Translations under genes and position numbers: made by a program | Assembly (NCBI GenBank): GCA_946414345.1 | Contig: CAMKOB010000010.1 | Location: forward strand, 1 to 40,275 | Direction of reading: 5' to 3' | DNA: 40,275 bases | DNA from: an uncultured Candidatus Saccharibacteria bacterium | GTDB lineage: Bacteria > Patescibacteriota > Saccharimonadia > Saccharimonadales > Saccharimonadaceae | The notes under the pieces: model-generated | Told to the model about the DNA's origin: nothing | The model's database searches: none | Seen by the model: only the letters and a program-made list of their open reading frames with translations | Shown here: piece after piece, positions 1-40,275 of the stretch | Numbering within the stretch: position 1 is the stretch's first letter | How the letters are laid out: the number at the start of each line of letters is the position of its first letter

Positions 1-110
1 GATGGTGTTGGGGATGGTGTTGGAGATGGTGTTGGAGATGGAGTTGGAGATGGCGTTGGAGATGGCGTTGGAGATGGTGTTGGAGATGGTGTTGGTTCTG
101 GTTCCGGAGT
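1..110 (-). repeat. Imperfect 12-bp tandem repeat coding for SPTP units
   Basis: About eight copies of a 12-bp unit (GGAGATGGTGTT-like on the plus strand) run to the window edge. In the frame of the large minus-strand gene they encode Ser-Pro-Thr-Pro repeats. Copies differ mainly at third positions, and the unit is a multiple of three, so copy number can change without a frameshift. The array may continue outside the window. Confidence 0.9.
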
Positions 111-3100
111 CCTGCCGACACACTTTTGGGCACAGCCAGGCATGTCATAGACGCACACGTCGCCGCCTTCCGCGCCATAGTACTTACGTACCCACCAGCC
201 AACGTTGCCCACGGGCTTTCCATTTTCACCTACTGGCAAGATTACAGTCTTTTCAGTTGATGCGTAATCTGTCAGGATAGCCCTATCTTCTACGCCAGGG
301 GTTGTGTATGTGGACATCCTATCTCCGATAGTATCCACTTCATAGTGGCCACCTTGAATTTTCTTTTCCATCTCGTTGATGGTAGCGTTAACCAAAGCAT
401 CATAGTGATCGGCGTTTTCTCTTTGTTTGAGTGCATCTAACAGAAGATTGAGTTCTCTATTACTATCAATTACGCCGTCCGAAATTCCCCATTCAATTAG
501 TTTTTCTTTTGGAATGATTTTTTCTAGAGCATCTGGTTCTAATAAGCCATAATTAGATGCATTCTGGCCCAACATGAATGCATCAGTACCAGTTTTGGCA
601 AGCGATTGCATGAGGTAGGCACCCTGTTCGTTGATATCCATTTTTCCATCACCATCGAAATCCCATGCGGTTGGCGTACCGAGGTATACCCTTCCTTCGA
701 TGTATGGGGTGTTCAACGAAGAGTCGTACTCTGCGTGATAACCACCACGATAGTCTAATTCTGGAACCTCTACGGTTTCTTCTCCGAGGCGAAGCACAGT
801 AGGAGCGCTACCATCCGCTTCGCTCTCGTAGAACATTGATGGGAGGCTATCTTTTGATATAACTACTGCTGTTTCGGCCGAAAGATCTTCACCTGGGGCT
901 TTAGGGGTTATGCGAGCAATAACTTCTTCTGTACCGGAAGCACCAGGTGCATCGCCTAGGGTATTGTGAGTTCTATGCATGGACGGTAGATTTCTTCCAA
1001 CACGAACACCTTTAAAGATTTCGCTAAGATTGCTAATCTTTTTGCCTTCTGCATTTACGGCAAATTGGCTAAGCGTTTCGCCAGTTTCGGTCCTTGTGGC
1101 CGTAAATGCAAAGCCCTTAGCGCTTGTTGCTACTTGGATAGTGTCTGATGGGTCTATACTCCTACCCGAGATGGTACCATATGAAATCAAGGTATTGCCA
1201 TCCATTACACCCACGCGAGCGGTGCCAAGGAAGCCAGCGGTGCCAAGGGCGTCTACGTTACTCGTGTCAAGTAGGCCGGCCGGTACTACAGCTCGCCCAT
1301 CCACAATGTCGAATTCTAGTGCCCCTCCTGAACCATTGCCGTCTAAGTCAATATATAGTTTGGTGCCATTTGGAATACCGTTACCATTCAAACCCCAGAC
1401 TGGCACTGAATAGGTTTCTGGACCATCGCCGCCAATACTATTTGAAACAGGTTGGCCAAAGGAGACGACGCCACTAGAGCTTCTACTCCAGTCAATGCCG
1501 CCAGAATTATCAACGACATTTTCGGCACTATTCATGTATTCGCTGACGGTGGTTGGCCGATAGCTATCGACGTCTACTGGTTCTCGCTTTAGCTCAATGC
1601 CCTGCTCCTTAAGCCTTCCATTTAATTCAGCAAATGATTTCGCGTCTGTCAAATTGATACCAGTTCCTTCAGTTTCGCTGTATAATATTTCGTCACCTTC
1701 ACCAAGGACGCCGTCTTTATTGATATCCCGACCAACCGTTAAGCCTTCCACGTTTGGGTCGTCCTCAATAAGGACTGCGGCGCGTTTGTTTGCTAATACT
1801 CGTTCAAACTCAACGTCCTTGGCTTCTTCCTGGCCTAGTAGATTCTTTTGAATTGCGTTTGGATTTTTCAGATTACGCAAAGCGGCTAAGCGTGGGTCTC
1901 GATTGTTGTGCAGAGTAGCCGTGCGTAGTTCTTGGTCCCTGCGAAAAGCAGCTAAGCGTGGGTCTTGAGCATTTGGATTTTGGCCACCAAAATCTTGATC
2001 CTGCTCATTTGCTTGGTTCGGAGTTTGGCGTACTAAGCGTTGTGCGCGCTTGTCTATATTAAAGGCGGTACCTTTTGTCCTTCCGATCCCTCCTCCGCCG
2101 CCTTTGGCATCTATTGCTTCTTGCATACCGTCTGTTTGCATCTGTTCGGTTGTAGCGCCACTATCAGTTGGTCTAAACCTCGCTTGCTCAGGATTAGCTA
2201 AGCGGACATTTTCTAATTGTTCAGCTTGTCTATTGCCATTGATGCCTAGTGCCATTTTAATGGTATCTCTTGCATTTCCTTTGGCCGCCTCGATTTTTTC
2301 CGTAGCGGATTCAATTGACTTTGCCGCACTGTTTATCGCGTTTTCTTTGGCAAGCCTGATTTTCTCCATAGTCGGATTGGTTACAGTCTCAATTTTTTCT
2401 TTAAGCGAATTGGTCACTGGCGATACTTTTTCACTGACTTGGCCAATTGCACGCGAAATAATTGGTGCTGCAAAGGATGCCAATACGGCGATTGTTCCAC
2501 CGGTTATTGCGCCACCAACTGTGTCCACAGCGATTTGTCTAGCCATGTATTTACGTTTTTCTTTGTCGGCAGCCTTTTGCATTTCTTCATATGCTTTTGC
2601 TCTACTAGTAATGCTCTCTTTGCTAATTTTAAAAGCATCTTGCGATTCTAGAAGCTTCCTGGCAGCGATCATTCTCTCGGCAAGAAGACGCCGTTCTTTA
2701 GCGACATTACCTCTACTAAATCTAATTAAGTCGATTTTTTTGTCCCGTGATACTTGATTGCGAGCCATGACATCCTCAATTGTAGCCAGTAGCGCTTCTC
2801 TTTGTTCTGGGGTGCCCCCTGACTCAACTTGCGCAATCTGGTCACCTAGTTCGTCAAAGATATCAGCTGCATCCTTACGGCCGCGCAGTTCGTTGATCTT
2901 CTTCGTATATTCTTCTGACTTTGAGGCCTTTTGTTTAACTTTATTAATAAAGGACATGGTTTTTCCGAATATAGCTTTAATCTCGGCTGGCGATCTTTTA
3001 ATTGGGATTTTTTCTCCGGTTGCTGGCTCAGAGGTGTTAGACGTTTTTTCGGCTGACGTTGTTGCGGCCGCATCCCTAGCTGGCGTTTCCACAGTCGTTT

Positions 3101-4472
3101 TGGCTGCCCCAACTTCCCTACCACTGGTAATGTCTTCTATTTCAGCTTTGGACACTGTTGTTTGGACTCGGCTGGCGCCGCGGACACCGCCGAAGACACC
3201 ACCTACGATAGCGCCCATAACTCCAGCCTTGGCTGTTTTAGAAAGCGAATCCAATAGACCGCCAACAGTCGTGTTGGCCGCCCCTCGGCCTTTGCGCATT
3301 GCTACTGAGTAGAAAACTCCACCAGCTAAACCACCGGCGGCGACTGCATATGCAATGTTATCTACTTTTTGTTTGGTATTAATTCCCTCTTGCATTCCTT
3401 GGGCACGGTACAGAGTAAAGTTCTTATCTAAATAATCTTCCAAACTCTTTTTGCCAATACCATCTTCGGCTAAGGCAACTACGCCCCTAGCAGCTTCGTC
3501 GAGTGCTTCCATAGAAGTTATTTCACGTTTGCTATGATCGCCAATTAAGAACCTGACTAGACCGGACTCGAAGAATTTGCTTCCGCCTTTGTCTTCGCCA
3601 AAGGCGCCAGTTTTTCGCAACTCGGCAATCGTTTGTTCGTATTCTTTTTGAGCTTTTTTTCTGGCTTTATCATTCTTTGCGTTTTGTGTCTGTTCAAAAA
3701 GAGTAGCGAGCGCAGCTTTAACTTCTTGTTGAACGGAATCTTCAACCTTGGTGATACTTTCACCTTGGTTAAGCGCAACGCTTTGGTCGGAATCTATGGT
3801 CGCCCCACTTTCGGTAAGACCGGCTTCTTCGATGGCGAGCCTGGCTCTCTCCCGAGTTTCTTTTGAGCTGTCGCCAGAGATGGCTTTGCTACCATCAAAT
3901 TCAAGACCCAGTGCTTTGTAGGCGTCTTTTATATCACCTGTTTTATCAACTGCCTTTATGGCCTTTACGTGATGAAATGCTGATGGTAAAGCCATTACCA
4001 CGCTGCTTATATAGGGGCTAACATAAGAAAGACCAAAGGAGAGTCTTGATGCAGAAAGCTTGCGTGACCTGTCCTTTGCATTTCTTTGTTCGATAGCTTC
4101 TTTAATGAGGTTGTCACGAGCGGTTTTATCAATATCGGTTAAGATAGTTGTTCCACCGAGCCTTTTGGCGATCATCTCTTCTTCCGACATGGGTTGAGCT
4201 ATATCTTCGATGTCTTCGATAATTTGCTCTTCTTCCGACGCAATTTGAGTTGCGGGCTCATTTTTTTCAGCACCTTGTTCTTCTTTTGATGCGGCGCGGA
4301 TGGCAGCCTCACCAAGTTTTTCGGCAATTTTCCTATCAACTTCTTGTGCTTCTGGATTGTTGGCTAAGGTTTCTGAGCCACCCGCCGAGGCTATGGATGT
4401 CGGGGCGTTGGCTGGGCTTTGACTAGCTCCAGCATTCCCTGTCGAGGCCATATTAGTACTATTGGGTGTCAT
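1..4472 (-). CDS. Giant orphan protein, 3' end beyond the window: glycine-zipper membrane segments, EF-hand-like loops, SPTP-repeat tail
   Basis: The frame from the ATG at 4472 stays open for 1490 codons to the window edge, so the C-terminus is missing. Residues 1-130 are polar and acidic, with no signal peptide. Hydrophobic, glycine-rich segments lie near residues 143-166, 372-391 (GGLAGG), 415-432 (GAIVGGVFGG) and 645-675 (GGAITGG), separated by charged, probably coiled-coil stretches. A 22-residue repeat begins with DPRLAA at 837 and 859. Three EF-hand or dockerin-like loops occur at 916-927 (DINKDG), 1042-1053 (DLDGNG) and 1271-1282 (DFDGDGKMDINE, a complete 12-residue loop). From about 1456 the protein becomes TPEPEPTP followed by SPTP repeats. 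The ATG directly follows the stop of the DUF5663-like gene, so the two are cotranscribed. I do not recognise the family. A large membrane or surface-exposed protein with calcium-binding loops and an extended linker is inference. Confidence 0.85.
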   Translation of the reverse strand, partial: MTPNSTNMASTGNAGASQSPANAPTSIASAGGSETLANNPEAQEVDRKIAEKLGEAAIRAASKEEQGAEKNEPATQIASEEEQIIEDIEDIAQPMSEEEMIAKRLGGTTILTDIDKTARDNLIKEAIEQRNAKDRSRKLSASRLSFGLSYVSPYISSVVMALPSAFHHVKAIKAVDKTGDIKDAYKALGLEFDGSKAISGDSSKETRERARLAIEEAGLTESGATIDSDQSVALNQGESITKVEDSVQQEVKAALATLFEQTQNAKNDKARKKAQKEYEQTIAELRKTGAFGEDKGGSKFFESGLVRFLIGDHSKREITSMEALDEAARGVVALAEDGIGKKSLEDYLDKNFTLYRAQGMQEGINTKQKVDNIAYAVAAGGLAGGVFYSVAMRKGRGAANTTVGGLLDSLSKTAKAGVMGAIVGGVFGGVRGASRVQTTVSKAEIEDITSGREVGAAKTTVETPARDAAATTSAEKTSNTSEPATGEKIPIKRSPAEIKAIFGKTMSFINKVKQKASKSEEYTKKINELRGRKDAADIFDELGDQIAQVESGGTPEQREALLATIEDVMARNQVSRDKKIDLIRFSRGNVAKERRLLAERMIAARKLLESQDAFKISKESITSRAKAYEEMQKAADKEKRKYMARQIAVDTVGGAITGGTIAVLASFAAPIISRAIGQVSEKVSPVTNSLKEKIETVTNPTMEKIRLAKENAINSAAKSIESATEKIEAAKGNARDTIKMALGINGNRQAEQLENVRLANPEQARFRPTDSGATTEQMQTDGMQEAIDAKGGGGGIGRTKGTAFNIDKRAQRLVRQTPNQANEQDQDFGGQNPNAQDPRLAAFRRDQELRTATLHNNRDPRLAALRNLKNPNAIQKNLLGQEEAKDVEFERVLANKRAAVLIEDDPNVEGLTVGRDINKDGVLGEGDEILYSETEGTGINLTDAKSFAELNGRLKEQGIELKREPVDVDSYRPTTVSEYMNSAENVVDNSGGIDWSRSSSGVVSFGQPVSNSIGGDGPETYSVPVWGLNGNGIPNGTKLYIDLDGNGSGGALEFDIVDGRAVVPAGLLDTSNVDALGTAGFLGTARVGVMDGNTLISYGTISGRSIDPSDTIQVATSAKGFAFTATRTETGETLSQFAVNAEGKKISNLSEIFKGVRVGRNLPSMHRTHNTLGDAPGASGTEEVIARITPKAPGEDLSAETAVVISKDSLPSMFYESEADGSAPTVLRLGEETVEVPELDYRGGYHAEYDSSLNTPYIEGRVYLGTPTAWDFDGDGKMDINEQGAYLMQSLAKTGTDAFMLGQNASNYGLLEPDALEKIIPKEKLIEWGISDGVIDSNRELNLLLDALKQRENADHYDALVNATINEMEKKIQGGHYEVDTIGDRMSTYTTPGVEDRAILTDYASTEKTVILPVGENGKPVGNVGWWVRKYYGAEGGDVCVYDMPGCAQKCVGRTPEPEPTPSPTPSPTPSPTPSPTPSPTPSPTPSPTP

Positions 4473-5006
4473 TTATTGCTCCGCCTCCTCTACAGTTTGA
4501 ATGTCCGCCACTTCTGAATCGTCTGACGAGCTTAAACCGTCTTCCGATTCTAGCTCGTCTTCCGGTTCTGGAGCGTCACCTAGATAAATATCACGAAAGC
4601 GGCCCATAGTAGCACCGATTATTTCTGCAGTGTTTAGACCGGCTTCTTCTACCATGTTTGCAATTATTTTTGGATCAATTTGGCCCTGCTCTGCAGCCAT
4701 ATTGTTCAGCTCGTCGATTTTATCATCAGGAAGTTCAGCAATTAAGGAACGGTCAAGTTCTTGAAGGAGTTTGCTCTTTAAATCCTGGAAGATGGTAGCT
4801 TGGATTTCATCACTACCAGCTGCCACACCTTTTTCTTCCATAATACCGTAGATAAAAATGTCGATTGCTTCTTCATCGGTAAGGTCTTCTGGAACTCCCG
4901 CATCCTGAGTTGGGGCAGTTGAATCAGCAACAACTGGTTGAGCAGTTGCGCCACTAGTAATATCAGTAGTGTCGGTTTGAGACACCGTAGCGTTAATATC
5001 GTCCAT
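4473..5006 (-). CDS. DUF5663-like acidic protein
   Basis: A 177-residue acidic protein. The ATG at 5006 is chosen because GGAAAGG lies about 10 nt upstream and a promoter sits just before it. An in-frame ATG at 5114 lies inside a terminator hairpin and is rejected. Residues 1-55 are low-complexity (T, A, D, Q rich). The middle, around 75-145, has the pattern of DUF5663 of Patescibacteria: Leu-rich helices, an ELPDDKIDELN segment and a final FRDIYLG. The last 30 residues are almost all E, D and S. The function of DUF5663 is unknown. The stop codon abuts the start of the giant gene, so this is the first gene of a two-gene unit. The family assignment is from recall of the pattern, not a search. 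Confidence 0.8.
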   Translation of the reverse strand: MDDINATVSQTDTTDITSGATAQPVVADSTAPTQDAGVPEDLTDEEAIDIFIYGIMEEKGVAAGSDEIQATIFQDLKSKLLQELDRSLIAELPDDKIDELNNMAAEQGQIDPKIIANMVEEAGLNTAEIIGATMGRFRDIYLGDAPEPEDELESEDGLSSSDDSEVADIQTVEEAEQ

Positions 5007-5046
5007 ATAAAATGACCTTTCCTTTGTGTAATTTCCTTTTGTTCTT

Positions 5047-5075
5047 AGTTTAGCACGAGCATTATTAATGGTCAA
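5047..5075 (-). promoter_or_regulatory. Promoter of the DUF5663-giant protein unit
   Basis: Reading the minus strand: TTGACC, 17 nt, TAAACT. The predicted start is near 5040, giving a leader of about 34 nt with the GGAAAGG ribosome site. It lies just downstream of the terminator at 5101-5130, so it starts a new unit. Confidence 0.7.
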
Positions 5076-5100
5076 GAGATTTTTTGCGGTTTTTTTCGTC

Positions 5101-5130
5101 AAAAAACCGAACATGTCGTTCGGTTTTTTA
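5101..5130 (-). terminator. Rho-independent terminator of the small ORF unit
   Basis: Perfect hairpin ACCGAAC / GTTCGGT with a 5-nt loop, flanked by six A and six T that extend the stem. It ends transcripts coming from the 5541-5569 promoter and insulates the downstream DUF5663 gene. Confidence 0.85.
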
Positions 5131-5313
5131 AAGATTTATTATGGCTAGTTCTTGGTAGTTACATTTATAAAGCTCCAATAAATATAACTGCTGTGCTATA
5201 GATGAAATTAAATCTATCGTAATTATATATTACATTGGTAATCCTTTCGTTTAAAGTTGATAATATTTTGTTTGCGATTTTGCTCCTTTCTTTTATTTTT
5301 TTGTTTTGTGTTA
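5130..5313 (-). other. 3' region of the small ORF transcript, no confirmed gene
   Basis: This 184-nt stretch between the small ORF and the terminator would be transcribed. It holds a second GGAGCAAAA ribosome-site-like motif near 5280-5288, a GAAAGGA motif followed by an immediate ATG-TAA near 5234, and another ATG-TAA near 5165. It also has a short ATAGAT/ATCTAT inverted repeat. No ATG, GTG or TTG ORF of useful length is present. Confidence 0.5.
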
Positions 5314-5466
5314 CTAGTGGTTGTATCCTTGGAGGGCAGCTGCACCTAAATGCTTATACATAAAGCGATCGATTCTCTTTTGAGTTTCGCCACTAATTTT
5401 TTTTGCTGGCGGGGCACTAAAACCTATATCTATGAAATTGTTATAGTTTTCGTACTGTTTCGCCAT
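5314..5466 (-). CDS. 50-residue orphan small protein
   Basis: ATG at 5466 with AAAAAGGAG centred about 10 nt upstream, 50 codons, stop TAG. The product starts MAKQYENYNN and ends AAALQGYNH. It has a basic centre (KKISGETQKRIDR) and no membrane segment or cysteine. A strong promoter lies at 5541-5569 and a terminator at 5101-5130, so it is the only clear gene on a transcript of about 430 nt. I do not recognise the family. The ribosome site, promoter and terminator together make it much more likely real than a chance ORF. Confidence 0.75.
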   Translation of the reverse strand: MAKQYENYNNFIDIGFSAPPAKKISGETQKRIDRFMYKHLGAAALQGYNH

Positions 5467-5505
5467 TATTTTTTGCTCCTTTTTGTTTTTATTTTGTTTT
5501 TATTT

Positions 5506-5532
5506 GTTAGAATGTTTGTTTTGTTTTCTAAC
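5506..5532 (-). promoter_or_regulatory. Stem-loop in the leader of the small ORF
   Basis: Perfect 7-bp stem GTTAGAA / TTCTAAC with a 13-nt loop, beginning within about 3 nt of the predicted transcript start. The rest of the 68-nt leader is made almost only of A, C and T until the AAAAAGGAG site. A 5' stabilising hairpin or a regulatory leader is possible; its role is not shown by the sequence. Confidence 0.5.
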
Positions 5533-5540
5533 TTGATTTG

Positions 5541-5569
5541 AGTATAGCACACATCGTGATTTTTGTCAA
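5541..5569 (-). promoter_or_regulatory. Near-consensus promoter of the small ORF
   Basis: TTGACA, exactly 17 nt, TATACT on the minus strand. This is the closest match to the sigma-70/SigA consensus in the window and predicts high expression of the 50-residue ORF. The start point is expected near 5534. Confidence 0.85.
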
Positions 5570-5644
5570 TACCTTTTATGCTTATTTATTGCCGTTTTGT
5601 CAAATTACCTCTGGAAATTTGGAGCCTTAATAATACAATAGCCA

Positions 5645-5676
5645 TGAAAAATAACTGGGTTTCTCATAGACTCAGT
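5645..5676 (-). terminator. Probable terminator after ileS
   Basis: On the minus strand ACTGAGT ... ACCCAGT (one mismatch, stem continued inside by TCT/AGA) is followed by TATTTTTC. It lies 12 nt after the ileS stop codon. The hairpin is imperfect, so confidence is moderate. Confidence 0.5.
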
Positions 5677-5687
5677 AAGTAGTTTGC

Positions 5688-8582
5688 TTAAATCTTTTCT
5701 AATGACAAGGTGACGTTATCACCGTTGATTTTGACGATTTCGTCGTGGGCGTAGTTGGCATCTTTGGTAAATTCGTCGGTAAGAGTTTCAAATTTAACGA
5801 GGTTCTCGAAGCCTTTTGGTAAATCTATCGATAGTGACAGCTTGATGTGGTCATCCATGCTTAATTTGGCGTTCTTGCGAGCCGTCTGAATAGCGCGAAT
5901 GAGATCACGTGCGTAACCTTCCCTTTTGAGCTCGTCGGTTAAGGTTTTATCGAGAGCAAGTTTTTTGCCATTCTTGACTTTCTTAACGTTTACTTCTTCG
6001 GCAATGATTTGCTCGTAAAATTCTGGTAACTTTTCTCCAGCATAAATAAGACTTGCTAATGGTTGGCGGACCTTAATCTGCTCTTCGGTATCAGATTTTT
6101 GCATACGAAGAGCGAGGGCGTCTGTAATGATTTGGCGAGTTTCGGCCATTCTATCTAGTACTCCTTGATTAATCTTGCCAGCTTCTGGCCAAGACTCGAG
6201 ATGAACGGATTTATTTTTACCAGTCATCTTTTGATAAAGCTCTTCGGACAAAAATGGCACAAATGGCGCAAGGATTTTAGCTGTATAGATTAGAACGTAG
6301 TATAGAGTAGCATAAGCAGCTTGTTTGTCATCTTGGTCATCATTTTTATTAAAACGACGACGGGAGCGGCGAACGAACCAGTTGCTAAGGTCATCGATAA
6401 ATGGGAGGACGTCATCTAGAGCCTTTGGAATATTATATTCTTGCATGCCTTCGGTAATTTCATCTCTGAGCTCATACATGCGAGAAACGATCCAGCAGTC
6501 AAAAGGATTTGAAAGGGTGTTTTCGAATCCTTCTAAGTCTTCGCTGTCGATGTTGTCAATTTCGGCATAAGTAGTAAAGAAATCATAGACGTTCCAGAGC
6601 ATGGCAAGTTTACGATTGACATCGGAGACATCTTTATCGAGAAGAGCAAAATCTTCGCCAGACAAAACTGGGGAGCTAAGAAGCAAAAAGCGGAGAGCGT
6701 CGGCGGAATATTGATCCATCAAAACATTCGGATCAGTAAAATTGCCGAGAGATTTACTCATTTTGCGACCATCGTTTCCTGCTAGGGTGCCGGTTGTGAT
6801 GACGTTCTTATAGGCGTTTTTGTGGCCCTGCTGGGCTTTTTTACCAAAGGCGCCAATCTCGGCAAGTGCAGTATTGACTGTATGAACATAGTAGAACCAG
6901 GCGCGAACTTGACCGACGTATTCTACGATAAAATCGGCGGGATAGTTATGCTCGAATTTTTCTTTGTTTTCGAATGGATAGTGAAGTTGAGCAAACGGCA
7001 TGGAGCCAGATTCAAACCAACAGTCGAGGACCTTTTCGATGCGAGTAAAGTGCTCGCCGTCAATATCAAAGGTTATTTCATCCACCCATGGACGATGGTA
7101 GTCTTCGAGTCTTTTACCAGATAATTCATATAATTCATCATAACTACCGATGACCTTGATGTTACCTTTGTCGCCTTTCCAGACTGGCATAGCGGTGGCC
7201 CAGAAGCGGTCACGAGAGAGATTCCAATCTGGAGCTTGCTCAATGTTGTTAGCAAAGCGGCCGTGTTTTAGATATTCTGGGAACCAGTTGATGTTCTCAT
7301 TTTCGGCAAGCATGAGAGGTTTCTGACCTTCAACATCAAAGAACCAGGATGGAAAAGCGCGATACATGATGCGTTCTTTGCTGCGAGGGTTAAAAGGATA
7401 TTCGTGTTGAATGTATTCAATCCTGTAGACGATTCCCTTTTCTTCAAGGCATTTGGCGATGAATTTGTTGGCAGCCCAAATTTGGATACCATGCTCGTCG
7501 GTATCACGAACGCCAAGAGCATGAAGTCTTTCAGCATATTCCTTAATATAGTAGCCGTTCTCGTCAAGAGTATCAATAAAATCAATCTCGCCTTCGTGAG
7601 ATTTGTAAAGCTCGTAGTCGTCTTCGCCATAAGCTGGAGCAATATGAACAATGCCAGTACCCTCCTCAGAGCCAACGAAATCCGCAACAAAAACTTGGCA
7701 AATGGTGCCATCTAAGGACTCGTACTTAATACCTTCGAGATCTTTGCCTTTGATAGTTCTCTCTGGTTTGATCGAACCAAAAATGTGTTCAGCGCGTTTT
7801 TTGGCGACAACGAGTTTAGCACTGTCTATATTGTAAATGCCATATTCTAAATCTTTTGATACTGCAAGCGCGCGATTGGCCATTAGTGTCCATGGCGTGG
7901 TGGTCCAGGCTAAGAAACAATAATCTTCCGTAGTAGATTTAAATTTAACATATGCGCTGGGGTCAGTTACAGTCTGATAGGCATCATTATCCATAGTGAC
8001 TTCGGCCTTACTGACTGGCGTTGCGAACTTTGTATCATACATTAATACCTTGCGGCCTTCGTAGATTTTCCCTGCTTCATAAAGTTGTTTAAAAGCCCAC
8101 CAGACAGATTCCATAAAATCCTTGTTCATGGTACGATAACAGTTGTCAAAATCAACCCAGCGACCAATGCGGTCGATGGTGGAACGCCAGGTTTCGGAAT
8201 TGGCGACCATTGATTCGCGAGCCTTAGAGATGTAATCTTCAAGCGACCATTTGGTACCAATCTCACGGCGATCGGTGATACCAAGTTGCTTTTCAACAAA
8301 GTTTTCAGCTGGAAGACCATGGCAATCCCAACCCCAGCGACGCTCGACACGGTAGCCGTTCATAGTCCAGTAACGTGGAACTGCGTCTTTGACGATTGAG
8401 CTCAATAACGTACCGTGATGAGGATTACCAGTAATGAAGGGTGGGCCATCATAAAAAACATAGGATTTATCAATCGGGCGGCTTTCGACCGATTGTTCAA
8501 ATGTTTTGTTCTTTTTCCACCACTCAACGAGTGATTTTTCGTATTCGATGGCCTTGCGGCGCTCCCCAGCTCTATATTTCAT
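5688..8582 (-). CDS. ileS: Isoleucyl-tRNA synthetase
   Basis: Cytoplasmic class Ia synthetase that charges tRNA-Ile. The 964 residues start MKYRAGERR. The HIGH-type motif is PHHGT at 54-58 after DGPPFITGN, followed by WGWDCHGLP. The CP1 editing insert occupies roughly 190-400, and KMSKS is at 607-611 in GRKMSKSLGNF. The anticodon-binding helical region follows. No C-terminal CxxC zinc motif is seen, and the length fits the shorter form of the eukaryote-like (type 2) IleRS. The ATG is 6 nt after a TATAAT, which predicts a leaderless message; there is no ribosome site. It follows mscS after 32 nt but has its own promoter. Confidence 0.97.
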   Translation of the reverse strand: MKYRAGERRKAIEYEKSLVEWWKKNKTFEQSVESRPIDKSYVFYDGPPFITGNPHHGTLLSSIVKDAVPRYWTMNGYRVERRWGWDCHGLPAENFVEKQLGITDRREIGTKWSLEDYISKARESMVANSETWRSTIDRIGRWVDFDNCYRTMNKDFMESVWWAFKQLYEAGKIYEGRKVLMYDTKFATPVSKAEVTMDNDAYQTVTDPSAYVKFKSTTEDYCFLAWTTTPWTLMANRALAVSKDLEYGIYNIDSAKLVVAKKRAEHIFGSIKPERTIKGKDLEGIKYESLDGTICQVFVADFVGSEEGTGIVHIAPAYGEDDYELYKSHEGEIDFIDTLDENGYYIKEYAERLHALGVRDTDEHGIQIWAANKFIAKCLEEKGIVYRIEYIQHEYPFNPRSKERIMYRAFPSWFFDVEGQKPLMLAENENINWFPEYLKHGRFANNIEQAPDWNLSRDRFWATAMPVWKGDKGNIKVIGSYDELYELSGKRLEDYHRPWVDEITFDIDGEHFTRIEKVLDCWFESGSMPFAQLHYPFENKEKFEHNYPADFIVEYVGQVRAWFYYVHTVNTALAEIGAFGKKAQQGHKNAYKNVITTGTLAGNDGRKMSKSLGNFTDPNVLMDQYSADALRFLLLSSPVLSGEDFALLDKDVSDVNRKLAMLWNVYDFFTTYAEIDNIDSEDLEGFENTLSNPFDCWIVSRMYELRDEITEGMQEYNIPKALDDVLPFIDDLSNWFVRRSRRRFNKNDDQDDKQAAYATLYYVLIYTAKILAPFVPFLSEELYQKMTGKNKSVHLESWPEAGKINQGVLDRMAETRQIITDALALRMQKSDTEEQIKVRQPLASLIYAGEKLPEFYEQIIAEEVNVKKVKNGKKLALDKTLTDELKREGYARDLIRAIQTARKNAKLSMDDHIKLSLSIDLPKGFENLVKFETLTDEFTKDANYAHDEIVKINGDNVTLSLEKI

Positions 8583-8588
8583 TCTATA

Positions 8589-8597
8589 ATTATACCA
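8589..8597 (-). promoter_or_regulatory. Extended -10 promoter of ileS
   Basis: TGGTATAAT, preceded by ATA, exactly 6 nt before the ATG at 8582. No -35 is seen. The expected transcript begins at the start codon. Confidence 0.75.
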
Positions 8598-8614
8598 TAT
8601 TTTAGGTAGACGAG

Positions 8615-9412
8615 CTATTTTTCGTGGATGACAAGGTGTTCGTACGGAAGACGTAATTTATGAGAGGCTAGGGTTCTCACAATTGTCTGAAGCGCCTCAC
8701 GATTAACTGCTAGTTTATTGGCTGGATCACAAGTAATAGCAATTTGATAATTCAGAGTTGATTCCGCAATAGAATTAAGACCTTGATATTCACAGGTTTT
8801 AACGGCTTCTTGACCTTTAATCTCTTTTGTGATTTCGGCCATGAGGAAATCGGCAGCGTTTGGTTTAATTTCGAATGGTAATGGAACAGTAATATAGAGG
8901 TATTCGGAAACAATTTCTGCTTGATCGATATTGCGGTTGGCAATGGATACAATATTCATAGTATTCATATCTTGAATCTTGGTAGTACGCAGTCCGATAG
9001 ATAGCACCTCCCCGACATTGTCGCCATATTTAACATAATCGCCAATGTCATAGTAACCATCTGATATAATTTCAAAACCGCGGATAATATCTTTTAAGGC
9101 ATCCTGGAGAGCAAAACCGATAACGATTGAGGCGATACCAACACCGGCGAGCATAGAGCTAACGTTGATGCCGAAAATCTGAAGTATAGTAAGAAATGTA
9201 ACAACACCCAAGACAGCACCCGTGACGTTTCGAAACATCCGGAGATAAGTTTTGTTCTTTTTGCTGCTTAAAATTTTAGAGTTCTTTTTTTCTTTTGCTT
9301 TAAAAAATTTGGAGATAATGACGTAGATCGTACAGCTTAAAATAATAATAAGTATCGCCCATATAATACGCTCGAAGAGCCCACTCTTTACGATATCCTC
9401 GAAAATATTCAT
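8615..9412 (-). CDS. mscS: MscS-family mechanosensitive channel
   Basis: Small-conductance mechanosensitive channel of the cell membrane that releases solutes on osmotic downshock. The product is 265 residues from the ATG at 9412. That start is preferred over an upstream in-frame ATG at 9490 because TATAAT lies exactly 6 nt before it. There are membrane segments at about 13-35 and 55-80. The third, MscS-type pore helix follows as the small-residue-rich SSMLAGVGIASIVIGFALQD, then KDIIRGFEII and the beta domain (DIGDYVKYG) and C-terminal alpha/beta domain. The length matches E. coli MscS (286 aa). It lies 23 nt after the thioredoxin-like gene. Confidence 0.92.
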   Translation of the reverse strand: MNIFEDIVKSGLFERIIWAILIIILSCTIYVIISKFFKAKEKKNSKILSSKKNKTYLRMFRNVTGAVLGVVTFLTILQIFGINVSSMLAGVGIASIVIGFALQDALKDIIRGFEIISDGYYDIGDYVKYGDNVGEVLSIGLRTTKIQDMNTMNIVSIANRNIDQAEIVSEYLYITVPLPFEIKPNAADFLMAEITKEIKGQEAVKTCEYQGLNSIAESTLNYQIAITCDPANKLAVNREALQTIVRTLASHKLRLPYEHLVIHEK

Positions 9413-9418
9413 GTTTAT

Positions 9419-9427
9419 ATTATAACA
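9419..9427 (-). promoter_or_regulatory. Extended -10 promoter of mscS
   Basis: TGTTATAAT, in ATATGTTATAAT, exactly 6 nt before the ATG at 9412. No ribosome site lies between, so a leaderless start is predicted. It sits between the thioredoxin-like gene's stop and mscS. Confidence 0.75.
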
Positions 9428-9435
9428 TATTGTCT

Positions 9436-9690
9436 TTACGACGCGTAGTATGAGACATCGTTTATAAGTGGAAGAGTGCGCCCACGCCAACTAGCAGCAA
9501 CAGAGCCCCTATTATCTATAGCAATAATAGTAGGGTATTCAACTATGTCATAGGTTTCGCAAAAATTCGAATCCCGGTCTGGATTCATTACTTCCAGTTC
9601 TTTGCCGGTTTGGCGATGAAAGTTTTCAAGCCATTCTTCAACGGACCTAGTGTAGTCTTGATTATCCCGATAAATACAAATTACTCGCAT
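9436..9690 (-). CDS. Small thioredoxin-fold protein without a CxxC motif
   Basis: 84 residues. It begins with a beta strand (MRVICIY) followed by DNQDYTRSVEEWLENF, a helix where thioredoxins place it. It then has the EYPTIIAID strand with the cis-proline pattern and a terminal helix. The active-site CxxC of redoxins is absent at the end of the first strand (YRDNQD), and the single cysteine is in NFCETYDIV. A thioredoxin or glutaredoxin fold is likely; disulfide exchange is doubtful. It starts one base after the nrdR stop, with GAAGAAA as ribosome site, so it belongs to the ftsZ-nrdR unit. The function is unknown. Confidence 0.75.
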   Translation of the reverse strand: MRVICIYRDNQDYTRSVEEWLENFHRQTGKELEVMNPDRDSNFCETYDIVEYPTIIAIDNRGSVAASWRGRTLPLINDVSYYAS

Positions 9691-9691
9691 A

Positions 9692-10141
9692 TTATTTCTT
9701 CTTTTTTTGTTCCTTTAGAATATTTTCAAAATCTTCTAGAGTTTTAAATTCACGAAAGACACTAGCAAACCTAACGTAGGCCACTTCGTTAACTTCAGCT
9801 AGAACATCGAGAACTGCTTCGCCAATTTGTTTTGAAGTGATTTGATCGGTATTATAACTATACAAAATCTCAGTAGCACGCCCCACTACATCTTCAATTT
9901 CGAGCTCAGAGTTGAAAAATTTACCAACGCTACGCTTAACTGCGAGGAGGAGTTTGTCGCGATCGTAAATCTCTTTGTTGCCACTGCGCTTAACGACTGT
10001 AAGCGGTGGCATTTCAATGCGCTCGTAGGTAGTAAAGCGACGGCCATCGGCGGCTTCACGACGACGACGAATCATTTTGCCATCCAAAGTCTCACGACTC
10101 TCTAGAACTTTACTGTCGCCGATACGGAAGTTGTGGTCCAT
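9692..10141 (-). CDS. nrdR: NrdR-like repressor lacking all zinc-ribbon cysteines
   Basis: NrdR represses ribonucleotide reductase genes by binding NrdR boxes through an N-terminal zinc ribbon, with an ATP cone as dNTP/ATP sensor. Here the ATP cone is intact (VVKRSGNKEIYDRDKLLLAV) and so are the hallmark RRRRE and GRRFTTYE segments. All four zinc cysteines are missing, however. The usual CPFC is replaced by HNFR at residues 3-6, and the usual CxxC after RRRRE is replaced by AADG. The protein has no cysteine at all. I chose the second of two ATGs (10141) because GGAG is 7 nt upstream of it; the first, at 10147, is only 1 nt from GGAG. It lies 15 nt after ftsZ and is cotranscribed with it. Confidence 0.88.
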   Translation of the reverse strand: MDHNFRIGDSKVLESRETLDGKMIRRRREAADGRRFTTYERIEMPPLTVVKRSGNKEIYDRDKLLLAVKRSVGKFFNSELEIEDVVGRATEILYSYNTDQITSKQIGEAVLDVLAEVNEVAYVRFASVFREFKTLEDFENILKEQKKKK

Positions 10142-10156
10142 GGCCATGCTCCTTGA

Positions 10157-11323
10157 TTAAAATTTTTTCTTTTTACCACGTAGGCGCTCGCGAAGTGAGG
10201 GCGGAACATCCATTTCGTCATCGTCATTTGCGGTGATTGGCTCTGGAGCTGGTTCATTCTTGATAGAATCCCACATATTGGTTTTGTTTTCGACAGCAAA
10301 ATCTTTAGCTTCTGGAGCTGGTTTGGTAGTCGGAGCTGGCTCCTCTACAGCTGGTGCTGGATCATTATTATTGAAATAATCAGAATCAAAGCCGGTGGCT
10401 ACAACGGTGACAACAATTTCATCTTCTAGCTCTGGGCGGATAGAAGCACCAAAGATAATGTTGGCGTCCGGCGAAACCGCACCAGTGATAACCTCGGCAG
10501 CTTCTTGGACTTCACTCATAGACATATCTTGACCACCAGCTACAGAGAACAATACTCCACGTGCACCGTCAATCTTTACTTCTATAAGTGGCGACTCAAC
10601 AGCTTGTTGTGCAGCTAGAACCGCACGGTTTTCACCAGAGGCACGGCCAATGCCCATCAGAGCGGAGCCAGCGTTTTTCATAATAGCTTTGACATCCGCA
10701 AAGTCTAGATTGATTAATGAATGTTCGGTGATGAGTTCGGAGATACCCTGTACGCCCTGGCGCAAAACATCGTCGGCAATCTTGAAGGTCTCTACAAGTG
10801 GGGTACGCGGGTCGATAGTCTGAAGCAGTCTATCGTTTGGAATTGTAATAAGTGCGTCAACTTGATGTGCTAGCTTATCGATTGCAAGATCTGCATTGGC
10901 ACGACGACGGGCGCCCTCGAATGTAAATGGTTTAGTTGCTACACCTACGGTAAGAATATCTTTCTTACGTGACTCCTCGGCAACAATTGGGCCGGCACCG
11001 GAACCAGTACCACCACCGGCTCCCAATGTAATAAACACCATGTCGGCACCATCTAGTGCTTTATCGATTTCTTCCCTACCCTCTTCCGCGGCTTCACGAC
11101 CTTTTTCTGGATCGCCACCAGCACCTAAGCCTTTGCCGATGTGAACTTTGACGTCTGCGGTAGAATGATGTAAGGCTTGCGCATCGGTGTTGATTGCTAC
11201 GAATTCCACTCCAGTAAGGCCCACTTCCTTCATTCGTTCAACTGCTGAACCGCCGGCACCGCCGACACCTACAACCTTGATGCTTGCTTTGCTTTCCACC
11301 TCTGTCGGTTTGATTTCTGGCAT
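10157..11323 (-). CDS. ftsZ: Cell division GTPase FtsZ
   Basis: Tubulin-like GTPase that forms the division ring at midcell. The product is 388 residues, a usual length. The glycine-rich start (GVGGAGGSAVERM), NTDAQAL and the tubulin signature GGGTGSG at 103-109 are all present, followed by the GTPase-activating T7 region (DFADVKAIM). A poorly conserved linker rich in Pro and Ala leads to the C-terminal peptide MDVPPSLRERLRGKKKKF, which should bind FtsA and other partners and is unusually lysine-rich at the end. It has a conventional promoter and a GAGGAAAT ribosome site, and is the first gene of ftsZ-nrdR-thioredoxin-like. ftsA lies 60 nt upstream with its own promoter. Confidence 0.98.
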   Translation of the reverse strand: MPEIKPTEVESKASIKVVGVGGAGGSAVERMKEVGLTGVEFVAINTDAQALHHSTADVKVHIGKGLGAGGDPEKGREAAEEGREEIDKALDGADMVFITLGAGGGTGSGAGPIVAEESRKKDILTVGVATKPFTFEGARRRANADLAIDKLAHQVDALITIPNDRLLQTIDPRTPLVETFKIADDVLRQGVQGISELITEHSLINLDFADVKAIMKNAGSALMGIGRASGENRAVLAAQQAVESPLIEVKIDGARGVLFSVAGGQDMSMSEVQEAAEVITGAVSPDANIIFGASIRPELEDEIVVTVVATGFDSDYFNNNDPAPAVEEPAPTTKPAPEAKDFAVENKTNMWDSIKNEPAPEPITANDDDEMDVPPSLRERLRGKKKKF

Positions 11324-11349
11324 ATAATTTCCTCGCTTTTTATAGCTTC

Positions 11350-11378
11350 ATTATACACCTTATTTGAACATTATTCAA
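11350..11378 (-). promoter_or_regulatory. Promoter of ftsZ
   Basis: TTGAAT, 17 nt, TATAAT, then a leader of about 20 nt with GCGAGGAAA before the ATG at 11323. Unlike many neighbours, ftsZ keeps a Shine-Dalgarno leader. Confidence 0.8.
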
Positions 11379-11382
11379 TACC

Positions 11383-12615
11383 TTAGAACTTGGAGAAAAT
11401 TTTCTTCAAAAAGCCTGGCGATTTAATTTTGGGTAGTTTAGCAGACTTCTTGCTTGGCGCGAATTTTACAGAAGATTGTTCGGCGGCAAGGAGAGCGAGG
11501 CCAACCGCAGTGGCAAACTCAGGTTTTTCAATAGATTCAGATACACCGCCTAGGCCTTGTGGGATACCAATCTTAACTGAAGCTTCGAGGCATTTTTTGG
11601 CAAATAGTTCAACGTCACGCATCTTAGCGCCACCACCGGTTAGAACAATCCCTTCTGGTAGGCGTTGATCATAGTGGGCATTCTTGAGCTTCTTACGGAT
11701 TTCAGAGAAAATTTCCTCAAGGCGGGCCTTGACTACCGCTTCAACCTCTTTGCGTTCAAAGGCACGTTCGGTTTTGCCTTCTTTGCCAATTCTGATGACT
11801 GGTGATTTATCCATATCAAAATCTCCAGTGACGAAGCGGACCTTGATTTCTTCGGCCATTTCGGGATCAATTGCTAGTACGATAGCAAGATCATTAGTAA
11901 TATTGTTGGAGCCGGCCGGGACTACACCTACATATTGCAAATCGCCTTCTTCATAAACGGCAACTGACGTAGTGGCCGCACCCATGTCGATGACAGCAAC
12001 GCCGTTTTCCCTTTGACGGTCCGTAAGGACAGCACGGGCAGCCGCAACGACGCCCGGAACAAGGCGCTCAGCCTTAACATCGGCAGCAAGAGTGGCCTTC
12101 TTTAGATTATCGCAATTCGGGGTAAGCGCAGAAACAACATTAGCACGAATTTCGAGGCGAGCGCCAGACATACCAAGAGGGTCTTTAATACCACCTTGGC
12201 CATCAAGAGCATATTCAAGTGGAACAACATCCAAAACATCACGGTTGGCCGGGATACGACCAGTGACGGCAACATCCTCGACGCGGTCGAGATCTTGGTC
12301 GTTAATTTCGTGTTCGACCGTACCGACAGCAATCATTCCTTCAGTCCTAGTGGATATTACCTGTGAACCGCCAATTGAAACAAAGGCAGAGCGTACTTCA
12401 TAACCCCCCATGCGCTCAGCTTCACCTAACATTTTATCAATTGATTCGGCTGGACCAGTAAGATTAGCAGGTACACCTTTGCGCATACCGGCAGTTTTAC
12501 CTTCATTATAGCCAACTATAGCGATGGCGCCATCTTTGTTAACTGTAGCAATAATAGCACGGACATTTTCCGTACCAACATCAAGGCCTGTTACGAAACG
12601 CTTATCGTTATCCAT
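11383..12615 (-). CDS. ftsA: Cell division protein FtsA
   Basis: Actin-like ATPase that tethers FtsZ to the membrane. The 410 residues include the phosphate-1 motif TGLDVGTENVRAII near the start, a VIDMGAATTSVAVY phosphate-2 motif and the adenosine motif GIVLTGGGAKM. The C-terminus ends in the amphipathic membrane-targeting helix SPGFLKKIFSKF. An SHS2 (1C) domain follows the first actin-like block. TATAAT lies exactly 6 nt before the ATG, predicting a leaderless message. Position upstream of ftsZ is the classic ftsA-ftsZ order. Confidence 0.97.
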   Translation of the reverse strand: MDNDKRFVTGLDVGTENVRAIIATVNKDGAIAIVGYNEGKTAGMRKGVPANLTGPAESIDKMLGEAERMGGYEVRSAFVSIGGSQVISTRTEGMIAVGTVEHEINDQDLDRVEDVAVTGRIPANRDVLDVVPLEYALDGQGGIKDPLGMSGARLEIRANVVSALTPNCDNLKKATLAADVKAERLVPGVVAAARAVLTDRQRENGVAVIDMGAATTSVAVYEEGDLQYVGVVPAGSNNITNDLAIVLAIDPEMAEEIKVRFVTGDFDMDKSPVIRIGKEGKTERAFERKEVEAVVKARLEEIFSEIRKKLKNAHYDQRLPEGIVLTGGGAKMRDVELFAKKCLEASVKIGIPQGLGGVSESIEKPEFATAVGLALLAAEQSSVKFAPSKKSAKLPKIKSPGFLKKIFSKF

Positions 12616-12621
12616 GCCTTT

Positions 12622-12630
12622 ATTATATCA
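12622..12630 (-). promoter_or_regulatory. Extended -10 promoter of ftsA
   Basis: TGATATAAT in ATATGATATAAT, exactly 6 nt before the ATG at 12615. It sits in the short gap after map. An AAAGG sits between the -10 and the ATG, too close to act as a normal ribosome site. Confidence 0.75.
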
Positions 12631-12657
12631 TATTAATCGGAGTTTAAATAGTTTTTT

Positions 12658-13434
12658 CTAATTCGCTAAAGTAAGTACTTCATAGCCATCTTTAGTGACA
12701 AGAACGGTGTGCTCACAATGACAAGCAGTGGAACCGTCTTTTATTTTGACGGTCCAGTTATCTGATTGATCACAATAATTATCTGGTTTGCCAAGACAGC
12801 ACATTGGCTCAATACAAATAGTGTCTCCTTCGACCAATTTGTAACCATGGCCTTTTTTACCATAGTTCGGAACTTCCGGTTCTTCGTGCATGGATTCCCC
12901 AATACCGTGGCCAACATAATTCTTAATAACTCCGAGGTGGTCCTTTTCGAGAACTTTTTCAACCGCAGCACCTATAGTGCCGATAGCGACACCTGGTTTG
13001 ACTTGCGCTATTCCCTCCCACATAGAGGACTCGGTGACGCTGATCATTTTCTTAACAGCCGGGGAGGTTTTATCACCAACTAGCATCGTAAAAGCCGAGT
13101 CGGTAAAATAGCCTTTGTAATAGATATCCAAATCAAAAGAAACTTTGTCACCCTCTTCTAGCGGTTCGTTTTTTGGCGCTCCATGGACCAACTCGTCGTT
13201 AACCGAAATACAGATGGCACCTGGAAATTTGTCTTCTAGCATATCGTAAGCGACTTTAGCGCCGCGTTTGACTATTTCTTTGCGGACCCATGCGTCGATT
13301 TCTTTACCGGTCATACCGGGCTGGACATACTCCTTGAGATCTTTTAAAAGATTGCCAAGTATTTTACCGCCTTCACGCATGGCGGCGATTTTCTCCTCCA
13401 CTTTGGAACGGGGGCTATTATTGATATTAATCAT
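12658..13434 (-). CDS. map: Methionine aminopeptidase, type I
   Basis: Removes the initiator Met from nascent proteins using a two-metal centre. The product is 258 residues from the ATG at 13434 (MININNSPRSK), which starts 1 nt after the adk stop with GGAG overlapping the adk stop region. A longer frame to 13458 would overlap adk and lacks a ribosome site. Metal ligands are all seen: Asp in SFDLDIYYKG, Asp in FTDSAF, His in VGHGIGESMHEEP, Glu in IEPM and Glu in CEHTVLV. The substrate-pocket YVGHGIG is conserved. adk-map adjacency is the common remnant of the spc ribosomal operon. Confidence 0.97.
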   Translation of the reverse strand: MININNSPRSKVEEKIAAMREGGKILGNLLKDLKEYVQPGMTGKEIDAWVRKEIVKRGAKVAYDMLEDKFPGAICISVNDELVHGAPKNEPLEEGDKVSFDLDIYYKGYFTDSAFTMLVGDKTSPAVKKMISVTESSMWEGIAQVKPGVAIGTIGAAVEKVLEKDHLGVIKNYVGHGIGESMHEEPEVPNYGKKGHGYKLVEGDTICIEPMCCLGKPDNYCDQSDNWTVKIKDGSTACHCEHTVLVTKDGYEVLTLAN

Positions 13435-13435
13435 C

Positions 13436-14029
13436 TTATTCTCCGTATGATTTTTCAATTTCTTCGCCGTTTACGTCATCATTTTGTTCAGTGGCATCGG
13501 GATTTAATTCTTTAAATACGTCTACGAGACGGTCGGTGACTTCACCTTCTGTGCCCACACCATCAACGCGAACGATTGGTATTTTTTTGGCTTCCAACAG
13601 CGGTAGCATTGAATAAATATTTTGTTCAAACAATTCCCAACGTTGGTCGATACTGGATTTTTCTTTGTCGTCGTCACGTCCGCGTAGCTCGAGACGCTTG
13701 TAAAGTTCTTCCTTGGGAACCTCTAGGATAATTGCACCTTGTATTTTGCCTGGCATCTCTTTAAGAAGCCACTCGGTTTGAGCTGCATTGCGCGGGAAGC
13801 CGTCCAAAATCATATCGTATCCTTCGGCTTCGTTTATTTCAATCTTTTCCTGCATTAGTTTAATCACGTCTTCGTCTGGAATCATTTTGCCGTAATTAAT
13901 AATACCGTCATATTTGCCAGTGTCGCGAATTGCTTGGCCCACCGACATAGTGCGCCATCCAAAGATCTCTGAGAGAGCCTTGCTCTGGGTTCCCTTACCG
14001 GAACCTGCTAATCCAAATATAATGATCAT
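13436..14029 (-). CDS. adk: Adenylate kinase (short-lid form)
   Basis: Interconverts ATP + AMP and 2 ADP. The product is 197 residues. The P-loop GLAGSGKGTQ is at 6-15, the AMP-binding region includes TMSVGQAIRDT, and DGFPRNAAQTEWL is present. The lid is short (RGRDDDKEKSSIDQRW), without the zinc-binding Cys4 lid. A C-terminal acidic extension (EQNDDVNGEEIEK) is not typical. It is led by GGAG 5 nt before the ATG and a TGATATAAT promoter, and is followed by map. Close relatives are other nucleoside monophosphate kinases, but DGFPR and the context favour Adk. Confidence 0.93.
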   Translation of the reverse strand: MIIIFGLAGSGKGTQSKALSEIFGWRTMSVGQAIRDTGKYDGIINYGKMIPDEDVIKLMQEKIEINEAEGYDMILDGFPRNAAQTEWLLKEMPGKIQGAIILEVPKEELYKRLELRGRDDDKEKSSIDQRWELFEQNIYSMLPLLEAKKIPIVRVDGVGTEGEVTDRLVDVFKELNPDATEQNDDVNGEEIEKSYGE

Positions 14030-14045
14030 TTTTCTCCTTTACTAA

Positions 14046-14054
14046 ATTATATCA
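14046..14054 (-). promoter_or_regulatory. Extended -10 promoter of adk-map
   Basis: TGATATAAT in ATATGATATAAT, 16 nt before the adk ATG. This leaves room for a short leader with AAAGGAG, so unlike ileS or ftsA this message is led. Confidence 0.75.
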
Positions 14055-14065
14055 TATTTAACCTT

Positions 14066-14093
14066 TAAAAATCCCCCTTGCGGGGGGATTTTT
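14066..14093 (-). terminator. Terminator of rpsU
   Basis: AAAAATCCCCC / GGGGGATTTTT around a short loop, directly after the rpsU stop and upstream of the adk promoter. G/C-rich stem with flanking T run on the minus strand. Confidence 0.9.
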
Positions 14094-14310
14094 ATTTGAG
14101 CCCTAGTTTGATGCGTTCGGTCTTTTCTGCTTTACGCTCTTCGCGGATGATAGCTTTGATACGGCGTTCGCGCTTGGAAATAGGCTTGCTAAAACGCATT
14201 TGTGACTTCTTAAGTGGCATGATGCCACTCTGGAGAACTTTGCGATTGAAACGACGAATGATGTTTTCGTTTGCTTCGCTTTGATCTTTTCTAGTAACTT
14301 TAATTGCCAT
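14092..14310 (-). CDS. rpsU: Ribosomal protein bS21
   Basis: Small-subunit ribosomal protein near the anti-Shine-Dalgarno region. The 72 residues start MAIKVTRKDQSEANENIIRRF and are highly basic, with RRFNRKVLQSGI and the arginine/lysine-rich helix KRERRIKAIIREERK. The ATG at 14310 matches the family N-terminus; the longer frame to 14349 adds unrelated residues. TATAAT lies 10 nt upstream and no ribosome site is seen. It is a single-gene unit with its own terminator. Confidence 0.95.
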   Translation of the reverse strand: MAIKVTRKDQSEANENIIRRFNRKVLQSGIMPLKKSQMRFSKPISKRERRIKAIIREERKAEKTERIKLGLK

Positions 14311-14320
14311 ACTGGGGTTC

Positions 14321-14329
14321 ATTATACCA
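14321..14329 (-). promoter_or_regulatory. Extended -10 promoter of rpsU
   Basis: TGGTATAAT (in TGTGGTATAAT) ends 10 nt before the rpsU ATG. The expected leader is only about 4 nt, so initiation should be leaderless-like. Confidence 0.7.
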
Positions 14330-14357
14330 CAGAGAACAGAAAATAGCAAGAGCGGGC

Positions 14358-14684
14358 CTAAGCCGTAGGATCTGTAAGATTATAGCTCAAACGGACAAGG
14401 TCGCAAAGTTCATTTTCGGGGAGCTGATTGCCAGCAATAACTATTTCAATACCACCACGTCCAAAGTAGCGCGACTCCATCACTGATTCATATTTGCTCT
14501 CAAGCAACTTAGCGAGTTCCCTGTCGGTGCGAAGCTCAATAGTATGTTTGTTAATAACAAGAAAGGCTTTGTCGCTTTTATCTTTATAGTAGATGGTGCG
14601 TGATTTAGATTCGTCGGTGTCGTTTGGTTCGTTTTTTTCGGTATACTCGCCGATACCGGTTACTTTAAGAATGTCAAATACCAT
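14358..14684 (-). CDS. MmcQ/YjbR (DUF419)-like protein
   Basis: 108 residues. The second half has the pattern of the MmcQ/YjbR family, a CyaY-like fold sometimes with DNA-binding roles: AFLVINKHTIELRTD, then a conserved YESVMESRYFGRGGIEIVIAGN and the final ELCDLVRLSYNLT. The first 40 residues are charged (EKNEPNDTDESKSR). It overlaps the 3' end of orn by 25 nt and must be cotranscribed with argS-orn. The family call is by pattern; the biochemical role is unknown. Confidence 0.75.
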   Translation of the reverse strand: MVFDILKVTGIGEYTEKNEPNDTDESKSRTIYYKDKSDKAFLVINKHTIELRTDRELAKLLESKYESVMESRYFGRGGIEIVIAGNQLPENELCDLVRLSYNLTDPTA

Positions 14685-15184
14685 TTTAGTTCTCCGATGG
14701 AGCCTTCAACGTCGCTAAGGGCGCGGTGATTTTCTGGCTTAATATATTTTTTGTTTAGGGCATTTTCAAAATAAATTTTCCAGGCAGAAACATCGAGCAT
14801 ACGATAGTGCAGCTTCTTGTTAAATTCTGGCATTTCCCTTTCGATAAACTTACGGTCTTGATGAATGGAATTACCTGCAAGATATATTTCTTCGCCAAAG
14901 TGCTGATCGAGAAAGCCTAGGAGCGATTTTTCTACCTCTTTAGTTGACTGACCAGTTTTATTTTGCGCAATGAGGGCGTCGCGTGATTCGTGGTTCTTAT
15001 CCCAAAAGTCGCCGACCATACGCTCTTTCATGAGAGATTCCGGAACTTTAACTACAGTTTCAAAACGAGCAATCTCATTAAGCTCCATATCTGTAGCAAT
15101 GGCAGCAACTTCTAAGATGCGATCTTTGTTTGGGTCGAGACCGGTCATCTCTAAATCTATCCAGAGTAGTTTGGCGCGCTTCAT
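14660..15184 (-). CDS. orn: Oligoribonuclease
   Basis: DEDDh 3'-5' exonuclease that degrades 2-5 nt RNAs, including pGpG. The 174 residues are the normal length. WIDLEMTGLD supplies the first Asp and Glu (residues 10 and 12), GNSIHQDRKFIEREMPE the third motif, and HRALSDVEGSI the catalytic His and last Asp. Its ATG shares its A with the argS stop (TAATG), indicating translational coupling. Confidence 0.96.
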   Translation of the reverse strand: MKRAKLLWIDLEMTGLDPNKDRILEVAAIATDMELNEIARFETVVKVPESLMKERMVGDFWDKNHESRDALIAQNKTGQSTKEVEKSLLGFLDQHFGEEIYLAGNSIHQDRKFIEREMPEFNKKLHYRMLDVSAWKIYFENALNKKYIKPENHRALSDVEGSIGELKWYLTFLK

Positions 15185-16821
15185 TACATTTCCTCCGGGA
15201 TATCAATGCCAAGAATATTGAGGCCGTGAATCATAGTATCTAAATAAGCTTGAACTATTTTAGCACGTCTTTGTTCTTTGTTTGAACCAGCGACAGGACA
15301 ATTCTCGTAAAATCTCGAGAACTCTTGAGCAAGTTCGTAGAGATAGTTTGCGAGTTTATGTGGGGCCATTTCGACGATGGCTTCTTGCAAAATGCCTTTA
15401 TATTCTAAAACTTTCTTGATCAAATTTTTTTCATGAATTGTGGTATCTGAGATTTCGTCAGCCGTGCCTTTCGATTTTATAGATGCTAAAATCTTCTTCG
15501 CACGAACGCAGGAATAGAGTAGATATGGGCCGGAGTTGCCAGTCATTTTGACTGATTCGTTGGGATCAAAGATGATATCTCCGCCCATTTTGTATTTTAA
15601 GAATGCATATTTAATTGCGGCAAGAGAAACTTTTTCATCGGTAGAATTGTAGGCTTCTTTTAGGGCAGTCTTCACAAGATTAATGACGTCGACAGCCTTC
15701 AGGAAGTTCCCTTTTCTCGAGGACATCTTAACATTGCCCGGAAGCTTAACGAGGCCATGAGTTAAGTGCGTGGTTTTTGCAACTAAGTCCGGGGCGTATT
15801 GTTCGACTGATTTTAAAACCACCTTCATATAATCTAATTGTTCGGAACCGGTAATAACAACGGATTTATCAAAATGATAATCTTTGTCTTTTTGAAAGAT
15901 AAGACCAACATCTTTTGCCTCATAGGTAGGAACACCTTCTTTGTTGATAAACACGCGGGTGTGAAGTCCAAATCTTTCGCCTTTAAAGACTACGGCGCCA
16001 TCAGAATACTCATAGACACCTTTCTTGAGCTCCTTCTTCACGGTTTCAAGACCTAAATTTGCGACGGACGATTCTGGATAGTATTTGTCGAATTTGACAC
16101 CAATTGACGCATAAAAGTCTTTGAAATATTCGTAGGACAACTCGCGGCCTTTCCAGTAAAGATCAGATAGTGGAGTGCCGTGGATATCTTCGTTATTGAT
16201 TTGATAAATCTGCTTGTTAAGTTCTGTGATTTTTTGATGAGCTTCTTCGTCATCATCATAGGCAATGGTACCCTCAACATAGCATTTACCCATATCTTCA
16301 ATAGTGAAGGTATCTAGTTTTTTCTGAAGTAGAATATAAATAGTCTTGGCTACATGAAGGCCGACGTCACCACCAAAATTAGCACGGATTACTTTGGCGC
16401 CAGCTGATTCGTATAGGCGCGACAGGGCGTCGCCCATAATGCTGGTATAAAAATGCCCGGCGTGAAGGATTTTGAACGGATTAGGATCGCTGAATTCGGC
16501 AACAATGGTTTTACCATCGTATTCATTCATTCTTATGGAATCATCAAAGTTTTTGCATAAATCATTTATACTCTTCCATAGATAATCATCTGATAATGCA
16601 AAGTTTAAAAAACCCGGATGTGATATGTTTGCATTTAGTTTTTGATTGAGCTCTTCAGCGATTTGCATTGGTGGTTTGTGAAGTTCTTTAGCAAGTTTCA
16701 GGGGAGCATTTGATGAATAGTCGGCATCGAGATTATCTGGAGCGGAGGTGATTTCGGGATTAAAATCTAGGCCATAAAGGTCCTTGATGGCAATTTTAAG
16801 TTTTTCAGCGATTTCTTGCAT
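15184..16821 (-). CDS. argS: Arginyl-tRNA synthetase
   Basis: Class Ia synthetase for tRNA-Arg. The 545 residues include the N-terminal Add-1 (tRNA D-loop binding) domain at about 1-95. The HIGH-type motif HAGH is at 120-123 after SDPNPFKIL, and the KMSK-equivalent is KMSSRKGNF. The DALR anticodon-binding domain is at the C-terminus (HKLANYLYELAQEFSRFYENCP). TATAAT is 7 nt before the ATG with no ribosome site, so the message should be leaderless. It is the first gene of argS-orn-mmcQ-like. The tRNA-Arg(CCT) it would charge is in the same window. Confidence 0.97.
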   Translation of the reverse strand: MQEIAEKLKIAIKDLYGLDFNPEITSAPDNLDADYSSNAPLKLAKELHKPPMQIAEELNQKLNANISHPGFLNFALSDDYLWKSINDLCKNFDDSIRMNEYDGKTIVAEFSDPNPFKILHAGHFYTSIMGDALSRLYESAGAKVIRANFGGDVGLHVAKTIYILLQKKLDTFTIEDMGKCYVEGTIAYDDDEEAHQKITELNKQIYQINNEDIHGTPLSDLYWKGRELSYEYFKDFYASIGVKFDKYYPESSVANLGLETVKKELKKGVYEYSDGAVVFKGERFGLHTRVFINKEGVPTYEAKDVGLIFQKDKDYHFDKSVVITGSEQLDYMKVVLKSVEQYAPDLVAKTTHLTHGLVKLPGNVKMSSRKGNFLKAVDVINLVKTALKEAYNSTDEKVSLAAIKYAFLKYKMGGDIIFDPNESVKMTGNSGPYLLYSCVRAKKILASIKSKGTADEISDTTIHEKNLIKKVLEYKGILQEAIVEMAPHKLANYLYELAQEFSRFYENCPVAGSNKEQRRAKIVQAYLDTMIHGLNILGIDIPEEM

Positions 16822-16828
16822 ACTATAT

Positions 16829-16837
16829 ATTATACCA
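16829..16837 (-). promoter_or_regulatory. Extended -10 promoter of argS
   Basis: TGGTATAAT in ATATGGTATAAT, 7 nt before the argS ATG. It diverges from the promoter of the 344-aa orphan gene. Confidence 0.75.
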
Positions 16838-16860
16838 TATTCCCTATTGGGCGCCTAGGT

Positions 16861-16889
16861 TTGACAATGGCGAGCTTTGTAATTAAAAT
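16861..16889 (+). promoter_or_regulatory. Promoter of the 344-aa orphan gene
   Basis: TTGACA, 17 nt, TAAAAT, then exactly 6 nt to the ATG at 16896. A full -35 is present, yet the spacing still predicts a leaderless message. Confidence 0.8.
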
Positions 16890-16895
16890 GAAAAT

Positions 16896-17930
16896 ATGAG
16901 CGAATATGAAAAACAACCCAATAATACAAATAATAATAGCGATATCCTGAGTAAAATGCCTTCTTTTAAGAAATGGCGAGAAAAACTCGCAAAAAAGGGA
17001 GAGGCTTCGCCAGAAGAAAATAAACAGTTTGATGCTTTTGTGGATTTTTTTAAAAGAGATAACGATATAAAGAAGTATCTAGTGGAGCTGTCGCCAAAGG
17101 AGCAGGAGCTTTACGGAGATGGGGTTATAGAGTATTCAGATAGACTATATGATGGCATTCGAGACATAAGCCGGAATATGGCAGTGATAATGCACAATTT
17201 TTATCAGTCTGATACTTTGGAACAACGCCTCGAACAAATTAAAACAGACGTGGTTGAGGCCGGTGCGAACCAGGAGAAACTTAAGCAGGTATATCAAAAT
17301 GATTTTATTGCAATGGCACCGGATTTTAGCGACAGCGTACGAAAGGAAGCCATTGGTTATTATTATCGAAAGGACTTATCCGGTGTAGAGAAAAAAACAA
17401 AAAGCATTAATGAGATGTTACACCTTATTCATTCATCGATCGTGAATGACGAAACAATACTGCAATCACTGCCAGTGCTAAAATCTAATGATGGCGAATA
17501 TGATAACCAAATTAAACTGTACGGCACAGAGGCCTCAAGAAATCCTGTAGCGGAAGAAATTTTTAATATACTAAAAGATGGTAATGAAGCTTATACAGAT
17601 ATTGTTTCCTTGCCGAACCGCACGTTAATGATGGTCCGTGATCGTGGGCATGCGTTAACTATGGATATAGGTAAGGATGTGAAGAGTGGCAAGTACTTTA
17701 TTGATTATTTCGTGCCCAAGATTTGTAATGTCGACAAAGTCAATAAATTACCTGGGGTAAGGCAAGTGAAGAAGAAAGAAGGAGTTGACCAAGTACGAGA
17801 GTCTACGACCGGTACATTTAGTATCGAAAAAGAGAGTGACGTTGCAAAAGCTGTAGTAGATTTTATTGATATGGTGCCAACTGACGACGACATGCCTTAT
17901 ATCCAGAACCTAAAAAAGAGCGCCGATTAA
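16896..17930 (+). CDS. Orphan 344-residue soluble protein
   Basis: A plus-strand single gene in an otherwise minus-strand region. The protein starts MSEYEKQPNNTNNN and is helical and highly charged, with no signal peptide, membrane segment or cysteine pair. It falls into a charged helical N-terminal half (about 1-170) and a C-terminal half with short strands (RTLMMVRDRGHALTMDIG, KYFIDYFVPK). The final segment KAVVDFIDMVPTDDDMPYIQ is acidic. I do not recognise any family. The leaderless promoter spacing supports the ATG at 16896. Transcription ends at the bidirectional terminator at 17991-18018. Confidence 0.85.
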   Translation: MSEYEKQPNNTNNNSDILSKMPSFKKWREKLAKKGEASPEENKQFDAFVDFFKRDNDIKKYLVELSPKEQELYGDGVIEYSDRLYDGIRDISRNMAVIMHNFYQSDTLEQRLEQIKTDVVEAGANQEKLKQVYQNDFIAMAPDFSDSVRKEAIGYYYRKDLSGVEKKTKSINEMLHLIHSSIVNDETILQSLPVLKSNDGEYDNQIKLYGTEASRNPVAEEIFNILKDGNEAYTDIVSLPNRTLMMVRDRGHALTMDIGKDVKSGKYFIDYFVPKICNVDKVNKLPGVRQVKKKEGVDQVRESTTGTFSIEKESDVAKAVVDFIDMVPTDDDMPYIQNLKKSAD

Positions 17931-17940
17931 TCGGTGCGGT

Positions 17941-17958
17941 TGGTGCGGGTACAGGGAG
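17941..17958 (-). repeat. Duplicate of the tRNA-Gly 3' end
   Basis: These 18 bp are identical to 18026-18043, the last 18 nt of the tRNA-Gly gene including CCA, the 3' acceptor strand and the end of the T arm. They are in the same orientation, 85 bp downstream of the gene's own copy. The flanking sequence is not tRNA-like but forms its own hairpin (GGGAGA-GCAG-TCTCCC) ending in the copied part. This may be a truncated tRNA gene or an attachment-site scar. Confidence 0.85.
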
Positions 17959-17990
17959 ACTGCTCTCCCCGGGCCCCACTCCATAGAAAC

Positions 17991-18018
17991 TAAAAATAAG
18001 CGTAAACGCTTATTTTTA
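17991..18018. terminator. Bidirectional terminator between the orphan gene and tRNA-Gly
   Basis: Perfect hairpin AAAAATAAGCG - TAAA - CGCTTATTTTT. It serves the plus-strand orphan gene and the minus-strand tRNA-Gly, whose 3' end is 8 nt away. Confidence 0.9.
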
Positions 18019-18025
18019 CTTTCTC

Positions 18026-18100
18026 TGGTGCGGGTACAGGGAGTCGGACCCTGATCTCATCCTTGGGAAGGATACATAATAGCCGCTATACGATACCCGC
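18026..18100 (-). tRNA. tRNA-Gly(CCC)
   Basis: Acceptor stem GCGGGTA/TACCCGC, D loop AGCGGCTA, anticodon stem TATCC/GGATG around TTCCCAA (anticodon CCC, reads GGG), T stem CAGGG/CCCTG, discriminator A and encoded CCA. The T loop reads TCCGACT, so position 55 is C instead of the near-universal U (pseudouridine). It has an extended -10 promoter 9 nt upstream and a terminator directly downstream. Confidence 0.93.
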
Positions 18101-18109
18101 GACTACTTT

Positions 18110-18118
18110 ATTATATCA
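18110..18118 (-). promoter_or_regulatory. Extended -10 promoter of tRNA-Gly
   Basis: TGATATAAT in ATATGATATAAT, 9 nt before the mature tRNA 5' end, so the primary transcript has a 5' leader of only about 3 nt. Confidence 0.75.
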
Positions 18119-18129
18119 TATTTTTGAGG

Positions 18130-18168
18130 GGGCAAATTGATATATTGGACAATCTTATTATCTTGCCC
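18130..18168. other. Inverted repeat after the SurA-like gene
   Basis: GGGCAA ... TTGCCC enclosing ATTG ... CAAT. The T run (TTTTT) follows on the plus strand, so as a terminator it would act on plus-strand, antisense transcription. On the minus strand it is only a 3'-UTR hairpin of the SurA-like gene. Confidence 0.4.
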
Positions 18169-18181
18169 TTTTTATCAACCA

Positions 18182-19189
18182 TTAATCATTGCTGGTGATA
18201 GCAATTAATTCGTCAAGATTACCGTTCTCCGTCAGTTCAGTAAAGCGACTATCAAATTCAGTAAATGGGACCTTGATGGAAACAAAATTTACCTCAGTAT
18301 CAGTTTTATTTATTAATTTGACAAAATAATAACCATCTCCGCTCATAGAAATAAATCTACCGGATTGATGCCCGGGCTCAAGTTTAAAAGCTTCAGAAGC
18401 ACGGCCACCGTCGATATTTTGATTAGAGACAAGGCCGCCGGTTTCCTGGTATTCAATGGCTGAACCTAAAGATGTGGCAACATCAGAGTAATTACCGCCA
18501 TTAGATGCAAGCAATGATTCTACCTTGGCTGCTAGCTCATTGGCGTGCTCATCTATAGCGGTCTCGACTTTAACTTTGATAAGTGTAAGGTAAAGCATTC
18601 TTCTGTATTCTTCTTTATTAAGACCGAAGTTTTCACTAACAATTTTTAGGAAGCCCTCTTCACTACGATTGACGCCGCCAATGCTAAGGTGGCGATTAAA
18701 CTCTGTGTCAATTTCTTCGTCGGTAATTTCAAGGTTTAGTTCACGTGCCATTTTAATAGCGTAGGTAAATTTTTCGGCCTCGGTAAGAGCTGAGCGTTTA
18801 TACTGGGTACGTAGAATATCGAGGTTCCCTTCGTTGTCGACTTGGCCAGATTGTCGTTCAATACTGTTAATACTGCTACGATAAAGCATCAAATAGTCTG
18901 AAAATAAAACTTTTTCACCATCAATAGTCGCGGCTGGAACTGGAATAATTTTGGTAACACGAAAAAGCATTTCGCTCGTCATGCCAAAGCGATATAAAGC
19001 CAACCAGCCGCTTACTGTTAAGATAGCAATGACAATCATTGATATTAGAACCGTATTAATAACAATGCGATATTTAGTGAATTGTAATGGATATTTAAAT
19101 TTGCGCCCACGCGCGAGAACCTCTTCGCGTCGTTCGTCGACTTTTTGGCGTTCGGTTTTTTTGTTGTCTTTCTTTGAGGGTAGTTTCAT
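18182..19189 (-). CDS. SurA/PpiC-like membrane-anchored chaperone or peptidyl-prolyl isomerase
   Basis: 335 residues from the ATG at 19189 (MKLPSKKDNKK). The frame extends 7 codons further, but those lie inside the promoter. A basic N-terminus is followed by one membrane segment (about 38-62, VLISMIVIAILTVSGWLALY) and an extracytoplasmic part. ATIDGEKVLFSDYLMLYRS matches the opening strand and helix of SurA-N domains. Helical repeats and an EITDEEIDTEF segment follow, then a short PpiC-like region (GGLVSNQNIDGGRASEAFKLEPG, then GYYFVKLINK). It probably helps fold secreted proteins such as pilins and adhesins. Isomerase activity is unproven because the parvulin domain is short. Confidence 0.8.
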   Translation of the reverse strand: MKLPSKKDNKKTERQKVDERREEVLARGRKFKYPLQFTKYRIVINTVLISMIVIAILTVSGWLALYRFGMTSEMLFRVTKIIPVPAATIDGEKVLFSDYLMLYRSSINSIERQSGQVDNEGNLDILRTQYKRSALTEAEKFTYAIKMARELNLEITDEEIDTEFNRHLSIGGVNRSEEGFLKIVSENFGLNKEEYRRMLYLTLIKVKVETAIDEHANELAAKVESLLASNGGNYSDVATSLGSAIEYQETGGLVSNQNIDGGRASEAFKLEPGHQSGRFISMSGDGYYFVKLINKTDTEVNFVSIKVPFTEFDSRFTELTENGNLDELIAITSND

Positions 19190-19197
19190 GATATAAT
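19189..19197 (+). promoter_or_regulatory. Extended -10 promoter of tRNA-Arg
   Basis: TGATATAAT, 17 nt before the tRNA 5' end. It overlaps the start codon region of the divergent SurA-like gene and is only 3 bp from that gene's own -10. Confidence 0.65.
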
Positions 19198-19200
19198 ATA

Positions 19201-19209
19201 AGTATAACA
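19201..19209 (-). promoter_or_regulatory. Extended -10 promoter of the SurA-like gene
   Basis: TGTTATACT in ATATGTTATACT, 11 nt before the ATG at 19189. The predicted leader is about 5 nt. It overlaps the tRNA-Arg promoter back to back, so RNA polymerase probably cannot occupy both at once. Confidence 0.65.
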
Positions 19210-19214
19210 TATTT

Positions 19215-19290
19215 GGCCCGGTGGCTCAATGGATAGAGCAATTCCGTCCTAAGGAAGAGGTTGTGCGTTCGACTCGCACCCGGGTCACCA
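19215..19290 (+). tRNA. tRNA-Arg(CCT)
   Basis: Acceptor GGCCCGG/CCGGGTC (one G-U), D arm GCTC-AATGGATA-GAGC, anticodon loop GTCCTAA (anticodon CCT, reads AGG), T arm GTGCG-TTCGACT-CGCAC, discriminator A and encoded CCA. All conserved positions are normal. Confidence 0.95.
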
Positions 19291-19329
19291 TGCTACAGTT
19301 AATCGCTTTGGCGAGTCGGACCTTCGGTG

Positions 19330-19350
19330 CGACTCGCACCCGGGTCACCA
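19330..19350 (+). repeat. Duplicate of the tRNA-Arg 3' end
   Basis: These 21 bp are identical to 19270-19290, the last 21 nt of tRNA-Arg from the T loop to CCA, exactly 60 bp downstream and in the same orientation. With a 4-nt gap in the T arm the similarity extends a few bases further left. The copied T stem is the 3' arm of a new 8-bp hairpin, GCGAGTCG (19311-19318) with CGACTCGC (19330-19337). No acceptor 5' strand, D arm or anticodon arm is present. Confidence 0.9.
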
Positions 19351-19367
19351 AATTCAAGCTATTATTG

Positions 19368-19505
19368 TTATATAATTCACTATATCTCGGGAGCTTCGTG
19401 GTGTGATAATCTACGATTATATCACACCACTTCGCCCCTACGGCGATAAAATCTGCCTCTCGGCAGATTTTATCTTTATGTCCCTCGATATAGTGAATTA
19501 TGTAA
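19368..19505. other. 138-bp multi-branched inverted-repeat element
   Basis: An outer 15-bp perfect inverted repeat, ATAATTCACTATATC (19372-19386) with GATATAGTGAATTAT (19487-19501), extends outward with one wobble pair and inward by GGGA/TCCC after a 2-nt internal loop. It encloses an 11-bp perfect hairpin, GTGGTGTGATA (19398-19408) with TATCACACCAC (19420-19430). It also encloses a 13-bp perfect hairpin, GATAAAATCTGCC (19445-19457) with GGCAGATTTTATC (19462-19474), which has a TCTC loop. The result is a three-way junction possible in RNA of either strand or as a DNA cruciform. It fills the gap between convergent tRNA-Arg and ndk, 2 nt from the ndk stop. It has no T run typical of a terminator. 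A structured RNA, a MITE-like insertion or a convergent 3' end element are all possible. Confidence 0.85.
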
Positions 19506-19507
19506 TA

Positions 19508-20023
19508 TTAGCGGGTGTATTTTTCGTTGAGATCAGAGTAGTCGTAGAGCTCGTTGGCGTTGAACCAAAGGTCGATTTCGGCTTTGGCTTCTTCAATGGA
19601 GCCAGAAGCATGGACCAAGTTTGGCACGCCAGTGCCTTTAGCATCGGAATAACCGAAGCTCATATGCGAGTAGTCACCACGAATAGTGCCCATTTCTGCG
19701 GATTTTGGCTCGGTTGGACCGACAATTTTTCTAACCAGTGGTTGTGCCTCGACACCTTCTAGGACCATCGCAATGACTGGACCAGTCATCATATATTCAA
19801 CATTGTAACGAAAGACTTGCTCACCACGACGGGTGATCATTTTACCGATGTCTTCATAGTGCATACGATAGAGTTTTTCATCCGGCATGACCATCTTCAT
19901 ACCAACGATTTTAAGACCGACACGCTCAAAACGTTGAACAATTTCACCAATAATTCCCCGTTGAACAGTGTCTGGTTTTAGCACTACCAAAGTACGCTGA
20001 ATATAATCTTGTGATTTTGTCAT
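19508..20023 (-). CDS. ndk: Nucleoside diphosphate kinase
   Basis: Transfers the gamma phosphate between nucleoside triphosphates and diphosphates through a phosphohistidine. The product is 171 residues, somewhat longer than the usual 140-150. TLVVLKPDTVQRGIIGEI opens the fold, then MTGPVIAMVLEG, the Kpn-loop region MGTIRGDYS and the active site NLVHASGS. In most family members the active site reads NxxHxSDS; here the Asp is Gly. The C-terminus is NANELYDYSDLNEKYTR. AAAGGAG is 8 nt before the ATG, with its own extended -10 promoter. Confidence 0.95.
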   Translation of the reverse strand: MTKSQDYIQRTLVVLKPDTVQRGIIGEIVQRFERVGLKIVGMKMVMPDEKLYRMHYEDIGKMITRRGEQVFRYNVEYMMTGPVIAMVLEGVEAQPLVRKIVGPTEPKSAEMGTIRGDYSHMSFGYSDAKGTGVPNLVHASGSIEEAKAEIDLWFNANELYDYSDLNEKYTR

Positions 20024-20043
20024 TTTAAAAACTCCTTTGCTAT

Positions 20044-20052
20044 ATTATATCA
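20044..20052 (-). promoter_or_regulatory. Extended -10 promoter of ndk
   Basis: TGATATAAT in ATATGATATAAT, 20 nt before the ndk ATG, leaving a leader of about 14 nt with AAAGGAG. It lies just after the stop of the upstream pilin gene. Confidence 0.75.
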
Positions 20053-20075
20053 TATGTGGTTGAGGTTGAGATTTA

Positions 20076-20687
20076 TTACGTGTTTTCACAATAAACACCG
20101 CCGGCCTCCATGCGATAAAGGACAGCAACGTTACGAGCATTAAGGGATCTTTTTGCATCTTCGCCGTCGCAGATAGCCTCGACCACGACAAGCATCGTGT
20201 AACTGAGTGTGTTTTCCTTAAAAGTTCCACTTTTTATACTATCAAGTTCCGGATTGGGGCAACGACGTTCGGTGGACGCACTGCACTTTACAACATTTAG
20301 ATTATATCTTGGACCATCCGGATCAGCAAAGTTTTTGCCGAGATAACCCTCCATAAATCCATACCAACCAGTGTCGGAACCAATGATGCTATTAGTTTTT
20401 GTATTATCGACTTCTCCATCATCTTTATAAACAACAGTGATGGTTTTTGGTTCATCAAATAGTTTTTTCTCATCTCCAGAGCTACCCGGTAACGCCCCGC
20501 GAGAGTTGTTGGTTTGATAGTTCTTGAGTTCACGAATGAAGGTCATGACATCCGTGCGACGTTCGTTGTCGCGTTCGTCTGCCCATACACCGTTTAAGGC
20601 AATAAAAATTGCGGCAAAAATCGCACCAGAAATCGCAAGAACGAGCACAACCTCCACCATTGTAAAACCTTTAATTCTTTGTTTCAT
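20076..20687 (-). CDS. Type IV prepilin-like protein
   Basis: 203 residues with a class III signal: basic MKQRIK, then the cleavage site G|FTMVEVVLVLAIS with Glu at mature position 5, then a hydrophobic helix to about residue 30. The extracellular part carries D-rich loops and cysteine pairs (CSASTERRC; ICDG ... VYC). The C-terminal block NVAVLYRMEAGGVYC closely parallels the pilin at 24630-25280 (HFAVLYRLENSSIYC), so the two are paralogues. The gene is divergent from the prepilin peptidase gene, with TATAAT 6 nt before its ATG (leaderless). It could be a major or minor pilin. Confidence 0.92.
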   Translation of the reverse strand: MKQRIKGFTMVEVVLVLAISGAIFAAIFIALNGVWADERDNERRTDVMTFIRELKNYQTNNSRGALPGSSGDEKKLFDEPKTITVVYKDDGEVDNTKTNSIIGSDTGWYGFMEGYLGKNFADPDGPRYNLNVVKCSASTERRCPNPELDSIKSGTFKENTLSYTMLVVVEAICDGEDAKRSLNARNVAVLYRMEAGGVYCENT

Positions 20688-20693
20688 GGTTTT

Positions 20694-20702
20694 ATTATAT
20701 CA
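20694..20702 (-). promoter_or_regulatory. Extended -10 promoter of the prepilin gene
   Basis: TGATATAAT exactly 6 nt before the ATG at 20687. It is back to back with the pilD promoter; only 12 bp separate the two -10 hexamers. Confidence 0.75.
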
Positions 20703-20708
20703 AAAAAA

Positions 20709-20717
20709 TGGTAAAAT
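20709..20717 (+). promoter_or_regulatory. Extended -10 promoter of pilD
   Basis: TGGTAAAAT exactly 6 nt before the pilD ATG at 20724, again predicting a leaderless message. The polymerase footprint must overlap that of the divergent prepilin promoter. Confidence 0.7.
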
Positions 20718-20723
20718 TAAAGC

Positions 20724-21500
20724 ATGCAGGTTGTGTTTTTAATTATGATGTTTGTGGTCGGTGCGTGCATAGGATCGTTTCTTTGCTGTGGGGCACGCAG
20801 AACTCGCGAAAAAGAACTTGGCCGAAAAAAACTCGGTTCGCGTTCGGTTTGCTTAAAATGTGGTCATAGGCTTAGTTGGTGTGAAAATATTCCGATATTA
20901 TCGTGGATTATGCTACGAGGTAAATGTAGAAGATGCAAGGCAAGGATTGGATATCTTGAAATTTTTTCCGAAGTTGCGACGGCTATCATTATGACTCTGA
21001 TTGCAACTACGATAGACACTACCAATGCCGGTTTAATCGATTGGTTGCTTTTTGGAAGCCTTTTTTTATTAACTAGTGCTTTGGTTTTTTTAGCCTTGTA
21101 TGACGGAATGTACGGTGAGCTCCCGGTAGGCGTTTTGGGAGTGGCCGCTGCGTTTGCTTTATTATACTCCATAATAAGAATAATAAATGGCGAAATAGAT
21201 GTTGTGGGCGCTATTATTTCGATGATAATCTTAGGTGGACTATATCTCGTATTGTTCTCTGGGTCAAGGGGAAAATGGGTTGGTGATGGGGACTGGATAC
21301 TTGCTGGTATAATTGGATTTGCATTGGGCCAACCTTTTTATGCTTTACTAACACTATTTATTTCAAACTTTTCTGCATGTATCATTATGTGGCCATATGT
21401 TAGAAAATCCAAAAACCATAAAATATATTTTGGACCATTTTTGGTTTTTGGTTTTATCGTATCGCTTATGGTTATAAACTATGATATAATAAACATATGA
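20724..21500 (+). CDS. pilD: Prepilin peptidase (leader peptidase and N-methyltransferase)
   Basis: Polytopic aspartic protease that cleaves the prepilin leader and methylates the new N-terminus. The 258 residues include an N-terminal hydrophobic segment with GACIGSFLCC. The cytoplasmic zinc-binding four-cysteine domain reads CLKCGHRLSWCENIP ... CRRC. About six further membrane helices follow. The two catalytic aspartates are in ALYDGMYGELP and GDGDWIL. All functional residues are present. The gene overlaps the following pilin-like gene by 4 nt (ATGA), so the peptidase and a substrate are translationally coupled. Confidence 0.95.
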   Translation: MQVVFLIMMFVVGACIGSFLCCGARRTREKELGRKKLGSRSVCLKCGHRLSWCENIPILSWIMLRGKCRRCKARIGYLEIFSEVATAIIMTLIATTIDTTNAGLIDWLLFGSLFLLTSALVFLALYDGMYGELPVGVLGVAAAFALLYSIIRIINGEIDVVGAIISMIILGGLYLVLFSGSRGKWVGDGDWILAGIIGFALGQPFYALLTLFISNFSACIIMWPYVRKSKNHKIYFGPFLVFGFIVSLMVINYDIINI

Positions 21501-23644
21501 AGTTTAAACTTGGTGATACATTGATTGAGGTTGCGCTTGCGATCGGTATTTTTTCGATGGTGGCAATTGCGGTAGTTTCGGTGATGAGCGGAAGCATGTC
21601 GAGTGCTCAGTCTGCGCTTGAGCTCACGTTGACAAGAGAAGAAATGGATGCACAGGCCGAGGCGCTTCGTTTCATTCAGACGTCATACATTGCGAGTGGA
21701 GACACGAGTCTTGGTAACAACACTAAATACGCTCAACTATGGCACGAAATTGCAGATAGAGCAAAGGAGCCAACTAAAGAAATTCTTGAATTTCACCCAT
21801 CTTCCTGTAATAGTTTATATAGTGGCAGTAATCTTGATAGGCAAGGGGCTTTTGTGATCAATACGCGGAATCTTGGTTACAACATAGGAAACAGTTCATA
21901 TAATGATACGATTTCTATAGACAGTATTATTATAAAGCCGCAAAACAACGGAGGCATTTTCAGCCCCGCAGCTACATTCCCAAGATTAGTTTTTAAGGAA
22001 AAAGACACGGTGAATGGTGGCTTTATCAATGATAATACTTTGTTAGATCGCGACAATACGCCCAATCTCGCTGCCGTTGAGGGTATTTATGTGGTGCCGG
22101 TTAGAGACAATTACACTACGACAATTGTGGACGGAGGAGAAGTTGACGATGCTGTGTCGGCCTATTATGATTTTTATATTAGAACCTGTTGGTTTGCCAC
22201 TGGAGCTACTCGACCATCCACTATCTCTACAGTTGTTCGTTTATACAATCCAGATGCATTAGCAACTTATGATTTCAAGGATACCATAGTGCTTTCATTT
22301 GCTCCAAACGATTCGGATAGTGCGATTAAGGTTGATAGGGTAATGGACTCCATATCTCTATTCCCTGGTGAAACCATTACACTCCCAGGAGAAGAAGAGA
22401 CTTTTACTCGTACTGGGTTTGATTTTGTGGGGTGGAGCACGAAGCGCAATAGCACGCCAGAAGAAACTCGGGCTGGCATAGTGAATGGTACGGCTGGTTT
22501 TTATACTTACGGCTCCCAGTTTACAGCACCGACGCGTTCACGCTCTGGTAGAGTAACACTTTACGCAATTTGGGAAGCGAAACCATTTAGGATTCGTTTC
22601 ACGTTTAGTCCAAATGGTGCCGTAAATGCCGCTGGAGAGCCATTACAAAAGAGCGACCAGGTGATTGACGGTGTCACGGTTGGCTCTACTGTTACGATTA
22701 AGAATAATAACGAGCTCGTTGATGGTGACGATGTATTTGCAAAAGAAGACTTCTTCTTTGGTGGTTGGGAAGACCAGAGTACACACGAAGTATATAATAC
22801 GACAAATGCCTATGAGTACACTATTACGAAGTACGGCATAGAGAAAATAGACGAGGGCGGTGAACTATATGTTGAATTAGTGGTCAATCTTAATGCAGTA
22901 TGGAAGAAGCCATTTACGCGATTGTTTTATGAGGGCACAAAAATCGATCCACAGGAGTGTAGCCCTACTAGGGGTTGTTATATAACAACGCAGACTCCGT
23001 CCGAAATTGGCTTAATATTTACCAACTGGTGTACCAAAAAAGTGACCAATTATGTTACATGCACAGGCAAGACTTATCTGCCCGGTGATTATTACCCAGC
23101 AATCTCAAGAGACACAAAGCTATACCCGACTTGGAAACTTGAGGAATTCTGGGTGGATGCAAATATTTATGTAAATTGCGAAAAGCTCCAATCCGGTAAG
23201 GAAGGATTTAATATAAAAACGTATATTGATGGCCAGGAAGTCGATAGGTCTAGGCATAATGAAATCTTTAATGGAACTAAGATTAGACTTACTGATATCG
23301 ATTTCTATCAACCAGTAGAATTCAGTAGACTAGTACGAATTGAATTCTATGACGTTGAAGGATACCATATAGTAAATGAAGATACAATTTGCGAAAAGAT
23401 GCCAGAGAAATCATATTGTTCAGCGCATCGAGAGGACGGAATGCTAGTGGTTGAATTAACTGTTTATAATATTCCGGATGGAGCCGATTTAAATTCCACC
23501 AACCAATACGCTATTGATGTTGAGCCGCATTGGGTTTCTGATGAGCCGATGGCGTTAGAGGAAGGTGTTAAAGTATGTAGCGATTTGGAGTGGGAACCTC
23601 TCACTGAGCCCGAAGAAGAACCTGCTGTTGAGCCTGGAGAGTAG
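21497..23644 (+). CDS. Giant pilin-like adhesin with InlB-type repeats
   Basis: 715 residues. The N-terminus MKFKLGDTLIEVALAIGIFSM is a class III (prepilin) signal, with cleavage likely after G6 and Glu at mature position 5. The pilin-like head continues to about residue 270 and has few cysteines. From 280 on come three beta-rich InlB/Listeria-Bacteroides-type repeats. The first, 280-357, is classic (TFTRTGFDFVGWST, FTAPTR, VTLYAIWEA). The second, about 360-472, has FFGGWED and LNAVW, and the third, about 474-551, has FTNWC and LYPTW. The tail to 715 is beta-rich and ends in Glu/Pro-rich sequence (EPEEEPAVEPGE). It overlaps pilD by 4 nt. It is probably assembled at the pilus tip as an adhesin. 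The pilin and repeat calls are direct from sequence; the tip position is inference. Confidence 0.88.
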   Translation: MKFKLGDTLIEVALAIGIFSMVAIAVVSVMSGSMSSAQSALELTLTREEMDAQAEALRFIQTSYIASGDTSLGNNTKYAQLWHEIADRAKEPTKEILEFHPSSCNSLYSGSNLDRQGAFVINTRNLGYNIGNSSYNDTISIDSIIIKPQNNGGIFSPAATFPRLVFKEKDTVNGGFINDNTLLDRDNTPNLAAVEGIYVVPVRDNYTTTIVDGGEVDDAVSAYYDFYIRTCWFATGATRPSTISTVVRLYNPDALATYDFKDTIVLSFAPNDSDSAIKVDRVMDSISLFPGETITLPGEEETFTRTGFDFVGWSTKRNSTPEETRAGIVNGTAGFYTYGSQFTAPTRSRSGRVTLYAIWEAKPFRIRFTFSPNGAVNAAGEPLQKSDQVIDGVTVGSTVTIKNNNELVDGDDVFAKEDFFFGGWEDQSTHEVYNTTNAYEYTITKYGIEKIDEGGELYVELVVNLNAVWKKPFTRLFYEGTKIDPQECSPTRGCYITTQTPSEIGLIFTNWCTKKVTNYVTCTGKTYLPGDYYPAISRDTKLYPTWKLEEFWVDANIYVNCEKLQSGKEGFNIKTYIDGQEVDRSRHNEIFNGTKIRLTDIDFYQPVEFSRLVRIEFYDVEGYHIVNEDTICEKMPEKSYCSAHREDGMLVVELTVYNIPDGADLNSTNQYAIDVEPHWVSDEPMALEEGVKVCSDLEWEPLTEPEEEPAVEPGE

Positions 23645-23673
23645 GATTATTAGTTTTTTATTTTGCAAGACGT

Positions 23674-24612
23674 TTATTTGGTCTCGGAATGATATTTTTC
23701 GTGGATATCACGCAGGTGCGCATCAGTAACATGGGTGTAGATTTGGGTGGTTGAAATATCTGCGTGACCAAGCATCGACTGAACGCTACGAAGATCCGCA
23801 CCGTTCATGAGGAGGTCAGTAGCAAAGGAGTGTCTCAGTGTGTGCGGCGATACATGTTTAGTGATACCGGCAAGACGAGCATATTTTTCGACAATCCTTT
23901 CAACACTACGAGCGGTCATGCGGCGATAGTCACCAGTTGTATCGGCGGTTTGGAGATTGCGTGAATTATTGAGGAAGAGAGCCGGCAAAGAATCAGTGCG
24001 GGCGTCGAGATAATCTCTCACTCGGTCGGCACAGGCTTGCGAAATAAAAATAGGACGATCTTTGGAACCTTTGCCGCGCACCATAAATTCGCGACGTTCG
24101 AGATTGATTGAGTCGCGATTAAGACCCACGAGCTCTGAGACACGGAGTCCACCAGAATATAGCAACTCAATGATGGCGCGATCTCTCAAGCCTGACTCTG
24201 TGGATAGGTCAATTTGTTCGAGCATATCTTCAACTTCGTCATAGTGCAAAAAAGTTACTTGCTTTCGTACGACGTGTGGTAGTTCTACTAGCGACGGATC
24301 CAATGATTTAATTTCACGACGTGCAAGATACTTAAGAAAGCCTCTTAATGCTATCAAGTGGTAGGCTTGAGTGATAGTTTTTAAGTCCTCTTCGCCGTTG
24401 GATGTGCCGTAGCGATTGAGCTTGAGCCGATAGCGCCTGAGCAGTTCCCTTGTGATGTCACTGGCTTTGACGCTATCTTTGTTGAGGATTTCGCTGGCGA
24501 TTTCGTAGAATCGTTCTAAGTATAGGCGATAGTTCTCGATAGTTTTCTTACTACGCCCTGCTTCTATTTCAAGGTGTTCCAAAAAGTCTTCAATGAGTTC
24601 CAGTATATCCAT
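23674..24612 (-). CDS. xerD: Tyrosine recombinase, XerC/XerD type
   Basis: 312 residues with an N-terminal SAM-like core-binding domain at 1-105 and a catalytic domain at 120-300. All catalytic residues are present: R157 (SGGLRVSEL), K181 (GKGSKDR), H257 and R260 (PHTLRHSF), H283 (GHADI) and Y292 (IYTHV). Length and motifs match the chromosome-dimer resolvases, and ftsK, their partner, is also in this window. It follows a pilin gene by 17 nt without a ribosome site; a small ATACC-TTAC-GGTAT hairpin overlaps the start. A mobile-element integrase is less likely because no other element genes are near. XerC versus XerD cannot be decided. Confidence 0.93.
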   Translation of the reverse strand: MDILELIEDFLEHLEIEAGRSKKTIENYRLYLERFYEIASEILNKDSVKASDITRELLRRYRLKLNRYGTSNGEEDLKTITQAYHLIALRGFLKYLARREIKSLDPSLVELPHVVRKQVTFLHYDEVEDMLEQIDLSTESGLRDRAIIELLYSGGLRVSELVGLNRDSINLERREFMVRGKGSKDRPIFISQACADRVRDYLDARTDSLPALFLNNSRNLQTADTTGDYRRMTARSVERIVEKYARLAGITKHVSPHTLRHSFATDLLMNGADLRSVQSMLGHADISTTQIYTHVTDAHLRDIHEKYHSETK

Positions 24613-24629
24613 ACCGTAAGGTATTAAAA

Positions 24630-25280
24630 TTAGTCAGAATCGCCGCAGTAGATACTGGAGTTTTCTAGACGATACAAGACGGCAAAATGACGAAGTTCTG
24701 ATTTGACAGCACGCTCGCCGTCACACTTGGCCCCTGGGATAATATAGATTACGTGTGCCTTTAATGGATCATCGCCTTGAATCGTAGCGTATTGAGTCGA
24801 GCCATCAACATCGAAATGAAGACTACTATTGCTCGATAAGTTCGCAATGCTCGTCGGTTGCAAATTAGCGTTTGACGCCGTCGCCCAGTTTTCTGTAATG
24901 ACCATATTATATGCAAAACCATCTGGATCGATGAATAGGTTTTGGTTGTCTGCTACTGAGTCGGTCGTATTGAGGTAGTTTCTGATAAAACTACAGGCGG
25001 TGCTACTGCTACAATCCGTCGGAAAACCTTCATCGTTGTCTGCAAATCCGATGGTACCCGGCCCAGGAAGATTATTGCGCCTAGACTTGTTGTTGGTTTG
25101 ATACTGCACTAGAGCACTCTGCACGCGAGACATTGCTTGGCGACGCTCGGTATCGCGCTGGCCAGCCATAGCCTGCGGTAGGACGAAGAAGACCATTAAG
25201 AAGATAAGACCGGCAATTGCGAGCACGAGCACAACTTCGATAATCGTAAAGCCTTTCTTTTGTTTTAATTTGTTGCTCAT
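24630..25280 (-). CDS. Type IV prepilin (candidate major pilin)
   Basis: 216 residues: basic leader MSNKLKQKKG, cleavage before FTIIEVVLVLAIAG with Glu at mature position 5, hydrophobic helix to about 35, then a globular head. Cysteines include CSSSTAC, KCDG and the final YCGDSD, probably disulfide-bonded. Its end, HFAVLYRLENSSIYC, is paralogous to the pilin at 20076. AAAGGATT precedes the ATG and the gene is 36 nt after pilC in the pilus cluster, so this is the better candidate for the main subunit. Confidence 0.92.
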   Translation of the reverse strand: MSNKLKQKKGFTIIEVVLVLAIAGLIFLMVFFVLPQAMAGQRDTERRQAMSRVQSALVQYQTNNKSRRNNLPGPGTIGFADNDEGFPTDCSSSTACSFIRNYLNTTDSVADNQNLFIDPDGFAYNMVITENWATASNANLQPTSIANLSSNSSLHFDVDGSTQYATIQGDDPLKAHVIYIIPGAKCDGERAVKSELRHFAVLYRLENSSIYCGDSD

Positions 25281-25316
25281 TGAATTAATCCTTTCTTTTT
25301 GCTTATTCTTATATTA

Positions 25317-26528
25317 TCACATAGAAACTGAATTGACAAGTGAATAAATTGGCAAAAGTGTGCCACCGACCACAACGCCAATAAGTCCTGCCATAACAAC
25401 CATAAGAATTGGCTCAATCATGGTAGAAATGTTACTGATTTTCTCATCTAGCTCATTCTCGTAGACCTGAGCCGCCTTGCCAAGCATTTCGTCAATTTTA
25501 CCAGATTGTTCACCGATACCAGCCATTTGCGGGATGAGTGGGAGCATATATTGTCTTTCGGCGAGCGATTCGGAAAGTGGCTTGCCACCTTTAATGAGAG
25601 CGAGAGACTCTCGGAAATCTTCTTCGACGACAATATTGTTAATAGCATCAATCGAAATTGTAATGGAGTCTAGCAATGGAACACCAGTAGCAATCATCAT
25701 CTCGGCAGTACGCGCAAAACGTGAAACATAAAGTTTGCGAAAGAGACCACCAAAGATGGGAACACGTATTTTAAACCAGTCAAAGGTACGACGGCCCCAT
25801 GGTGTGGAACGGAAGGCGTAAAAAACACCGCCAATCACCGACACAAGTATAATAAGAACTAGCCACCAGTACTCACCAAAGAAATTAGTCATACTGACGA
25901 GTGCTTGGGTAAGAGCTGGCAGTTCACCACCCATATCTTGGTATAAACTCTCTACTTGTGGGACTACCGCAATCATCATGAAGGCAAGTACAGCTATAAT
26001 AACAAATAAAATAATAGCTGGATAGACGAGAGCGCCTTTGATTTTGCTCATCATGGCAGCATCTTTCTCGTCTTGATCAGCGAGACGTTTCAGAGCGAGA
26101 TCCAAAGTACCGGAAGCTTCACCAGCTTGAATAAGGGCAAGATAGACGCCGTTAAAAACTTTTGGATGGTCAGAAAAGGCCTCATAGAGACTCTTACCTG
26201 ATTCTACTGCAGTGATGATTTCTTCAGCGACTTCTTTCATACCTTTACTTTGGGTTTGTTCTGCGACAGTACGAAGCGAGGCGGATAGTGGGAGGCCGGC
26301 GCCAATTAAGGTAGAGAGCTGACGAGTGAAGATAATACGATCTTTGCCTCTAACACGTTTAGTCATTTTAACAAATGGGTCGTTGGCGCCTTCTTCTACG
26401 ACGCTGTCCGGGATGTAACCCTGTTCGATTAGAAGTTGCCCAGCAGTTTGTTCGTTCTCGGCCTGGATGCTCCCCTTAACAATCTTGCCGGTGGATTTAT
26501 CTTTGGCTTTATAGTTAAAACGCTTCAT
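25317..26528 (-). CDS. pilC: Type IV pilus inner membrane platform protein PilC
   Basis: 403 residues with two T2SS-F domains, each followed by membrane segments. The first has GKDRIIFTRQLSTLIGAGLPLSASLRT, then the hydrophobic AIILFVIIAVLAFMMIAVV. The second has SRFARTAEMMIATGVPLLDSI and a final hydrophobic GVVVGGTLLPIYSLV. It starts with MKRFNYKAKDKSTGKIVKG, the typical PilC opening. The ATG follows the pilT stop directly, with GAGGGGG inside the end of pilT. It transmits motor action of PilB and PilT to pilin assembly. Confidence 0.96.
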   Translation of the reverse strand: MKRFNYKAKDKSTGKIVKGSIQAENEQTAGQLLIEQGYIPDSVVEEGANDPFVKMTKRVRGKDRIIFTRQLSTLIGAGLPLSASLRTVAEQTQSKGMKEVAEEIITAVESGKSLYEAFSDHPKVFNGVYLALIQAGEASGTLDLALKRLADQDEKDAAMMSKIKGALVYPAIILFVIIAVLAFMMIAVVPQVESLYQDMGGELPALTQALVSMTNFFGEYWWLVLIILVSVIGGVFYAFRSTPWGRRTFDWFKIRVPIFGGLFRKLYVSRFARTAEMMIATGVPLLDSITISIDAINNIVVEEDFRESLALIKGGKPLSESLAERQYMLPLIPQMAGIGEQSGKIDEMLGKAAQVYENELDEKISNISTMIEPILMVVMAGLIGVVVGGTLLPIYSLVNSVSM

Positions 26529-27599
26529 CTACCCCCTCACAAAACGGTTTAGTTGATTGATATCTACGGCATATTCACGAGCAGAATCATAACTGATGAC
26601 ATTAGTACGGACAAGTTGGGCAAGAGTTTTATCCATAGTCTGCATGCCTTCGGAAGCACCGGTTTGAATGGCGGTATCGATTTGATAAGTTTTACCTTCA
26701 CGAATAAGTGCGCGAATACCGGCATTGGCAATCATGATTTCGGTCGCAGCTACACGGCCGCCATTTATGGCAGGGACGAGGCGTTGGGAACAAATAGCCA
26801 TTAGCATATTGCTAAGCTGGGTACGTACCTGGGGCTGCTGGTGAGATGGGAACACGTCGATAATACGGTCAATTGATTGTGCAGCAGAATTGGTATGGAG
26901 CGTTGCGAAGACTAAGTGGCCGGTTTCAGCAATAGTAATAGCGGCTTGAATTGTTTCAAGGTCGCGCATCTCGCCGATTAGAACTACATCTGGATCCTCA
27001 CGCAGTACAGAACGCAGAGCGGCGCCAAAGCTAAAAGTATCGTAGTGCACTTCCCTTTGTGCCACAACCGAACGTTGAGATTTGTGTGTAAATTCAATTG
27101 GGTCTTCGATAGTAATAATGTGGCAAGATTTTTCGTGGTTAATTTTATCAATAAGCGCAGCAAGAGTAGTAGATTTACCAGAGCCCGTGGGGCCAGTGAC
27201 AAGCACTAAACCACGTGGATAATCGGCAAACGTTTCAACAATGGTCGGCATACCGAGTTCACTGATGCTACGAATTTTATTTGGAATGAGACGAAAAGCG
27301 GCTGCCATTTTGCCGCGTTCATGAAAGGCATTAACACGAAAACGCGCAATATCGCCAAAAGCAAAGGAATAATCGAATTCTTTGTCTTTGAGGAAAATTT
27401 TCTGTTGCTCTTCATCGAGAGTTGCAAAAATAAGATTTTTGATTATTTCGTCGGTTAGTGGCGTATAACCACTAACCGGAACCAATACTCCATCAACTCT
27501 GAAGATTGGTGGCAGGCCATATTGAAGGTGAATATCTGAGGCGCTGCGCTTAACGCATTCTTCCAATAACAATTCGATTTTTGGCCCACTATTTTCCAT
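26529..27599 (-). CDS. pilT: Pilus retraction ATPase PilT
   Basis: 356 residues, the normal length. SASDIHLQYGLPPIFRVDG is in the N-terminal domain, Walker A is GPTGSGKSTTL, and the Asp box and Walker B lie around DPDVVLIGEMRDLETI. The His box is TGHLVFATLHTN, and the retraction-specific AIRALIREGKTYQID and QTGASEGMQTMD near the C-terminus separate it from PilB. TATAAT lies exactly 6 nt before the ATG, within 18 nt of the pilB stop, so pilT can be transcribed separately from the main operon as a leaderless message. Confidence 0.97.
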   Translation of the reverse strand: MENSGPKIELLLEECVKRSASDIHLQYGLPPIFRVDGVLVPVSGYTPLTDEIIKNLIFATLDEEQQKIFLKDKEFDYSFAFGDIARFRVNAFHERGKMAAAFRLIPNKIRSISELGMPTIVETFADYPRGLVLVTGPTGSGKSTTLAALIDKINHEKSCHIITIEDPIEFTHKSQRSVVAQREVHYDTFSFGAALRSVLREDPDVVLIGEMRDLETIQAAITIAETGHLVFATLHTNSAAQSIDRIIDVFPSHQQPQVRTQLSNMLMAICSQRLVPAINGGRVAATEIMIANAGIRALIREGKTYQIDTAIQTGASEGMQTMDKTLAQLVRTNVISYDSAREYAVDINQLNRFVRG

Positions 27600-27605
27600 A
27601 ATTTC

Positions 27606-27614
27606 ATTATACCA
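27606..27614 (-). promoter_or_regulatory. Internal extended -10 promoter of pilT
   Basis: TGGTATAAT in ATATGGTATAAT, between the pilB stop and the pilT ATG, exactly 6 nt from the ATG. It would uncouple pilT-pilC-pilin expression from pilM-pilB. Confidence 0.7.
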
Positions 27615-27617
27615 TAT

Positions 27618-29381
27618 TTACGACAAATCCGATGCTACACGATTAACCTCATCAATTGTTGTCATGCCAGATAGAACCTTTAATATACCATCTTGGCGCA
27701 TTGTGATGGTGCCTTTTTGACGGGCGAGGCGCATAATTTCAGCGGCAGTGGCATGAGTAGTAATAAGTTTCTGGATGTCTTCATCAACTTCAATCGTTTC
27801 ATATAGGCCGGCGCGACCTTTATATCCACCTGGGGTTTCTTTGGTATCCATGCCTTTTGCTAACATATAGTGGTCATCATTCTTCACTGGCAACCCTGGA
27901 TAACCGAGATCCTCGCTGATGCTGGCGACATCAGCTGGGGATGTTGGCAAAATATCACCCACAATAGAATTAATACTTTCGGTTTCGATATCCGACGATT
28001 GATACATTTCATGTTTTTCAGTAACACGACGTACCAAGCGCTGACCAATTACTACGTTAAGTGTAGAGGCAAGAAGAAATGGCTCGATGCCCATATCCAG
28101 TAGACGGGGCAGAATACCAGCAGCAGAGTTAGTGTGGAGAGTACTAAACACTAAGTGGCCAGTAAGGGCGGCCTGCACGGCAAGAGAGGCAGTTTCGGAA
28201 TCACGAATCTCGCCCACCATTACTACGTCAGGGTCTTGACGGAGGATAGAGCGGAGGCCGGAGGCAAATGTAAGTCCTGCATCAACGTTGACTTGAGTTT
28301 GGTTGATGCCATCCATTTTATACTCGACTGGGTCTTCTAGAGTTACAATATTTATTTCTACAGATTTGATTTGTTGAATCAAAGCATAGAGGGTAGTTGA
28401 CTTACCAGAACCAGTAGGGCCGGAGGTCAGGATCATCCCATTTGGTTTTTTAATACCTTCGAGTACAGTACGCAAGGCACGGCCGGCCATGCCCATAGAC
28501 TTAATATCCATAGTGGTGCCGGTTTTGTCTAGCAAACGAATAACGACCTGTTCACCCCACGTAACTGGGGCAATAGCAATACGAAGATCAATTTCTTTAT
28601 CATCAACAAGCACGGTAAACTGACCATCCTGTGGGATACGGTGTTCATCGATTTTGAGATTGGATAAAATTTTGATACGTGAAACAAGAGCGGGGGCGAT
28701 AGTCTTTGGCAAGTCCATGATTTTACGGAGTACACCATCGATGCGACAACGGATTATTAATGAGTTTTCGAGTGGCTCAATATGAATATCCGATGCTTTG
28801 GTACGAGCTGCGTAGCTTAGAATTGTTGTTAAGGCTTTTGAAATCGGCGAATCTTGGACAATAGTCTTAACATTACTCTCCTCTTTCTGGGTGGCTTCGG
28901 CATTGGTTTGTTTAACGGCTTCAGTGACGCCAGAGAAGTCGCCGTGGTTTTTTTCAATCATTTCGCGGATGCCATGCTCAGAGGACATCCAAACACGAAT
29001 CGGCTTATTCACGAGACTAGAAAGGTAGTCTGTGAGCTGAACATTAGTAACATCGCTCATGGCGACATTTAGCATGCCGTCTTTTTCGCCTAACGGAATA
29101 GCCTTGGAACGGACTTGGGCTTCGTAGGGTATTTTCGAGAGGATATCCTGATCGATGGTGATGTTTTTGAGCTCAACATACGGTACGCCAATAATGATGG
29201 CCGTAGCATGGGAAATCATGTCTTCATTTACAATATTGTTTTTTTCGAGTTCAGAAAGAACAGATTCGCCCTTTTGTTCGGCTTCTGTTTTAGTTTTTAA
29301 AACAATGTTGCTGTCCGCCAGGCCTTCAGAAATCAACAAGCCGATGATGCGCTCTTCGGCGGCCTTAGTCAGTGTCGCCAT
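27618..29381 (-). CDS. pilB: Pilus extension ATPase PilB
   Basis: 587 residues. An N-terminal MshE/T2SSE-N domain spans about 1-150, and the ATPase core begins near ASDIHIEPLE. Walker A is GPTGSGKSTTLYAL, and Walker B lies in ILRQDPDVVMVGEIRDSETA. The His box TGHLVFSTLHTN and the GYKGRAGLYE segment follow. The tetracysteine zinc motif of typical PilB/GspE, expected between RRV and GYKGR, is absent; there is no cysteine in this stretch. The start overlaps the upstream small gene by 17 nt, with GAGGAGG as ribosome site. Confidence 0.97.
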   Translation of the reverse strand: MATLTKAAEERIIGLLISEGLADSNIVLKTKTEAEQKGESVLSELEKNNIVNEDMISHATAIIIGVPYVELKNITIDQDILSKIPYEAQVRSKAIPLGEKDGMLNVAMSDVTNVQLTDYLSSLVNKPIRVWMSSEHGIREMIEKNHGDFSGVTEAVKQTNAEATQKEESNVKTIVQDSPISKALTTILSYAARTKASDIHIEPLENSLIIRCRIDGVLRKIMDLPKTIAPALVSRIKILSNLKIDEHRIPQDGQFTVLVDDKEIDLRIAIAPVTWGEQVVIRLLDKTGTTMDIKSMGMAGRALRTVLEGIKKPNGMILTSGPTGSGKSTTLYALIQQIKSVEINIVTLEDPVEYKMDGINQTQVNVDAGLTFASGLRSILRQDPDVVMVGEIRDSETASLAVQAALTGHLVFSTLHTNSAAGILPRLLDMGIEPFLLASTLNVVIGQRLVRRVTEKHEMYQSSDIETESINSIVGDILPTSPADVASISEDLGYPGLPVKNDDHYMLAKGMDTKETPGGYKGRAGLYETIEVDEDIQKLITTHATAAEIMRLARQKGTITMRQDGILKVLSGMTTIDEVNRVASDLS

Positions 29382-29691
29382 TCTCCTCCTCGTCTGGAGT
29401 TTCTTCTTCGTATTCTTCTGGCAAATTTTCTGGTGTTATATAATTATCGTCTAAACATTTACCGTTTTCATCGTACCTAGTACATTCGCCAATGTACACT
29501 TCTACAGTTGGATTGACGGCGCGAAAGTTAAAAGTTTCGATGTCTGGCTCTACGAGTGTGGTGTTAATTGAGCTGTCTAGTGTTTTGAAGCTAACATCCT
29601 GCAAGGCTGGAAGGACAACATTAGTGACAAAGAAGCCGGCGACAATTCCTGCAATGGCGGCAATGACGGCAGTGGCCAAGTCTGTTTTCAT
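29365..29691 (-). CDS. Small single-pass membrane protein of the pilus operon
   Basis: 108 residues: a hydrophobic helix at about 7-28 (AVIAAIAGIVAGFFVTNVVLPAL), then an extracellular beta-like segment with one CTRYDENGKC cysteine pair and a very acidic tail (EEYEEETPDEEENGDTD). It follows pilO directly with AGGAGG and overlaps pilB. The position between pilO and pilB is where some systems keep a PilP-like lipoprotein, but there is no lipobox and no secretin to bind. I do not recognise the family. A pilus-machine accessory protein is inferred from context only. Confidence 0.85.
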   Translation of the reverse strand: MKTDLATAVIAAIAGIVAGFFVTNVVLPALQDVSFKTLDSSINTTLVEPDIETFNFRAVNPTVEVYIGECTRYDENGKCLDDNYITPENLPEEYEEETPDEEENGDTD

Positions 29692-30570
29692 TTATTTTCC
29701 TCCTACTCTAATAGTTTTTGTCGTTTCGACGAGGCTGGATGGAGACGTATAATAGGCTGTAGCTTGAGCTTGCAACACAAGTGAATTTGTTCCGCCCCAT
29801 TCGATGGTGGCGCGTTCAACGTTAAATTCACGAATGGACCGTTCGATATTACTCAGTACACCACGCGTAGTGGCAACATCAGATTCTACCGATAGACGAA
29901 CCGAAAGAGCTTCAAGCTTGTTACCAATGGAAACAGAACCATAATCCCCAGTTGGGCTAAGGGATTCTGGTTCCCAGTGAGACAAAATGAATATTTTATT
30001 CAAGCTAGACAAAAGTGCTTCTTCATTTTTGAAGGCTGGGAGGGCATCCGGGATAACACGAAGGGCAGAACAGCTTTGGATGAGCTCACTCGCGACTTTA
30101 ATATCATCACTAGTACCTTCCGTGGAAGCAATGTCTAGAAGAGTTTGCATCTCGTCATAGGTATAGGCTTTACCAGTAAGTGTGTTAATACAGCTAGAGC
30201 TATCTTCTTTTGGAACAGAACTGAGCGCTTCGTTTGCTGCCATACCTTCAAGGATTTTAGAGCGGAGCGTATTTGGAACTTCGGAAACATTGATTGAGTC
30301 TGGATGACATTTTTTTAATTCGTCATCTGTGTAAGTGTCACCTGCCGGTTTTTTACACACACCGATATTTTTTATAGTATCAGAGTAATTAACAATAGCC
30401 TTATCTTGTTCAGCGATTACTTTGGCATTAAAGGAGATTTGGCTGGTAAAATGCTGGACAAGTGCAATTGCAGCACCAAGGAATAGCCCTGCACCTATTA
30501 CAGCAAAGATGGTGTATTGCTGAGCTTTTGAAATTCTTGCGCGTTTACCGATTGCAACTTCGCGTGCCAT
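29692..30570 (-). CDS. pilO: PilO-like alignment-complex protein
   Basis: 292 residues: short cytoplasmic basic N-terminus, one membrane helix at about 20-40, a coiled-coil (AKVIAEQDKAIVNYSDTIKNI) and an extracellular domain. The C-terminal part has the ferredoxin-like pattern of PilO (LEALSVRLSVES, GVLSNIERSIREFNVE, LVLQAQATAYY). Cysteines occur in VCKKPAGD, KKC and SSSCINTL. The PilO call rests on order (pilM-pilN-this-pilB) and architecture. The start shares one base with the pilN stop (TAATG). The middle region is longer than in proteobacterial PilO. Confidence 0.82.
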   Translation of the reverse strand: MAREVAIGKRARISKAQQYTIFAVIGAGLFLGAAIALVQHFTSQISFNAKVIAEQDKAIVNYSDTIKNIGVCKKPAGDTYTDDELKKCHPDSINVSEVPNTLRSKILEGMAANEALSSVPKEDSSSCINTLTGKAYTYDEMQTLLDIASTEGTSDDIKVASELIQSCSALRVIPDALPAFKNEEALLSSLNKIFILSHWEPESLSPTGDYGSVSIGNKLEALSVRLSVESDVATTRGVLSNIERSIREFNVERATIEWGGTNSLVLQAQATAYYTSPSSLVETTKTIRVGGK

Positions 30571-31904
30571 TATCGACCTCCATTCGTTGAACTATTACAC
30601 GCAGCATCACCTGGCTCGCAGTCGGCCGCGCGTTCACTAAACATGTTTTGAATTTGGACATAAGAATCGGTGACATTGCGACGGCCAAGTGGAGCAACGG
30701 CTATTAGGTGATGGTTGGCTGCGCTGAAAACCTCTGGATTAAGTGTGATCGTGGCGGAAAATCTGAGTACTAATTCACCAGTAGCGCCACGACCGTTGGA
30801 TGAGTCACTAATTCTAATACCCTCTATGCCGTCCGGGACAAGGAGACAGTCGTTGTTCTTATTTTCCCAAGTAATTCCTCTGTTTTTTTCATCTTCAATG
30901 CCATAGTACGTAGTACAATTACTGACAAAATGTGCAACATTTGAGATGTCGCCATCTATGGTCATGTATGGCTGATCTTCATCTTCTTCTTCTTTGTACC
31001 ATTCTCCAAATTGTGGCGTGCGCCAAATTCTAACGACGTCGTTGTCGTCATATTTTTCGAGAATGTAACCTTCTGTGGCGTCGGTTTCATTATAGATTTC
31101 TTCTCCATCCTCGTCAAGTTTAGGTTCATAAGATGGGTTGCAGCCTTCACCTTTAATGAGCCAGTAGGCATAAGCACCCTTTTCTATATCATAAAAGCTT
31201 GCGCCATCGCTACCGTTTTCAATAATGCAGTAAGCTGGGATTTCGGCCCCTTTTCTGTCCACATATGAACCGTAATCGTAACGCATGTATTGCATTGATT
31301 TTTTGAAAGAGTCGAGGACATTGTAGTCGATGTATGGTGGGTTGCCGGCGTTGGCTTGAGCATCGAAAGATATAGTTGGGCTCTCACCGCTAAAGTTAAT
31401 ACCTAGCTCGGAAATCTTGATGTAGTCAGCGCCAGTTGGCAATAGAGCACTGAGGACACTAAAAGTGCGTGAAAGGAGTTTTTTATTACCCGAAATAGCT
31501 TCTAGGTTACTGAGCTGGTCTTTAACGGTAAGAAAGTCGCCCAGGTCACTGTAGCTATTAATTGTTGTAGATAGATTTGCGATAGTGTTGCTTTTGCCGT
31601 CAACAATGGCTTGTTGGCCAACTGCAATAGTGGCAAATATTAACGAAATTGCAACGCTGGCTGAGGCGACAATGATACAGAGGAAGAAAATAAAGTTACG
31701 AAGTTTTAGCGCTTTAATCATCTCATCTTTGATGTCGGGGACGAGATTTATTTCACGACCAGCGGGGTGTTTATTTATTTTATCTTGAATGCCAGTTTTG
31801 ATTTGCTCAAAGTTGGGCAAATTTATAGTGCCCGGCTTAGCCGATTTAGCGCCGCCTTTTTTTCCTTTGGTAATATTTTTCAATTTATCAAGTATGTCAG
31901 CCAT
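30570..31904 (-). CDS. pilN: PilN-like protein with a large extra extracellular domain
   Basis: 444 residues, about twice the usual PilN length. The cytoplasmic N-terminus is basic and contains EINLVPDI (51-58), the conserved motif by which PilN binds PilM. One membrane helix spans 70-95, then a coiled-coil and a PilN-like fold (LLSRTFSVLSALLPTGADYIKISELGI). From about residue 185 to 400 there is an acidic, Tyr- and Cys-containing insert, before a last strand pair (GELVLRFSATITLN). The C-terminus has CEPGDAAC. Single-base overlaps with pilM and pilO indicate coupling. Confidence 0.85.
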   Translation of the reverse strand: MADILDKLKNITKGKKGGAKSAKPGTINLPNFEQIKTGIQDKINKHPAGREINLVPDIKDEMIKALKLRNFIFFLCIIVASASVAISLIFATIAVGQQAIVDGKSNTIANLSTTINSYSDLGDFLTVKDQLSNLEAISGNKKLLSRTFSVLSALLPTGADYIKISELGINFSGESPTISFDAQANAGNPPYIDYNVLDSFKKSMQYMRYDYGSYVDRKGAEIPAYCIIENGSDGASFYDIEKGAYAYWLIKGEGCNPSYEPKLDEDGEEIYNETDATEGYILEKYDDNDVVRIWRTPQFGEWYKEEEDEDQPYMTIDGDISNVAHFVSNCTTYYGIEDEKNRGITWENKNNDCLLVPDGIEGIRISDSSNGRGATGELVLRFSATITLNPEVFSAANHHLIAVAPLGRRNVTDSYVQIQNMFSERAADCEPGDAACNSSTNGGR

Positions 31905-32950
31905 TAGTCATTACTCCTTTCGGAAAGTCCAATTGCTACAGCAAATTCAGAAGCTACTGGACCGAGAGCTCGTTGTTGTTCTTCTGTGGTGCGAACCGAT
32001 TGCCAAGGGTTACCCTTCATGGCGGGAATGTTGGTCTTGGCTTCAATATACTCTGGAAATAGCGGGATCATGCCGGCGTAGCCGGATAGTACGATTGCGC
32101 CAATCTTACCGCCAACATATTTAGTTTGGAAGAAACGAACCGATTTAGTGAGCTCGGCAGCGTAACTATCAAGTGGTGCACTAAGAACTTTAAAGACTTG
32201 GCCTTCGATTTTATCTTCGGCAAGACCAAATTTAATAATGAACTGACGAGCTTGATCTTCGCGAACGCCAAGGCTGCCAGAAAGAGTTTTGACAAGCATT
32301 CCAAAACCACCCGGAATTGAACGAACTAAGCGAGGTTGGCCTTTGAATATAATTACGAGATCGGTAGATTTTTCACCGAAGTCGACTATGAGATTCCCGT
32401 CTATTGCACCAGGGATAGCGAGCGAGCGAGCCATGGCGAGTGGTTCCGGCTCCATGGCAATGACATTCAATCCGGTTCTTTCAATAGTTTCTAGAGATGC
32501 CTCAGCATATTCTTTAGCAATTGAGCTTACTAGAATTTCGGTTTTGGCAGGGTCATTAGGACTGAGACCGAGCACAATATAGTCAGTTTTAGCCTCACTC
32601 ATGGGCATTGGAATATATTTATCTATTTCATATTTGAAAGATTTAGCGAGTTCGCGTTCTGTCAAAGTATCAGTCTCGACGATAGAAGTGTATGTTTTGC
32701 TGGCCGGAAGTCCAAGCGCAACATTCTTCGTTCTAATACCGGCCTGTTGAACAGCACCCAAAATGGCCTCGCCGAGACGTTTACGGCCAAGATCACTAGT
32801 GTCAGCTGAAACTTTTTCTTCGATTGGAACGTAGGCATATTTAGAAAGAGCCCAACCGCGCCTTTCGTCACCAACAAGTTGTACGATACGCATCGAATTG
32901 GTCCCAATATCAAGCGAGAAGAAGTCGCCCACGCCATGTAATAGATTCAT
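31904..32950 (-). CDS. pilM: Pilus assembly protein PilM
   Basis: Actin-like ATPase that links PilN to the cytoplasmic side of the pilus machine. The 348 residues include the phosphate-1 motif FFSLDIGTNSMRIVQL (10-25), the phosphate-2 region GNLIVDFGEKSTDLVII and the adenosine region GAIVLSGYAGMIP. It is the first gene of the operon, with a full promoter whose -10 is 6 nt before the ATG. Confidence 0.95.
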   Translation of the reverse strand: MNLLHGVGDFFSLDIGTNSMRIVQLVGDERRGWALSKYAYVPIEEKVSADTSDLGRKRLGEAILGAVQQAGIRTKNVALGLPASKTYTSIVETDTLTERELAKSFKYEIDKYIPMPMSEAKTDYIVLGLSPNDPAKTEILVSSIAKEYAEASLETIERTGLNVIAMEPEPLAMARSLAIPGAIDGNLIVDFGEKSTDLVIIFKGQPRLVRSIPGGFGMLVKTLSGSLGVREDQARQFIIKFGLAEDKIEGQVFKVLSAPLDSYAAELTKSVRFFQTKYVGGKIGAIVLSGYAGMIPLFPEYIEAKTNIPAMKGNPWQSVRTTEEQQRALGPVASEFAVAIGLSERSND

Positions 32951-32956
32951 ACCTTT

Positions 32957-32985
32957 ATTATAAGCGGTTTGGTATGAAATTGCAA
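32957..32985 (-). promoter_or_regulatory. Promoter of the pilMNO-pilB operon
   Basis: TTGCAA, 17 nt, TATAAT, then exactly 6 nt to the pilM ATG. Both boxes are present, and a leaderless message is still predicted. It lies in the 47-nt gap after the TlyA-like gene. Confidence 0.8.
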
Positions 32986-32997
32986 GATTTTTTTGAT

Positions 32998-33561
32998 TTA
33001 TTTTTCAGCTAGTTTTAGCCAATAGAATCGTTCTTTGTTGCCATGTTTACCAGACAGTTCATTGTCGTGCTTTTTGACGATTACAAAGCCGTTGTTTTTC
33101 GCCCAAAATTCAAATCCTTTAATAATGTCGCGTCGGGTTGTTTCATTTTTGACAATACCTTTCGTGAGTTGGTTTGGCCTTGCTTCAAACTGTGGTTTTA
33201 GCATAACAATAAAATCAGTGGAATTGGCAGCAAGATGTGTTTTGGCATATTTCAGAATTTTAGTAAGGCTAATGAAGGAAACATCTGCAACTATGACATC
33301 TGGGCTTGCTTCAAAATTAAAAATATCGGTTTTCTCGTGGAGTTCGATTCTTGGATCAAAGCGCAGAGGAGCAATCATTTGATTAGTCCCCTTCTCTACT
33401 GCAATTACTTTTTTGGCGCCATTGTCAAGAGCAAGCTTAGTAAAACCGCCCGTAGACGAACCAATATCCAAGACAACTTTGTTCGTAAAATCAAAATTGA
33501 AGGCGTGAACTGCGCCTTCAATTTTAAGATAGCCTCTATTTACGACGTTCGCGGTATTCAT
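32998..33561 (-). CDS. TlyA/FtsJ-type RNA methyltransferase without the S4 domain
   Basis: 187 residues from the ATG at 33561 (MNTANVVNRGYLKIEGA). Longer frames run antisense to nothing but deep inside efp and lack a ribosome site. The TlyA core is clear: RGYLKIEGAV, SAM motif I LDIGSSTGGFTKLALDNGA, then IVADVSFISLTKIL and LKPQFEARPNQLTKGIV. TlyA proteins (16S/23S rRNA 2'-O-methyltransferases and haemolysin-like) usually begin with an S4 RNA-binding domain of about 60 residues, which is missing here. The gene overlaps the 3' end of efp by 26 nt. Substrate RNA is unknown. Confidence 0.85.
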   Translation of the reverse strand: MNTANVVNRGYLKIEGAVHAFNFDFTNKVVLDIGSSTGGFTKLALDNGAKKVIAVEKGTNQMIAPLRFDPRIELHEKTDIFNFEASPDVIVADVSFISLTKILKYAKTHLAANSTDFIVMLKPQFEARPNQLTKGIVKNETTRRDIIKGFEFWAKNNGFVIVKKHDNELSGKHGNKERFYWLKLAEK

Positions 33562-34096
33562 AAGTGTCAGTGTCCACCGATACGATGTCGCCTTCTTTGA
33601 TAAACGCTGGTACCTTGATGACCACACCAGTCTCGAGAGTAGCGTCTTTCATGACGGAACTCGTAGTGTCGCCTTTAACCGCGGTCTCGGTATAAGTGAC
33701 AGCAAGCCAGAGATTCTTAGGAAGTCGCAAATTGATGGGAGTACCATTATAAAACTCAATTTCCATTTCGTCGCCATCTTTCATGAAATCCTTGGAATCA
33801 CCAACCATTTCGGCGAGAAGTTCATATTGCTCAAAACTCTCTGGGTCCATAAAGTAGAACTTTTCGTCGTCACGATATAGGTATTGGACTTTGCGCGTGG
33901 TAACTTCAGCGGGCTCAATTTTTTCTTGGCCTTTGAAAGTCTTCGGGAGAAGCGCGCCCGTGATCAGGTTTTTAACCTTGACATTCACGATGGAACCACC
34001 ACGGCCCATAACTTTTTGAGAATATTCTACCACCTTATACGGCTGACCGTCTAAAGTGATAAGGGTGTTTTTCTTTAGATCTGTTGGTCCGTACAT
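33536..34096 (-). CDS. efp: Elongation factor P
   Basis: Relieves ribosome stalling at polyproline. The 186 residues have the three-domain layout. The tip loop of domain I, normally PGKGxA, reads VMGRGGS, so the modified residue would be Arg32. An arginine at this place occurs in EarP-type (rhamnosylated) EF-P, but no earP, epmA or epmB is in the window. Domains II and III are intact (TFKGQEKIEPAEV, MDPESFEQYEL, VIKVPAFIKEGD). The giant protein in this window has long SPTP repeats, a plausible EF-P client. Confidence 0.95.
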   Translation of the reverse strand: MYGPTDLKKNTLITLDGQPYKVVEYSQKVMGRGGSIVNVKVKNLITGALLPKTFKGQEKIEPAEVTTRKVQYLYRDDEKFYFMDPESFEQYELLAEMVGDSKDFMKDGDEMEIEFYNGTPINLRLPKNLWLAVTYTETAVKGDTTSSVMKDATLETGVVIKVPAFIKEGDIVSVDTDTYEYRERRK

Positions 34097-34111
34097 ATTA
34101 CTCCTTGATTA

Positions 34112-34309
34112 TTAATTGTTAGCCACGAATGGCAAAAGTGCAATATTGCGAGCACGCTTAATCGCAACAGCAAGTTGACGTTGTTGCTTGGCACTAAGGC
34201 CGGTTTTGCTCATTGGCTCAATCCGGCCATAGGCATCAATATATCGCTGAAGTGTTTTTACATCACGATAATCGAAGTATAGATTTGGATCATTCTTGTA
34301 TCTTTTCAT
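34112..34309 (-). CDS. rpsR: Ribosomal protein bS18
   Basis: Partner of bS6 on the 30S platform. The 65 residues include the conserved [20 protein letters not shown] and the basic [26 protein letters not shown]. Third gene of rpsF-ssb-rpsR, with AAGGAAAAC as ribosome site; efp follows after 15 nt. Confidence 0.97.
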
Positions 34310-34336
34310 TGTTTTCCTTCTTCACATTTTTCTTAA

Positions 34337-34780
34337 TTAAAATGGCACCTCACTAAGATCAACTTCTTCTGGGATGTCATCTGGAATATCGGCGGGTGAA
34401 TTATTCGACGAGCTGGATGCCGGTGCACTCGTGGTATTTGGACCGGTGTTGCCACCGTTGATGAAGTTGAAATCTTCAACAACTATCTCGGTACGGGAGC
34501 GCTTGACGCCATTCTTGTCTTCAAAGCTATGTTGGCTGAGTCGGCCAGACACAAGGAGGGCAGAGCCTCTCTTGGCATATTGAGAAATGATTTCACCTGG
34601 TTTGCCCCAAGCGGAACAATCGATGTAGGAAACATCTTCTTTGTTTTCGCCACTCTGGTCGCGATAGACGCGATTAACAGCAATAGCAAAACTGCAAACA
34701 GAATTGCCGCTTGAAGTGCTCCTTAACTCTGGATCGCGGGTAAGATTACCGGCGACAATAGCTTTTGAAAATCCGCGCAT
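34337..34780 (-). CDS. ssb: Single-stranded DNA-binding protein
   Basis: 147 residues: OB fold at 1-108 (MRGFSKAIVAGNLTRDPELR, FAIAVNR, DCSAWGKPGEIISQYAKRGSALLVSGRL), a Ser/Asn/Thr linker, and the acidic C-terminal tip EEVDLSEVPF that recruits replication and repair partners. It lies between rpsF and rpsR, the standard order. GGAGG overlaps the rpsF stop region. Confidence 0.97.
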   Translation of the reverse strand: MRGFSKAIVAGNLTRDPELRSTSSGNSVCSFAIAVNRVYRDQSGENKEDVSYIDCSAWGKPGEIISQYAKRGSALLVSGRLSQHSFEDKNGVKRSRTEIVVEDFNFINGGNTGPNTTSAPASSSSNNSPADIPDDIPEEVDLSEVPF

Positions 34781-34783
34781 ATT

Positions 34784-35182
34784 TTATGCCTCCTCTTTTG
34801 CTTTGGTTTCTTCTTTTGGCTCTTCTTTGGCCTCTTCTTTGGCTTCGGTAGGCTCATCTGTGGACTTAGATTTCAGATACTCCTCATAGCGAGCCTTGCG
34901 AACGTCGGTCTTGACGAGCATGGCGCGAAGGATTTCATCTGTGATGCCCATGACCGCAGCGAGTTTGTTGGGAGCCTCAGCTGGAAGCTGGAGGTCATAG
35001 TAATAATAAATGGCAAAATCTTGACCTTTGAGGCGATAAGCAAGGCGCTTTTTGCCTTCTGGCTCGATTTTAACAATTTTACCACCATTGGTTTCGATAA
35101 GGTTTTTAACCTTATCAAGAGCTGGATCCAGATTCGTTTCAAGATCTGGATGATATAGAACTGTTAGTTCGTAATCTTTCAT
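34784..35182 (-). CDS. rpsF: Ribosomal protein bS6 with acidic tail
   Basis: 132 residues from the ATG at 35182 (MKDYELTVLYHPDLE), with AAAGGAG 5 nt upstream. The upstream in-frame start at 35218 lies in the leader hairpin and is rejected. The bS6 ferredoxin-like fold occupies 1-95 (GKKRLAYRLKGQDFAIYYYYDL). The last 35 residues are Glu/Lys repeats (EAKEEAKEEPKEE), an extension seen variably in bS6. Confidence 0.96.
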   Translation of the reverse strand: MKDYELTVLYHPDLETNLDPALDKVKNLIETNGGKIVKIEPEGKKRLAYRLKGQDFAIYYYYDLQLPAEAPNKLAAVMGITDEILRAMLVKTDVRKARYEEYLKSKSTDEPTEAKEEAKEEPKEETKAKEEA

Positions 35183-35199
35183 GTTACTCCTTTGGTTAA

Positions 35200-35235
35200 A
35201 GCAAACACGGTTCTCCAACAGTTGACCTGTTTGCT
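35200..35235 (-). promoter_or_regulatory. Leader hairpin of rpsF, possible S6:S18 autoregulatory site
   Basis: Perfect 8-bp stem AGCAAACA / TGTTTGCT with a 20-nt top containing GGT ... ACCG. The ACCG directly before the 3' arm recalls the CCG bulge that binds the S6:S18 complex in known rpsF leaders. It is placed in the 5' UTR, 18 nt before the ATG, and rpsR is in the same operon. The match is from reading, not from a covariance model. Confidence 0.55.
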
Positions 35236-35254
35236 GAGCTAATATTGTGGTGAT

Positions 35255-35283
35255 ATTATAGCACAGATGTCGCAGAAGCGCAA
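35255..35283 (-). promoter_or_regulatory. Promoter of rpsF-ssb-rpsR-efp-tlyA-like
   Basis: TTGCGC, 17 nt, TATAAT with TG one base before the -10. The start is expected near 35248, giving a leader of about 66 nt that holds the hairpin and AAAGGAG. Confidence 0.85.
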
Positions 35284-35361
35284 GAGAATAATCTGTCTTT
35301 TATATTAGACTGATACTTTGAAATTTGGCGATAGCGCTTTACAGGAGTGGTGGTTTGAGGT

Positions 35362-37293
35362 CTACGCACTTGGAGGCATTAAGCAACGTATGCTTTTGCC
35401 ACCATGCTTGCTATTCTCGAAGGTGCCCGGGTAGACAAATGTGTCAGTAAAATAAAGATAATAAGCATCATAATCACTCTCTGCCGTAGCCGTCCAATAA
35501 TAACCGCGATTTCCACGGCTATAGATTGTGGCGCCGTCTGCTACATGACCAGAGTAAGTAAGATTATTCGGAAAAGCCCTCATTGTTTTATCTATTTGAT
35601 TCGCTTCTTCTTCTACATAATAAGCATCCGCGATACTTTCATGGTTAACTGGAGCAATACCATTATTGATACCCCCCACAATAAGTGCCCAAAAATCATT
35701 GGTGGATTGGTCATTATTGTCGCCGCCTCGTGGTAGTCTCCAACCTTTAGGACAAATAGAGGTGTTCGTTGCATTGGAACCAATAATATTATCCAAAAAA
35801 GTAGTGTTGGCTTTGGCGGCGGGCCAAGAATAATAGTTACCATAACCGTAGACATTTTGTTTTCTGTCGGTCATATTGGAGATAGTAGTATTTGGGTTTA
35901 TTGTTGCGTCCGTATTAGTATTATCGTTGCGATATCTTGGTATACGAACTCCCGCATAGTCTTCTTGCAAAATATCTACTGTGGCAGGAGGAACCATTGT
36001 GCCAGCATAATAGATAGAGTTGGGTACTGTGGCATCATATCTTCCAACATTTGCCTCAAAATTATCCGTTTCTGGATTGGCTAGACCAACAAACTGCCCG
36101 CCATAGCCCTGAGCTAATACACCAATACCATTGTCTGAATTGGTGTTGTTTAGCCTTAAGTTCTCAATCATCCAACATTTGCCGTCAGCAAGTTTAGCCA
36201 CTGCGTAAGTATCGTTGTCGCGTAGATCTGTAAGTGCTGTTACTGAACCTATTGGCATCGCGGTATTATTTGGACAAGTCCAATCTTGCAATACGCCAGC
36301 TGACGGCACCCAAACAGCATAGAGCGTGAGGCCTTCATTCGGTGAATTATAGTGGCCTGCAGTAAATTCAATAGTTTCATTTGGACCATAGATGCGAGCA
36401 TTAGGATTAGACTCACTTCCCTCACCTATTACATAGTCATAGGCATCAGACCAACCAGCGAAGCCGTAGCCTTGGCGCTTGAAATTAGAAACCCATAATT
36501 GCGCCGACGTATCGCTAGAGGATATTCTTTGATCACCCATAGTATCCTCTACTAGGTTGCCGGCGTTGGGGAAATAGCCTATATAGCCAGAGTTTGTGGT
36601 CTGCGAGCTATTTGGTATGTTGGTAGACGGATGAACTAAGATGTATTTGACCTTGCCAATATAACTGTCGGCGGGTTGAGACGCACTAATAGCCACGGCG
36701 TAGGTAGTTTTGAAGCTAGAGGATGATTCTGTGTTATTGGCTAGAACTGCTACCTTAGTAGCAGCATTGGGCACTACGTGATAATTTAAAAATGAACCGT
36801 CGGAGTCGCTAAGGATGGTTGGCGCATCGGTGCCGGATATCGGAGTTAACCTCATTGCCCAGTTGGAGTTAGTAGTGCTAGTGCTGGTACCAGTTGGAAT
36901 GGCAAGGCCAGTATTGGTGCCTAACAACGTGGTAGCGCCATCCGTTTCCCCAGTAAAACCTACAGCATAAACGGCATAGCCATTGCTATCATTGCAGCTT
37001 ACATTAATTAATGTTTCGCCAATATCTGCAGTATATGAACCGCTTTGGACGGTCGCGATATGAGCTTTGTTTGATTCTATGGTACTAGACATAGTACAAG
37101 TGTTGGCTATCGTAACGCTAGCAATGACATTAGTAGATTCGGCACTAGCGCTGGTCATAGTTGGCGTTTTTGACAAGACAAATGCGGATAGAATTGCGAA
37201 CGCCAACATTATAACTATGAAAATACGATTCACCCTCATAGTTAATTCTTGGTTTTTTAACCTTGTTTTGGCAGTGTTTAATTCAAAACGCAC
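35362..37293 (-). CDS. Secreted FISUMP-domain surface protein with an InlB-type repeat
   Basis: 643 residues from a GTG at 37293, chosen because GAGGGAAGG lies upstream and the promoter fits. An ATG at 37239 (MRVNRIF) has no ribosome site but would give a more typical signal peptide. The hydrophobic signal segment is IFIVIMLAFAILSAFVL, with possible cleavage in TSASA. Residues about 40-230 are a Ser/Thr/Asn-rich beta domain. About 235-332 is an InlB-like repeat (GYGFAGWSD, LTLYAVWVPS). About 335-643 is a FISUMP (Fib_succ_major) domain: YAVAKLADGKCWMIENLRLN, ICPKGWRLPRGG, GYYWTATAESDYDAYYLYF and a final SIRCLMPP. No cell-wall sorting signal or C-terminal membrane helix is seen. A host- or surface-binding adhesin is likely; the ligand is unknown. 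Confidence 0.88.
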   Translation of the reverse strand: MRFELNTAKTRLKNQELTMRVNRIFIVIMLAFAILSAFVLSKTPTMTSASAESTNVIASVTIANTCTMSSTIESNKAHIATVQSGSYTADIGETLINVSCNDSNGYAVYAVGFTGETDGATTLLGTNTGLAIPTGTSTSTTNSNWAMRLTPISGTDAPTILSDSDGSFLNYHVVPNAATKVAVLANNTESSSSFKTTYAVAISASQPADSYIGKVKYILVHPSTNIPNSSQTTNSGYIGYFPNAGNLVEDTMGDQRISSSDTSAQLWVSNFKRQGYGFAGWSDAYDYVIGEGSESNPNARIYGPNETIEFTAGHYNSPNEGLTLYAVWVPSAGVLQDWTCPNNTAMPIGSVTALTDLRDNDTYAVAKLADGKCWMIENLRLNNTNSDNGIGVLAQGYGGQFVGLANPETDNFEANVGRYDATVPNSIYYAGTMVPPATVDILQEDYAGVRIPRYRNDNTNTDATINPNTTISNMTDRKQNVYGYGNYYSWPAAKANTTFLDNIIGSNATNTSICPKGWRLPRGGDNNDQSTNDFWALIVGGINNGIAPVNHESIADAYYVEEEANQIDKTMRAFPNNLTYSGHVADGATIYSRGNRGYYWTATAESDYDAYYLYFTDTFVYPGTFENSKHGGKSIRCLMPPSA

Positions 37294-37303
37294 GACCTTC
37301 CCT

Positions 37304-37330
37304 CTTGTGTTATTTTTATTATAACACAAG
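37304..37330 (-). promoter_or_regulatory. Inverted repeat overlapping the FISUMP gene promoter
   Basis: Perfect 10-bp inverted repeat CTTGTGTTAT - 7 nt - ATAACACAAG, with a third half-site (ACACAAG) at 37334-37340. It covers the -10 hexamer (37318-37323) and the start point. It could be a repressor operator or, in RNA, a hairpin that exposes the ribosome site. Confidence 0.6.
37318..37326 (-). promoter_or_regulatory. Extended -10 promoter of the FISUMP gene
   Basis: TGTTATAAT (TGTGTTATAAT), with the start point expected near 37311. This gives a leader of about 18 nt with GAGGGAAGG before GTG. It is embedded in a perfect inverted repeat. Confidence 0.65.
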
Positions 37331-37370
37331 AAAACACAAGAAGAATTATTTTTAGTCTTGAGATTTATAT

Positions 37371-39590
37371 TTACTGCGCTAGGTTGTCAAACTCATCCAT
37401 AGAGGTAATTAGAAGATCGCGCGGCTTATTGCCGTTTTGCGGACCAATGACGCCAATCTCTTCAAACCAAATAGCAAGACCAGATACGAAGCCGTGACCC
37501 TTACCGAGATATGTTTGAAGCATGGCTGTGCTGAATTTACCTTTACTTAGGCTAATTTCGACAGCTTTTCTGACAATTGGGTCTTGGGGATCGAATCTAC
37601 GGCCAAGGTCGCCCATACCACCGATATCACCACCGGTCATGCCTTTAATGGCGACTGGCTGAGCAATAACTTCATCGTTGTATTGTGGAGCGCGCTGAGC
37701 TCTTAAGAAATCTGTGACTTTATTGATGTCTTCATCAGAGGCAAAGGCACCCTGGAGGCGGCGAGGTTTGCCCATCATTTCGGTGGTTAAGAGAAGCATG
37801 TCGCCTTTGCCGAGGAGCTTTTCAGCGCCACCTTGATCAAGCATGATACGGGAATCCATCTGAGAGCCAACAGCAAAAGCGATACGACCTGGAATGTTGG
37901 CTTTGATAAGGCCGGTGATAACTTTAACTTCTGGACGCTGGGTAGCAAGCACGAGATGGATGCCCGCAGCACGACCTTTTTGAGCAATGCGAACAATAAG
38001 CATTTCAAGATCTTTCCCTGCCATCATCATTAGATCGGCCATCTCATCGATAATTACAACAATATATGGCATTTTGCCTTCTTTTTCTTTGTCTTCGGAT
38101 TTTGCCATCTTAGTATTGTAATCGGCAATGTTCTTGACTTTTTCTTCGGCCATGAGGCTATAACGGCGTTCCATTTCACCGACGGCCCACTTCATTGCAG
38201 AAAGAGCCTTGTCGGTTTGAGTAATAATCGGGGTGAGGAGGTGTGGAATGTCTTGATATTGAGCCATTTCAACTTGTTTTGGGTCAACAATGATAAACTT
38301 GACGTCGGATGGGGCGTTGCGATAGAGGAGTGACGTGATAAGAGTATTGGTCATGACTGACTTACCTGAACCAGTAGTACCTGCGATAAGAAGGTGTGGC
38401 ATTTTAGCAAGATTTGCGACAACAGCACGACCAGAGATATCTTTCCCTACCGCAAAGGTAAGTGGGTCGTCGGCCTTTTTCCAATCACTGGATTCGAGAA
38501 CACTTCTTAAACGAACATCGGCGGAGCGAGCATTTGGTATTTCTACACCCACACTGCGAGTGCCTGGAATTGGGGCTTCAATACGGATTTTATCAACGGC
38601 GAGATTTAAAGCAAGTTCCTTGTCGCGAGCAAGAATTTTACTCAAGTTAACACCAGCTGGCGGGCGCATGGTGTACTGAGTGACACGCGGACCAACATTG
38701 GCGCCTTCCATTTCGACATCGATACCAAACTCGGCAAGAGTGGATTTAATGACGTAGGCATTCTGTTGAATATTGCCAGCATCGGCGGGAGATTGTTTTT
38801 TCTCTAATAAATCCGTGGTAGGCATTTGCCAATCTGGATCGTCTTTAGCCACAAGTGCGGTAGGCTCTTTAGGTAGGTCTGGCTCTTTAGTCATGTTTTT
38901 AGCCTCGATTTTGTGAAACTTGGACATTTTGGCGGGAGCCGGTGCAGCCTCCGTGGGCGCAAGACCAGAATTAACTTTGATTTCTAGGCGGCCAAACTTC
39001 TTGTTATTTTGCCCATCGGCATTTTCTTCGGTGGCGGGCTTTTTGCCGGGTCGAAAGAGATTTTTGATGATTTTGAAAAGAGTGACCGGTGAGAGTTGAA
39101 GAATAAATAGGACGGTGATAAGTGTGAGAACAATATAAATACAGATAACAAAGCTTTGGTCGAGAACATTAGTCATAACACCATTTAACCATGCGCCGAC
39201 AAGGCCACCTTCATTCCAAATGGCGGCACTACCACCGGAGACCCAAAGCAAAATCAAGATACTGGCAAAGTAGACCGGGAAGGCAACACGATTCCCTTCG
39301 GCGCGGAAAATTTTGACGGCTAGATAGGCTAGGAGTGGAGGAATGCAATATGTTGCAAAGCCGATTCCTTTTAATACTGTGGTATGAATTTCGTTTAGCA
39401 CGGAGCCGCCGTGGCCAGACCAAGTAATCACAAGAAAGACAGCAAGGGCAAACATTATAACTGCTATAACTTGGCGCCAAAAACCACCGGGAAGTTCGTG
39501 CTCGATGGGGGCTTCCTTGCGACTAGCGGCACGCTTCCTGGAAGATGATTTACTTCTTGTTCTTGTAGATTTTCGTCTTGATGCTGGCAT
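37371..39590 (-). CDS. ftsK: DNA translocase FtsK/SpoIIIE
   Basis: 739 residues from the ATG at 39590 (MPASRRKSTRTRSKSSSRKR); an ATG 6 codons upstream lies in the promoter. The very basic N-terminus is followed by about four membrane helices (residues 40-165) and a linker. The motor then has VGPRVTQYTMRPPAGV (alpha), Walker A AGTTGSGKSVMT near 401-410 and Walker B IVVIIDEMADLMM. The C-terminal winged-helix gamma domain (DPIVRKAVEISLSKGKFSTAMLQTYLGKGHG) reads KOPS-type sequences and activates XerCD. It pumps chromosomes through the division septum and pairs with the Xer recombinase at 23674-24612. Confidence 0.97.
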   Translation of the reverse strand: MPASRRKSTRTRSKSSSRKRAASRKEAPIEHELPGGFWRQVIAVIMFALAVFLVITWSGHGGSVLNEIHTTVLKGIGFATYCIPPLLAYLAVKIFRAEGNRVAFPVYFASILILLWVSGGSAAIWNEGGLVGAWLNGVMTNVLDQSFVICIYIVLTLITVLFILQLSPVTLFKIIKNLFRPGKKPATEENADGQNNKKFGRLEIKVNSGLAPTEAAPAPAKMSKFHKIEAKNMTKEPDLPKEPTALVAKDDPDWQMPTTDLLEKKQSPADAGNIQQNAYVIKSTLAEFGIDVEMEGANVGPRVTQYTMRPPAGVNLSKILARDKELALNLAVDKIRIEAPIPGTRSVGVEIPNARSADVRLRSVLESSDWKKADDPLTFAVGKDISGRAVVANLAKMPHLLIAGTTGSGKSVMTNTLITSLLYRNAPSDVKFIIVDPKQVEMAQYQDIPHLLTPIITQTDKALSAMKWAVGEMERRYSLMAEEKVKNIADYNTKMAKSEDKEKEGKMPYIVVIIDEMADLMMMAGKDLEMLIVRIAQKGRAAGIHLVLATQRPEVKVITGLIKANIPGRIAFAVGSQMDSRIMLDQGGAEKLLGKGDMLLLTTEMMGKPRRLQGAFASDEDINKVTDFLRAQRAPQYNDEVIAQPVAIKGMTGGDIGGMGDLGRRFDPQDPIVRKAVEISLSKGKFSTAMLQTYLGKGHGFVSGLAIWFEEIGVIGPQNGNKPRDLLITSMDEFDNLAQ

Positions 39591-39594
39591 ATGT

Positions 39595-39607
39595 ATTATA
39601 TATATCA
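39595..39607 (-). promoter_or_regulatory. Promoter -10 region of ftsK
   Basis: TGATATATATAAT. Two overlapping -10 hexamers are possible: TATAAT, 4 nt before the ATG, or TGATATATA, 8 nt before it. There is no ribosome site, so leaderless initiation at 39590 is likely. Confidence 0.55.
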
Positions 39608-39638
39608 TATACTGGCAAAATTGGCAAGGTGGTAATGC

Positions 39639-40073
39639 TTAGTCGTGATGGTATGGGGAGCCTTTGGCTATTTCAGAAGCGCGATAGATTTGTTCTATAA
39701 CAATGAGGCGAGCTAATGCATGCGGGAAGACAAGATTGGAAAAACTCCAAACGAAGTCGGATTTACTTCTAGTGTCGTCGGCAAAGCCGTAGGCGCCACC
39801 AATAAGGATGATGATATTTTTGCCCTGTAAAAAAACCTCTGTTAATTTGGCCGAATATTCACGTGATGATATATTTTTACCACGTTCATCGCAGCAGATG
39901 ACGTACTCTTTGGAGCGATCAAAAGGCCAAGCGGAGAGATATTTGGTGAGTTTATCTTCGTCCATAAATTGCCAGTTTATGTCATATGGTTTACGGAGAC
40001 GTTTCTCGTAATCGTTGATTATTTCGGCATATTCTTTGGCGTGTTTTTTGCCGCCAGCGATAATTTTTATCAT
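39639..40073 (-). CDS. rlmH: 23S rRNA (pseudouridine1915-N3)-methyltransferase RlmH
   Basis: SPOUT methyltransferase acting on helix 69 of 23S rRNA in 70S ribosomes. The 144 residues include MIKIIAGGKKHAKEYAEIIN DYEKRL at the start, CDERGKNISSREYS, the SAM knot IILIGGAYGF and the signature PHALARLIVIEQIYRASEIAKGSPYHHD. Length is slightly below the usual 155. TATAAT lies exactly 6 nt before the ATG (leaderless). Confidence 0.97.
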   Translation of the reverse strand: MIKIIAGGKKHAKEYAEIINDYEKRLRKPYDINWQFMDEDKLTKYLSAWPFDRSKEYVICCDERGKNISSREYSAKLTEVFLQGKNIIILIGGAYGFADDTRSKSDFVWSFSNLVFPHALARLIVIEQIYRASEIAKGSPYHHD

Positions 40074-40079
40074 GTCTTA

Positions 40080-40088
40080 ATTATATCA
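40080..40088 (-). promoter_or_regulatory. Extended -10 promoter of rlmH
   Basis: TGATATAAT in TGTGATATAAT, exactly 6 nt before the rlmH ATG. It diverges from the tRNA-Gln promoter. Confidence 0.75.
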
Positions 40089-40130
40089 CAGAATGAATAT
40101 TTGAACTAGATTTAATTTTTTTTCATTATG

Positions 40131-40139
40131 TGATATAAT
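40131..40139 (+). promoter_or_regulatory. Extended -10 promoter of tRNA-Gln
   Basis: TGATATAAT in TGTGATATAAT, 13 nt before the tRNA 5' end. It is almost the same 11-mer as the divergent rlmH promoter. Confidence 0.75.
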
Positions 40140-40152
40140 GTTTGGGTAGCAT

Positions 40153-40227
40153 TGGACCGTCGCCAAGCGGTAAGGCACTGGGTTTTGGTCCCAGCATTCG
40201 CAGGTTCGAATCCTGCCGGTCCAGCCA
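40153..40227 (+). tRNA. tRNA-Gln(TTG)
   Basis: Acceptor TGGACCG/CGGTCCA, D arm with AAGCGGTAA, anticodon stem CTGGG/CCCAG around TTTTGGT (anticodon TTG), T arm GCAGG-TTCGAAT-CCTGC, discriminator G and encoded CCA. The first pair T1-A72 is the usual weak tRNA-Gln pair. No 3'-end duplicate is seen in the 48 nt left in the window. Confidence 0.96.
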
Positions 40228-40275
40228 AACGCTGTATAAATCGTTTTTAGCCCCAATTTCCCCCTGTAAGGCATT

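What the first reader, a model, noticed from the sequence alone, without database searches (positions are those of the whole stretch)
1..4472. Unrecognised giant protein mixing glycine-zipper segments, EF-hand-like loops and a Ser-Pro-Thr-Pro tail
At least 1490 residues with no recognised domain. GGLAGG, GAIVGGVFGG and GGAITGG segments suggest membrane insertion or helix packing without a signal peptide. Three DxDxDG-type loops suggest calcium binding in the C-terminal half. A long SPTP array would be a stiff linker or wall-crossing stalk. It is paired with a DUF5663-like gene. Such size in a reduced genome implies strong selection, possibly for contact with the host.
Basis: partly seen in the sequence, partly recalled or inferred. 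Interest (0 to 1): 0.65.

Follow-up and report, generated by a model that had tools for sequence, protein, structure and literature searches.

The report
Giant membrane-anchored stalk protein of Saccharibacteria
This is a giant, previously unclassified membrane protein of an ultrasmall symbiotic bacterium that, with a small partner gene, belongs to a two-gene family spread across the Patescibacteria; in this form it probably anchors in the cell membrane and holds a calcium-binding head and a long repeat stalk outside the cell.

Summary
Window 3-4472(-) encodes at least 1490 aa without a curated domain. It has three glycine-zipper segments, two canonical EF-hand loops plus a third DxDxDG loop, and an SPTP array that runs off the contig. 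The remaining 175 aa (end of the array, acidic tail) and the next gene, an LPNTG/DUF11 surface protein, lie on contig C16 of the same genome. Homologues (1300-1679 aa) sit in the same operon in related Saccharibacteria, mostly gut MAGs: small DUF5663-like gene, giant, LPxTG/DUF11 gene. The repeat chemistry differs between species (SPTP, ESIP, GTGxE, PTP); stalk position and tail are conserved. The N-terminal ~480-aa core folds confidently in AlphaFold (pTM 0.80) and has no clear PDB match. The same core is found in giants at a second locus in other Saccharibacteria and in other Patescibacteria classes. It is nearly always directly preceded by the small gene, but has other C-termini (several glycosyltransferase-like). 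The core-plus-small-gene pair is therefore an unrecognised Patescibacteria module. The window carries a variant whose C-terminus is an EF-hand head, stalk and tail. Most likely function: envelope-anchored surface stalk or adhesin. Export, topology and host contact are inferred, not shown.

The parts
3..4472 (-). Giant ORF (1490 aa in window; continues on contig C16 for about 175 more aa)
4473..5006 (-). Small DUF5663-like partner gene (177 aa from the ATG at 5006, preceded by AAAGGAAAGG; the ORF listing also gives an upstream ATG at 5114)
   Evidence: sequence; alignments; hhalign to PF18908-type proteins
2403..4169 (-). N-terminal helical core (aa 102-690), shared with other Patescibacteria giants
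   Evidence: AlphaFold pLDDT 81, pTM 0.80; HMM and hhalign homology
3300..3356 (-). Glycine-rich hydrophobic segment 1 (aa 373-391, IAYAVAAGGLAGGVFYSVA)
3165..3227 (-). Glycine-zipper segment 2 (aa 416-436, GxxxGxxxGxxxG invariant)
2457..2525 (-). Hydrophobic segment 3 (aa 650-672); in the family its N-side is strongly positive, consistent with N-in/C-out
1754..2402 (-). Low-complexity insertion (aa ~691-906; coiled-coil-like and QDPRLAAxR repeats), mostly absent from homologues other than G163
   Evidence: alignment; L069 protein
1692..1727 (-). EF-hand-type loop 1 (aa 916-927, DINKDGVLGEGD)
1314..1349 (-). DxDxNG loop 2 (aa 1042-1053, DLDGNGSGGALE); conserved position in G163, G220, G206
1047..1775 (-). 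Beta-rich domain (aa ~900-1142); a weak Ig/MG-like sandwich match at aa ~1001-1104
   Evidence: Z 5.9, rmsd 2.8, 76 aligned
627..662 (-). Canonical EF-hand loop 3 (aa 1271-1282, DFDGDGKMDINE), followed by helices
3..95 (-). SPTP tandem array (aa ~1460 to contig edge), start of the stalk

Best explanation
The gene encodes a membrane-anchored cell-surface stalk protein, the derived surface form of a Patescibacteria-wide two-gene module. The helical core with its glycine-zipper segments sits in and on the cytoplasmic membrane, probably as an oligomer, and the small DUF5663-like protein is its cytoplasmic partner (adaptor or chaperone). The third hydrophobic segment carries the C-terminal half to the outside. 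There a beta-sandwich/EF-hand head, stabilised by Ca2+, is followed by a repeat stalk of variable composition that crosses the wall and presents an acidic tail, working together with the LPNTG/DUF11 protein encoded next. Shown: gene anatomy, conservation of pair and operon, homology of core and tail, EF-hand signatures. Inferred: topology, oligomer, Ca2+ binding, partnership, surface exposure. Speculative: attachment to a host bacterium.
For: Three-gene operon (small gene, giant, DUF11/LPxTG gene) between ileS and rplU/parA in relatives; 27 small-large-surface triples in fetched loci; DUF11 E 2e-8; two sortases in the own genome. 70 of 75 small genes lie within 60 bp of an ORF of at least 400 aa on the same strand, and three of the five exceptions are at contig ends. 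In the core family, segment 3 has mean charge about +3.6 on the N-side and -0.9 on the C-side outside giant-B, and +2.6/-0.1 in giant-B, as expected for N-in/C-out. Short homologues at the same locus have one hydrophobic segment with a basic N-side and the same tail. Repeat chemistry differs (SPTP, ESIP, GTGxE, PTP) while stalk position and tail persist, as for a spacer. EF-hand loops. N-core model pTM 0.80. Literature: giant membrane proteins proposed for host attachment in Vampirococcus (PMC8080830); adhesins needed for epibiotic growth in Southlakia (PMC10633639, PMC11665869).
Against: No signal peptide. The glycine-rich segments are only marginally hydrophobic, and segments 1 and 2 show no clear positive-inside pattern. 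Core homologues in other Patescibacteria carry C-terminal glycosyltransferase-like domains that normally work in the cytoplasm, which conflicts with C-out topology for the whole family. No fold or sequence match to a known adhesin for the core. The C-half model is of moderate quality (pLDDT 62). Nothing here measures localisation, calcium or binding.
Confidence: 0.5

Rival explanations
1. Envelope-biogenesis platform. The core is a membrane scaffold that organises cell-surface glycan assembly (hence the GT2/GT9-like C-termini in other Patescibacteria). In the window the enzyme part has been replaced by a wall-binding head and stalk, so the protein is a structural envelope tether and not an adhesin.
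For: GT2-like domains in four C-termini (L079, L197, L198, L200) and GT9 in L209; one core giant per genome at conserved housekeeping loci; DUF11/LPxTG neighbour and sortases.
Against: The GT-like matches are weak (E 1.8e-3 to 3e-7) and half of the twelve core giants scanned have none; no glycan genes adjoin the window operon.
Confidence: 0.25
2. Translocated effector or secretion-associated protein. The small gene is a chaperone, the glycine-zipper segments insert into a target membrane, and the variable C-termini are payloads (polymorphic-effector-like architecture).
For: Conserved core plus variable C-terminus plus small upstream partner; no signal peptide; one locus (L204) lies within T4SS genes (VirB4-like E 6e-28, VirB2 pilin E 3e-7).
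Against: Only one of the inspected Patescibacteria loci showed T4SS genes nearby (not every neighbour was scanned); the sites are stable housekeeping neighbourhoods; no immunity-like gene; the EF-hand/stalk/tail resembles a surface protein, not a toxin domain.
Confidence: 0.12
3. Phage-derived tape-measure-like protein (long helices plus glycine-rich hydrophobic segments).
For: The weak top Foldseek hits among viral models include tape-measure proteins (best E 0.02, TM 0.10).
Against: No tail or structural genes nearby; conserved position between ileS and rplU; no consistent PHROGs match; TM-scores near 0.1 mean no shared fold.
Confidence: 0.02

Closest known systems
Giant membrane proteins of Vampirococcus lugosii (Absconditabacteria; PMC8080830)
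   Same: Size range (1392-4163 aa), predicted membrane localisation, proposed role in host recognition; DUF11 domains mentioned among the adhesion domains
   Different: Those are described by WD40, PKD, fibronectin, DUF11 and other known domains; no shared core or DUF5663-like partner is described, and homology was not tested here
Wall-anchored Gram-positive adhesins with repeat stalks (e.g. MSCRAMM/SD-repeat proteins such as ClfB)
   Same: Head, low-complexity repeat stalk, surface-protein operon partner with LPxTG; the ClfB model rings only on the Pro-rich stretch
   Different: The giant has no signal peptide and no LPxTG; it is anchored from its N-terminal half by glycine-zipper segments with the stalk towards the C-terminus
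DUF5663 (PF18908) proteins
   Same: The small partner is a distant relative (hhalign E 8e-8)
   Different: Not detected by the Pfam model itself; DUF5663 proper sits next to def/fmt-like genes in the same genomes, separate from the giant pair

Membership tests
EF-hand calcium-binding loops | 12-residue loop D-x-[DNS]-x-[DENSTG]-G-x-[LIVM]-x(3)-[DE] | tested here: met
   aa 916 and 1271 match; 0.02 expected per shuffle; loop 3 conserved in G163, G336, G220, G206
EF-hand calcium-binding loops | Helix-loop-helix geometry and Ca2+ coordination | tested here: inconclusive
   Helices follow loop 3 in the model, but local confidence is moderate and no coordinates were available; the best profile hit among PDB sequences is an EF-hand protein at E 0.31 (not significant)
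DUF5663 (PF18908), small partner | Pfam profile match above the gathering score | tested here: not met
   No hit at E up to 1 for window:4473-5114
DUF5663 (PF18908), small partner | Remote homology of profiles | tested here: met
   hhalign E 8e-8, probability 94.5, 95 columns
LPxTG/MSCRAMM surface adhesins (giant) | N-terminal Sec signal peptide | tested here: not met
   Polar, Ser/Asn/Ala-rich N-terminus; first hydrophobic segment only at aa ~144
LPxTG/MSCRAMM surface adhesins (giant) | C-terminal LPxTG, hydrophobic segment, basic tail | tested here: not met
   The C16 part ends in an acidic tail ...EGFNFD without such a segment; the LPNTG sits in the next gene
Patescibacteria core-giant module (defined here) | Core profile match plus small gene directly upstream | tested here: met
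   also 10 of 14 loci in other Patescibacteria classes. The window core is itself a row of the profile.
T4SS component | Located among virB4/virB2 genes | tested here: not met
   Not in the window neighbourhood; seen only at L204
Any known fold (N-terminal core) | Significant structural match | tested here: inconclusive
   Foldseek best E 0.31; second look best Z 5.9 over 82 residues

The most novel reading that the evidence does not exclude
The core plus DUF5663-like pair is a Patescibacteria-specific membrane machine: a glycine-zipper scaffold that displays or delivers interchangeable C-terminal modules (GT-like, kinase-like, or calcium head plus stalk) at the contact with other cells. It would be a class of envelope system with no counterpart in other bacteria.
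Probability: 0.25. Interest if true: 0.85.

Novelty: new variant of a known kind. Interest (0 to 1): 0.62.

Why it matters
How Patescibacteria hold on to and exploit their hosts is a central open question, and few envelope proteins of this huge group have been classified. A single giant gene per genome, paired with a small partner and found across several classes despite extreme genome reduction, is a strong candidate for a core envelope function. The profiles and operon rules found here make it testable, first by checking whether cultivated, genetically tractable Saccharibacteria carry it. Switching of C-terminal modules on a conserved core, and rapid turnover of stalk repeats with a conserved tail, would suggest adaptation at a contact surface.

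Tried and rejected
A single-sequence scan of named genome contigs found nothing; the profile scan found eight loci, all from MAGs titled Candidatus Saccharibacteria. Pfam, NCBIfam, PHROGs and PDB sequence searches gave no family for the giant. Foldseek against PDB and viral models gave no E below 0.001; aligner Z-scores up to 5.9 are uninformative for long helices and partial domains. The A6 profile did not find the window's own giant, so the link between the two locus types rests on hhalign, reciprocal HMM hits with other members of the window's type and the joint profile. Tape-measure origin rejected. DUF5663 is mentioned in no held paper. The record of Nanosynbacter TM7x was not in the collections, so presence in cultivated species was not tested. 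An earlier count gave 59/67 genomes for the small gene in the genus; recounting one search gives 67 of 75.

Full report
Observation. Window 3-4472 on the minus strand is one open frame of 1490 codons, cut by the contig end. The window is the whole of contig C10 of an 861-kb genome in 29 contigs. Pfam and NCBIfam give no domain; the one NCBIfam match below 0.1 is the Pro-rich stretch to an 'exception' model. The glycine motifs are constrained: in six full-length homologues (the other five with 23-31% identity to the window), G381/G384, G420/G424/G428/G432 and G654/G658 are invariant. The EF-hand-type loops at aa 916 and 1271 fit the canonical pattern; 500 shuffles never reach two.

Missing end. 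The SPTP repeat occurs at only two places in the genome: the start of C10 (the window) and the end of C16. C16 continues with the array, a 175-aa C-terminal part, a 485-aa secreted protein with PF01345 DUF11 (E 2e-8) and LPNTG, and rplU, with ParA and ParB further on, in the order seen in relatives. An HMM built only from tails of other species' short proteins matches the C16 tail at E 1.8e-26 and none of 300 shuffles. The join is thus supported three ways. Array length is unknown; the protein has at least 1665 aa.

Locus and relatives. In the same genus, giants of 1300-1510 aa have the same arrangement: small DUF5663-like gene, giant, DUF11/LPxTG gene, between ileS and rplU/parA. Two more divergent giants (L137, 1679 aa; L159, 1620 aa) share the C-half and are followed by the surface gene. 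Named matches of this type come from gut Saccharibacteria MAGs, mostly of ruminants. Other genomes carry short proteins (about 450-650 aa, one hydrophobic segment) at this site with the same kind of tail and partner. Two genomes (G003, G122) have both a short and a giant pair side by side. Stalk chemistry is exchanged freely: SPTP in the window, ESIP repeats in the nearest relative G163, GTGxE, PTP or EPTP elsewhere.

A wider family. A profile of the N-half found giants at a second locus (next to rpsA/infB-like genes) in other Saccharibacteria. Homology is supported by hhalign (E 8e-26 over 657 columns; cores E 5e-16) and by reciprocal HMM hits in core and beta domain. The small-gene profile rings in 138 of 294 sampled genomes of the class, and in 67 of the 75 same-genus genomes listed. 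Of 75 strong small-gene hits in fetched loci, 70 are followed within 60 bp on the same strand by an ORF of at least 400 aa; three of the other five are at contig ends. The joint core profile finds 50 of 294 genomes in the class and 16 genomes of other classes in a phylum-wide sample (two of them marginal). In 10 of 14 loci inspected there, the small gene again directly precedes the giant. Giants of the window's type form one clade (11 sequences, support 1.0). The own genome has a single core giant and a single small gene.

Structure. With 36 sequences the core (aa 101-690) folds as a helical domain at pLDDT 81 and pTM 0.80. Searches of solved structures give no clear match, which does not prove a new fold. 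The C-half (12 sequences) is of moderate quality: a beta-rich part followed by a helical region after EF loop 3; aa ~1001-1104 weakly resemble Ig/MG-type sandwiches (Z 5.9, rmsd 2.8, 76 residues).

Topology. Segment 3 has a strongly positive N-side in all groups, fitting N-in/C-out; segments 1 and 2 give no clear signal. Short homologues with one hydrophobic segment and a basic N-side support an external C-terminus for this locus type. The unresolved conflict is the glycosyltransferase-like C-termini of several family members, which would be expected inside. Either those members have another topology, or the domain is not a conventional glycosyltransferase, or C-out is wrong for them.

Mechanism. 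The best reading is an N-anchored surface stalk: zipper scaffold in the membrane, small cytoplasmic partner, Ca2+-stabilised head, repeat spacer through the wall, acidic tail, together with the DUF11/LPxTG neighbour. Sortases are encoded in the genome. Published work supports the setting but not this protein: giant membrane proteins are proposed to mediate attachment in Vampirococcus (PMC8080830), and several adhesins are needed for epibiotic growth in Southlakia (PMC10633639, PMC11665869). Confidence is 0.5 because localisation, calcium binding and attachment are all unmeasured.

Verdict. The finding is real, larger than reported, and part of an unclassified two-gene family that reaches several Patescibacteria classes. 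Function remains inferred.

Noticed in passing
window 20076-32950: Type IV pilus-like cluster (pilin-like genes, prepilin-peptidase-like, PilC/PilT/PilB-like, PilM/N/O-like), named from sequence by eye
   Followed up: no
window 21497-23644 (+): 715-aa pilin-like N-terminus fused to what look like Listeria-Bacteroides-type repeats; possibly a pilus-tip adhesin
   Followed up: no
L027 14776-17121 (contig C16): 781-aa membrane protein with a Flg_new repeat between rplU and ParA; a 629-aa protein with a similar N-terminus lies further along (6908-8797)
   Followed up: partly
L204 2504-5802: A core/small-gene pair lies inside a type IV secretion locus (VirB4-like and VirB2-like genes) in another Patescibacteria class
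   Followed up: partly
L079, L197, L198, L200, L209: Core giants in other lineages end in glycosyltransferase-like domains; L075 also shows a weak AceK-kinase-like match
   Followed up: partly
L069 4721-9227, contig end: The nearest relative replaces SPTP by an ESIP repeat that also breaks its contig, so such arrays are probably often truncated in MAGs
   Followed up: no
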